DNA from: Chalara sp. BL73
Taxonomy: Eukaryota > Ascomycota > Leotiomycetes > Helotiales
Direction of reading: 5' to 3'
NCBI GenBank assembly: GCA_918026815.1
Contig: CAKJVC010000090.1
Span: forward strand, 422,998-486,997
Length of the DNA: 64,000 nt
The notes beneath the pieces are model-generated. The model had not been told where the DNA came from. It did not search any database and was given only the letters and a program-made list of their open reading frames with translations. Shown here piece by piece: positions 1 through 64,000 of this stretch. Position 1 is the first letter of the stretch; each line of letters opens with the position of its first letter. The position numbers and the translations under genes are program-made.

Positions 1-497
1 GTTTGCGTTAATGATGCTTCACATGAACTTTGAACTTAATCGGTGTGGCCGGAAGATCCAAAACGGCTGCTGGCTGGCGAAGAGGGTGTGTGGCGGTTGG
101 TTGTGGTAACCCTGAGAGGCGTGGATGTGGAAATATGTAGATACTTTGATGACGAGTTGCAACAAATAATGATGTTGCAGCAACCGAAGCGTCATTCAGG
201 GGGCGGGGCTGGTATCTTTCTTCTACTTTTGCAGTATCTTCTATAGTGCAGTGCAATACGAAAGGACAAGACAGTTCGGTGAAAGCGAAAAGGCAAATCT
301 GGCCGGACTTGCCCGATCACATGATCTGCGGTCTACTGCCTCAGATATGAGGCCTCTAAATATAGAAAAGTCGTGTCCGCACTACTCCCAATACCGCAGC
401 TAGAAAACACCCACATCGTGACATCTTTCAACGTGGTAGCATCACAGTCATTCTCAGTTTGAGATAAACTGCATTTCTCAAACACGGAGGGAAGTTT
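1..497. other. Intergenic, left edge and promoter side of the aminopeptidase gene
   Basis: I see no supportable gene here. Short open frames exist on both strands, but they are low-complexity or lack recognisable motifs. The last part (about 300-497) presumably holds the promoter and 5' UTR of the gene starting at 498. Confidence 0.5.
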
Positions 498-2809
498 ATG
501 ACGACGTTCATCTCACTTGGTACATCCCTACTCCTGTCGGTTCAACGAATGACCCGCATCAATCCGAGCAGCAAGCCCAAGATCCTGGCCAAAACCATCA
601 CCATGGCGCCCACCGTTGCTCCTCCACGTGACCCAAACACTGTATCTAATTATAATTATTGGAGAACGAAGCATACCATTGCTGACCTGGCTATTGATTT
701 CAAGAAGCAACGGCTGCATGGAAATGTAGGCGTTCCCAAATTGGAAGCTCAGGGCAACATCATACAAACTGCCATGCATTGAAACCCTGCGTCTTATAGT
801 CAAGTTCAGAAGTAGACAATGCTGATGGCCATATTTTGCAGGTAACCCTAGAGCTCGAGTCAACCACGGAGAAGCAGTCCGAGGAGATCGTGCTCGATAG
901 CAGTTTCGTCGATGTCCAGGCAATCAGCATCAACGGAACCAAAAGTTCCTCTTGGAAAGTCAAAGATAGATCCGAGCCATATGGGTCACCTGTAACTATC
1001 CCTATTCCCGGTGGCGTAGGCAAAGGATCGAAACTTTCTGTTCAAATATCCCTGTCGACCACAGACAAATGTACTGCCCTGCAATGGTTCGCGCCAGCCC
1101 AAACCAGCAACGGAAAGTTCCCATATATGTTCTCACAATGCCAAGCCATACATAATCGATCTATCTTCCCATGTCAGGACACTCCAGATGTGAAGAGCAC
1201 TTATGACTTCCGTATTCGTTCCCCTCTTCCAGTAGTGGCCAGTGGACTACCTCGAGGATCTTCATCGTTTATCCACGGAGAAAACGGCACGCCGGGAACC
1301 CTCCTTTACTCTTTCTATCAGGAGATTCCGATTCCTTCTTACCTTTTTGCGATTGCTTCCGGTGATATTGCAACCGCCGCTATTGGGCCACGTTCCGTTG
1401 TATCCACCGGTCCAGAGGAATTAGCAGCTGCCAAGTGGGAGCTCGAGAACGATACCGAGAAGTTCATTGAAGTGGCCGAGAAGCTAATCTACTCATACCA
1501 GTGGACGCAATACAATGTGCTTGTCTTACCACCCAGCTTTCCATACGGTGGGATGGAAAACCCAGTTTTCACATTCGCAACACCTACTATCGTTAGTGGA
1601 GACCGTGAGAATGTGGACGTTATCGCACACGAATTGAGTCACAGCTGGAGTGGTAATTTGGTCAGTAATGCTAGCTGGGAGCACTTCTGGCTCAATGAAG
1701 GCTGGACAACGTACTTGGAACGCCGTATACAGGCGGTACTCCACGGAGAGTCTCATCGTGATTTTTCTTCTATCATTGGATGGAAAGCACTAGTGGATTC
1801 AGTTAACCTATTCGGTGATGATCATGAATTTACTAAGTTAGTGGTTGATCTTAAAGGCAAGGATCCTGACGATGCATTCAGCTCAATTCCTTATGAAAAA
1901 GGCTTCCACTTCTTGTACTACCTCGAGAAACTTGTCGGCAAATCTTCATGGGATAAGTTCATTCCTCATTATTTCAAAACCTGGCTTAAGAAATCGCTCG
2001 ACTCATATGAGTTCAAGGCCACTCTTCTCGACTTCTTCGCCTCCGACAAAGAGGCATCGGCAGCTCTGGCAAAGGTTGATTGGGATACATGGTTCTACAA
2101 GCCTGGGTTGCCACCTAAGCCAGAATTCGACACCAGCTTAGTTGATGCCTGCTATGCACTAGCTAAGGCCTGGGAGGATAAAGTATGTGCCATGCATCCT
2201 ATTTTGCAGTTGACCTCTTCTAACCACAGAGCCAGTATTACAAGCCAAGTCCTAAGGACATCGATGGTCTCTCTGCAAATCAAATTGTTGTTTTCCTTGA
2301 AACCCTCCAGCTAAATGAGACAAAACTCTCACCCTCACAATCACAATCCATGGGCTCCACGTACTCTCTTACCAAGACTCAGAATGTAGAGATTTTAGCA
2401 AGGTATTACAGAATAGCTCTCGGAGCCAAGGATGAGACTGTGTATCATCCTGCCGCAGAGCTGCTGGGTAAAGTAGGGCGAATGAAGGTAGGTGACGCAT
2501 GGCAATGTGGCTTATCATGCTATGAATCATCGCTGACTGCTATTCCCTTGCAGTTTGTGCGACCGTTGTTTAGGGCATTGGTGGCCGTTGATCGCAAGTT
2601 GGCTGAGGAGGTTAGTCCATTTTCTTATTTTGTCGTGTTGGCAAATGATTCCTGTTAGGGAATAAGTAGGAAATCAAATCTGATTTTCTCTTGTCGCCAT
2701 CAACACTCGCTAATTCTTGATCTAAATACAGACTTTCGAGAAGAACAAGGCTTTCTACCACCCCATCTGTCGCGGCCAAGTCGAGAAGGATTTGCAGGAG
2801 GGGAAATAA
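498..2809 (+). CDS. LTA4H: Leukotriene A-4 hydrolase/aminopeptidase homologue (M1 family), 5 exons
   Basis: Proposed exons are 498-725, 842-2182, 2236-2487, 2554-2610 and 2732-2809, giving 651 residues, close to fungal members of the family. It is a zinc aminopeptidase and epoxide hydrolase of the M1 family, expected in cytosol and nucleus. The protein shows the GGMEN substrate-binding motif, the zinc site HELSH at residues 339-343 and the third ligand in NEGW (E362), with 18 residues between as M1 requires. All four introns are GT..AG and phase 0, and joining them restores family-like sequence across each junction. A second Met at 603 (MAPTVAPP) looks like the conserved start, so residues 1-35 may be a mitochondrial or optional extension. 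The C-terminal HEAT-like helical domain is complete, ending QEGK. The reading frames are clean, unlike the duplicated block further right. Confidence 0.9.
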
Positions 2810-3682
2810 GAAGTATAAAATCTAGGACAAGCATAACGCTTGCCAGATAGAGCATCTCCTTAGGGTAATGATGCGGGACACGCAAAAGCTTGATGGACAG
2901 TATCATTTGCGGCAAACGGAATCCGCATTGTTACCTACATATTTAGCTAAAACTTATGCTTCTCTCATGCGCATAATACTCATTCTCACATTCCTCTCTG
3001 ACCTCTTGTCCAAATATACCCCCATAACATGTATAAAGCACAGCAACGTGGGGTCTCCTCCTCACATTCCTGTATAACGTCAGCCTTAAATGCATTACAC
3101 ATGCTGACAGCTTACGAGCCGACCCACTGTGTTTCCGAGGCAAGATCACTGCCGTAAGTCCTTCATGCATATCACACATGCACGTAAGCCGCAGTCACGA
3201 CCCGTTAGCGGGACGCGTTCCGGTTTACTTGTTGGGAAAATCAATATGCAGGCAGCTGTTCCCGCCGCTGCATCCGCGTGACATCAAACATCAAACTTCT
3301 GTGCCTCTCTGGGAAAGCTTGGGATTTTGTGTTGTATGATGACCTTTATAAACTTGACGGGGAAGCAATGCTGCTAAGGTGTGGATGGTGTTGGTATGTA
3401 TTTTGAGGATATATTCCGTCAAGTTAACGGTGAGAATGCCGCTTCAGTGCAGATATGCGCAAACCGTGTTGACGAGATGAATATATCTCACGTTGTTTCG
3501 AGTTGAGTGGATATCTAGCATTATCACAACCAAACTTTAACCCAGCCCGTAGAACGAAACGGCTGCCTCCAAGTCCCGCCAACATCGCATCGTCACAACC
3601 TCGATCTCCGTTTGGGCCTCCAACATACATTCCCAACATCAAGCACATTTTCCTCCGCATATGGCATCATCTCGCTCTCCCC
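2810..3682. other. Intergenic between convergent genes
   Basis: This stretch lies between the aminopeptidase and the Rossmann-fold gene, which converge. It should hold both 3' UTRs. I see no gene in it; the short frames overlapping 3424-3660 have no family-like sequence. Confidence 0.5.
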
Positions 3683-4497
3683 CTACAGCCCAGCCATGCG
3701 TCTAAAACCAACATTGCTAACCGTCCTGCCCTCCCCATCTACCCCAACCCCGCTCAGCGCCTCCCCATCACCCAGCGCCAGCTCGGTCAAGACGCGCCCC
3801 AGCTCCCTCGTCGGCGAGATTGTGCTCCCCCTCAACCTCAGCAGCGCCATCAGCCCACTCTTCGCAACCCCCAAGGCAACCCCCAACGCCGGCACGAAGT
3901 CGCGGATCTCCGGGTGGTCTCGCGCGTCCACGCCCGCCGGGCGCAGGCTGTACGGCCGCAGCAGCGCATGCTCTGGCGACTTGGAGAGCGAGAGCAGAGC
4001 GGCTTCGGTTTGCCCTTTGATCCGCCCGAAGAACAGGGTTAGCGGGCCCGGGGCCGTGGTCGCGCCCTCCCCGGATACGTAGACGAAGCTGAACGGCTTG
4101 GGCGAGTTGAGCGTCGCGAAGGCTTTGGCCGCCGCGATGGGGTAGTCGTAGGTTATCCTCACGTATTCCCTGGGTTTGTCGTGTCAGTTTCGTCACGTGG
4201 CGCGTAGGCAGGGGGTATAGGGGCTCACTCTTTCGTGACGGCGTTCTGGGAGATCCCTTGTGCCCAGACGACACCTTGAGCGCCGGATAGCTCGTCTAAT
4301 AGGGACTTTGGGTATTGTGTGAAGTCTTTGTGGATTATCACTTTGGCTTTCTCGTGCCCCTCCGCTTGTCGAACGGGACCACGCGCCAGGATGGAGATTT
4401 GGTGGATGGCTGGGTTGTTGAGCATGTGGTGGAGGACTGCGCTTCCTACAAGCCCGGTCCCGCCGGTGAGGATGAGGTGGACTTTTTCGGCTGACAT
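3683..4497 (-). CDS. NAD(P)-binding Rossmann-fold protein, epimerase/HTATIP2-like, 2 exons
   Basis: Minus-strand exons are 4229-4497 and 3683-4169, joined over a 59-bp intron (donor GTGAGC, acceptor CAG), giving 251 residues. The start is ATG at 4497. Residues 6-18 (VHLILTGGTGLVG) are a first beta strand and the glycine-rich TGxxGxxG dinucleotide-binding loop typical of atypical short-chain dehydrogenases and nucleoside-sugar epimerases. A later FVYVSGEG segment matches the usual strand before the active-site region, and an RPYSLRP segment follows. Its length and layout resemble the small HTATIP2/YbjT-like oxidoreductases found in many ascomycetes; the substrate cannot be told. High GC in exon 2 produces long spurious open frames on both strands over 3503-4274. 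Confidence 0.8.
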
Positions 4498-6837
4498 CTT
4501 GATGGAAGGGGTGAATATTGAGGAAGGGTTGGAAGAAATTGGGAGGAGAATACTGCTAGATAAAATCCTGAATTATCAAATATGAATATGGATATATATT
4601 TCCGCTTCCACCAGGCTGTAAAATGACGACGCTTCGGGAACTAAGCCTCGTCCGCCAGCATCACGATCTCCAGATGAAGTGCGCAAGGTGAGCACCAACC
4701 ATGATATTCACGAAGCTCCGCGCGGTCCTCCTTCTGCCTTTTGATTTGGACTTTGAGGTGAAAAAAAGTCGATATCACAACGACTTTTTCCCGGCTGACC
4801 AATGACGGGTTGTTGTGTCGACGCCGCGTCGGCGGATCGGATTTAATTCCAACCTCAAGTCCGCTCGATGTCAGCAAGTTGCACCATCTCGCCCATAATC
4901 AAACCATTGATTAATCATAGGTTCCAATCTGATATCACCGTACTATATCTTACGCATTACTTCTTATAAGGCCATACATAGTTGAAGTTGAAGTGGGGCG
5001 TCTCAATAGACGCGTGTTTTGTCCATCCCTCCAATCCTCAATCCCCCAATTTGTACATTGTTCTGTTACTCGTAGTTCGGCTTCGTATCCTCTTGTTATT
5101 ATGTTCTTGCTTTGGTTATTGCTAACAAACTTACAAGAGAGCTTTCATGCTTTTTTTTTAAAAAAAAGGGGGGTTATTTGAACTTGCTAGAAACGTGCTC
5201 TTCGTTCGGAGCATCCGCTGTGTTCTAATCTCGCGGACGCAGACCTGAGATCTCTCTAGATGAATATTTTACTAGATTTCTATTACTCAGGGCTTTTTAA
5301 CCTTACACTTTTAGTATATAGTGTTATATGTATCAGGAATACCAAGCATGATATCCATTGTATGACCTCCACTCTCTTAAGACCTTAATGCGGCTCAGCC
5401 AAAATGCATCAACAGGGCTGGGATGGCATGCATGGAGGTTCGTTTGACCATGAATATATCGTTGGGCAGGAGGATAGAATGGAATCAAAACATGTAGCAA
5501 CAGATGCAGCTAACTCTCGTTCCTATGCACATCTTGCATTGATGCACGTAACGATCTTCAGACTTCCTCAACTATACGGCCCCAGTTTCTAAAATGCCAA
5601 CATTTGAATACAAAGTTATCTCTAGCGTAATCGTGCTCAAGGCGAATTTGAAGCTGTTTGGGATGTCTCCACTGTTGGCAGCTTGTCCTGATGCCCATCT
5701 CCTCGACCAACCGACGCACGAGAGGATATAGAGGATGGCCTATACAAGGTCGAAAAACTAGACATTTGGTCTAGCCTTCTGTCACCAACCTGCCCGGCTA
5801 AGGTGATGCCATTCACGTAAAGTTAGCTACGAATAGAGGCTACGTCTAGTGATTTATCATATCCTTTGTGTAAGCCACACGAAAGTTAATACAAGGCACT
5901 GCCTTTTAGTTTATGCAATGATGATTTTCTCCGTCCATGTAAACTTTTAGAGAACATCATTATTGTGCATTTTGCGTCATTTTTCACTCGCCTTTAACAT
6001 TAGCACCATTGTAGGATTATTTGATAGTGTGTACCCACATCTGACAGATATGAGTTGCTTGAGCTTTGAGTAGAGCTGGAAAGTCTTTCCACCACTCTAT
6101 CTAGTCTATGGAAACTTCGAAGGCTGCAATGCTGCGACTGCCTGGAGTGAATTCCCTTCAGCCTTGACTGAGCGTAATGATTCTGAGTCACGAATGCTTT
6201 GAGTAGGCAACTACAAATTTCCAGCTCTACGCCTAGGCTCAAGGCTAGATACAACTTCCTCTCGGGCACCCTTCAGCCTTATACTCTTAGAGCAGCAACA
6301 CTCAGCATTATTTTTAGGCATATTTTAAATTATGGGGCAAAACTCCGCCAAGGTTGAAGCTCAAAACGGAGCACTGTTTTTGAATATCGACATATCGTAT
6401 AACATATTTCAAAAGTTACACTTTCTCCCTTCACTGAAGATATTCTAGGCATGATAAATGCTGACTTATAGAGATTGCTTTGGAACGTTTAGATAACGGA
6501 GATAACCGACGTCCGGCGATTTGGGACAAAATGCCACAATGGGCAGACTGGCTGTGGTGTCATATCGGTTATCCTTCGAAGTACGACAATTACATTAGGT
6601 ATCTTGTTGAATTGGGTGCAAAGTCAAAAAGCTTCAACGCTTGGCTCCGTCGTGTGTTTCTTCTCTCTTGAACACTTAACGCAGCCATTGCCCCAGTTGT
6701 GTATAATTATGCCGATTTAAGAAAGCGATCACTCCCTATTCCCGATCACATTCAGGTGGTAGTATTCGCAACACGAATCTTACGACTCCGAGACTAAATT
6801 TTGTATCCAGACAGCTGTTCAGAGGTATACCACAAAA
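4498..6837. other. Long AT-rich interval without a supportable gene
   Basis: This stretch holds only short, unrelated open frames. It includes a homopolymer-rich spot at about 5150-5172 (T run, A run, G run). The first 300 bases are the promoter side of the Rossmann gene. I see no transposon ends, tRNA or conserved protein signal. Confidence 0.4.
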
Positions 6838-8133
6838 ATGGTCGCCCCATTTCTTCAGACTGAAGCTTTCAACTGCCTCATTGCCCGCTGCAGGTGCAGC
6901 AAACTCAAGGAACTATGGTCGGTTAAAAAAAGACCATGATAATACCCTATCTAAAGCGCACATTGAAGGCCGACGCTATTTTAACAGCTGGACTTGTGAG
7001 CACATGGCTGAGAAGGAAAGACAACTTTGCGCGACCATATACAAGAATATTTTAATGAATTATACTCGTAATGTGTCCTTGAAAGCAACCAAAAGTTTTT
7101 TTTTAATAAAAATTACCGTCAGCTTAGATGGGAGAGATGTGGAAAGCAAAATAAAACATCGAAATGTGTGGACGAAGGACGGAAATATAACTCGCGTAGT
7201 TGAGAAGGTCACCATTGATCTTCAAGACAGTGGAGATTTTTACGTTCTTCTGCCATTCGGCCATCGGCTACCTGCTATGGACACACTTGAATTTTCTACT
7301 GACTATAACTGGAGCGCCCATTCCAAAGAAGATATCAGTTTACTCTGGGATTTTCTTGCCTCCGTCACCTTTATTAAGATCGCCGGAGCACTATGCGCTG
7401 CCTGGAGACCGTAAGTTTCAGTCAGCTTGCCAATCTGGAGACCATATTTCTCCAAGTGTGGGAAACATATGAAGATGAGATAGCTTATCGGCGCGGGCTT
7501 TTACGCCGGCTAGTGAAACGCCTCATCGAAGTCACCGATTTTAAACTATTTACCGTCGATCACATGAAGATTTGTCCTCCAGAGACTCTGGTAATTATGG
7601 GGAAACCTCTTCGCCGGCTGATGGTTCGGTCAGGGAATCCCATGAATGAGACTGTAATTACCTTCTCAGAACTGCGTGTGCTCCACTAAGGTTGCTTTAA
7701 CTTGGAATATCTTGAAATAAACCTCTCCTTATGCCCGTATGAAGACGGTAGTTCTCATAAGCTAGGAGAAGAATGCGAGCTGAAAAAGTTCTTACTCTTC
7801 TCTCACACTTCTCCAATCTGAAAGAGCTGTCACTACAGTCTATGTTCCAAGGAACAAACTACTGACCCAGATTACGACTACACCGTGATTGTTATTAAGG
7901 AATGATACAATACCGAAATTGGATTTCCTTTCGAAAGCATCGCCGTCGTTTTGGACTCCCGTAAGCTGCTACCGAACTGGTACAAACTGCTTGGAAGAGT
8001 TAAAGATTGGTCTTGGGATCGACACTCCTGCTCAAGAATGGATGATGGTTGTCAAGTGAAAGTTTGGATAACGTCAGGGTATGGCAGGATTAGTGAGGTG
8101 TTGGAGGCATGGGAGTATTATTCTCCTGAATAG
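6838..8133 (+). pseudogene. Decayed leucine-rich (F-box/LRR-like) gene
   Basis: An ATG at 6838 opens a frame with leucine-rich character (the segment CRCSKLKELW) that stops near 6935 at an A run. A different frame then runs open to 7414, and a third, starting near 7393 (LETVSFSQLANLETIFLQVW), continues to 7689. About 7770-7860 contains another leucine-rich piece (VLTLLSHFSNLKELSL), and 7951-8133 holds a last open piece. The spacing of leucines and the LxxLxxL pattern resemble fungal F-box/LRR proteins. No single intron arrangement I tried joins the pieces, so I read it as a frame-broken remnant. The family assignment is weak; it could also be a diverged species-specific gene with unusual introns. 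Confidence 0.35.
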
Positions 8134-9293
8134 GACGATGTTGTTAGAGACGACAGGGTGGGCGAGAGGATACACCGTCAACACACGTAATCATTAAGCA
8201 GTCGGTGAGTTTTGTCAAGCCAAATAAGAATATCAAATAACGATAAAGAGAGATCTATGATTAATTGCATACCTTGTGGAACATATCAAGTCATGTTTCT
8301 GTATCTTGAGGATTCAAAAGCTGGATAATGGTATAATTCACAAGATCAATCGACTGATATAGCTCGAAAAGCCGAAATTGCTATTTTTTCGGTATATTTG
8401 AGGCAGTGAGTGATGACTTTAGCCTCTCTATTGCTATAATGATGCTTGGGTGCCTCACGTGTTGCATCACGTGCCACATATCAGCAATTTTGGAATGCTT
8501 TTTACTCATCACCCATTGCTGAGATACATCCATGTATCGACATGCGGTCGAAGGAGCATTTGCATCATCTTGCATGCCATCTTGTTTTCTTCAACTTCTC
8601 CTTCCCAATCATCCCATCGGCCACTGCATGGAACTGAGGCTATGAATGTTTTGCCTTCAAGGTCGTGGGACTGATCGATGCATTCCTTCCTGTGATGATC
8701 ATTTTAGCCAGAGTCAAATGCCTTGCACAATGCTTTACTTTCAAACAAATTCCGAGTCTCTCAATCTATTCTGCTTAAGCCTAAACAACAAGAAGCTCCG
8801 AAACAATTGGCGGGTGCCAAGCGGCATACCGTTCACTCATATGAACACCAATTGTGACACCGATTTGCATATCCTGGTGCGAGGATTTCACCTCCAGATC
8901 CCGGACGCTCGATTGGAAGATTATCTCAAGTCTGTCCAGTCGCTGTTGGGAGACCCTGTTGATGGATGGGGTGCTAGCCGAGGCAGTTGAGACGGTCTGG
9001 GTTTCTGACAGCCAAACCTGAAACGAATCAACCGATTTCCGTTGCTTTAAACCTTTATTGGTTATCTTGGCCTCAAACATTGAGACAAAGATTTCAAGGA
9101 TGGCCATGTTAACAGTTGGGCCGTGCTTAACCTTATATTGACCACCATGGCTATATTCTGAATCTTTCAATATCACCAGCGTGACAATCCTTGACCTTCT
9201 AGAGTCCAGTCTTGACGACAGGATAGGTTCCTTCCTTACAACATATCTTCTTGTATATTAAATTTTTTACTACGCCTTTTCAATCATTTCAAA
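8134..9293. other. Intergenic; two opposing uncertain open frames
   Basis: A plus-strand frame (8646-8990) and a minus-strand frame (8781-9176) overlap head to head. Neither has recognisable motifs, and the minus one has no ATG at its upstream end. I cannot support either as a gene. The last 100 or so bases are the 5' side of the SET-domain gene. Confidence 0.35.
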
Positions 9294-10742
9294 ATGCTAT
9301 TCTTGCTCTTGTCACAGGGATGTCTGGCCACAGCTTCATTGCTTAGTGGCCCAATGGTCGAGATCTCGTCCTCAAATTTGAATATCGCTTACTCAAATTC
9401 ACTACAAAACAATTCAACATGCCTAGCCATCGATGGTAAGGATGATTACTTCATCCAAAATAGATTGAGGAGCTTTGGGATCTGCGATTCCAGAACGCAA
9501 CCTTTGCCATCGGTAGTAGGTGTGCCTTTTATATCACCATGGAAATATCCTATTACATGCACCACAAACGCAACAACCAAATTTTGCACATATAGCTCTC
9601 CGAAATTTGCAAACAACCGCGGGCTCTCGGTTCTCACCAAGCCTGAGATCGCTAACAAGATCTCAAATTACAAGAGTGTTCAAAGACCCAGTACTCGAGA
9701 CCCTTTTCGCCCTTTCCCTCCACCATTTGAGATCAAAGAATTGCCTGGGAGAGGGTTAGGACTCACCGCAAACCGGACGATAGAGAGAGGGGAGAGGCTT
9801 TTTGCTCATGCCGTTATGGGAATATTTCATAATGACGCTTTTCTGGCAGAGCATGAGCCGAGTTATCGGGAGCACGAGGATCTTTTCCACGATGCAATCG
9901 ACCAGCTGCCTCTCGATTCGAATGAGCTGTTTTGGGATTTGACATCACATGAGGAAACTTTGGGCATTAATCGTGTGATCGGGCGGCTCAATACGAACAC
10001 ATTTGCTGCAAACTTTGGAGGCGAAGGTCATAGTGTTATTGTTCCTGAAACTGCGGTAAGCGGAATTGGCATAAGATGTCTCGTTTTCTGGCTGACATTC
10101 TTGGTTTGATAGAGAATGAACCACGATTGTAGGCCCAAGTACATAATATCTTGCCCTTAAAGCTTAGATACATAGACTTATGGGGTGCGGTATGCTGACA
10201 TGCACAGTACGATGTATTACATGAACCATAAATCTCTGGTTCACTACACCCATGCATCAAGGCAGATCCACGCCGGAGAAGAAATCACAATTACATGTAT
10301 GTAACACTCTTACCAAAATGCTTCATCACTAAGATCCTCAGATATCGACCCTCTCCAAACCTATAAGGAACGTCAAGACGCCATCAAGCGGAGCTGGGGA
10401 TTCAAATGCACATGCTCGCACTGCAGCATGCCAACGGCATTTCGAAAAGAAAGCGATACTCGCATCAAGCTCATCCTCTCTCTCAATAAAGAGTTTGAGA
10501 ACATTACTAAGGCAGATTTCGAGATCGAAGACATGCTTGGCAAAGCGGAGTTGCTTGTCAGTTTGTACGAGCAAGAGCGGCTGACAGGGAGCATGGAGGA
10601 TCCATATAGGATCGCCACATTAGCGTACGCGAAAGCGGGACGCTCTTCCGAAGCTGTTAAGTGGACGATGAAAGCTACGGAGGCGTACCTAATCAGTGAA
10701 GGAAACCGGCAGAGAATCGTGAAGGACTTGGAATTATTATAG
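9294..10742 (+). CDS. SET-domain protein with N-terminal signal-like segment, 4 exons
   Basis: Exons are 9294-10055, 10113-10138, 10208-10296 and 10342-10742, giving 425 residues. The SET domain starts near residue 150 (GRGLGLTANRTIERGE), carries the RMNHDC motif at about 255-260 and GEEITITY at about 286-293, and is followed by a post-SET cysteine cluster C315, C317 and C320. These are the cofactor, active-site and zinc-binding signatures of SET lysine methyltransferases of the SMYD/Set5-like type. A 26-bp exon holds the RMNHDC motif, so its splicing is critical. Residues 1-19 are hydrophobic and end with small residues, resembling a secretion signal, which is unexpected for a nuclear or cytosolic methyltransferase. 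The C-terminal part (about 330-425) is helical and may be TPR-like. The substrate is unknown. Confidence 0.8.
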
Positions 10743-10947
10743 AAGCACATCCAGAGTGGAGCCATATTAAGCGAAGCCCCTTTATTGAATCTGCTTAGAT
10801 AAGGTTTTGCATTCTTTCCAGCATTCCTTTGTCTCGCCCTATTAGTCCTAATATAGCTTCGTGTTACATGGGTATGTAGTAAGTGCTACATCTTTTCTTT
10901 ATTTCACCCTCGTCAACTTTCATCTCTGCACGGATCGAGCGATCACA
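10743..10947. other. Short intergenic spacer
   Basis: About 200 bp between two genes in the same direction. It should hold the SET gene 3' end and the promoter of the acetyltransferase-like gene. Confidence 0.4.
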
Positions 10948-12468
10948 ATGGGAACCACGTCCCTTGAGAAACTGCGTCCTCTAGGTACTACCTTTCATAC
11001 CCTCACCTATTAACAGATCATTAATTATAACTTAGGAGGGCTGGAGCGTTATTTTGCAACATGGCATCATCTTAATTTCTATTACAACATCGGAATAACA
11101 GGCTACTATGTTCTCCCACCCTTCTCATCCGTCTCTGTCGAACAGACGATTTACGCCGCCCTTGCACTCGTTGTAGCCAAACATCCAATTCTCTCTACCA
11201 TCATCCTTGGCGACTCCACATCTTCTCCATACTTCGCGCACCTACCGTCCTTCGATCTACAAGACGTAGTCACCATAGTCGAGCGCAGGCGTGTATATCC
11301 CAGCGGCGACGGCCGAGACATCGAGCTCGATAAATTGCTTGAGACGCCACACAATGAGCGTTTTGAGAACGAGGGAAATGAACCATTATGCCCACTTTGG
11401 CGATTGTTGGTATTGACGAATCCGAACGTCGGGAGTGATCATGCCTTCACGGCAAGCTTTGTATTCCACCACTCGATTAGTGATGCCGCTTCAGGGTTAA
11501 ACTTTCATAAACATTTTCTGGAGGCATTGAATGACGCACCGCAGCCTTTGAAAAGCGCCGTCATACGTTCACCGTCTACTCCCCTCCCTCCTCCGCTCGA
11601 AAACCTGCTCTCGCTTCCTGTTACTGTGAAGAGGCTAATGAGGACGTTCTTCGAAACACGGTTTCAGAGCCTCCCACGCGGTGTCTGGGCAGGTGCACCC
11701 GTCGCCTCGCCTCCCAAGGCCGCGAACAGGAGATTCATGTCCGTGACGCTGAGTCCAGATGTCACAACCGCCTTCGTCGCGCTTTGCAAATCTAATGGCA
11801 CTACGCTCCAAGCGACTCTGGAGGTTCTTGCCGCGCAATGCATGTTCGGAATCCTTCCGGAGAAGTTCAAACGCCTAGATTTCACCATAGCGGTGTCCCT
11901 ACGCAGGTTCTTGGATGAGGACAAAGTGGAAGAGGATGGATTTGGAACCTTTAATTCGAGCGCGTTTGATCACTTTGAGAGGGAGAATTTTGGGACCGAT
12001 GGGTTTCGATGGAACGAAGCGCATCGTGCGAGAGATGTACTGGCTAGCCATTTGGAGTTGAAGGGTAAAGATGAGGTGGTCGGCCTGCTTAAATATATCA
12101 GGAATAACGAGAAGTTCTGCTGGGACAAGGTGGGCAAGCCAAGGTGGGCGGCTGTTGAGATTAGTAATATAGGTGCGTTTCATAAGGTGAAAGAGGGAGG
12201 GAAGGAGGATATTAGGGAAGATGAGAAGCAAGATCTGGATGAGAATGAATGGGAGGAAGGCGAGTCGTGGAAGATGGGTCGTATGGTATTCAGCCAGAGT
12301 GCGGGGGTTATGAGCGCGGCTATCTCTGTGAGTGTTATCACAGGCGGCGATGGCGGATTGACTTTGGGTTTCGCGTGGTTGAAGGGTGTGGTTGATAGGG
12401 ATGTTGTGGTGAAATTGATGCGGAACATGCAGCAAGGCATTCATGAGCTTGCTTTACCTGACGATTGA
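10948..12468 (+). CDS. Alcohol acetyltransferase-like protein (AATase/BAHD-like), 2 exons
   Basis: Exon 1 (10948-10984) begins at ATG and ends within a glycine codon. A 51-bp GT..AG intron follows, then exon 2 (11036-12468); the product has 489 residues. The catalytic HHxxxD signature of CoA-dependent acyltransferases is present as HHSISD at residues 157-162. The N-terminal pattern (GGLERYFATWHHLNFYYN) matches the fungal alcohol O-acetyltransferase family, which transfers an acetyl group from acetyl-CoA to alcohols or sesquiterpene-type substrates. A DFTIAVSLRRF segment lies where these enzymes have their second domain. About residues 395-425 form an acidic, charged insertion (KEGGKEDIREDEKQ...), probably a surface loop. 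No neighbouring biosynthetic genes suggest a pathway, so the substrate stays open. Confidence 0.8.
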
Positions 12469-14241
12469 TAGATTGCCTCATGGTTCGTGATCATGCTGCT
12501 TCGCATGTAATGCTTACTTTGGTTGGTTCTTTGATAGTACTCAAAAAACGTCACTAGTGTTAGGGATAGAAATGGAATGACTTAGGTTCCATACCAAATT
12601 AGGAATGAGCTTCATTATCAAATACCTCGCATTTTCATACGGTTGCAAGTTTGGCGGTAGAATATCTAGAAGATCAATGAGACTTGAAAGCGGCTATTTT
12701 CTTTTAATATATGCTTCGAGGGCTAGCTACCACCTATTATTATGGGGTAAATTAGCCGTTCGAGCACGAGCAAGCACAACCGATGGTCAGACCTAGATGA
12801 GCAGCGCTTAGTGGCATACAGGAAAGAGGGCAAGCCTTGGGAGTGGATGATCTTCACCAAGTTCCCTAGGCAGGATTGGACCTGCAATACGTACTCGCTG
12901 GAACATGGTACGACTCGAGGTGACTAGGCTTCCTCTTGCAGTTGGACAGGCAGCAGCTTAAGCTTTGTGTGGCCTACCTGTCCCTTGGCATCTATTGAGC
13001 TGAATATGTAACTAGGAAACTTGTCTTTTTGTCGGTCAGCCCCGACGCGGGAGTAGGTATCGTCGAGGGACATCGGAAGGAGACATGCGGCGCAACATCT
13101 TTAGTAGCAACAATTCGTATATTATACAATAAGTTGCGTGTTTATATTACAACCGGCCAACTTTGTCGTATTTTGAAGCTGTTGGTGGTAGAATTTACCA
13201 AAAAGTGACGATTCCCGGTACAGGTATAAAGTTGCAGGCTGTGCGGTGCTTGGTTCTTGATTGCCAGTCCCAGGTACAGAGGAAACTTCATACTCAATGC
13301 TTAAGAAGGCTTTTATAGATGGGTGAATATCCTTCCATATGATGAATGGCCCCAAAAATATGACAAGGCTGTAATGGAAGGGCATTCCTCTGATTCGAGG
13401 TCGATAATACGAAGGTTACACTGAACACCGCTGCTTGGGTCTGCCGGATCTGATAGCCCGCTGATACTAAGAACTCGAATGCATCGCGACGTCCTTTTAA
13501 GAGGATGATTGATTTGGGAGCTATAGTATATTTTGCCCACAAGGGAATACACAGATGCGTTGATTCGAAATGCCATTCTCATTGGCTAACTGAAGTTCTC
13601 AAGCTGAAGTATCATTACAACTTATGGATTCTCAGGTACCCGCGCCAAGACCGTCCCCCACACATAGCTGGCTCCTCCTCCTATCCTATTCCCAGCACCT
13701 ATGTGAGCCATTACACAGTTAGAGCGAGCCATCAAAGTTCTGAGGTAATCGTGTTTTGTGTTCAGAATAGCAAGGCCACCAATATCCTGATGAGGAGGCC
13801 ACCCTTCAAGTCGCTCAGCCTCAGAAAGCAAAGCCGACCCACCATTAAAGGACCGATAATGGTAAGTGGCTCTGCTAGTGTAGGCGATGGCTGGCAGAGA
13901 AGAGATAGTGAGAGATAACCATGAAACTTGATTCGGCATAATCAGAGACTAGAACTCATGAGAATGCACGCTAGATGATGCACGTAATTGATTAATTGTG
14001 GCCTCTACAACACATCACTGGCTGAGAGGCTTTATCACAATCCTCCGTTGCGCACAAAAAACAACCCACTTGCGTCACCAAGCGTTAATATTCTTGACAA
14101 GCTATCGTTCAGCCCTACCCTTCAGCCCCATATGCTAAACAGCGGGATCTCTCGTAAGACACGGCAAGAGGCTGCGAGCCAAGCCGTTGAATAATGGCTT
14201 TATACCCTCTACTTATAATAGTACGGTTGCGTGTTGACTTT
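12469..14241. other. Intergenic, no supportable gene
   Basis: Several short frames exist on both strands (for example 13505-13918 plus and 13313-13582 minus), but they overlap each other and carry no recognisable motifs. I see no transposon or RNA gene. Confidence 0.4.
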
Positions 14242-14748
14242 ATGTCGTCAAAGATATATCGTTCATCCTCAAGTATGTCAGCCCCGACGGCCATGACAGC
14301 GCAAGATAAGTCGCGGGAGAAAGTCAACGCTGCATCATCTCAATTCCCTAATTCGTCCTCCAGCCCTACAGCCCCAACATGGGTAGATATGTTGCTATTC
14401 TGGATTGACTGGGACATCAAGGTCTTTGGCGTAGCGGCAGCAGCCGTCTTCGGCATCTGGACACCTTTATCGTACGAGACCGCCAATAACGCCAGTGGGA
14501 GCGGCGATTCTACCCAGAGCTCAATCCTAACTGCTGAGTCTGTAGTGAACCCACAGGCTTCCAATGCGTTTAGTGTTCAGAGTTCTGTTGCGGCGAGGCA
14601 GAGTGTCGCACTTGGTGCCATGGAGAGGCGCATCGACGCCATCGGTCAACTGTGGTTATTGGAATTCTGCCTCGGAAATACGATGAGAGAAACCTGTATC
14701 CTATGTGGAAGCAAAATGGACTTATGCTATAAACCTAGGCATTTGTAA
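14242..14748 (+). CDS. Hypothetical protein with one membrane-like segment
   Basis: An in-frame ATG at 14194 is possible, but the one at 14242 (MSSKIYRSS) begins the more protein-like part, giving about 168 residues. A Ser/Thr/Ala-rich N-terminus leads into WVDMLLFWIDWDIKVFGVAA, with a hydrophobic stretch (VFGVAAAAVFGIW) that could be a single transmembrane helix. A linker follows and then AIGQLWLLEF. Small proteins of this type are common in filamentous ascomycetes. I do not recognise a function. The 3' end is uncertain; an intron after about 14,690 is possible because the last residues look unlike the rest. Confidence 0.45.
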   Translation: MSSKIYRSSSSMSAPTAMTAQDKSREKVNAASSQFPNSSSSPTAPTWVDMLLFWIDWDIKVFGVAAAAVFGIWTPLSYETANNASGSGDSTQSSILTAESVVNPQASNAFSVQSSVAARQSVALGAMERRIDAIGQLWLLEFCLGNTMRETCILCGSKMDLCYKPRHL

Positions 14749-15539
14749 ATGTGGCGCCTTTGTTGCTTCAGCCACTAATCGAAAACTCCACTTAAGTACC
14801 ACTAGCCAAACGCTGGAACCCCAGATCTGCAGTTGGGGAGGTGTGCCAAGTCGGGAAGGATCTATCCATGGGCGATACAACAAAAACGCTCTGAATGTTA
14901 GGCACTGATTCTTTAATCCACACCATTTTCAGCCTCAATACCTTATGCCCCTAATATGGCAAACAGAAATAATATCAACGAGAAAAGATGCAAGTAAAAC
15001 AAAAGCAGATGCATAAGATAACCCAACGGCTCTTTCGTAAGAATAGAGTTTATGCAAAATCTTGTAGCCAGTACTATTGGAGCCATGATTTTGAACAGGA
15101 TTGTGATCGCTTCTTTTAGGCCCTAGAATCGTGTGTTCTGATACATATAGTATAATAAGCTAATCGAGCGCCGACCTCGATTATTGTGCCTTTTTGGCCC
15201 ATGTAATACAGTGGTAAAACTTATCAACTTCGGACCCTAACACTCCTTGCACTTATTGTATCAAGAAGATATGCACCAAAAATTTCCTGCACTTTAATAA
15301 ACAACAGAAACATTATAAGAAAAAGCGCCAAAGAACAACTTTCTTGTTTTACTATAAAAGAATCTTCCTACTATTTGCCTTCTACCCCCTATTCGCCTTA
15401 TTCAGCCACCACAAGTGCCTAAATACTTAAAGTCCTCTGCATTCAATAAACACCGCCCAGCATGTGAACATGAATGTTTGCCCAGACTTCTGAAATAGTG
15501 GAATAAAGAAACAACTTTGCTTGCTCCACCAACCGCACC
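14749..15539. other. Intergenic, no supportable gene
   Basis: An AT-rich spacer between the hypothetical protein and the S8 protease gene, which converge. It presumably holds both 3' ends. I see nothing else. Confidence 0.4.
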
Positions 15540-18010
15540 TTATTCGCCAAACGCGTTCAGCATAACAGTAGAAAGCTTTAACGCGGCCGCGACTCGCCCC
15601 TTCTCCAGGTCATGCTCTACTCGGGCGTCGAACAGCCGCCAGGGCTGGATGAGCATGTGCTTGTCGACATCTTTGCCGGCCATGGTCTCTCGAAAGACCT
15701 CGCGCATGCCCTCATAGGTGTGGATGCGTGCTACGCACTTCTCGCTCAACTCCGGCAGGAGTGGCCGCTGCCGGCAGAACTCGAGCACCAGCGCGGCGAT
15801 CGAGGCTGCCACGGGCACGGCAAACGACGTGCCTGAGAGGATCCGTTGCGGCGCACCCGCTAATGTTGCGGGCCACGCGCCGGGAATGGCTTCACCTAGG
15901 AAAGTAAGGTTGTCGTCGCGGGTTCCCATCGGCGGGTTATAGGTCGAGGCCCAGCCGTCGCCCGAGGCGGAGTTGATGCAGAAGACGGAGTTCATGCGAG
16001 CAGGGAAAGCTGGACGGTCCTCCCGCGCGCCTGTGTTGGCCGCAGCTGCGAAGATGAGGATAGGAGGTTTCGCCTCGACGCATGTCTTGATAGCTGCCTC
16101 GATCTGAGGTTTGTATTTGCGATATCCAAAGGACATGGAGAGGATATCGACCTTCCACTCTGTCCTCGCGTGGTGGATTGCCTCCACGATGGCGGACACT
16201 CCTGACTCACTGACGTCTTCTTCATCTTTGAACACTCTCGCGACGTACAGGTGTGCCCACGGCGCCATCTTGAGCAATACCGAGGCGATGTGCGTGCCAT
16301 GGCCACAGACGTCGCCAGTAAATGGGTCGTTAGCAACCCAACTGCGGCAGGCCACGATGCGGGCCTTCGACTTGGCGAGCCTGGGATGTTCCAGATCGAC
16401 GCCCGTATCAAGGACGGCAATTCGGACCCGCGAGTCATCTTGTCTCCGTCGCCCCTTGAGCAGCGTCAGCGTCCGGCTCGTGTACGATGCGAGCCAATCC
16501 CTAGTCTTAGCGGCGACGTGACCTTCAGTGTCGCTCGATCGTGTATCGAAGAGGGAGGCGCTGTCTCGCGTCCGCGATGTCAAGTCCTGGGAGTCATTAA
16601 TGTCGCTGTCTATTTCTGTATCGGTCTGCTCCACATCTTCCGCTGGGGAAGCTGAACTTGGACTGCCGCGCGAAGCCGGCGCCTGAGAGACTTAGCCGCG
16701 GTTCTAGAAAGAAGGATCGTAGAAAAGCATACCTGGTCAATTGGGTGCGCTAGTGGAAACCCTTGGGTATTCGTCCTACCCGAGCTCAAATGGTTCTTGT
16801 TCGATGTGTCATCATCGGTATCCATAACTGAGTTATCTGGCTGATTTTCTGCCCTTCCTGAAATATGGTGTACCTTGCCACCTTCTACGGACATATCGGC
16901 CGTCAGGATCAGTGGAGGATCTAGCGGTGACAGAGTTGTTTCGAGCTTGGGCACAGCCACAGGAATGTTGGTTATGGAGTCACTGAACTGTACTTTGTTT
17001 TTGTGGCTCTTGTCTGCCGAGTTGGAGCCTTCCTGCTGAGGTATTGCGGGCCTCCAGCAAGGGGACCGCGAGGCACTGTCTTCTGATACCAGATGCGGGC
17101 TCTGGCCTGGTAAATTTCGATTCACGAATCTGGGATGGCACACATATGTTGTGGCCACCAGAATTTTCCGTAGGACTCCGGTAGAGGATATAGATGTGCC
17201 CTTAAGCGCTTTGGAAACGCAGATTGGATCTGCATTATTTTCATATGCGTGCTTCAGAGCAGCGATATGAGCAAAGATGGTCTTGGCGTCCCTGAGCCAA
17301 GCTCGTTCCCCATCAGCTTCGTCGTCGAGCATCCGCGTCAGATAAAGTTCAAGGAGGGCTTCTATACTGTCTACCTGCTCATGGAAGTAACTTAAGAGCT
17401 CTGAATTGTCTGTCGAGGACAACATACGCCGGTTCTCGAGCTGTAACTTGTGTAACATATCTTTGGCAGCTCGGTGAAGGTCTTCGATGCCAACCTGAGA
17501 TTGCCATTTGTCCGTGGAGAAGACTGCAGCAAGACGAATATATCTGTCGTACAGCTTCTCAGACAATCCTGCGTCAGGTCCGCAGAAATACTCTTCCAAT
17601 GTGGAGGAAGGCTCTGTTGGAAGCTCTGTGGCCACGCCTGATCCTGGTGATGAGTGCTGAGCAATAAAGCTGTTGACTTTAATTGAGGTGCCGAGCCTCC
17701 CATGCCCTCGGGAGAACAAACCGTCAAACTTGTCCAACAAGCAGAAAAAGATATTTGTTTGGGGTAGTGATATCGGATCTGGTGTATTTCGGCTATCTTT
17801 CAGATCTCCCTGCATCTCAAGGATCTCTGTGTGCGTAAGAGAGCTGATATGCTCGCTATTTAGAATATCAGTTATGAGACTTTCCGCCTTGCTTCTCTCA
17901 AACCACATCCCTAGAGGAGTTCGAAAAGGGGGATTGGTTGCTGTAGGCTCGTGTCCCAGTTCAAGCCTTAGCCCCTGGTTAAGATATCCGACTGGCGTCC
18001 TGGCATCCAT
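15540..18010 (-). CDS. Subtilisin-like S8 serine protease with long N-terminal region (HET-Q2-like candidate)
   Basis: Minus-strand exons are 16733-18010 and 15540-16682, separated by a 50-bp intron (GTATGC..CAG), giving 806 residues from the ATG at 18010. Residues 1-426 are a helical, cysteine-poor region of unknown fold with no secretion signal. The peptidase S8 domain follows: the Asp site in AVLDTGVDLEHP (about 515), the His site in CGHGTHIAS (about 553), an oxyanion Asn in AAAANTGA and the Ser site in SGTSFAVP (about 709). The triad is complete, so an active intracellular protease is expected. The open frame continues upstream to 18184 and may begin in a further exon. It is divergent to the gasdermin-like gene at 19067. 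In Podospora a subtilisin-like protease, HET-Q2, cleaves the gasdermin HET-Q1 encoded beside it, so a similar role here is my inference. Confidence 0.85.
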
Positions 18011-19066
18011 TACCGACCGCTGGGGAGGCCACTCCTGAGTTTCGACCTGTGCTGGTGTTACCCTTTGAGGTGAAAGTTGAGTGTGGTACTGTCTCTGGGT
18101 ACTTCCTGCCCGAAAATTCGGCGCCTGGGCTCTATCAGCGGCTGTGCCCTCAACATCGTGCGGCCCATACGATGAGCTGATCACCTAGCGATCGGATATT
18201 CCTTTTGCAGCTGGAACAGTGTTACCCTCTGAGAAGGGTGACCCTGACCTCTTGTTTCGAAGATGTATGTATTTGGGTACAAGCTATTGTCACTCCGTCG
18301 TCATACGAACCCAAGGTTATGACAGAGGAACCGGGGAGTGGGGCGGGAAGGGTGCTACGGGCTGACATGCCCCTTTACTGATGGTTCTGTCACAGCAACA
18401 AGTGGATGGAGTTTAAGACTGTTCCGTTGTACTTTTCGTAATAGTACAAAGCAGATGGAAGAGGTTCTTAGGGGAACCCAACCATATGGGTTGTGACACG
18501 TGACGCCATCAGCATTAGTCAGTCAAAAAAGAGAAGGGTCGCCGTGTGTGACACAATCCGATCCGGTATACAACTTCGAGCAGTAAATCACGGGGGTTCA
18601 CGGGATCAAACGGGACAAAAACTACCCCTTAGGTTTACCTGTATAACCACAATTATTACCCCTCTAGTCCTCTCCAGTACTTTTTTCTTAGGGATCTTTT
18701 GGGGCAGTGTCTCTGTCACAATCGTGATATTTTACCATATCTGCAGCTGAGTTGCACAGCCTCAGAGGCTGCCGGCTTGCATTTTCCTCTGTTGGAGCTG
18801 AACTACACAGCCTCAAATTTCCTCCACCTGGAGTTTTGGCTGAGACTCCTGATAATCTTATCAACAGCCTGATTTGTACCTCATGCAGCTTTTGAGACTA
18901 TTCCATTATTCTATCATTGGTCGATATCTCTTCATCCTTCTCGTGGTAAGAGTTTCTTCTCTACCTCGTAGTATTACATTCTTTAACTTTCATTGATTAT
19001 GGATGCAGCTACTTAACCACCCACTTATCCAACCTTTTTTCGATCTTAATAACCGTCATTCCTGAC
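18011..19066. promoter_or_regulatory. Shared divergent intergenic region of protease and gasdermin-like genes
   Basis: About 1.05 kb separate the starts of the minus-strand S8 protease and the plus-strand gasdermin-like gene, so both promoters lie here. A possible upstream protease exon may occupy part of 18,011-18,370; the frame is open to 18184, where a CTAG acceptor-like site precedes it on the minus strand. Specific binding sites cannot be named. Confidence 0.5.
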
Positions 19067-19930
19067 ATGAAGGCGAAGAAAACGTACTTCCTCGTGCAAG
19101 CCGGCAGCTCATCAGGAGTCAGCTCCATAGTCCTGGGGAATGTCATCTTGGACCCTGCGCTGCCTGAAGAGGCCGTCAATCAGGGGTCCATCCTTTTCCC
19201 GCAGTCGATCCCCATCTCCTACAGTATCCCGCTGAAGAACTGGCGATGGAGAAAGGCTCCTTCGTCTAAGATTAGCGGCGGTATCTTCGCGCATTTCGTC
19301 GGCGTCATTGAAGGCGAGATCAGCGCGCATAGGGACAATAAAACCACACAGGAGTACTTTTGTAAAGAGCTCGAGACGCAGAGTTTTCAGATCACGGAAG
19401 AGTACATCAACATCATCAAAGCGCTGCCCGAGGTGCAGGCCAAGATCCTCCAGCGCGAGAGCCTGTACATTATCACTGGTGTCAAGGTCGCTAAGGGTGC
19501 CACGGTCAATGAACAGGCGTTCAAAAGCCTGGGCTTCCGGCTCGCGGCCACAGTTGATTTGACGGTGTTAGGAGGGGACCCTATCAAGGTCGGTCCGAAG
19601 GTGGAGGCCGACAACACGGTCCCCGAAAGGCTCGAATACAATGTTGACGAGGATTTTGTCTTTGCATATCGACTCGAAGAGATATTCTACCGCTGGAAAG
19701 AAGTCCGACACCGTGGATTTGAAAAGGAAGGTGATTTGCACGGCCTTCCTACAAAGAACCTTGACGAGGATGTTGAGGATGATGAGGAGGACACTATCGA
19801 TAACTTCGACTTTGATAAGCCTGGAGACCACGATATACCTGTTTCGATAATTAAAGGGAGGCAGACCGAGCCTGTTCAGGATGAGGATGGTGAGAAATAT
19901 GATGTTGTCTGGATTGATACCCGCGAGTGA
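19067..19930 (+). CDS. Fungal gasdermin-like protein (HET-Q1/RCD-1 type candidate)
   Basis: A single exon of 287 residues begins at an ATG with no signal peptide. Gasdermins are pore-forming executioners of regulated cell death; fungal members are about 250-290 residues and lack the large mammalian inhibitory domain. Features I recognise as family-like are the N-terminal KTYFLVQ strand, a central YIITGVKVAKGA strand (residues 134-145) and DFVFAYRL (196-203), followed by a basic segment. The last 65 or so residues are very acidic (DEDVEDDEEDTIDNFDF) and end in a short tail, which fits a removable C-terminal regulatory piece. The strongest support is context: an intact S8 protease lies divergently next to it, and a NACHT gene follows 428 bp downstream, tail to tail. 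Assignment is by eye; an unrelated beta-rich protein is the alternative. Confidence 0.7.
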   Translation: MKAKKTYFLVQAGSSSGVSSIVLGNVILDPALPEEAVNQGSILFPQSIPISYSIPLKNWRWRKAPSSKISGGIFAHFVGVIEGEISAHRDNKTTQEYFCKELETQSFQITEEYINIIKALPEVQAKILQRESLYIITGVKVAKGATVNEQAFKSLGFRLAATVDLTVLGGDPIKVGPKVEADNTVPERLEYNVDEDFVFAYRLEEIFYRWKEVRHRGFEKEGDLHGLPTKNLDEDVEDDEEDTIDNFDFDKPGDHDIPVSIIKGRQTEPVQDEDGEKYDVVWIDTRE

Positions 19931-20358
19931 ATCATCTTGGGTAACGAACAAATGCAATATCAACTTATTTTCTGGCTAATTAGTGCCAATCAAGGGTGAT
20001 TGCCGTTGAGACCGGAGGCGGGGAACGCAGCTGCTCGCCATTTCCCTTCCAAACGGCTGGCTCAGCATCTCTCAAGAACATATCAGTACTACAGAAGTAC
20101 GGAAAGTTTTAATTATGACATATGCAGCAACTTAGCGAGAGACGTGTCTAATTAAACATGATAATAACCATTTCAGATACCGCCTTACATTGATGTTAAA
20201 AGTTTGGATATCATTCAAGATACACTAAGCGACAGTCGATAAAATGCTGAACTTATTCGGGTTCTGAAACCCAAACCCACTATTCTATCCCCTTTGCACT
20301 TTCTTTTCTGCTATAAGATGTTCGAAGTAATCCCGAATTCTCATTGCATCGGTGTTGA
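19931..20358. other. Convergent intergenic region
   Basis: The gasdermin-like gene and the NACHT gene point at each other across 428 bp. I see no gene here, only the expected 3' ends. Confidence 0.5.
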
Positions 20359-23300
20359 CTACCACCTCCGGTTGACGCGCGCCCAGGGGTCCAACCTCTC
20401 CGATGAGCTACATTCGTCTGAGAACAGCTGCCCAACAAGCTTCCATGCGGGTTCCCCTCCAGCCGTTGAGCAGAAATCCAGATCCACGCCTTTGTTGATG
20501 AATCTGCCAAGAAGCTTTGCGAAAAGGTTTGCGAATCCCTCTGGCCCTAAGTCGCGATGAAAGCTCTGCTTGGTTCGTGAAGCTCCTCCTGCTGCTACAT
20601 AGGAGACCATAAGGCTCCATGCGCTGTCTTTGCCAACAATCGGCTTATTGAGATCCGTACACTTCGCTTGGAGGAGCTGAATGGCGATATTCACCCACCT
20701 CGGCCGCAGTACTACCTGCCGGTCCAGGTACATCGCCGCCTCGCTGGTGAGACTACCGTTGAACTCGGTGGTTTGAAGATCCCACGGCGGGGATCCAATG
20801 TACCGCAGCGAGTTGAAGAGAAGTAGTGTGGTATCCATCGCATTGGCATTCGGTCCACCTGCGAGCTCATTCACCAGATAGTCCTCAAGTCCATGAAATA
20901 GTGCAACCGAGGAAAAGTCGATAGGATCAAGGATATTGAGCCTCTGCGGATCAACTGCGTAGCCTCTTGCCCAGTGACCTTGATTGCTACAAGCCCCCAA
21001 GCGCGAGAAGCATTTCATGATGCCTGCCCAATGAGTCGAAAGCACCGTGTCGAGCTGCTTTAGGTGTTCTGGCGGAATGGGCTCTCCCGAATCTTCTGCT
21101 ATCGAAGCGTAGATAAGTGCTCGGTCTAGCATATGCCAAAGGGTGCTTATTTCTGTGTCGATCCCTCGGGGTATCTGGAGCGTCTTGCACATGATGACGC
21201 AGGAGCGGAAGAGCTCTGGACATGGGTTATACTTCGGGTTTGCAGTAAGACTCATTAATTCTTTCCACACCTCTGGCAGTCGGAGAAACTCAACCACGGT
21301 TCGATGAATGAAGTCAACGTAGTAGGAGGAAATAGGCGCCTGGTTTATACCACTGATGCGGTTTGTCTGCAACTCGCGGCTCTCAATGAGTCCGCAACTC
21401 CTGCTGCGGATACGGCTACTGATCTGATCGCATTTGTCTCTAAGGTGATCAGGGTTAAGAGGGCTCATCGGTAAAGATACAACTGTCTCCGATTCGTCAT
21501 CACAAAATGACAGTTGGATGACTAAAGGATACCCTAAGGATGAATGTACCTGCTGCGCCTTCAGCAGTAGCTGGAACAGCTCAGATGCCTGCTGCTGGTA
21601 TCTGGGTTGGAGGTTCCGGATAATGTGGTCGTATAAATCCTTCAGGTTGGATGGTAGCTCGTTTAGGCGATCCATCATCTCCCTCATGGAGTCTCCGTCT
21701 CTAAGTCCGTCTTGTAACGATCGAACAACCAGAACAACCCATAAAAAGACTCCATATGACCTATTGGTGATCTCATCAATCAGAGCTGCCCACTGAGCTC
21801 CATACTTTCTCTTCAGCCTTCCAGACAAGTGATCTCCGGCATACTTCTGGATGTCACCCTTAGTGAGGTCTTGCAAGCGCAAGCTCGGACAGTGTGAGAA
21901 CGACTCCTCGGAAAGGGGAGTCGGTCGGCTGGATAGAAGAATCTTGACATTCTTGTTCTCAACAATGTCGTTTATCAACTTTATCAACTCTTGGCCATCG
22001 CCTTCAAATTCATCAATACCATCAATAGTAAGGAAGAATTTTAGTGATGTGGTTGCCTCGCTCAACACCTTCTGAATCCATCGTTTTAAATCGCCTAGAG
22101 CAAGCTGCTCTAGGTTTGTTCCCGTCGAAAGACGCGCAGCCATTTGCCAAAGATCTGGCATGGCGACAGATATCAACCCTCGCTGCTGCTTGAGTATCTC
22201 GTACAGCAGGCCACGGAGCAAGCCGATCGACGACTTCTGTAGCGGTGATCCCAGGTTCCAAAAAAAGAACGAGGCTTTAATAGGAGTGATACCTGCCCAT
22301 TTCTCGAGGGCGACACTAGTCCGTTCGTCCTGAGTGATGAACTTCATCAGCGTCGACTTTCCGGAACCTGGCTTGCCGTTGATGTAATAGCAGCCGGTGC
22401 CGCTCTCTAGCCACTCAACAAATGGAGCCCAGGGCTTCTCAGCGTTAGGAGGGCAAAAAATCCACTCATACGTTTCCTGGTGGTTAGGCTGTACCGCTTC
22501 GAGCCGTTCGTAGAATTGACGGAAATACAGACTGTCGAGCACCACGTCTTGTATATACTTAAAGTTTTCGACTGTATGTGTAGAATCTACGTCTCGCAGC
22601 GTTACGATTTTCTGCTGCTTGCTGTAGGAATGGCTCGTACCTACCCCTTCCCTAGTCATGAACCTAGTCTCCCCGTTCTGGAAGGTTATGGCGGCAGCTA
22701 TGGTGTATTCACGCCAGGGTATAGGCACGGGATTGGCGGGAACCTGATTCTCGCCCACTTCATATTGTGGCTTCTCATTTTGACTATTTGATGAATCCAG
22801 GGGGTCCTCAAAAACGGCCATGATTTCTACAATCTTGCCGTAACTGCGATAGCCATTGCCGAATCCTACACTCTGCTCCTGTTCTATAACACTTATTCGA
22901 ACGGTTAGCTCGGATAGTGTGTTTCTCACAACCATTTTTGCATAGCCATTGAGCGTGGTGAGCAGGCATTCAATTTCGGGCTTTTTCCAATATTCCTTGA
23001 CCTTTCTAATCCGTAGATAGAGGTAGGCGTTGATATTTTCGATAACGGCGTCTGTAGCGATCTTGTAGAAAATGTATCTTAACTTACTGGCGGCTTCGTA
23101 GCAATTCTCGACCAATCTAACTATATCCTACATAAACGTGAGTATGCAGCGAGCATTCATAACCATTGCGCAGACAGCATACCTTCTGATTCTGAGAAGA
23201 ATTCAGGTCCACTTCAACACGCTGCATGCTCCTGAAAAGGGCCGAGAACATGAGAAAATGAATGTTCTTCTCAACAAACATCCCTTTGTAGAAACCGTCG

Positions 23301-23404
23301 GATTTTTTTTCGTCAAGCCCGTTGACAATTTGGCACACTTTACCCGCATACTGGATAAAATACAGCATGACCGCTGCAAAGCCGATATCAGATAGTGGTT
23401 CCAT
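20359..23404 (-). CDS. NACHT NLR-type NTPase (STAND family), 2 exons
   Basis: Minus-strand exons 23183-23404 and 20359-23127 flank a 55-bp intron (GTATGC..TAG); joined they encode 996 residues from the ATG at 23404. The N-terminus (MEPLSDIGFAAVMLYFIQYA) resembles the helical N-terminal domains common on fungal STAND proteins. The NACHT domain shows Walker A GKPGSGKST (about 321-329) and Walker B FFLTIDGIDEFEGD (about 438), followed by an LSSRP sensor-like motif. A winged-helix-like region with YYVDFIHRTVVEFL follows, as in fungal NACHT proteins with a DUF7791-type domain. I see no ankyrin, WD40 or TPR repeats at the C-terminus, so the ligand-sensing part is either absent or unfamiliar. Such proteins act in self/non-self recognition. 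It neighbours the protease and gasdermin-like genes. Confidence 0.88.
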
Positions 23405-24012
23405 GGCTTCGGTGTGGCTTTACTCGACTAGGGTTTTGTATATGCGGTCAAGGTGCGCAATAATTACCTAAAATACGATCTTAATTTCGAAGAGGAATCG
23501 TAGCTGGCTGATACAAATTTGATGACTGTCTAGCAAGCCTACAGAGGTAGAGTCCTAAGAAGTCCTCACCGAGAGTCATGGTACATTTTGAAATGGGAGG
23601 GCTCAGCCAGTCACAGCAGCCCATACGGCCCCGAACCCCTGAAAGTCTGTACCACCTAACTCGCCACGTAGCCATAAAGCCGTCCAGTCAATATCCGCAT
23701 TGCACCTGACGCCTCGTCGAGGCAGCTGGCAATCAGCCACATGGCTTAGACTGGTAGTATCAACCTACCTTACCGAATTAGTTTACGGTTCATCGATGTG
23801 CATTATGGAACCCTATGCAGAATCCCTCTTGGCGTGCCCCATCTGGCCCGCCATATAACCTTTATTAGGGGATACAATAGCGCACTTGCAATGCCGATCA
23901 ATGGTGAGTCCCTTTGAGGCTGGGGCCACCATTGTTGTGGCTGAGTCGTTCTGCCTGTAAAACCATGTTGGTCAAATTTATAAGATTCCAGGCTGTATCG
24001 CAAGTTAGCTCA
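23405..24012. other. Unique left flank of the tandem duplication
   Basis: This holds the promoter side of the NACHT gene and then the unique sequence that ends where the duplicated block begins at 24013. I see no gene and no target-site duplication or terminal repeat at the boundary. Confidence 0.5.
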
Positions 24013-24197
24013 CTTGCGCTACAAAACATTTTCGCGAGAAGATAAGCAACGAGCAGTGTATGATGACATCCCTACAACCAGCAGAATGGCGAAACGCCAG
24101 GCATGTCCCAGAAATGCCCCAGATGCCTGACCCAACAGACCGTGACGCGGTGTGAGCCTTCATTTGCCTGCGCCTTGAGTGCGCTCTGCTCACATCG

Positions 24198-25809
24198 ATG
24201 AATAGATGGCAATATATAGAAATCGGTCTCAATCGCATTATTTTTGAACCTGCCTGGGGTATTGATATTCAATCACTTGTAGGGCTGTATACGTAAGTTC
24301 GATTGTTAAGATCTTTAGCTCCCCACCGTAGATTCCATATAGTAACGTATAAAGGACTGTGCATAATTCCTGTGCATCACAGAGAGCGGCTGGAGCCCAT
24401 CGCGGAAGTGCGTGTATGTGGAACTTTGCAAACATTTTCAGATTCTTTGTTGACAGATGGACAGATACTGGAGCTCACCTGCTAGGCGAAGATCTTTATA
24501 TATCTTTGACAAACTACCTTCACCAGTACCTTGATATCCTGGAAACAACGTTTTAAATCACTCTGTGGTCAATCTCTCCTAGATTGCTATCTCGAAGAGT
24601 ATGCCCAGTTTACTAACTCCGCCCAAATCATACACTACATATTCCGATACCTCAACCGCCACTGGATCAAGCGCGAAATTGATGAGGGAAAGTCAGTATA
24701 CGACATTTACACCTTACACCTCATCCTCTGGCATAGCGAGTTCTTCCAGGAGATCTCATGCGACCTGGTGAATGCGATTTCAGAGCTAGTGGAGAAGTAC
24801 CACGATGGTAAGGTTATCGAGCATGGTAACAGCAAAGCTTTAATCGAGTTTGTTGTCTCGCTTGGGCTTGACGCCACAAATTCGCCCCAGACCATTTCAG
24901 ATTCCTACGGAAGCATTCTTGAGATTCCCTTGCGTAAGGCCATAATATCCTCTTCCGAGATGAGATTACCTCAATTCCATTACGAGGAATCTATTCCTAA
25001 TTACAAAGATGAACCGGCTCGCACGGAGGTGGAAGAACGGCTCGTTACTCTTACGCTGTGCTCCAAATTTACGCAGCCGCTCATTCATGCCTGCGACAAT
25101 ACTGGCATGGTCAAGTTGGTTACAAAAGACTTGGCTGTTGTCGAGGTTGGTAAGTAGCCACCAGAAACGCCGTCCGGCTGTAGCTAGCCTCTAACGCTTA
25201 TTTAGAACAAAATACTGCCGAGTGTTCTTTTGTTATCAAGCATCTGTGTGCATACTTTGGCAGGAAAATAATTGAAAATGAATTCATTGCTCTCCCAAAC
25301 GTGAGCTGTCCTTGCCTCCCACACTAGGACACAGGTAGTCCTCAAGCTTATCACTCACAGGTAAATGAGGCAACCCTTCGTCATGTCCTCAGGTGGTGTG
25401 ATCACCACAAAGACGACCCCGATAACGCCTTCACCAATATTCGCACCAATATTGATGAATGGGACGAAAAATACATGCAGGTTGATCAAGAAGCTCTGCT
25501 AGATATCGTTCTTGTAAGTGTTTTCTTGTCTCGAAACACATGTTTACCCCCATGAGCTCCCCCCACCCCGCTTCTTCCCTTTTTCTCTTCTCTTTCGTAT
25601 TCTTTCCTTCGTGTTTTGTAAGGCTAAATTAAGTACGACAGGCCGCCAATTACCTAGACATTAAAGCACTCTTAAATTTGGGCTGTGGAGCTATTGCGAA
25701 AATGATAATGGAGTGCGATCCTGATGATATCCGGAAGACGTTCAACATTATTAATGACTTTACACCTGAGGAAGAGGAACAAATTCGTCGGGAAAATGAT
25801 TGGGCATAA
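24198..25809 (+). pseudogene. CUL1-SKP1 fusion gene, copy A (one frameshift)
   Basis: Same gene as the intact copy at 44037-45645. Exons are 24198-24292, 24355-25149, 25206-25300, 25361-25513 and 25642-25809. The cullin N-terminal motifs ([23 protein letters not shown]) run in the same exon into SKP1-like sequence ([11 protein letters not shown]), and the later exons carry the SKP1 signature ([33 protein letters not shown]). Copy A has one extra G near 24,541 compared with copy B, which shifts the frame and creates a stop at about 24,556. Whether this is a real mutation or a base-calling error is undecided; the rest of the gene is well conserved. Only 185 bp upstream of the start belong to the duplicated block, so its distal promoter is the unique left flank. 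Confidence 0.75.
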
Positions 25810-27500
25810 GGTCGGTAATAATTTAGTCGTCATCTTTGCGGACGATCTTGTGTGGGCTGCTGCAAGATTCCCATGTCTTATAATACCCCCCTCGTTTCAT
25901 GGAAGGCATTTGTTATGGGACTTCTCAGTGGAAATTGAACAATGTTAAATCCATCGCCTTATAATTTTTAGAACTTCAATGATATTTCATTATATATATT
26001 GGTCTGGGTTACTAACGAGCACAGGTAGATCGCTTATATTGACTTCAACTCTAAATTTCTAGGCTGTGATGAGTAGGTTTCCCTGAGGGCTATCAGATTT
26101 ACTACTATATGGTTATGAGCGGGGTATATGATTGAATATTTGCAGGCTGTTGAGCTACAGCCCTTGTATTTATATCTGTATTTGGATCTATTGGTGAGAG
26201 TGCTAGTTTTCTAGTTGGGCATTCGTCGGTTCCTTTATTTCAAGATGAGCCACCCTACCAACGGAGGGCCGTGTTCCATGGAGAATTGAGGAGTTTGTTG
26301 GGTATAATGATTGTAGATATCGATGTGACATAAATTCGACTGGTAATATGATACTAGCAAACTGTTTATGCAATTATTTGTGTTCTTCCTTGCATTGGAG
26401 ATGGGCTCGTTCTTATGGGATATCTCCTTTCTAGACTTGGACTTGTTATAAGCTAAAATATGTTTAACCATATAGTTAACTTTGATGCCGCACTATGGAC
26501 CGGCCAATGAAAAGGTGGTATTAATGATGATTTGGAGGAGGATTTTTAAGAGGTAGATATGCAGCATGCACTTCGAGTCTGGTTAGATTCGGTATGTGAT
26601 TATATTAACACGTATTGGATGCTCTGAGACAATAGTCCTTGGGATTTGCTGTGTTGTACGGATATTCGGTGTTTTCGGAGGGCTAGCTGAGTAACTTGAT
26701 TGGCTCGTGGCTCCCTGGCAGTAGCGAGGATTTCCGAATCAAAACAAAAATAATCCATATCGCGGGTAAGTGCGTGTAACGGAACTGTCAAAGTAAAAGG
26801 CGGACAATGCATTTAAAGAGCCAAAGATGCAAGCAGGAATGGTGCACAACTTAAAGTAGAAAGGCCAGAGTGAGTAATTTGGGACCCATCCCGCAAGGCA
26901 GAATGTTAAAATGAGTGACATTTTCCAATCTACAATAAGGTTTACAACAGAGTGAATCAAAAGGTCTAACCTTAAGTGGCGTGTTTTTAATGACGCTTGA
27001 TCGGGGCTGAGTCGATAGATTTGTTGTAAAAAGTGTGTTGTTGGAAAGTTGTTGGCTTTGTTTGCATATATTTTGTGTGTAATAGAATATGGGGTTAGAA
27101 AAGAATGAGTAGTAACCACGCAAAGGTATCCTGAAAATCTGTTCCAATATCTATCTACTTGTTGGATTGTCAGGAATATGCTTTACAAAATAATATTTAC
27201 ACATTAATAAAGGTCAAGGATCACGTTTATTCAACAGGAAAATTAGTATTTTCCTATATCATTTCAAGGGAGATCCTCCATAAATAGAGCTTTGCGAATC
27301 ATATAAACACAAGAGTGTATTAACATTATAATCTGCATCCACTCACAGAGCCCGCCACTAACAAATTCGGAGCAAAAAGATTGGATCGCGCTTGTGCTCA
27401 GCAGCATGCCCTTGTAATAACTAAAAACAACACAAAAATGCTTGATTGACTGCAAAACGCGCCGCCGAAACTTACGCTATTTATCTTCACAAAATGCCGT
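25810..27500. other. AT-rich interval in copy A, no supportable gene
   Basis: About 1.7 kb lie between the fusion gene and the NLR remnant. The minus-strand frames at 26739-27147 overlap each other and show no motifs. The AT-richness would fit decayed sequence, but I cannot identify a parent element. Confidence 0.4.
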
Positions 27501-27518
27501 TGTTTTTTCTGCGATCCT

Positions 27519-30330
27519 CTATTTGATTTTTTTGTAGCCTGAATAAGCTCTAGCAAGCAAGTGCCGAGAAGCTAATCGATCAGGGTGTTCTTTGGCCAAC
27601 GTTTTTTTTTCTATTGCAACCGCATTGTTTAGCAACGTGATCGCTTGCTTTGTTTGTCCATCATACAAGTAAGCTCTAGCAAGCTCATGCTCAGAGGCTA
27701 AGCGATCAGGATGCTCTTCAGGGAATTGACTTTTTGTCCAACTGTAACATACTTCAAAATACCTAACAGCTTCCGTGATCCGTCCATCTACTAGCAGACA
27801 TTGCCCAATCCGAAGCGCAAGCTCGTACTTTTCTTCTATATCAACATTTGTATTATTATAGAGCACAGCAGAAGCATGTGGGAGGTAATCTCTCCACAAG
27901 CTGTGATTTTCATATTCACTTGATGGAAACACCGCCTCCAGATGACAGATTGCTTTCTCCATCGTCTTTGTCGCAAGTCTTTCTTGTTCAATCCATATTC
28001 GCGTTGCTAATTGAACCAAGCTGTGCATATCAAAGGTCTCGTCACTTCGTTTAACTAAAAAAGAGAACCCTCGCAGCGTGCCGATTGCATTCATCATCTC
28101 TTCATTGGAACCTAACCTCGGTAGCAAAGATTGCGGTATGGCTTTTGGCTCGATGCAAGACCTAAATGATAGTAAGTCTGCAGCAGCGCTATCGCATTTT
28201 CGGATTTGTTCAAAAGATACGAGCCAGGTCGTTACTACGGCGTTCAGCGAGCCTTTATATCGCGTATTATCGGGAAACTGTCTGTTTAACAAACGTACCA
28301 TATCTTGTTCTGTACCTCTTAACAATCCTAAGTATTCTGCAATCGAAATCTGGTTTCTGTTCAAATAAGCAGCCGCTTGCGTGATTGCCAAGGGAAGGTG
28401 AGTGAGCTCGCTGAGGAATTTCTTTGTTGACACGCTGTCGCGGAGCAGGTCCTTTCGAAATATCGACGTCTCCAATAAGCTTTCTGCCTCTTGTTGACTC
28501 ATCTCATTCAACTCAACCATGCCGCTTACCTGAAAATCTACTGCTACATCGCGATACCGTGTAGTAAACAAAATCAGGCCACTCTCGCTGTCCGGAATAT
28601 AGTCAACAATGCCCACACGAGTGTCTGAAGTTCCCCGAAGCATGTCTACATCGTCGGCATTGTCCACAATGAGGAGCCATCGTCCGGCTTCCTCCGAGCT
28701 TAAGTATTGTTGAACTGATTGCATAAGATTGGCATTGTTTTCTCTGCGAATACAAAGCTTTTTGCCATTTCCGTATATGTCTGTTCAAAACTCGCATGGC
28801 TTATTGCCGGCACCCAAAGATAGAGAAGTTCGGCTTGTTCTCTTTTACCCAGTACGCAAAATTTAGGGCGATTTGCGTCTTACCAACTCCGCCTAGTCCT
28901 ATAATAGCAACTTTTGACACTCCTGTATAAAAAACATTCGTTTCAACGTGTCTAGTATCTTCTCTCGGCCGATAAATCGTTTGTTCCTAGGGAGTGAGAT
29001 GTGAAAGGAAGGCAGAACAGCACGTTCTTTATTAGTGTTAGCAGCCATTACACAGTACATTTCAGCTTCTCGTACACTAACTTTGAGATGCCCCGTCAGG
29101 TTCGCTTGCACTTGTTGCCGCTTGTGTCGCAGTAAGAGTTGTCGTGGGTCGCTCCTCTCGCGGCCCGTTTCTATCTTGATCAAGCTCCATACTGCGCATA
29201 AAGAGTCTGAGAACGCCAACGATGGCGCGATATCGTGGGTCTGTTCGATCGCTGCATCTTGCCATCTGCATATGATTTGCGTCGATGCTTTCGACCGTTT
29301 CGAGGGAACTCGGCAGATCAAGCTTTGAGGAAAAGTCGCCTACCACCTATTATCATGAATAGGTCAATACTAATCGAACAAGGTACAGCTCAGCTCCAAT
29401 ATCCTACCTTGTTATGCAGCCCTTTCATGCCCGATATTCCTCGTGCCTCCTGAAATGAATGGATTTTAATTCGAGAATGGTCTGCTATAGTCTTGAACTC
29501 TTCGTGGATATTGTCTAGAATCTCGCTGTGAACCTCAAGTGTCGTGATGATGCCTTTGTTCGAATCTTGCAGAGCTAGGCGGGCAAAATTGGACGCAATC
29601 TCGCCCCATGGGGCAGATCTACTCCTCGATGCGGCGTGCCCAGAAACACGATGGATTTCGTGCGTGCACGGCAAGCATTCGATCGGCGGATTGCCTATGG
29701 CCGTATCAGCATCGGCTACCATGATTCTAAGATTGCTGCAACCCACGTCTTTGACGATAATGCCGCCAAGACTGTGTACTACAAATATGATCGGATCCTA
29801 ATGTTGTCAATCTAAGCATATTGCTAGGATACTGTAGCTGTTTATGCGCTTACTTCATTCTCGATTTCCCGCTCAACACGGACGGCCAGGTCCCGGCCAT
29901 GCTGCGATACGCTGTTCTGGTTATTCGCCTGAAAAAGCCCACCGATCACGTCCGCATTATAGCCGTACGTCCATACCCTTGCCTTGGGGAGATCTTCTAT
30001 AAGGAAATCTTCAGGCCAAAACACCTTGGCAGATTCGTCTACGCTTGTTTTGTTGTTGGTAGTCGAGGTTGACGACTTGTGCTTGAAGAAGGATATGATA
30101 TTTCGTTTGCTTCGTTTCGCGGGTTCTGCATTGTTGCTAATCGCATCCTGGCTGTTGTCCTCCCACGTGTGTCTTGGATGTCCCCTCAAGCCATGTACGA
30201 AGAGGATGCTTGCATCAATTAGTTTGAGAGGATTTGCATTGGAATTGATCTCGCACTTAGCTCGGTACGGCCCGTCTCCAGCACTGTCAGTACTAGTAAG
30301 TTCCGTAAAGCCAATACGATGGATCAGCAT
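27519..30330 (-). pseudogene. Alpha/beta-hydrolase-NB-ARC-TPR NLR-type gene, decayed, copy A
   Basis: Read on the minus strand from the ATG at 30330: an alpha/beta-hydrolase domain (ILFVHGLRGHPRHTW, then an intron, then FVVHSLGGIIVKD with the nucleophile Ser), a linker, an NB-ARC domain with the P-loop GLGGVGKTQ and LLIVDNADDVD, and C-terminal TPR units of about 42 residues sharing EHPDRLAS..LARAY. This is a classic fungal NLR architecture. The frame is broken repeatedly: two stops within a frame between the hydrolase Ser site and the LGTPHRGS segment, a shift before the P-loop (T run at about 28,930), one between NFSIF and WVPA, and one at an A run upstream of 28,724. Most are shared with copy B, but a missing C at about 29,626 is private to A. 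The TPR array ends after about three units, short for the family. Confidence 0.8.
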
Positions 30331-31175
30331 GTCTGAGCTAGCCCACTATGATAATAGTGGAGCCGCCATCGCAAGTGGGGAGGAAGCTTGAAACTCGACA
30401 GTGGAGATGAATGACGATAACCTTACTTATCGTCTTGACACAAGATGGCTAAATTTACCAAGGTTCTCAGCATTGGTGCCTGAGGCTGAAATGGACAACA
30501 GGCCAAATGTAGTTGGCATCATATCAGTGATGAAGGGGTACCTGAGGAATGGAGTTTGTAGCGCTTCTAGAACGGCTTGACTGACCAGGGGTTGAGGTTG
30601 CGGAGAGGCGATTCCTGGTTGAGTAATCAGGAGGGAATCCAATACCATTTGTAAAGATGAGGCTACAATCCTGTGATTACTCTGGTACCTGTGCAAGTCG
30701 GCCGAAAAGTATCCGGTAGTCATCTGGAGATGATCGGAAATTCTTTATCAGTCATGCATTATGGCTTGACATGCACATAAGCCGGTTGGGTGAATTTGAT
30801 TCTGCCATTATGTTCCACAAACTGGTTGATATCACCTTTGCTAGACGTTCCTTGAAGTTTGATTCGGCACACAACACCAACTAATTTCGATGCATACACC
30901 CAAAAGACAGAAACCGTTCTGTTTCACCAATTGACAGAAGTCAATAGCAGAGGCTTGTACCCTGACTCCTAGCCATCTCATGATATCGTCGTCCAAAAGC
31001 TCTACCCGAAACAGGGGCCATGCCAAACTGAAGGAAACTAACCGATTTCGGCCCCCAGTTTTTCTCATCTTTCGCCCTTGACAGAGAGTCGAATTCTGTT
31101 ACCCTCGAGGTAGCGTCCTCTCTCTCTCTCTCTCAAAATAATAATCACAATCTGCCGCTATGTCAATGAATAATC
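30331..31175. other. Interval in copy A with uncertain small open frames
   Basis: A minus-strand 98-residue frame at 30427-30723 starts with ATG, but copy B breaks it with a one-base deletion. Another at 30841-31068 shows no motif. Neither is supported as a gene. A short CT repeat lies at about 31,118-31,133, just before the amidohydrolase remnant. Confidence 0.35.
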
Positions 31176-32153
31176 GAGAAATATCGCCCTGATATTCGTT
31201 CATTTGTCGATATCTACAAAGACATCCACCAGTATCCTGGACTCTCATGTTTTGAGTCGCGCACGGCATCTGTGGTGAAATTGGACTTGATGTCATGACT
31301 TGTATTGGAGGACATGGAGTGGCAGGTGTCTTGAGGAACGGACCTGGGAAGACTACCTCTCTTCGTGCTGAGCTGGATGCGTTGCTGATTGAAGAAAAGA
31401 CTGGTTTGTCATACGCAAGCAAAGAATGAATGAGGGATGTGGCTGGCCGAGAACAACCAGTCATGCACGCCTGCGGCTACGATATCCGCACTGCGTGTGT
31501 TCCGGCTACTGTGCAACTGTTGCACTCAGCCGCGAAGGAATGGCCTGGTACCATCCTTGCAATCCTTCAGCCTAATGAAGAGATTCCTGGAGGAGCTCAA
31601 GCGATGATCGGCGATGGCCTTTACGAAATCTGTCCGTTCCACACATCGTGCTTGCGCAACACGTTGGAATGTCGAAGGCAGGTTTGGTCGCCGTGAGAAC
31701 AGGACCCGTTTTACCAGCCTCTGATTACATTGATATATTAATCGTTAGTGAGGGCATTAGCTCGAATCCGCCAGAGTGCCCTGAGCCCGTGAGCCTCTGT
31801 AGTTACCTAATAACGAGGTTTCAAAGAATTGTGAGCAGCGAGATAGATAGCAGCGAGTTTGTAACACTGGTTTGCCGCGAGTTTCATGCCGACGAGCCAG
31901 GTGCTCTGGGTCTCGCCTATGGACACACCTGTGGAAGAGTTTTCAATTCTTGGAGGAACATCCCCAGTCCCTTTTGTGTATTGGAAGCTGGGAAGGACGG
32001 ATCCTGCGAGAAGGGACGAAGCAGAGAAGAAAAAAAGGGAATATCCTTGAATATCTTCCAACAAACCAACCTCCCGAGTCTGCGCCAGCAGCAGAACTTA
32101 CCATCTCAACCGGGACGGAGGCGATGGCGTTGGCAACCTTGATATTTTTGTGA
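31176..32153 (+). pseudogene. M20D amidohydrolase/peptidase remnant, copy A
   Basis: Pieces of an M20D aminoacylase/amidohydrolase follow each other in several frames: IYKDIHQYPGLSCFESRTAS, then GGHGVAGVLRNGPGKTTSLR, LDALLIEEKTGLSYASK (in-frame TGA at about 31,427), VMHACGYDIRTA, ILQPNEEIPGGAQAM, and later NPPECPEPVSLCSYLITRF, CREFHADEPGAL and a C-terminal GTEAMALATLIFL. Functional family members carry a metal-binding HACGHDxH motif; here it reads HACGYDIR, so two ligand-type histidines are gone. A central part of the dimerisation domain also seems deleted (about 31,920). Together with the stops and frame changes this is a dead gene. The 3' half lies in the block that copy B lacks. Confidence 0.8.
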
Positions 32154-32361
32154 TTTCTGCGCAACAGCGGAGATATCTTTCGATGCCCCCACAGCTGGCT
32201 AAAAGCGCTTTCTATTTTCTTTAACCGCGATGAGCACCGGGCGGGGGCTGAGGTCACCGATATTTATACCAATAGCTTGCTTTTCATTTCAACGATATAG
32301 TTAACTATAAATGACAAATTTTGTGCGCATAATGAACAAGTTTTCAAACGATATTCATATT
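31736..32361. other. Block in copy A not homologous to the matching place in copy B
   Basis: The copies align up to TTGATA and again from TAAGGCGACTCTCC. Between these points copy A has 626 bp, carrying the 3' half of the amidohydrolase remnant and about 200 bp of AT-rich sequence. Copy B has 818 bp of unrelated sequence (51,558-52,375). Copy A therefore appears to keep the ancestral arrangement at its left side. Confidence 0.75.
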
Positions 32362-33064
32362 TAAGGCGACTCTCCTGTACTGTAATGTATATGTAAGTAC
32401 TGTACAGCACAGCACAGACTGATGTGTGTAGCCCCTACTTAACTTATTTGACAATAAACTATGAGCCCCCTCGTATCCCTCCTTAAATGCTTATTTGACA
32501 CAACCTCCATCCACTTCTCCTCCCTCAACAACTCACAGTTCACTTTTTGCTTTTTGTCCCACTGTTGCTGCCTTTCGGTGATTCTAGTCTTGGTAGTCTG
32601 GTGTGTCTGTGACTTATCGTCGACAACCGTGTGGTATCTTGGGTACAGCGTCTCAACACCTTGTCAGATCTTATCAACCTCCTGGGTACTTATGTTGCAG
32701 TCCGCAAAGTTCGACCCTGCAAAAGATAACCACAATTGATTAATGTGTTCTCCAATAAGCTATCACCAAACAGATAGGCTTTGGCACCGTTCTAGTTCAA
32801 CCGCACAAACCCGTCAAAGCACCGAGCAATCCAAAATAGTGCCAATTCACAGCCCTTGGACGACAACCCTTCATCTCGCTCAGAGTTGTTTGTAAGCTCT
32901 GTGTTGAATTGTGTTCACCATCGTGATATATTTCTTCACAGAGCTCTTAAGTTTCGGGTTATCTGCCATCCGAATCAGCATTCTCCGCAGACTCTGGTTT
33001 ATATACTTCACCGTAAGTGCTTCCAACCAAGCTAGCTCAGTCACCTCTATCAATTATCCTCAAT
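32362..33064. promoter_or_regulatory. Upstream region of the low-complexity protein gene, copy A
   Basis: An open frame at 32461-32739 starts with ATG but encodes a Cys/Ser/Leu-rich product without motifs; pyrimidine-rich sequence like this is usual for fungal promoters and 5' UTRs. A GTACTGTACAGCACAGCACAG segment lies near 32,398-32,418. I do not support a gene here. Confidence 0.35.
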
Positions 33065-34045
33065 ATGGTCTTCGGCAAAATCAGGCAGGCAAAGCAGCAA
33101 GCCAAGGAGCATAAGTCAAAGATTGCAGAGAAGGAGGAGGCCGCGGCAACCAAGCCACCTTATAAACATGTCCCTACGCATGCAGCTGTTGACGCCTTGA
33201 GTGGTGCACCTTCGACATGGAAGGCGTTTGATAAGACGAGAATCAAAGAAGAAAACAAGCGGAAGAGTCAAATTGCATTCAGTCGGACGCACAGTACCCT
33301 ATCCGCTGTATCCCACATGCACCAATCTATATCCTCTAGTTCCCGCCATCTTCCTCGGAACAGCAGCTATACCGGCTACAACTCTGCTTATTTCACCGCC
33401 GGCGAGAGCAGCTCCAGACCTGTATCTTACTATGAGCCTGCTTATAAACGGCACAAGCCTTCAAGAGGAACTTCTTTCTTGGATTCTGGAATAGGACCCA
33501 GTCCACTGGGTGGTAGCCCAACTCAAAGTGAGGGTAAGAATATAGCACTGGTGGCATGGTAACAATTAACGGATTATATAGATATTTCTTCAGGAGCCCC
33601 CAACAATGGCAGCAATTATGAGAAAGCCGCTTCAACATCCTCGAATTCATCCGACCACCTGGAAATAGCTGCAACAAAGGTGTTATCGAAGCCAGCTCAA
33701 AAGAAGAGAAGAAGGAAAGGTCTAGTCTCTACCCAAAGCTTGGACCTGAGCTCCAGAAGCCGGTGGTATTAAACAACTCCATGCAGGATGTGTTTGACAG
33801 ACTGCACACAAATCCAAATCGCAAATTAGGCGAAGCGCCCATTTCTGATGAGCCTCTGCCGTACAGAGCACCTCCTAAGGTGGCGCCTATGGTTTCAGCA
33901 GAGCCAAAGAAGAAGAGATGGAGCCTCATGGGCAAGAAGCACGCCCCACGATTACCACCTAAGCGCCTTTGCCATTGCAGCATGGAATGCCAGGGACTCA
34001 GTCGCCCACGAGTTTGCTAGTGCCGCGAACCATGTTTTAATATAG
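33065..34045 (+). pseudogene. Uncharacterised low-complexity protein, copy A (frame broken)
   Basis: From ATG 33065 (MVFGKIRQAKQQAKEHKSKI) exon 1 runs to 33533. A 60-bp intron (GTAAGA..TTCAG) leads to exon 2 from 33594. The product would be about 300 residues, lysine-rich at the start, then Ser/Tyr/Pro-rich and probably disordered, ending in a short helical part (AFAIAAWNARDSVAHEF). I do not recognise it. In copy A exon 2 is shifted at CAAAAG (33,699; copy B has one more A) and again near 33,950. Exon 1, which is broken in copy B, is open here. The complementary breaks suggest a real gene with noisy consensus in each copy. Confidence 0.55.
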
Positions 34046-35445
34046 GCGCATGCATATCCCGACTGAGCGATCGTGAAACACATTCTGGCTAAACACAAAG
34101 CATGGGTACATGGAAACCTGCATATACTCATCTTGGCTGTACCTGCGTCATATCCTACGTTCCACAACTTAACACCTTATCAAATCTTTACATATGCCAC
34201 AAAATTCACTCGTTATCATGCCACACCGAGGATGGCATACTTAATCAAGGCATTCAAAGTTCACCATCAATTTCTATACATTGTGCGATTTAAATTTTCT
34301 TATTGTCTGGAAGCGGGCGGGGAACATTAGACCAGGGAGATAGGATCATATACAAGGGAATCCTCGAAGGATTGGAGTTTTAACTAGACAGGCTTGGTCC
34401 TTATTATTTTATGCAGAGCTGGTTCTTGGTGCGGGCGAACTGGGGAGAATTGGATAAGGATTTGAGGTCACGAGTCTCCTTTTCAAAAACACGACGCTAG
34501 TCCCGATTCTCAGGCACATCTGATATGGGGAGGGCATTCTTGGATATGTCTTATTACACTGAGGACAGCGCATCGATGCGGAGGGATCAAAGCTGAATAC
34601 AAACGCTTGATTTTCTCAGATCTCACCATTTACACAGCCTGCTCATCCAGAATTGAAGCTGATACGAGGACCGTACATCTCGTCTAACGATTGCAATCTC
34701 CAGATCTTTCACATCCCAAATTTAATCTCCATAACCCTTGCCCATGCCATACCAGATCCGCGTCATCAGGATACCAACGCAATCCCCGGATCTCCAGCTA
34801 CTGTGAGTAATTCTAAGCCCATCTGTAGATCTGTCGATCTTCCACAAAAATTTAAAATAAAGCTCGCACGCACACACCCACCTGCAGGCCGTGGCCGGGA
34901 TGTGGGACCTTTGGGAACCCACAGGTCTGGAATGCACGTGTGATCGCTGCTCGACGCGCTGAGAAGGAATTAGGGTTTGGTGAAACGTGGGATTATTAAA
35001 GTTTGGCGTAACATGTTTGAAATGAATGTGTTTGGCTGGGTGACGGTAGAGCGGAGGCGGCCGTGTAAAAATGAGCTTCGGGGATCACACGTGATGTATA
35101 TACAGCACTTGCTCGCGGGAGAAGGACATTAGTAGTGAGACCGCCCGTTTTGAGAATTTTGAATTGGTTGAGTGGGCCGGTCTTCGTCGCATTGGAGATT
35201 GCGCACTTGTGTCTCACGCGGATATTGGAGGAGCATGATGTTTTCCAATGATAATTTCGAAGCTCTCTGGCTGGCTTCAAGGCACAGGAACATTCCGAAA
35301 GCGTTTGGGTGGCATTTGACTCTTTGGAGTAAGAAGTGCTCAAGGCAGAGGTGCCTGTAGCAGCTGGTTTATGGTTTTCACTCTATACAAGCCTCGTACT
35401 TACGAAGCAACATCACACTTGCAAGATTGCATGAGCAATTCTTCT
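34046..35445. other. Interval in copy A between convergent genes
   Basis: About 1.4 kb without a supportable gene. Part of it (35,127-35,195) differs from copy B by an unusual cluster of substitutions and indels. Small frames such as 34996-35343 minus overlap others and have no motifs. Confidence 0.4.
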
Positions 35446-36613
35446 CTATTGGTCCTGACTCAATCTAACCAGCAAATCCACCAATTCTGGTGTGCTCTCT
35501 GGGTTGGTAGCGATAGACTCGAGGCTCTTATACATGGTTTGGTCGGTCTCCGTAACTTTCCTCAGCAGCTTTCTCAAGTATGACATCGTAGGAGGGCTGA
35601 TTTCCGTGAAACTCACAGCCTCTAGGAATTCAGCAAAGAAGTCTATGACTGTGATGTGCATCAACATATCCTCTTCTTTGTTCACCATATGCGCAGCCGC
35701 AAACCACAATAGCCCCGCTTCTTCAGCTCCTAGCCCATAAGCAGCTTCAATATCCGGGAACTTGCTGTGTGAAATTGTAGGGAAATCGAGAGCTGCAAGT
35801 CGCGGCAGGACTCTGAGGAGTCGTGCTTGAGCTAGAGACTTCTGTCGCTCGTCTAGTTGGCCAACCTCTATGCCTGTCGTCTTAGAACTGCAAAGATCAA
35901 AGATAAGTTCGTAGACTTCACGGTCTTGAAATATCCGACGCCAGAGTAATCCTTGGCCTGGAGCTCTATTCGAGGTAATCTCCATACCATTCATCCTCCT
36001 GTCGATAGTCCTCTGATCACAGTCAACAGCAAGCAGCTCACCCAGCGCAATAGTTGCCTTCTCTCCGACTTCTACATACGGCGTACTCAACCAGGTACGA
36101 ATGAGTGCCTCGACTACGCCTTTCATTATGGAAAGAATCGCGGTGTCGCTTGGGCTACGTGAAGCCTTGTCAATTACCGCGATGCCGAGGATGTTTACAG
36201 ACGGAACAGGTGACTGGAGAGTTTGAATGATAGATTCTTCAGAGGCGAGAGTGAGTGCTTGAGTAAACTGGATAGGCTTAAGGAGCTTCAAGGTGAGGCT
36301 GGCTAGGACGGTGGGATCTTTGCCATAGCGGCTCAAAATTTGGACAAGCTTAGGTAGGAAGCGTGGAATCAGTGCAGATATGTTGCCATCTACATGGTGT
36401 TAGCACATAATTATAAGAACAACGATCTTTGCTATGCCCTTAAAACCTTGAAGCTAAGAATGGGGGACTAAGACATGAATGAAGAAGCAGCTTACCGTTC
36501 AACTGCAATTCAACTTCATCGAACAATTTAGCATTCAGAGGTGCTTCTGGATCTTCAGAGAGCTTCTGGAGATGCTCCTCCAACTCTTCTAGGCCTGTAA
36601 TTGTGGTAGCCAT
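35446..36613 (-). CDS. PSMD5/Hsm3-like 26S proteasome assembly chaperone, copy A (intact)
   Basis: Minus-strand exons 36496-36613 and 35446-36389 are joined over a 106-bp intron (GTAAGC..TAG), giving 353 residues from MATTITGLEELEEHLQKL. The sequence is all-helical with HEAT-like character and matches my recollection of the fungal S5b/PSMD5 (Hsm3) family: a LASEESIIQTLQSP segment, SVNILGIAVIDKA, EVGEKATIALGELL and PGQGLLWRRIFQD. Hsm3/S5b binds the Rpt1-containing base module and assists assembly of the 19S regulatory particle. The frame is clean in this copy, whereas copy B has a one-base deletion. The exact family name is moderately sure; an alpha-solenoid protein is very sure. Confidence 0.7.
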
Positions 36614-37240
36614 CACGTTCTCTATGAGGCCGGCTAAGTTTTGACTAGTATTTCGTAGTGCTGATTCGATTCAGATAATCCCAGATGAGACCTATCGATA
36701 AGACATGAAGAATCGGCACTGCTCAAATGAATGAAATAGACGTAGCTCTATACCTTGACGAATTGGCCATGGAGTTTAGATTTGTGTGGTAGACATGGGG
36801 CAAGGTAAATACTCGTAATCAAGGGAGCCTAGATGTCTAATATCAAGAGATTCGCTCAACCCAATTGAGAACTGCTAGCGCAAGCTCTAGCACTGAAAGC
36901 TGGATCAGGTCGTAAATTCACCTCGTGACTTGGATATTGGAGGTACCGTAAATATACCGACAAAAGCTGGGACGGTTTTAGAACAATTAAATGCCAAGCC
37001 TTTACGTTGTGGCTAGCGGCTAGATGCGGGGCTTGCGGCCGCAATAGCTCAACCCCACGATATTTTATTTCTGTGTCACAACGTCTGACACGCTCAATCG
37101 TTCTAGATCGATGTCTGTTATGTCTCTGCTGGTTCCTTTTCGTAATTGGGATTGTTGAATAGCCTATCCTCTAGAAGCTTATGGTTCAAGGTACTAAAGC
37201 TCGTGGACTTGAACAACACAAGTAAAATTTACAAAACGAA
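36614..37240. promoter_or_regulatory. Divergent promoter region, PSMD5-like and Rpc31-like genes, copy A
   Basis: The two genes start about 630 bp apart and face away from each other. Only short frames lie between. No specific sites are assigned. Confidence 0.45.
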
Positions 37241-38221
37241 ATGTCTGGCCGAGGAGGGAGAGGAGGGAGAGGTCGCGGCGGGTTGGTGCTCAAGGGGCGA
37301 CCTTTGAGTACGACAAGGACGCAAAACTGGATGATAAACCAAACGAGCTGTTTCCGGTCTGTTTCCTGTCTACCAATATCCACTCTCGTAGCTAACCAAT
37401 TCACAGAAACACCCCAATCTCGTCAAACCGCGTGCGCCGAGCGACAATGAGGCTCGAATACTCCGCAACCACCTTGCAGTCCAATCCACAGTCCACTTTG
37501 GTCCCCTGTACACCGATCCCACGCGGCGCGATCCCGATGCTCCAGCATTGACTTTCTCCGAAGACCAATTTAACAAGCAATACGGGGTCAATTCCAAGGC
37601 TGATTTCGATCCGTTTTCCGCGGCTGATAAGTATACCAAGAAATTCATTCGACCGAGGCGAACCCTGCCTGATCTGAAGAACGGGGTCAAGCTTGACAAA
37701 GACATGTTTCCCGAGGAGCTGTGGGACGTGCTGGGCGGCGAGGCCGGAGAGAAGATCAAGGCAGATATTGCTAAGGCTCAGGCAAAGAAGGCAAATTTTC
37801 TAGGCATGTTGCCCTTGGAATTTGCGTCTCTAGAACTTCCTATGTTGCCTCCACACATTGCCGCAAAGATCATGCCCAAAGACCGTGCTTTCTGACTGTA
37901 TACCAGATGCAATGGACCGTGCCAGGGCGACCAGCGCAGACAAAGAAGACACCAAGACCAGTACGATATTGGATAGATTGGCGGAAGAAGAAGAACGCGA
38001 AGGGGAGGACGATGACGACTCGGACGCTGCTGATGAAGAGCCTCAAGATGATGATTTCGAGGACGATGAAGATGGCGGCGATTATGATGCCGAGCAGGTA
38101 TGTGTTTACCGTCCTTTCTCTTGTTTGTTGCGCAAATGCTTACATGCTCCTTCTGTAGTACTTTAACGACGGCGAAGGAGACGATGACCTCGATGGTGAC
38201 GGTGGGGGTGATGACTATTAG
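37241..38221 (+). pseudogene. rpc31: Rpc31-like RNA polymerase III subunit, copy A (two apparent frameshifts)
   Basis: The start MSGRGGRGGRGRGG is typical of the Rpc31/RPC7 family. After it the expected EYDKDAKLDDKPNELFP lies in another frame; one base seems missing at GGGTTGGTG (about 37,286). An intron at 37357-37406 joins to HPNLVKPRAP, and the conserved centre (TFSEDQFNKQYG, FIRPRRTLPDLKNG, FPEELW) runs to 37895. A second frame change at about 37,890 leads to ILDRLAEEEERE and a long acidic tail, an intron at 38098-38158 and a last exon ending GDDY. Glycine/arginine-rich start, basic middle and Asp/Glu-rich end are the family's layout. Both shifts are present in copy B. The gene is essential in yeast, so either errors or another functional copy must explain them. 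Confidence 0.75.
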
Positions 38222-39797
38222 GGAGCTTTTGTCACGTTTGTCAATGCCGGCAAGAAACTATGGTCACATAGGAGTTGTATATCGCAAAACAAATATTTCT
38301 TACATCTGAAGTTAGCGCGGCGTTAAGGGAAGATACCAATGAATTGAATTGCTCCCCCAGCGCTAGAAGTTTTGATATACCAAGAAAGCTAAGGCTTCGT
38401 GGGTAGTTTCCTGCGATTGATACGTCGCCCTTTTCCAAGCTGTTTAGGTAGATATATTGGCAGGGCATAGAAATAGCACCCCTCAAAGGGTCCCAGGTCA
38501 ACGGGAGGATTAGATAGTTCAGGTGAAATTTACAGCCGAGGGGAGCTCCAAACCAGGATTAAGCATGCCATATTGTGAAGTAAAAGGCTCCCATCGTGGT
38601 ACTCGAACCATAATTTAAAATACCTTGAATCGGCTGTATTCCATTTCAATAACATAATCTTTAACACGAAGACACTCATTTCTACTAATATTTTCCTCCA
38701 AGAGGCACGCATCCTCCGGGTTTCCGTCACTACATAAGGATGTTATCCTCAGCTTAACTCAACCCCAACAGAGGCAGCGAGAGCCTCAGCCTCGGTTTAT
38801 TGATTTTGATTCAACCAACAAGGCGTTAACACATCGCACAAAAGACCGCCAAAGATCGGTCGCATGATATCCCCTTTCGAAACCCCAAACCGACCCCCTT
38901 CCCGTACCCTCAAATCTCTCACGAGCCATCCAATATATACGCCTCGAGATGGCACACCACCTACTTTTCCTTTATAAACCAACGGCTAGAACATACGTCG
39001 CCACCCTAAAAACACCAAAACATCCGTGGCCGTTCCGGCCGACACCTTCAAAATCCACGAGATATTTGGGTTCCCGAGGCCGGGACCCGTAAATATCGAG
39101 CCACTGCGCGGACGTCCATCACGCCGTACACAAATCGAATTGCCGGCACCCGTACCCTCCCCACCAGCATCATCACCAAATCCGACCACTCGCCGCGGCT
39201 ATGCTCCCAAGTCCGGCCCTACAGCCAGGACCAAAAGCGGTGGTTTTGCCGTCAACACCCTAAAAAGCAGAAGAGCGTTGCCTGCCATCACAACGCTTTT
39301 GACAATCATATATTCTAGACCATCAGCCCGCTTTAGATGTATTGAAAGCCATGGCCACATATTAGCTTTACATTACTTGACTCTCTTGGAGCCCAATCAG
39401 TTTTTGTAAGACTGATCAGATGCTGAGATCACAATGAGGTGAAATGACAGCCTCGTCAAAGTACTGGATTGTTTAGCACATGAAATGAAGAATATTATGT
39501 TCTAGACTGTATTTCAGCTAGTGGTGAGTTGCGAACTTTACCGCCACTTCACTTACCAAACTTACAATTGGAAATTATAGGAGTGAGACTGGTTTTCTTT
39601 ATAGCAAACAAGAGAGTAGGTGATAGAAAAGATCATATATCTATACTGGTGTTCATATACAAGTATATGTCTCTTTACATCCGTAATTTTCCTTAACCCA
39701 AAATACCATTCGAATCAAAATTCCTCTCTAAACATCTCCTACTTCATGAATATGCAAATTCATGCTAAAAATCAATAGGAAACTCTCCGGGCCTTAT
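38222..39797. other. Interval in copy A, no firmly supported gene
   Basis: A minus frame (38530-38730, extending to 162 residues in copy B at 58255-58743) and a plus frame (from about 38,949 or 39,026, with FKIHEIFGFPRPGPVNIEP) overlap a minus frame at 38986-39189. None has a recognised domain. The plus one, with a TATATA stretch just upstream (38,934), is the best candidate for a small unknown gene. The rest is AT-rich 3' sequence of the chitinase gene. Confidence 0.35.
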
Positions 39798-42430
39798 CTA
39801 TACCATAAGCGCGACAACTCCCATTACAAGAGCGATCATAATGCTAGAAACACCAATTCTTGAACCGGCACCTTGTTGAATCTGCGAAGGAACAGCAGAT
39901 GGATATGGCTTAACTCCACCAGCCACACTAGTTGTAACTGGATACGAGGGAGGAAGTCCAGTGCCGCTGCCCACTGGAATGTAGGACTTGACGGGTCCAG
40001 CAGGGTACTTTGGTGTTGGCTGCACAGTAACAATTGAGGGCACAATAGTAGCAGTAGATTTAACGGCCTTGATAGTGGTGTACAAAGTCAAGGTCTGCTT
40101 GCGAGTGCTCGTCGAGTGACTATTACTTGGCACATAGTTGGGCACATTTGGAACTCCACCCTCGGGTGTTGAAGATGGGTAAGAAGGAATCGAGATTGTT
40201 GGCTTGAACGTAGGAACGATAGGATATACGGTAGTAGTCAGTGAAATGGTCTCTGTGGTAACGCTTCCGACTGGGCAATGAATCTCGGAAGGGGGCAGGC
40301 AGTGATTGTATGAACCTTGGTTGTGTAGATTGTGGAAGTTGTGTATTGGGTGGTGTGTGGCGCAGAAGGAGCGGATGGCGATGTTGCCGGTCCAGATGGA
40401 GATGGAGTATGGGTCTTTGTGACCGGGCAGACGGTCGTGTAGAGTGGAATCGTGACAGTAGTCACATGCGGGCCAGATGGGCAGTTGGTTACAGTTGGTG
40501 CGCAGCTAGTTACGGTTTCAACTCTAGTTGTGTAGACCGTCGATGTTGTATATTCGGTGGTCGAAGAACTTGATGAGCATGATGAGCTTGAGCTTGTAGG
40601 GACTCCATCTCCTGATGAAGTTGGGTAAGGGCTTGTCGGAACACTGCTTCCAGATGTGGTGGTGAATGTTGGATAAGGAGTGCTTTCGCTGGTGCTTGTC
40701 TCGGATATCGAAGTACTAGATTTTGAGGTTGTGGATGGCCCACCAGTGCTAGTTTCAGAAGTAGAGCTGCTAGACGAGGACACAGATGTGCTGCTAGGTG
40801 TATAAGTTGTCGTTGTTGAGCTGCTTAACGACGAGGCACTTGACGATGAACCACTGGTTGTGGTGCTGCTTGCAATGTAGGAAGACGAGGAGCTTGATGT
40901 GGAAGATGAGGAGCTTGACGAAGTGGGAGACAAGGTGCTTGACGTAGAAGACGAGGAGCTTGAAGACGTGGTGCTGCTCGCAATGTAGGACGACGAGGTG
41001 CTTGAAGACGAGGTGCTGCTTGCAATGTAGGACGATGACGTGCTTGAAGACGAGGAGCTTGAGGACGTGGTGCTGCTTGCAATGTAGGACGATGATGTGC
41101 TTGAAGACGAGGAGCTTGAGGACGTGGTGCTTGAGGATGTGGTGCTGCTTGCAATGTAGGACGACGACGTGCTTGAAGACGTGGTGCTTGAAGACGTGGT
41201 GCTGCTTGCAATGTAGGACGACGACGTGCTTGAAGACGAACGGCTAGTTGTGGTGCTGCTTGCAATATAGGATGAGGAGGTTGAAGTTGGTGCGTGGGGA
41301 TTTAGGCAATCCTCTTTGATGACCTCATTGTAGGTCCTGCCATTTTTTGTGTTGTTTTTGGCATAAGTAGCTTCCCAAATCATGACACCTCCAAACTTAG
41401 GGTCATTGATATTCTTGTCAATCAAAGTCTTTGCTGCAGTAGCTTCGATGTAATTTCCAGCGATAGCAGCCTCTGGAGACCCAGGGAGTCCAATGTAAAG
41501 CTTTGCATCTTTGCTAGGACCGGTGATGCCTGTTGACCACTGTTTGAAATTAAATCCCGTTCCGGCAGCAGCACACTCTGGAGTATTATAGAACTGAATG
41601 AACAGAGCATCAAACTTCACTGCCTCAATAACCTTTCCAAGACTGGCGTCAGGAAATTTGCACTGTGGAGCCCCAGTGATGAGATACTCCTTACCCTTCT
41701 GACCCTTGGTAGCAAACAACTCACGGAGCCTGTTGATACAAGCGATATAACCGGCTCCGTTATCTACAAGAGTTAGCAAACAGAATAAAAAATGGAGCCG
41801 TTAACATGCCTGTTGGTGGGTGCTCAATGTCGAAATCAAAACCATCTACCTCGAGGCGAGTACCATCTAGACCCCAGAAGCCTCCATCCAAGGGACGGAC
41901 TCCTCCGTTCTTGATGTAGTCCGAGTTTGCATCATATGTTCCATAGGCGCCCCACAAGAATTCAGCGAGCGCGATTCCTCCTTAGCACCAGTGAGCTGGT
42001 AGGTCGCACCTGTGAGGGTATTCCATTCACCACCAAGAGAAAGAATCATCTTCTTGTTTAGTCCTTGGCAAATAGGGATAGCCTGTCGAACGTTTCCGCA
42101 CTGTTGAAAGACAAGATCTTTAGAGGGCACATAGTCTGCGGTCGTCGGCCAACCCGGCGCCTTGTAATATCCATAGCCTTCGCCCCAGCATTTGTTCCCA
42201 TGGTTGTTTCCAACCCATCCATTTGCCTGAGCAACGAAGTTGTTGATGAACCCAATAGGGATGATATCAACCGATGAAGACTGACAGAATGTCTGAAGGT
42301 CGTCTTGATTCGGTCCTTGACCCCAGTACATAGCCAAGTTGGCTGGCGAAGCACTGTTATATGTAGCAGAGGAGTGAGAAATCAGAGAGAGGGCAGCGGT
42401 AGCCGCAGCCACAGACTTGAAGAAAACCAT
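39798..42430 (-). pseudogene. GH18 class III chitinase with Ser/Thr stalk and GPI signal, copy A (frameshifts)
   Basis: The minus-strand ATG at 42430 opens a signal peptide (MVFFKSVAAATAALSLISHS). The GH18 domain follows with LAMYWGQGPNQDDL, a KKMILSLGG strand and the catalytic DGFDFDIEHP (Glu as acid/base), then the C-terminal part of the barrel ([19 protein letters not shown]). After it come a long Ser/Thr-rich stalk with [10 protein letters not shown] repeats and a hydrophobic C-terminus (GVSSIMIALVMGVVALMV) preceded by small residues, a GPI-anchor signal. It should sit in the cell wall and hydrolyse chitin. A 46-bp intron at 41764-41809 has a GC donor. Two one-base homopolymer deletions, in the stretch before WGAYGTYD (about 41,978) and at a C run at about 40,290, break the frame and are shared with copy B. 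Confidence 0.85.
40855..41275 (-). repeat. Minisatellite encoding Ser/Thr stalk of chitinase, copy A
   Basis: Units built from GTGGTGCTGCTTGCAATGTA and GAGGAGCTTGAAGACG variants (plus-strand view) repeat about six to seven times and encode [13 protein letters not shown] in the chitinase stalk. In-frame gains or losses change stalk length. Copy B (60,869-61,290) lacks some units' parts, such as a 6-bp piece near 61,122. Confidence 0.8.
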
Positions 42431-43850
42431 TATGATGATAGAAAGAGTGTATTATATAACTAAAAAGATTGTAATGAGGCCAAAGCCAGTAAAGAGTGTG
42501 ATGACTAGAACGTCAAAGGACGCAAACCAAAGTCTGCAACGGTTCGAAGGACACCGATTAAGGACGACGGGGGAGGTTGACGGATGTCGATGGAGAGAAG
42601 AGGAAGAAGAAGAAGAAAAGGACAGGACAGGATAGACACAAAAGAAAAGCCTCATTCTAGAAGCAGGAGGGGCTGCCCATCACCGTACGCCTGCTTCCTT
42701 CGCCCGTTTTAGATGGACACGGGCTTATTGCTAGTCGGCGAAGCCAATGCGGCTGCATGTTCCGTGCTTCAAAGCGCCATTGAGGAAGTGAGAGGGTGAT
42801 GGGGGAGTTCTCGATGGGATGGGAAAGAGCCCATCAGGGGATGCTGACAGGTCTCGCTTAGCCAGGAACAACTCCACCCAGGGGTTAAGAAGCAGAATAA
42901 GAAGAAGGGTCCAGCCAGGCAACAAGTCAACTTCAGCGGGGTCATCGCTCTAATTTCCCAGGCATTTAAACCCGAAGGCACGCAGTTGGCTGAGGACCCA
43001 TATATTGTAGCGTTGACATACGGGTAGGCCAATCATCATCCCCACATCGAGTAGCTAGCGTGGGCCAAGCTTTGGCTGATGTCTACGTACTTAGGGATGG
43101 CCAATATTTGGGTAGCCCATGAAAATGCAGGTACGTGTGCGGCGCATACTCAACCTCATGCTGCCATTTTTGGAAGAAAACGAGATGGTTTGGTATTTTG
43201 GCCCAATCATCTATGCGGAAGACCGGGCAAAGTGGGATAGCAATGAGATCGGTGATGAGTGCATGCTTGGTCGTCTGATCTCGTTCTTCTTCTTCTTCTT
43301 CTCTTCAAAAGCAGACTCGGTAGTAGAAAATGCGTTTGAATGCTGATTGCTAGGATTGCCCTCGAGAACGTTGCCATCAACTGATTAACTAGTAGTGGTC
43401 GTGGTAGCTCTAGATCATTGAAAAAAAAAAGGTCATTCAAAAATACACATACATACACTTGCGCATCCCGCAATCCCAGACTCCACAGTATAAAATTGAT
43501 CCGATGCTAAGGAGGAAAAAACGAGGGAGAAACGGACGGCGCCTCCTGCAAGAAAGCTGTTCCTGACTAAACCCGATCTAGTATTTGGACATCGGCCCAG
43601 GCCAATCGCATCCCTTCCGTACCTGAAGAAAGAAGCGGGAAGACAAATGCGACCCGACAAATTGGGACTGGCGCTGATCTCGCGCCGGAAATAATAAATG
43701 GGTCCCCTGATTATCACCGCCATCTTTGATGATGTGCTAACAAAATTACTCCTTCAGGTCGACAACACGATCCGAAGGTTTCGCTTGCAAAAAAAAGATC
43801 ACGAGCCTAAGTTTATTTCAACGAGCCGTGAGGGATGTCACTTTTCCTCT
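42431..43850. other. Chitinase upstream region, end of copy A
   Basis: About 1.4 kb of chitinase promoter-side DNA up to the A/B junction. It has GAA-type purine repeats at about 42,600-42,618 and TTC repeats at about 43,287-43,303. No gene is supported. In copy A this region abuts the start of copy B, creating a divergent spacer between chitinase A and fusion gene B. Confidence 0.45.
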
Positions 43851-44036
43851 CTTGCGCTACAAAAACATTTTCGCGAGAAGATAAGCAACGAGCAGTGTAT
43901 GATGACATCCCTACAACCAGCAGAATGGCGAAACGCCAGGCATGTCCCAGAAATGCCCCAGATGCCTGACCCAACAGACCGTGACGCGGTGTGAGCCTTC
44001 ATTTGCCTGCGCCTTGAGTGCGCTCTGCTCACATCG

Positions 44037-45645
44037 ATGAATAGATGGCAATATATAGAAATCGGTCTCAATCGCATTATTTTTGAACCTGCCTGGGGTA
44101 TTGATATTCAATCACTTGTAGGGCTGTATACGTAAGTTCGATTGTTAAGATCTTTAGCTCCCCACCGTAGATTCCATATAGTAACGTATAAAGGACTGTG
44201 CATAATTCCTGTGCATCACAGAGAGCGGCTGGAGCCCATCGCGGAAGTGCGTGTATGTGGAACTTTGCAAACATTTTCAGATTCTTTGTTGACAGATGGA
44301 CAGATACTGGAGCTCACCTGCTAGGCGAAGATCTTTATATATCTTTGACAAACTACCTTCACCAGTACCTTGATATCCTGAAACAACGTTTTAAATCACT
44401 CTGTGGTCAATCTCTCCTAGATTGCTATCTCGAAGAGTATGCCCAGTTTACTAACTCCGCCCAAATCATACACTACATATTCCGATACCTCAACCGCCAC
44501 TGGATCAAGCGCGAAATTGATGAGGGAAAGTCAGTATACGACATTTACACCTTACACCTCATCCTCTGGCATAGCGAGTTCTTCCAGGAGATCTCATGCG
44601 ACCTGGTGAATGCGATTTCAGAGCTAGTGGAGAAGTACCACGATGGTAAGGTTATCGAGCATGGTAACAGCAAAGCTTTAATCGAGTTTGTTGTCTCGCT
44701 TGGGCTTGACGCCACAAATTCGCCCCAGACCATTTCAGATTCCTACGGAAGCATTCTTGAGATTCCCTTGCGTAAGGCCATAATATCCTCTTCCGAGATG
44801 AGATTACCTCAATTCCATTACGAGGAATCTATTCCTAATTACAAAGATGAACCGGCTCGCACGGAGGTGGAAGAACGGCTCGTTACTCTTACGCTGTGCT
44901 CCAAATTTACGCAGCCGCTCATTCATGCCTGCGACAATACTGGCATGGTCAAGTTGGTTACAAAAGACTTGGCTGTTGTCGAGGTTGGTAAGTAGCCACC
45001 AGAAACGCCGTCCGGCTGTAGCTAGCCTCTAACGCTTATTTAGAACAAAATACTGCCGAGTGTTCTTTTGTTATCAAGCATCTGTGTGCATACTTTGGCA
45101 GGAAAATAATTGAAAATGAATTCATTGCTCTCCCAAACGTGAGCTGTCCTTGCCTCCCACACTAGGACACAGGTAGTCCTCAAGCTTATCACTCACAGGT
45201 AAATGAGGCAACCCTTCGTCATGTCCTCAGGTGGTGTGATCACCACAAAGACGACCCCGATAACGCCTTCACCAATATTCGCACCAATATTGATGAATGG
45301 GACGAAAAATACATGCAGGTTGATCAAGAAGCTCTGCTAGATATCGTTCTTGTAAGTGTTTTCTTGTCTCGAAACACATGTTTACCCCCATGAGCTCCCC
45401 CACCCCGCTTCTTCCCTTTTCTCTTCTCTTTCGTATTCTTTCCTTCGTGTTTTGTAAGGCTAAATTAAGTACGACAGGCCGCCAATTACCTAGACATTAA
45501 AGCACTCTTAAATTTGGGCTGTGGAGCTATTGCGAAAATGATAATGGAGTGCGATCCTGATGATATCCGGAAGACGTTCAACATTATTAATGACTTTACA
45601 CCTGAGGAAGAGGAACAAATTCGTCGGGAAAATGATTGGGCATAA
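44037..45645 (+). CDS. CUL1-SKP1 fusion protein, copy B (intact)
   Basis: Exons 44037-44131, 44194-44987, 45044-45138, 45199-45351 and 45478-45645 encode 434 residues. Residues 1 to about 280 are cullin-1 N-terminal repeats: [50 protein letters not shown] (130-144) and [12 protein letters not shown]. Without any stop or splice, exon 2 continues into SKP1 from about residue 283: [12 protein letters not shown], then [42 protein letters not shown] and [15 protein letters not shown], ending DWA. In SCF ligases the CUL1 N-terminus binds SKP1, and the CUL1 C-terminus, missing here, binds Rbx1. A decoy or regulator that competes for F-box proteins is my inference. Introns retained at SKP1 positions argue for DNA-level fusion, not a retrocopy. 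An optional extra intron near 44,256-44,300 cannot be excluded. Confidence 0.88.
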
Positions 45646-47320
45646 GGTCGGTAATAATTTAGTCGTCATCTTTGCGGACGATCTTGTGTGGGCTGCTGCA
45701 AGATTCCCATGTCTTATAATACCCCCTCGTTTCATGGAAGGCATTTGTTATGGGACTTCTCAGTGGAAATTGAACAATGTTAAATCCATCGCCTTATAAT
45801 TTTTAGAACTTCAATGATATTTCATTATATATATTGGTCTGGGTTACTAACGAGCACAGGTAGATCGCTTATATTGACTTCAACTCTAAATTTCTAGGCT
45901 GTGATGAGTAGGTTTCCCTGAGGGCTATCAGATTTACTACTATATGGTTATGAGCGGGGTATATGATTGAATATTTGCAGGCTGTTGAGCTACAGCCCTT
46001 GTATTTATATCTGTATTTGGATCTATTGGTGAGAGTGCTAGTTTTCTAGTTGGGCATTCGTCGGTTCCTTTATTTCAAGATGAGCCACCCTACCAACGGA
46101 GGGCCGTGTTCCATGGAGAATTGAGGAGTTTGTTGGGTATAATGATTGTAGATATCGATGTGACATAAATTCGACTGGTAATATGATACTAGCAAACTGT
46201 TTATGCAATTATTTGTGTTCTTCCTTGCATTGGAGATGGGCTCGTTCTTATGGGATATCTCCTTTCTAGACTTGGACTTGTTATAAGCTAAAATATGTTT
46301 AACCATATAGTTAACTTTGATGCCGCACTATGGACCGGCCAATGAAAAGGTGGTATTAATGATGATTTGGAGGAGGATTTTTAAGAGGTAGATATGCAGC
46401 ATGCACTTCGAGTCTGGTTAGATTCGGTATGTGATTATATTAACACGTATTGGATGCTCTGAGACAATAGTCCTTGGGATTTGCTGTGTTGTACGGATAT
46501 TCGGTGTTTTCGGAGGGCTAGCTGAGTAACTTGATTGGCTCGTGGCTCCCTGGCAGTAGCGAGGATTTCCGAATCAAAACAAAAATAATCCATATCGCGG
46601 GTAAGTGCGTGTAACGGAACTGTCAAAGTAAAAGGCGGACAATGCATTTAAAGAGCCAAAGATGCAAGCAGGAATGGTGCACAACTTAAAGTAGAAAGGC
46701 CAGAGTGAGTAATTTGGGACCCATCCCGCAAGGCAGAATGTTAAAATGAGTGACATTTTCCAATCTACAATAAGGTTTACAACAGAGTGAATCAAAAGGT
46801 CTAACCTTAAGTGGCGTGTTTTTAATGACGCTTGATCGGGGCTGAGTCGATAGATTTGTTGTAAAAAGTGTGTTGTTGGAAAGTTGTTGGCTTTGTTTGC
46901 ATATATTTTGTGTGTAATAGAATATGGGGTTAGAAAAGAATGAGTAGTAACCACGCAAAGGTATCCTGAAAATCTGTTCCAATATCTATCTACTTGTTGG
47001 ATTGTCAGGAATATGCTTTACAAAATAATATTTACACATTAATAAAGGTCAAGGATCACGTTTATTCAACAGGAAAATTAGTATTTTCCTATATCATTTC
47101 AAGGGAGATCCTCCATAAATAGAGCTTTGCGAATCATATAAACACAAGAGTGTATTAACATTATAATCTGCATCCACTCACAGAGCCCGCCACTAACAAA
47201 TTCGGAGCAAAAGATTGGATCGCGCTTGTGCTCAGCAGCATGCCCTTGTAATAACTAAAAACAACACAAAAATGCTTGATTGACTGCAAAACGCGCCGCC
47301 GAAACTTACGCTATTTATCT
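45646..47320. other. AT-rich interval in copy B, no supportable gene
   Basis: Counterpart of 25810-27500 with a few one-base differences (for example a shorter C run at 45,721). Nothing further is seen. Confidence 0.4.
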
Positions 47321-50153
47321 TCACAAAATGCCGTTGTTTTTCTGCGATCCTCTATTTGATTTTTTGTAGCCTGAATAAGCTCTAGCAAGCAAGTGCCGAG
47401 AAGCTAATCGATCAGGGTGTTCTTTGGTTTTTTTTTCTATTGCAACCGCATTGTTTAGCAACGTGATCGCTTGCTTTGTTTGTCCATCATACAAGTAAGC
47501 TCTAGCAAGCTCATGCTCAGAGGCTAAGCGATCAGGATGCTCTTCAGGGAATTGACTTTTTGTCCAACTGTAACATACTTCAAAATACCTAACAGCTTCC
47601 GTGATCCGTCCATCTACTAGCAGACATTGCCCAATCCGAAGCGCAAGCTCGTACTTTTCTTCTATATCAACATTTGTATTATTATAGAGCACAGCAGAAG
47701 CATGTGGGAGGTAATCTCTCCACAAGCTGTGATTTTCATATTCACTTGATGGAAACACCGCCTCCAGATGACAGATTGCTTTCTCCATCGTCTTTGTCGC
47801 AAGTCTTTCTTGTTCAATCCATATTCGCGTTGCTAATTGAACCAAGCTGTGCATATCAAAGGTCTCGTCACTTCGTTTAACTAAAAAAGAGAACCCTCGC
47901 AGCGTGCCGATTGCATTCATCATCTCTTCATTGGAACCTAACCTCGGTAGCAAAGATTGCGGTATGGCTTTTGGCTCGATGCAAGACCTAAATGATAGTA
48001 AGTCTGCAGCAGCGCTATCGCATTTTCGGATTTGTTCAAAAGATACGAGCCAGGTCGTTACTACGGCGTTCAGCGAGCCTTTATATCGCGTATTATCGGG
48101 AAACTGTCTGTTTAACAAACGTACCATATCTTGTTCTGTACCTCTTAACAATCCTAAGTATTCTGCAATCGAAATCTGGTTTCTGTTCAAATAAGCAGCC
48201 GCTTGCGTGATTGCCAAGGGAAGGTGAGTGAGCTCGCTGAGGAATTTCTTTGTTGACACGCTGTCGCGGAGCAGGTCCTTTCGAAATATCGACGTCTCCA
48301 ATAAGCTTTCTGCCTCTTGTTGACTCATCTCATTCAACTCAACCATGCCGCTTACCTGAAAATCTACTGCTACATCGCGATACCGTGTAGTAAACAAAAT
48401 CAGGCCACTCTCGCTGTCCGGAATATAGTCAACAATGCCCACACGAGTGTCTGAAGTTCCCCGAAGCATGTCTACATCGTCGGCATTGTCCACAATGAGG
48501 AGCCATCGTCCGGCTTCCTCCGAGCTTAAGTATTGTTGAACTGATTGCATAAGATTGGCATTGTTTTCTCTGCGAATACAAAGCTTTTTGCCATTTCCGT
48601 ATATGTCTGTTCAAAACTCGCATGGCTTATTGCCGGCACCCAAAGATAGAGAAGTTCGGCTTGTTCTCTTTTACCCAGTACGCAAAATTTAGGGCGATTT
48701 GCGTCTTACCAACTCCGCCTAGTCCTATAATAGCAACTTTTGACACTCCTGTATAAAAACATTCGTTTCAACGTGTCTAGTATCTTCTCTCGGCCGATAA
48801 ATCGTTTGTTCCTAGGGAGTGAGATGTGAAAGGAAGGCAGAACAGCACGTTCTTTATTAGTGTTAGCAGCCATTACACAGTACATTTCAGCTTCTCGTAC
48901 ACTAACTTTGAGATGCCCCGTCAGGTTCGCTTGCACTTGTTGCCGCTTGTGTCGCAGTAAGAGTTGTCGTGGGTCGCTCCTCTCGCGGCCCGTTTCTATC
49001 TTGATCAAGCTCCATACTGCGCATAAAGAGTCTGAGAACGCCAACGATGGCGCGATATCGTGGGGTTCGATCGCTGCATCTTGCCATCTGCATATGATTT
49101 GCGTCGATGCTTTCGACCGTTTCGAGGGAACTCGGCAGATCAAGCTTTGAGGAAAAGTCGCCTACCACCTATTATCATGAATAGGTCAATACTAATCGAA
49201 CAAGGTACAGCTCAGCTCCAATATCCTACCTTGTTATGCAGCCCTTTCATGCCCGATATTCCTCGTGCCTCCTGAAATGAATGGATTTTAATTCGAGAAT
49301 GGTCTGCTATAGTCTTGAACTCTTCGTGGATATTGTCTAGAATCTCGCTGTGAACCTCAAGTGTCGTGATGATGCCTTTGTTCGAATCTTGCAGAGCTAG
49401 GCGGGCAAAATTGGACGCAATCTCGCCCCATGGGGCAGATCTACTCCCTCGATGCGGCGTGCCCAGAAACACGATGGATTTCGTGCGTGCACGGCAAGCA
49501 TTCGATCGGCGGATTGCCTATGGCCGTATCAGCATCGGCTACCATGATTCTAAGATTGCTGCAACCCACGTCTTTGACGATAATGCCGCCAAGACTGTGT
49601 ACTACAAATATGATCGGATCCTAATGTTGTCAATCTAAGCATATTGCTAGGATACTGTAGCTGTTTATGCGCTTACTTCATTCTCGATTTCCCGCTCAAC
49701 ACGGACGGCCAGGTCCCGGCCATGCTGCGATACGCTGTTCTGGTTATTCGCCTGAAAAAGCCCACCGATCACGTCCGCATTATAGCCGTACGTCCATACC
49801 CTTGCCTTGGGGAGATCTTCTATAAGGAAATCTTCAGGCCAAAACACCTTGGCAGATTCGTCTACGCTTGTTTTGTTGTTGGTAGTCGAGGTTGACGACT
49901 TGTGCTTGAAGAAGGATATGATATTTCGTTTGCTTCGTTTCGCGGGTTCTGCATTGTTGCTAATCGCATCCTGGCTGTTGTCCTCCCACGTGTGTCTTGG
50001 ATGTCCCCTCAAGCCATGTACGAAGAGGATGCTTGCATCAATTAGTTTGAGAGGATTTGCATTGGAATTGATCTCGCACTTAGCTCGGTACGGCCCGTCT
50101 CCAGCACTGTCAGTACTAGTAAGTTCCGTAAAGCCAATACGATGGATCAGCAT
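47321..50153 (-). pseudogene. Alpha/beta-hydrolase-NB-ARC-TPR NLR-type gene, decayed, copy B
   Basis: Counterpart of 27519-30330 with the same domain order: hydrolase from the ATG at 50153, NB-ARC and TPR. Here the LGTPHRGSRSAPWGE segment (49,212-49,472) joins in frame with the upstream SIV residues, which copy A breaks. The T run before the P-loop is one base shorter, yet still out of frame, and 6 bp encoding two residues in the TPR part are missing at about 47,428. The shifts between NFSIF and WVPA and at the A run downstream are the same as in A. So part of the decay, or of the error pattern, predates the copying. Confidence 0.8.
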
Positions 50154-50998
50154 GTCTGAGCTAGCCCACTATGATAATAGTGGAGCCGCCATCGCAAGTG
50201 GGGAGGAAGCTTGAAACTCGACAGTGGAGATGAATGACGATAACCTTACTTATCGTCTTGACACAAGATGGCTAAATTTACCAAGGTTCTCAGCATTGGT
50301 GCCTGAGGCTGAAATGGACAACAGGCCAAATGTAGTTGGCATCATATCAGTGATGAAGGGGTACCTGAGGAATGGAGTTTGTAGCGCTTCTAGAACGGCT
50401 TGACTGACCAGGGGTTGAGGTTGCGGAGAGGCGATTCCTGGTTGAGTAATCAGGAGGAATCCAATACCATTTGTAAAGATGAGGCTACAATCCTGTGATT
50501 ACTCTGGTACCTGTGCAAGTCGGCCGAAAAGTATCCGGTAGTCATCTGGAGATGATCGGAAATTCTTTATCAGTCATGCATTATGGCTTGACATGCACAT
50601 AAGCCGGTTGGGTGAATTTGATTCTGCCATTATGTTCCACAAACTGGTTGATATCACCTTTGCTAGACGTTCCTTGAAGTTTGATTCGGCACACAACACC
50701 AACTAATTTCGATGCATACACCCAAAAGACAGAAACCGTTCTGTTTCACCAATTGACAGAAGTCAATAGCAGAGGCTTGTACCCTGACTCCTAGCCATCT
50801 CATGATATCGTCGTCCAAAAGCTCTACCCGAAACAGGGGCCATGCCAAACTGAAGGAAACTAACCGATTTCGGCCCCCAGTTTTTTCTCATCTTTCGCCC
50901 TTGACAGAGAGTCGAATTCTGTTACCCTCGAGGTAGCGTCCTCTCTCTCCTCTCTCTCAAAATAATAATCACAATCTGCCGCTATGTCAATGAATAAT
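50154..50998. other. Interval in copy B, no supportable gene
   Basis: Counterpart of 30331-31175. The 98-residue minus frame seen in copy A is broken here by a one-base loss at about 50,455. A CT repeat of slightly different length lies at about 50,940-50,958. Confidence 0.35.
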
Positions 50999-51557
50999 CG
51001 AGAAATATCGCCCTGATATTCGTTCATTTGTCGATATCTACAAAGACATCCACCAGTATCCTGGACTCTCATGTTTTGAGTCGCGCACGGCATCTGTGGT
51101 GAAATTGGACTTGATGTCATGACTTGTATTGGAGGACATGGAGTGGCAGGTGTCTTGAGGAACGGACCTGGGAAGACTACCTCTCTTCGTGCTGAGCTGG
51201 ATGCGTTGCTGATTGAAGAAAAGACTGGTTTGTCATACGCAAGCAAAGAATGAATGAGGGATGTGGCTGGCCGAGAACAACCAGTCATGCACGCCTGCGG
51301 CTACGATATCCGCACTGCGTGTGTTCCGGCTACTGTGCAACTGTTGCACTCAGCCGCGAAGGAATGGCCTGGTACCATCCTTGCAATCCTTCAGCCTAAT
51401 GAAGAGATTCCTGGAGGAGCTCAAGCGATGATCGGCGATGGCCTTTACGAAATCTGTCCCGTTCCACATCGTGCTTGCGCAACACGTTGGAATGTCGAAG
51501 GCAGGTTTGGTCGCCGTGAGAACAGGACCCGTTTACCAGCCTCTGATTACATTGATA
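50999..51557 (+). pseudogene. M20D amidohydrolase remnant, copy B (5' half only)
   Basis: Contains the same pieces as copy A from IYKDIHQYPG to about ENRTRLPASDYID, with the same internal TGA and the same altered HACGYDIR metal site. It ends abruptly at 51,557, where unrelated sequence begins. A 267-residue open frame (51254-52057) crosses the boundary, so its first third is amidohydrolase and the rest is foreign; it is a chance chimera rather than a functional enzyme. Confidence 0.75.
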
Positions 51558-52375
51558 CTAGCAAATTACGGCTTGCCATAAAGCCTGAGGCTGTTATTGC
51601 GAAAAGCTTACCTGTTGTGTTGCCTTGTATACAGGAGACCAAAGCTGCGTGGGGCGCTGCGGGCTGGAAATTCAGGCCATTGACTTGCTCTCACATGATA
51701 TGCAGGCTGAATATCAAAAAGTACCTTTCTGGCGATGGAGCAACAAAAGTCAGCGCTATCAGCGAGAGCCGGAAGAAGGTTGGCAACCTGACCTGCGGTT
51801 GTCCTATCCTTGTCTTGGGCCTTTGCATTGGGTACAAGTTTTACGCCACGAAACCCGCGGTCATGGTCCCAGATATTGGAATACATATTCACTCGCAGCT
51901 CCAGAGAGTGATCGACTTCGGACAGGAATCCCTGGTCCTCGATCGTGCTGCTACACAGCCTGCGTTACCATTTGGACTCGCTAATTCGCCATGCATTTGG
52001 CGATCCGGTAAAGCATGGGTGTTTATGTTTGGAATGGCAACACAGCATGAGCCGTGACCGTGCCACCCGGACCTGAAATAACAGCGATTTGACTGTGCAA
52101 AGCTATCAGGCATGCATCATTACGATAACTTCACTCTTGCATTTTATTTCGCACCACTGTGCTTGCATGGGGCATTTGTTTCTCCAATTACGAAAGAGGC
52201 GGCCTTAAATGATTAGTGTAGGGCTCGCGGCTTGGGGCTCGAGTGTTCTTGGTTCTAGTTCACTATCTTAAATACCCACTTTGGATGAAACCATGGATCT
52301 TGGTACACTCGTGGAAATAATCCACCCGTGTACCCACGCGGCTCAGCAAAAAAAAAAGCTACTGCGCAGTACCTG
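51558..52375. other. 818-bp block private to copy B, origin unknown
   Basis: This replaces the 3' half of the amidohydrolase remnant present in copy A. It contains open frames in two registers of the plus strand (51,558-52,057 and 51,625-51,984), one with KFRPLTCSHMICRLN and the other with HDMQAEYQKVPFWRWSN, but I recognise neither. An A run lies at about 52,348-52,358, near its right end. There are no obvious terminal repeats. Confidence 0.6.
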
Positions 52376-53091
52376 TAAGGCGACTCTCCTGTACTGTAAT
52401 GTATATGTAAGTACTGTACAGCACAGCACAGACTGATGTGTGCGCCTAGCCCCTACATATGCTCCTAACTACATTTGACAATAAACTATGAGCCCCCTCG
52501 TATCCCTCCTTAAATGCTTATTTGACACAACCTCCATCCACTTCTCCTCCCTCAACAACTCACAGTTCACTTTTTGCTTTTTGTCCCACTGTTGCTGCCT
52601 TTCGGTGATTCTAGTCTTGGTAGTCTGGTGTGTCTGTGACTTATCGTCGACAACCGTGTGGTATCTTGGGTACAGCGTCTCAACACCTTGTCAGATCTTA
52701 TCAACCTCCTGGGTACTTATGTTGCAGTCCGCAAAGTTCGACCCTGCAAAAGATAACCACAATTGATTAATGTGTTCTCCAATAAGCTATCACCAAACAG
52801 ATAGGCTTTGGCACCGTTCTAGTTCAACCGCACAAACCCGTCAAAGCACCGAGCAATCCAAAATAGTGCCAATTCACAGCCCTTGGACGACAACCCTTCA
52901 TCTCGCTCAGAGTTGTTTGTAAGCTCTGTGTTGAATTGTGTTCACCATCGTGATATATTTCTTCACAGAGCTCTTAAGTTTCGGGTTATCTGCCATCCGA
53001 ATCAGCATTCTCCGCAGACTCTGGTTTATATACTTCACCGTAAGTGCTTCCAACCAAGCTAGCTCAGTCACCTCTATCAATTATCCTCAAT
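52376..53091. promoter_or_regulatory. Upstream region of the low-complexity protein gene, copy B
   Basis: Counterpart of 32362-33064. The stretch 52,441-52,480 differs from copy A in several bases beyond homopolymers, close to the edge of the private block. Confidence 0.35.
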
Positions 53092-54059
53092 ATGGTCTTC
53101 GGCAAAATCAGGCAGGCAAAGCAGCAAGCCAAGGAGCATAAGTCAAAGATTGCAGAGAAGGAGGAGGCCGCGGCAACCAAGCCACCTTATAAACATGTCC
53201 CTACGCATGCAGCTGTTGACGCCTTGAGTGGTGCACCTTCGACATGGAAGGCGTTTGATAAGACGAGAATCAAAGAAGAAAATAAGCCGGAAGAGTCAAA
53301 TTGCATTCAGTCGGACGCACAGTACCCTATCCGCTGTATCCCACATGCACCAATCTATATCCTCTAGTTCCCGCCATCTTCCTCGGAACAGCAGCTATAC
53401 CGGCTACAACTCTGCTTATTTCACCGCCGGCGAGAGCAGCTCCAGACCTGTATCTTACTATGAGCCTGCTTATAAACGGCACAAGCCTTCAAGAGGAACT
53501 TCTTTCTTGGATTCTGGAATAGGACCCAGTCCACTGGGTGGTAGCCCAACTCAAAGTGAGGGTAAGAATATAGCACTGGTGGCATGGTAACAATTAACGG
53601 ATTATATAGATATTTCTTCAGGAGCCCCCAACAATGGCAGCAATTATGAGAAAGCCGCTTCAACATCCTCGAATTCATCCGACCACCTGGAAATAGCTGC
53701 AACAAAGGTGTTATCGAAGCCAGCTCAAAAAGAAGAGAAGAAGGAAAGGTCTAGTCTCTACCCAAAGCTTGGACCTGAGCTCCAGAAGCCGGTGGTATTA
53801 AACAACTCCATGCAGGACTGCACACAAATCAAATCGCAAATTAGGCGAAGCGCCCATTTCTGATGAGCCTCTGCCGTACAGAGCACCTCCTAAGGTGGCG
53901 CCTATGGTTTCAGCAGAGCCAAAGAAGAAGAGATGGAGCCTCATGGGCAAGAAGCACGCCCCCGATTACCACCTAAGCGCCTTTGCCATTGCAGCATGGA
54001 ATGCCAGGGACTCAGTCGCCCACGAGTTTGCTAGTGCCGCGAACCATGTTTTAATATAG
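53092..54059 (+). pseudogene. Uncharacterised low-complexity protein, copy B (frame broken)
   Basis: Counterpart of 33065-34045. Exon 1 is shifted by an extra C at about 53,287 (AAGCCGGAAG), giving an early stop at 53,367. In exon 2 the A run at 53,726 keeps the frame that copy A loses, but 14 bp are missing at about 53,817, with a further base lost just after. Neither copy is whole as given, and each carries what the other lacks. Confidence 0.55.
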
Positions 54060-55459
54060 GCGCATGCATATCCCGACTGAGCGATCGTGAAACACATTCT
54101 GGCTAAACACAAAGCATGGGTACATGGAAACCTGCATATACTCATCTTGGCTGTACCTGCGTCATATCCTACGTTCCACAACTTAACACCTTATCAAATC
54201 TTTACATATGCCACAAAATTCACTCGTTATCATGCCACACCGAGGATGGCATACTTAATCAAGGCATTCAAAGTTCACCATCAATTTCTATACATTGTGC
54301 GATTTAAATTTTCTTATTGTCTGGAAGCGGGCGGGGAACATTAGACCAGGGAGATAGGATCATATACAAGGGAATCCTCGAAGGATTGGAGTTTTAACTA
54401 GACAGGCTTGGTCCTTATTATTTTATGCAGAGCTGGTTCTTGGTGCGGGCGAACTGGGGAGAATTGGATAAGGATTTGAGGTCACGAGTCTCCTTTTCAA
54501 AAACACGACGCTAGTCCCGATTCTCGGGCACATCTGATATGGGGAGGGCATTCTTGGATATGTCTTATTACACTGAGGACAGCGCATCGATGCGGAGGGG
54601 ATCAAAGCTGAATACAAACGCTTGATTTTCTCAGATCTCACCATTTACACAGCCTGCTCATCCAGAATTGAAGCTGATACGAGGACCGTACATCTCGTCT
54701 AACGATTGCAATCTCCAGATCTTTCACATCCCAAATTTAATCTCCATAACCCTTGCCCATGCCATACCAGATCCGCGTCATCAGGATACCAACGCAATCC
54801 CCGGATCTCCAGCTACTGTGAGTAATTCTAAGCCCATCTGTAGATCTGTCGATCTTCCACAAAAATTTAAAATAAAGCTCGCACGCACACACCCCACCTG
54901 CAGGCCGTGGCCGGGATGTGGGACCTTTGGGCACCCACAAGGTCTGGAATGCACGTGTGATCGCTGCTCGACGCGCTGAGAAGGAATTAGGGTTTGGTGA
55001 AACGTGGGATTATTAAAGTTTGGCGTAACATGTTTGAAATGAATGTGTTTGGCTGGGTGACGGTAGAGCGGAGGCGGCCGTGTAAAAATGAGCTTCGGGG
55101 ATCACACGTGATGTATATACAGCACTTGCTCGCGGGAGAAGGACATTTGTGAGACCGCCCGTTTTGAGAATTGTGATCTGGTGGAATGGGCCGGTCTTCT
55201 GCTCATTGGAGATTGCGCACTTGTGTCTCACGCGGATATTGGAGGAGCATGATGTTTTCCAATGATAATTTCGAAGCTCTCTGGCTGGCTTCAAGGCACA
55301 GGAACATTCCGAAAGCGTTTGGGTGGCATTTGAAGCTTTGGAGTAAGAAGTGCTCAAGGCAGAGGTGCCTGTAGCAGCTGGTTTATGGTTTTCACTCTAT
55401 ACAAGCCTCGTACTTACGAAGCAACATCACACTTGCAAGATTGCATGAGCAATTCTTCT
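54060..55459. other. Interval in copy B between convergent genes
   Basis: Counterpart of 34046-35445. No gene is supported. It shows clustered differences from copy A at 54,895-54,945 and 55,141-55,208. Confidence 0.4.
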
Positions 55460-56626
55460 CTATTGGTCCTGACTCAATCTAACCAGCAAATCCACCAATT
55501 CTGGTGTGCTCTCTGGGTTGGTAGCGATAGACTCGAGGCTCTTATACATGGTTTGGTCGGTCTCCGTAACTTTCCTCAGCAGCTTTCTCAAGTATGACAT
55601 CGTAGGAGGGCTGATTTCCGTGAAACTCACAGCCTCTAGGAATTCAGCAAAGAAGTCTATGACTGTGATGTGCATCAACATATCCTCTTCTTTGTTCACC
55701 ATATGCGCAGCCGCAAACCACAATAGCCCCGCTTCTTCAGCTCCTAGCCCATAAGCAGCTTCAATATCCGGGAACTTGCTGTGTGAAATTGTAGGAAATC
55801 GAGAGCTGCAAGTCGCGGCAGGACTCTGAGGAGTCGTGCTTGAGCTAGAGACTTCTGTCGCTCGTCTAGTTGGCCAACCTCTATGCCTGTCGTCTTAGAA
55901 CTGCAAAGATCAAAGATAAGTTCGTAGACTTCACGGTCTTGAAATATCCGACGCCAGAGTAATCCTTGGCCTGGAGCTCTATTCGAGGTAATCTCCATAC
56001 CATTCATCCTCCTGTCGATAGTCCTCTGATCACAGTCAACAGCAAGCAGCTCACCCAGCGCAATAGTTGCCTTCTCTCCGACTTCTACATACGGCGTACT
56101 CAACCAGGTACGAATGAGTGCCTCGACTACGCCTTTCATTATGGAAAGAATCGCGGTGTCGCTTGGGCTACGTGAAGCCTTGTCAATTACCGCGATGCCG
56201 AGGATGTTTACAGACGGAACAGGTGACTGGAGAGTTTGAATGATAGATTCTTCAGAGGCGAGAGAGAGTGCTTGAGTAAACTGGATAGGCTTAAGGAGCT
56301 TCAAGGTGAGGCTGGCTAGGACGGTGGGATCTTTGCCATAGCGGCTCAAAATTTGGACAAGCTTAGGTAGGAAGCGTGGAATCAGTGCAGATATGTTGCC
56401 ATCTACATGGTGTTAGCACATAATTATAAGAACAACGATCTTTGCTATGCCCTTAAAACCTTGAAGCTAAGAATGGGGGACTAAGACATGAATGAAGAAG
56501 CAGCTTACCGTTCAACTGCAATTCAACTTCATCGAACAATTTAGCATTCAGAGGTGCTTCTGGATCTTCAGAGAGCTTCTGGAGATGCTCCTCCAACTCT
56601 TCTAGGCCTGTAATTGTGGTAGCCAT
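55460..56626 (-). pseudogene. PSMD5/Hsm3-like chaperone, copy B (one frameshift)
   Basis: Counterpart of 35446-36613, with exons 56509-56626 and 55460-56402. One G is missing from GTAGGGAAATC near 55,794, which shifts the frame about two thirds through the protein and splits it into a 201-residue and an 87-residue open piece. A single homopolymer loss in an otherwise identical gene fits a consensus error as well as a mutation. The intact copy A sequence shows what the family looks like. Confidence 0.7.
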
Positions 56627-57253
56627 CACGTTCTCTATGAGGCCGGCTAAGTTTTGACTAGTATTTCGTAGTGCTGATTCGATTCAGATAATCCCAGATG
56701 AGACCTATCGATAAGACATGAAGAATCGGCACTGCTCAAATGAATGAAATAGACGTAGCTCTATACCTTGACGAATTGGCCATGGAGTTTAGATTTGTGT
56801 GGTAGACATGGGGCAAGGTAAATACTCGTAATCAAGGGAGCCTAGATGTCTAATATCAAGAGATTCGCTCAACCCAATTGAGAACTGCTAGCGCAAGCTC
56901 TAGCACTGAAAGCTGGATCAGGTCGTAAATTCACCTCGTGACTTGGATATTGGAGGTACCGTAAATATACCGACAAAAGCTGGGACGGTTTTAGAACAAT
57001 TAAATGCCAAGCCTTTACGTTGTGGCTAGCGGCTAGATGCGGGGCTTGCGGCCGCAATAGCTCAACCCCACGATATTTTATTTCTGTGTCACAACGTCTG
57101 ACACGCTCAATCGTTCTAGATCGATGTCTGTTATGTCTCTGCTGGTTCCTTTTCGTAATTGGGATTGTTGAATAGCCTATCCTCTAGAAGCTTATGGTTC
57201 AAGGTACTAAAGCTCGTGGACTTGAACAACACAAGTAAAATTTACAAAACGAA
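56627..57253. promoter_or_regulatory. Divergent promoter region, PSMD5-like and Rpc31-like genes, copy B
   Basis: Nearly identical to 36614-37240. No gene and no assigned sites. Confidence 0.45.
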
Positions 57254-58235
57254 ATGTCTGGCCGAGGAGGGAGAGGAGGGAGAGGTCGCGGCGGGTTGGT
57301 GCTCAAGGGGCGACCTTTGAGTACGACAAGGACGCAAAACTGGATGATAAACCAAACGAGCTGTTTCCGGTCTGTTTCCTGTCTACCAATATCCACTCTC
57401 GTAGCTAACCAATTCACAGAAACACCCCAATCTCGTCAAACCGCGTGCGCCGAGCGACAATGAGGCTCGAATACTCCGCAACCACCTTGCAGTCCAATCC
57501 ACAGTCCACTTTGGTCCCCTGTACACCGATCCCACGCGGCGCGATCCCGATGCTCCAGCATTGACTTTCTCCGAAGACCAATTTAACAAGCAATACGGGG
57601 TCAATTCCAAGGCTGATTTCGATCCGTTTTCCGCGGCTGATAAGTATACCAAGAAATTCATTCGACCGAGGCGAACCCTGCCTGATCTGAAGAACGGGGT
57701 CAAGCTTGACAAAGACATGTTTCCCGAGGAGCTGTGGGACGTGCTGGGCGGCGAGGCCGGAGAGAAGATCAAGGCAGATATTGCTAAGGCTCAGGCAAAG
57801 AAGGCAAATTTTCTAGGCATGTTGCCCTTGGAATTTGCGTCTCTAGAACTTCCTATGTTGCCTCCACACATTGCCGCAAAGATCATGCCCAAAGACCGTG
57901 CTTTCTGACTGTATACCAGATGCAATGGACCGTGCCAGGGCGACCAGCGCAGACAAAGAAGACACCAAGACCAGTACGATATTGGATAGATTGGCGGAAG
58001 AAGAAGAACGCGAAGGGGAGGACGATGACGACTCGGACGCTGCTGATGAAGAGCCTCAAGATGATGATTTCGAGGACGATGAAGATGGCGGCGATTATGA
58101 TGCCGAGCAGGTATGTGTTTACCGTCCTTTCTCTTGTTTGTTGCGCAAATGCTTACATGCTCCTTCTGTAGTACTTTAACGACGGCGAAGGAGACGATGA
58201 CCTCGATGGTGACGGTGGGGGTGACGACTCATTAG
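57254..58235 (+). pseudogene. rpc31: Rpc31-like RNA polymerase III subunit, copy B (frameshifts)
   Basis: Counterpart of 37241-38221 with the same two apparent shifts (after the glycine/arginine-rich start and at the end of the conserved centre). In addition the last codons differ: GATGACTATTAG of copy A reads GACGACTCATTAG here, which moves the stop out of frame. The conserved centre (57,420-57,908) is identical in protein to copy A. Confidence 0.7.
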
Positions 58236-59812
58236 GGAGCTTTTGTCACGTTTGTCAATGCCGGCAAGAAACTATGGTCACATAGGAGTTGTATATCGCA
58301 AAACAAATATTTCTTACATCTGAAGTTAGCGCGGCGTTAAGGGAAGATACCAATGAATTGAATTGCTCCCCCAGCGCTAGAAGTTTTGATATACCAAGAA
58401 AGCTAAGGCTTCGTGGGTAGTTTCCTGCGATTGATACGTCGCCCTTTTCCAAGCTGTTTAGGTAGATATATTGGCAGGGCATAGAAATAGCACCCCTCCA
58501 AGGGTCCCAGGTCAACGGGAGGATTAGATAGTTCAGGTGAAATTTACAGCCGAGGGAGCTCCAAACCAGGATTAAGCATGCCATATTGTGAAGTAAAAGG
58601 CTCCCATCGTGGTACTCGAACCATAATTTAAAATACCTTGAATCGGCTGTATTCCATTTCAATAACATAATCTTTAACACGAAGACACTCATTTCTACTA
58701 ATATTTTCCTCCAAGAGGCACGCATCCTCCGGGTTTCCGTCACTACATAAGGATGTTATCCTCAGCTTAACTCAACCCCAACAGAGGCAGCGAGAGCCTC
58801 AGCCTCGGTTTATTGATTTTGATTCAACCAACAAGGCGTTAACACATCGCACAAAAGACCGCCAAAGATCGGTCGCATGATATCCCCTTTCGAAACCCCA
58901 AACCGACCCCCTTCCCGTACCCTCAAATCTCTCACGAGCCATCCAATATATACGCCTCGAGATGGCACACCACCTACTTTTCCTTTATAAGAAGCCAACG
59001 GCTAGAACATACGTCGCCACCCTAAAAACACCAAAACATCCGTGGCCGTTCCGGCCGACACCTTCAAAATCCACGAGATATTTGGGTTCCCGAGGCCGGG
59101 ACCCGTAAATATCGAGCCACTGCGCGGACGTCCATCACGCCGTACACAAATCGAATTGCCGGCACCCGTACCCTCCCCACCAGCATCATCACCAAATCCG
59201 ACCACTCGCCGCGGCTATGCTCCCAAGTCCGGCCCTACAGCCAGGACCAAAAGCGGTGGTTTTGCCGTCAACACCCTAAAAGCAGAAGAGCGTTGCCTGC
59301 CATCACAACGCTTTTGACAATCATATATTCTAGACCATCAGCCCGCTTTAGATGTATTGAAAGCCATGGCCACATATTAGCTTTACATTACTTGACTCTC
59401 TTGGAGCCCAATCAGTTTTTGTAAGACTGATCAGATGCTGAGATCACAATGAGGTGAAATGACAGCCTCGTCAAAGTACTGGATTGTTTAGCACATGAAA
59501 TGAAGAATATTATGTTCTAGACTGTATTTCAGCTAGTGGTGAGTTGCGAACTTTACCGCCACTTCACTTACCAAACTTACAATTGGAAATTATAGGAGTG
59601 AGACTGGTTTTCTTTATAGCAAACAAGAGAGTAGGTGATAGAAAAGATCATATATCTATACTGGTGTTCATATACAAGTATATGTCTCTTTACATCCGTA
59701 ATTTTCCTTAACCCAAAATACCATTCGAATCAAAATTCCTCTCTAAACATCTCCTACTTCATGAATATGCAAATTCATGCTAAAAATCAATAGGAAACTC
59801 TCCGGGCCTTAT
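58236..59812. other. Interval in copy B, no firmly supported gene
   Basis: Counterpart of 38222-39797. Here a minus frame at 58255-58743 is open for 162 residues because two one-base differences from copy A fuse two short frames. It has no domain, so I do not call it a gene. Confidence 0.35.
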
Positions 59813-62441
59813 CTATACCATAAGCGCGACAACTCCCATTACAAGAGCGATCATAATGCTAGAAACACCAATTCTTGAACCGGCACCTTGTTGAATCTGC
59901 GAAGGAACAGCAGATGGATATGGCTTAACTCCACCAGCCACACTAGTTGTAACTGGATACGAGGGAGGAAGTCCAGTGCCGCTGCCCACTGGAATGTAGG
60001 ACTTGACGGGTCCAGCAGGGTACTTTGGTGTTGGCTGCACAGTAACAATTGAGGGCACAATAGTAGCAGTAGATTTAACGGCCTTGATAGTGGTGTACAA
60101 AGTCAAGGTCTGCTTGCGAGTGCTCGTCAGTGACTATTACTTGGCACATAGTTGGGCACATTTGGAACTCCACCCTCGGGTGTTGAAGATGGGTAAGAAG
60201 GAATCGAGATTGTTGGCTTGAACGTAGGAACGATAGGATATACGGTAGTAGTCAGTGAAATGGTCTCTGTGGTAACGCTTCCGACTGGGCAATGAATCTC
60301 GGAAGGGGGCAGGCAGTGATTGTATGAACCTTGGTTGTGTAGATTGTGGAAGTTGTGTATTGGGTGGTGTGTGGCGCAGAAGGAGCGGATGGCGATGTTG
60401 CCGGTCCAGATGGAGATGGAGTATGGGTCTTTGTGACCGGGCAGACGGTCGTGTAGAGTGGAATCGTGACAGTAGTCACATGCGGGCCAGATGGGCAGTT
60501 GGTTACAGTTGGTGCGCAGCTAGTTACGGTTTCAACTCTAGTTGTGTAGACCGTCGATGTTGTATATTCGGTGGTCGAAGAACTTGATGAGCATGATGAG
60601 CTTGAGCTTGTAGGGACTCCATCTCCTGATGAAGTTGGGTAAGGGCTTGTCGGAACACTGCTTCCAGATGTGGTGGTGAATGTTGGATAAGGAGTGCTTT
60701 CGCTGGTGCTTGTCTCGGATATCGAAGTACTAGATTTTGAGGTTGTGGATGGCCCACCAGTGCTAGTTTCAGAAGTAGAGCTGCTAGACGAGGACACAGA
60801 TGTGCTGCTAGGTGTATAAGTTGTCGTTGTTGAGCTGCTTAACGACGAGGCACTTGACGATGAACCACTGGTTGTGGTGCTGCTTGCAATGTAGGAAGAC
60901 GAGGAGCTTGATGTGGAAGATGAGGAGCTTGACGAAGTGGGAGACAAGGTGCTTGACGTAGAAGACGAGGAGCTTGAAGACGTGGTGCTGCTCGCAATGT
61001 AGGACGACGAGGTGCTTGAAGACGAGGTGCTGCTTGCAATGTAGGACGATGACGTGCTTGAAGACGAGGAGCTTGAGGACGTGGTGCTGCTTGCAATGTA
61101 GGACGATGATGTGCTTGAAGACGAGCTTGAGGACGTGGTGCTTGAGGATGTGGTGCTGCTTGCAATGTAGGACGACGACGTGCTTGAAGACGTGGTGCTT
61201 GAAGACGTGGTGCTGCTTGCAATGTAGGACGACGACGTGCTTGAACGACGAACGGCTAGTTGTGGTGCTGCTTGCAATATAGGATGAGGAGGTTGAAGTT
61301 GGTGCGTGGGGATTTAGGCAATCCTCTTTGATGACCTCATTGTAGGTCCTGCCATTTTTTGTGTTGTTTTTGGCATAAGTAGCTTCCCAAATCATGACAC
61401 CTCCAAACTTAGGGTCATTGATATTCTTGTCAATCAAAGTCTTTGCTGCAGTAGCTTCGATGTAATTTCCAGCGATAGCAGCCTCTGGAGACCCAGGGAG
61501 TCCAATGTAAAGCTTTGCATCTTTGCTAGGACCGGTGATGCCTGTTGACCACTGTTTGAAATTAAATCCCGTTCCGGCAGCAGCACACTCTGGAGTATTA
61601 TAGAACTGAATGAACAGAGCATCAAACTTCACTGCCTCAATAACCTTTCCAAGACTGGCGTCAGGAAATTTGCACTGTGGAGCCCCAGTGATGAGATACT
61701 CCTTACCCTTCTGACCCTTGGTAGCAAACAACTCACGGAGCCTGTTGATACAAGCGATATAACCGGCTCCGTTATCTACAAGAGTTAGCAAACAGAATAA
61801 AAAATGGAGCCGTTAACATGCCTGTTGGTGGGTGCTCAATGTCGAAATCAAAACCATCTACCTCGAGGCGAGTACCATCTAGACCCCAGAAGCCTCCATC
61901 CAAGGGACGGACTCCTCCGTTCTTGATGTAGTCCGAGTTTGCATCATATGTTCCATAGGCGCCCCACAAGAATTCAGCGAGCGCGATTCCTCCTTAGCAC
62001 CAGTGAGCTGGTAGGTCGCACCTGTGAGGGTATTCCATTCACCACCAAGAGAAAGAATCATCTTCTTGTTTAGTCCTTGGCAAATAGGGATAGCCTGTCG
62101 AACGTTTCCGCACTGTTGAAAGACAAGATCTTTAGAGGGCACATAGTCTGCGGTCGTCGGCCAACCCGGCGCCTTGTAATATCCATAGCCTTCGCCCCAG
62201 CATTTGTTCCCATGGTTGTTTCCAACCCATCCATTTGCCTGAGCAACGAAGTTGTTGATGAACCCAATAGGGATGATATCAACCGATGAAGACTGACAGA
62301 ATGTCTGAAGGTCGTCTTGATTCGGTCCTTGACCCCAGTACATAGCCAAGTTGGCTGGCGAAGCACTGTTATATGTAGCAGAGGAGTGAGAAATCAGAGA
62401 GAGGCAGCGGTAGCCGCAGCCACAGACTTGAAGAAAACCAT
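59813..62441 (-). pseudogene. GH18 class III chitinase, copy B (frameshifts)
   Basis: Counterpart of 39798-42430 with the ATG at 62441, the same catalytic DGFDFDIEHP, the same GC-donor intron (61776-61821), Ser/Thr stalk and GPI signal. It shares the two homopolymer losses seen in copy A. It adds private ones: a missing G in the signal-peptide region (about 62,404), an extra base in the stalk (about 61,246), and a 2-bp loss near 60,129 in the region before the GPI signal. Confidence 0.8.
60869..61290 (-). repeat. Minisatellite encoding Ser/Thr stalk of chitinase, copy B
   Basis: Counterpart of 40855-41275. One 6-bp GAGGAG-type piece is missing at about 61,122, and one extra base at about 61,246 changes the frame. 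Confidence 0.75.
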
Positions 62442-63859
62442 TATGATGATAGAAAGAGTGTATTATATAACTAAAAAGATTGTAATGAGGCCAAAGCCAG
62501 TAAAGAGTGTGATGACTAGAACGTCAAAGGACGCAAACCAAAGTCTGCAACGGTTCGAAGGACACCGATTAAGGACGACAGGGGGGACGGATGTCGATGG
62601 AGAGAGAAGAGGAAGAAGAAGAAGAAAAGGACAGGACAGGATAGACACAAAGAAAAGCCTCATTCTAGAAGCAGGAGGGGCTGCCCATCACCGTACGCCT
62701 GCTTCCTTCGCCCGTTTTAGATGGACACGGGCTTATTGCTAGTCGGCGAAGCCAATGCGGCTGCATGTTCCGTGCTTCAAAGCGCCATTGAGGAAGTGAG
62801 AGGGTGATGGGGGAGTTCTCGATGGGATGGGAAAGAGCCCATCAGGGGATGCTGACAGGTCTCGCTTAGCCAGGAACAACTCCACCCAGGGGTTAAGAAG
62901 CAGAATAAGAAGAAGGGTCCAGCCAGGCAACAAGTCAACTTCAGCGGGGTCATCGCTCTAATTTCCCAGGCATTTAAACCCGAAGGCACGCAGTTGGCTG
63001 AGGACCCATATATTGTAGCGTTGACATACGGGTAGGCCAATCATCATCCCCACATCGAGTAGCTAGCGTGGGCCAAGCTTTGGCTGATGTCTACGTACTT
63101 AGGGATGGCCAATATTTGGGTAGCCCATGAAAATGCAGGTACGTGTGCGGCGCATACTCAACCTCATGCTGCCATTTTTGGAAGAAAACGAGATGGTTTG
63201 GTATTTTGGCCCAATCATCTATGCGGAAGACCGGGCAAAGTGGGATAGCAATGAGATCGGTGATGAGTGCATGCTTGGTCGTCTGATCTCGTTCTTCTTC
63301 TTCTTCTTCTCTTCAAAAGCAGACTCGGTAGTAGAAAATGCGTTTGAATGCTGATTGCTAGGATTGCCCTCGAGAACGTTGCCATCAACTGATTAACTAG
63401 TAGTGGTCGTGGTAGCTCTAGATCATTGAAAAAAAAAAAGGTCATTCAAAAATACACATACATACACTTGCGCATCCCGCAATCCCAGACTCCACAGTAT
63501 AAAATTGATCCGATGCTAAGGAGGAAAAAACGAGGGAGAAACGGACGGCGCCTCCTGCAAGAAAGCTGTTCCTGACTAAACCCGATCTAGTATTTGGACA
63601 TCGGCCCAGGCCAATCGCATCCCTTCCGTACCTGAAGAAAGAAGCGGGAAGACAAATGCGACCCGACAAATTGGGACTGGCGCTGATCTCGCGCCGGAAA
63701 TAATAAATGGGTCCCCTGATTATCACCGCCATCTTTGATGATGTGCTAACAAAATTACTCCTTCAGGTCGACAACACGATCCGAAGGTTTCGCTTGCAAA
63801 AAAAAGATCACGAGCCTAAGTTTATTTCAACGAGCCGTGAGGGATGTCACTTTTCCTCT
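62442..63859. other. Chitinase upstream region, end of copy B
   Basis: Counterpart of 42431-43850, with small differences near 62,580-62,605 in a purine-rich tract. No gene is supported. Confidence 0.4.
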
Positions 63860-64000
63860 GTGTTGTTTGCCCTCCCAAAGACATGCCCCCCAAACTTAAT
63901 GCACTTATAGAGATTGTTCTCTTCCGTTATGACTTAGCTCTTCTTCCTGTGATTCTAATTTCATTGTGTAACGGGCTATACCCACAGCACAATTACACTT
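63860..64000. other. Unique right flank
   Basis: The last 141 bases are not part of the repeat. Too short for a gene call. Confidence 0.5.

Follow-up and report, generated by a model that had tools for sequence, protein, structure and literature searches.

Chalara sp. BL73 carries a conserved NACHT, subtilisin-like protease and gasdermin gene cluster: a candidate regulated-cell-death locus

The gasdermin genes of fungi are reported to cluster with protease genes in about 80% of cases, and with genes for S8 (subtilisin-like) proteases in 60-63% (PMC10197012, PMC10989679). The commonest arrangement described is a gasdermin (fGSDM) gene adjoined by that of an S8 protease of the HET-Q2-like (Q2L) type (PMC10197012, PMC10989679); such pathways are often presented as two- or three-gene clusters, and some of the clustered proteases as NLRs with the protease as their N-terminal domain (PMC12881547, PMC9815663). 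A recognised sensor or repeat domain is annotated beside the protease in roughly a third of Q2Ls and is not universal (PMC10197012), and a CHAT protease has been reported at an Aspergillus het locus (PMC11138114). In Podospora anserina the protease HET-Q2 (388 aa; PMC10989679) is reported to cut the 278-residue gasdermin HET-Q1 at F238, which takes off 40 residues (PMC10989679, PMC12881547), and the two genes are described as idiomorphs (PMC12881547). How the gasdermin-activating proteases are controlled, and which stimuli trigger them, is named as an open question (PMC12881547).

Our study reports on a locus of Chalara sp. BL73 that combines these elements with a separate NACHT gene. The window, by which we mean the whole 64,000-nucleotide stretch analysed (C84:422998-486997), belongs to a 58.66-Mb assembly of 199 contigs, and its positions 15540-23404 are occupied by genes for an S8 protease, a gasdermin and a NACHT protein (Table 1). 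All of the elements were confirmed at their coordinates; the first-pass annotation had described an S8 gene diverging from that of a 287-residue single-exon protein, with a NACHT gene adjoining, and this layout holds. The gap between the S8 and gasdermin genes is within the 10 kb by which Q2Ls are assigned, and may possibly act as a promoter shared by both. Between the convergent gasdermin and NACHT genes lie 428 bp.

Table 1. Features of the locus, in positions of the window.
Feature	Position	Strand	Details
S8 (subtilisin-like) protease gene, putative Q2L type	15540..18010	-	two exons, 806 aa; CDS complement(15540..16682,16733..18010); PF00082 2.2e-19 (Pfam)
S8 catalytic domain, residues 511-727	15780..16430	-	D518, H554, S712
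S8 gene intron	16683..16732	-	50 bp, phase 0, GT-AG
S8 exon 1, 426-residue N-terminal region	16733..18010	-	no Pfam match above cut-off
S8/gasdermin intergenic region	18011..19066		1,056 bp between divergent genes
Fungal gasdermin (fGSDM) gene	19067..19930	+	single exon, one open frame from an ATG start, 287 aa
NFDF, residues 246-249, within DNFxFD tail motif	19802..19813	+	proposed S8 cleavage site
NACHT-DUF7791 NLR-like gene	20359..23404	-	two exons, 996 aa; CDS complement(20359..23127,23183..23404)
DUF7791 domain	21169..21612	-	Pfam, 2.5e-23
NPHP3_N/NACHT nucleotide-binding domain	21925..22422	-	Pfam scan; P-loop GKPGSGKST
NACHT gene probable intron	23128..23182	-	55 bp, GTATGC...TTTATGTAG; picked among several frame-keeping alternatives

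Single-sequence searches with the 287-aa protein did not find the gasdermin family, to which it was assigned through its relatives, of which 14 were found (238-299 aa). The profile of the family alignment (A1) matched RCD-1-1 (6e-15), RCD-1-2 (6.3e-13), HET-Q1 (3.9e-11) and bGSDM (0.0015) in the PDB, and structure comparison recovered the gasdermin fold from a model of low confidence (pLDDT 53). The gasdermin identity proposed from the first reading of the sequence, for which this fold had been set beforehand as the test, is therefore borne out by both the profile and the structure searches. RCD-1 of Neurospora crassa, the best match by profile and by structure, is described as activated by the pairing of allelic variants and not by a protease (PMC12881547). 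An acidic C-terminal tail with the DNFxFD motif is found in 11 of the 15 aligned sequences, namely all of the close members including that of the window, and the motif is absent from the four distant members. In the window's protein 40 residues follow F247 and 38 (4.4 kDa) follow F249; HET-Q1, a protein of similar length, likewise has a phenylalanine 40 residues before its end, and by this analogy NFxF, at F247, is most likely the site at which the S8 protease would cut.

The catalytic triad of the S8 protein is complete, and its LDTG, GHGTH and SGTS blocks do not vary among the five aligned sequences, its own and those of four relatives. The maximum 19-residue mean hydropathy of the first ~60 residues is 0.24, with no signal-peptide-like stretch; since the N-terminus thus lacks a hydrophobic segment, we consider it unlikely that the protein is a secreted subtilase, and both an intact triad and the lack of a secretion signal had been read from the sequence at the outset. 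The 426 N-terminal residues match no Pfam family above the cut-off, sensor and repeat domains included, and a model of this region built with six sequences (the window's and five relatives) reached pLDDT 36, with a weak hint of helices. This long extension sets the protein apart from the much shorter HET-Q2. By analogy with the Podospora pair, the protein is a putative Q2L that is predicted to cleave the neighboring gasdermin.

The genome itself argues for the pairing of protease and gasdermin. Matches to S8 number 36 at E <= 0.001 and group into 27 loci, and a genome-wide search with three members of the gasdermin family found three intact gasdermin frames (on contigs C84, C77 and C133) and two broken ones (C80 and C147). 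An S8 gene adjoins all three of the intact genes, in three different orientations: divergent at C84, convergent at C77, where the stop codons are one base apart, and in tandem at C133, at a distance of ~0.7 kb. By our estimate, roughly 0.2% of randomly chosen positions would have an S8 locus within 2 kb (27 loci in 58.66 Mb), and given so few S8 loci the adjacency of all three intact gasdermins to one exceeds chance. The contigs of the broken gasdermins have no S8 match at E <= 0.001, and their 10-kb loci no tblastn match to the window's S8. For the S8 genes, 10-kb surroundings were covered at 18 of the 26 loci outside the window, and ~1.5-kb flanks at four more (L001-L004). The families involved are multicopy, as the S8 count and the many NPHP3_N matches illustrate, and one might regard the three genes as chance neighbors with no common pathway, the gasdermin homologue lying by coincidence beside an NLR-like gene and a subtilase that acts inside the cell on some other substrate; the recurrence of the linkage in paralogues and relatives already disfavors this, and makes it highly improbable.

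The proteases at C77 and C133 carry a DUF7580 domain before the S8 domain, unlike that of the window. No NACHT gene was found beside either pair: a tblastn search of the window's NACHT protein against twenty 10-kb loci matched only that of the broken C147 gasdermin (L041, C147:8700-18699), and of the longer frames at the C77 and C133 loci, those scanned gave no match to a NACHT domain. Since no NACHT relative shows up at the loci of these two paralogous S8-gasdermin pairs, such pairs do not generally require an NLR. Other frames lie around these genes. A HET-domain frame (6786-7409 of L029, C77:276500-286499) adjoins the C77 pair and a dynamin-family GTPase frame (8751-9233 of L030, C133:329000-338999) lies near the C133 pair, while a frame that fuses HET and NACHT domains is ~3 kb away from the broken C147 gasdermin, and a DDE_1 transposase frame is near the broken C80 gasdermin (L040, C80:168100-178099).

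In relatives, linkage was read from equal base-pair sizes of the longest contigs bearing the matches, which are strong though indirect evidence of one shared contig, and from locus tags in two species. Five relatives of the S8 protein were found, of which P0015-P0018 carry PF00082 and P0019 (538 aa) does not. The contigs of P0016, P0017 and P0018 measure 10,636, 90,585 and 29,692 bp, the same sizes as those of the gasdermin relatives P0001, P0002 and P0010; the remaining two S8 matches, P0015 and P0019, are on contigs of 253,637 and 7,784 bp. The linkage of S8 and gasdermin noted in the first-pass annotation is thus kept in relatives, on three shared contig sizes, as well as in the two paralogous pairs elsewhere in the Chalara genome.

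P0015, from Nemania sp. NC0429 (Xylariales), is the closest S8 relative (69%), and its contig has no gasdermin or NACHT match among those listed (for NACHT, the best 120 of 1,548); the protease may stand alone, a gene may have been missed in annotation, or the state may be idiomorph-like. The last of these recalls the idiomorphic het-Q locus, whose two protein families are the very ones seen here, and would suit a heterokaryon-incompatibility locus of the het-Q1/het-Q2 kind, where fusion would bring together the protease allele of one strain and the gasdermin allele of another. In the window, however, the two genes adjoin, divergently, in one genome, whereas het-Q1 and het-Q2 are idiomorphs, and the linked NACHT gene is a further difference from the Podospora system; we regard allorecognition of this kind as improbable.

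The NACHT gene is also retained beside the gasdermin. Six matches to its product stand out as orthologues, being 55-68% identical to it and covering 92-99% of its length; identity falls to 35% at the seventh match, and below that, among the best 120 of 1,548 matches, it reaches at most 42%, over 53% of the query. Contigs of sizes that recur in the gasdermin list (90,585, 1,160,198, 29,692 and 42,781 bp) carry four of the six orthologues, and the other two are on contigs of 5.5 and 3.4 kb; the other 114 of these best 120 matches include no gasdermin contig size. Locus tags agree in two species, both Helotiales: BKA65DRAFT_240002 (NACHT) and 240003 (gasdermin) in Rhexocercosporidium, and BP6252_13261 (NACHT) and 13256 (gasdermin) in Coleophoma. 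Five of the close gasdermin relatives have contigs of at least 10 kb; of these, three share a contig size with an S8 match, four with a NACHT orthologue and two with both. The 1,160,198- and 42,781-bp contigs have no S8 among the five S8 matches, the 10,636-bp contig has no NACHT among the best 120 of 1,548 matches, and the 5,580-bp contig of P0009 has neither, on the same scope for NACHT. At 1.8-2.2 kb, the contigs of P0003-P0006 do not have the length to show linkage either way. No relatives were found in prokaryotic genome contigs or viral contigs.

The long exon of the NACHT gene matches NPHP3_N (1.8e-20) and NACHT (7.6e-8) in addition to DUF7791. The NACHT NLR of the first-pass annotation needs one correction: the central NACHT domain is present, but in place of C-terminal ANK, TPR or WD40 repeats, for which Pfam gives no match to this protein even at E up to 1, there is DUF7791, and one of the 11 aligned family members gives a marginal Ank match (0.074). 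We prefer the name NLR-like NACHT protein because no such repeats were found. The N-terminus (MEPLSDIGFAAVMLYFIQY...) is hydrophobic, with a 19-residue mean of 1.42 at residue 9, and has a weak match to SesA (0.0075, below the cut-off), which three of the 11 aligned members, the window's included, show at E up to 0.1. The SesA profile of Pfam is described as related both to Helo_like_N and to MLKL-like N-termini (PMC9815663), and on this resemblance the NACHT protein may carry an effector of its own and kill by itself. A homotypic domain common to the S8 and NACHT proteins was also considered; the profiles of the two alignments show no similarity that would point to such a signalling domain.

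These features bear on the main alternative, in which a standard two-gene unit, with the S8 protease as both sensor and activator, lies in a defence-gene neighborhood beside an independent NACHT gene with a HeLo-like death pathway. Two-gene clusters are the documented rule, the hydrophobic and weakly SesA-like NACHT N-terminus could serve such a pathway, and two other gasdermin loci of this genome have immune-type neighbors (HET at C77, HET-NACHT at C147). Moreover, NPHP3_N has at least 152 matches in the genome (150 of 308 candidates scored), and with matches so abundant, adjacency in one genome means little and it is conserved linkage that counts. One specific NACHT orthologue, as opposed to any NLR, stays with the gasdermin in four of four testable relatives, which is more than expected of a random neighborhood with fast turnover, and we consider an independent NACHT gene unlikely, though the strongest of the alternatives.

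We propose instead that the three genes form a co-inherited regulated-cell-death unit in which signalling would run from the NACHT protein through the S8 protease to the gasdermin, a reading of sequence and gene order that we judge somewhat more probable than its alternatives together. That the S8 and gasdermin proteins are a cell-death pair is very likely, and the NACHT gene probably belongs with them in some way; that its product is the upstream activator of the protease is a little short of an even call. The sensor-protease-pore module suggested as an inference by the first-pass annotation gains support because the NACHT gene itself is co-inherited with the gasdermin, with activation of the protease as its putative role.

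In the proposed model the gasdermin would be made full-length and held inactive by its own tail, as homology suggests. The NACHT protein, most likely upstream, a role that we infer from its linkage, would detect non-self or damage, oligomerize, and activate the cytosolic S8 protease through the N-terminal region of the latter. The protease would then remove the short acidic tail, most likely at the NFxF site, and, again by homology, the freed N-terminal domain would oligomerize into pores in the plasma membrane and bring about cell death.

The S8-gasdermin pair is of an already documented kind, and the conserved separate NACHT gene is the newer part: compared with the two-gene Q2L-fGSDM clusters the locus has a third, co-inherited gene, and in NLR-type Q2Ls the protease domain is reported as fused in one protein (PMC10197012, PMC12881547, PMC9815663). 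In the literature searched, no title or abstract mentions an S8-gasdermin pair accompanied by a NACHT gene that is both separate and conserved. The arrangement recalls the mammalian NLR inflammasome, caspase-1 and GSDMD, with which it would share the logic of a separate sensor, protease and gasdermin (PMC10197012, PMC12881547), although there a caspase acts and the gasdermin has a large C-terminal domain, while here we find an S8 protease, a short tail and a candidate sensor. Somewhat more tentatively, the locus might represent an uncontracted pyroptosis-like pathway, with separate NACHT sensor, S8 protease and gasdermin pore former side by side and kept in diverged relatives. If so, it would parallel NLR-caspase-gasdermin signalling with a subtilisin in place of the caspase, the gasdermin gene being the central one of the three, and the N-terminal region of the S8 protein would be a new NLR-coupling domain. 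To the question of protease control the conserved cluster offers a candidate sensor that can be put to the test, together with a predicted site of cleavage, and the locus would allow the control of fungal gasdermins to be compared with that of mammalian inflammasomes.

Beyond the NACHT gene, starting ~600 bp past it and reaching almost to the end of the C84 contig, the window holds a near-identical 19.8-kb tandem duplication (24009-43850 and 43847-63859), with 99.65% identity over 7,732 columns (1 mismatch, 18 gap openings) and 99.35% over 11,515 columns (18 mismatches, 32 gap openings). Because the copies differ mostly by indels, this suggests an assembly artefact or an unpolished haplotype copy, with a genuine duplication of very recent date as a possible alternative. 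Both copies contain a TPR-repeat frame on the minus strand (27522-28784 and 47324-48610), of which the first was scanned and matches TPR_12 (1.8e-14) and, below the cut-off, NB-ARC (0.0017); it is possibly another NLR-type gene.
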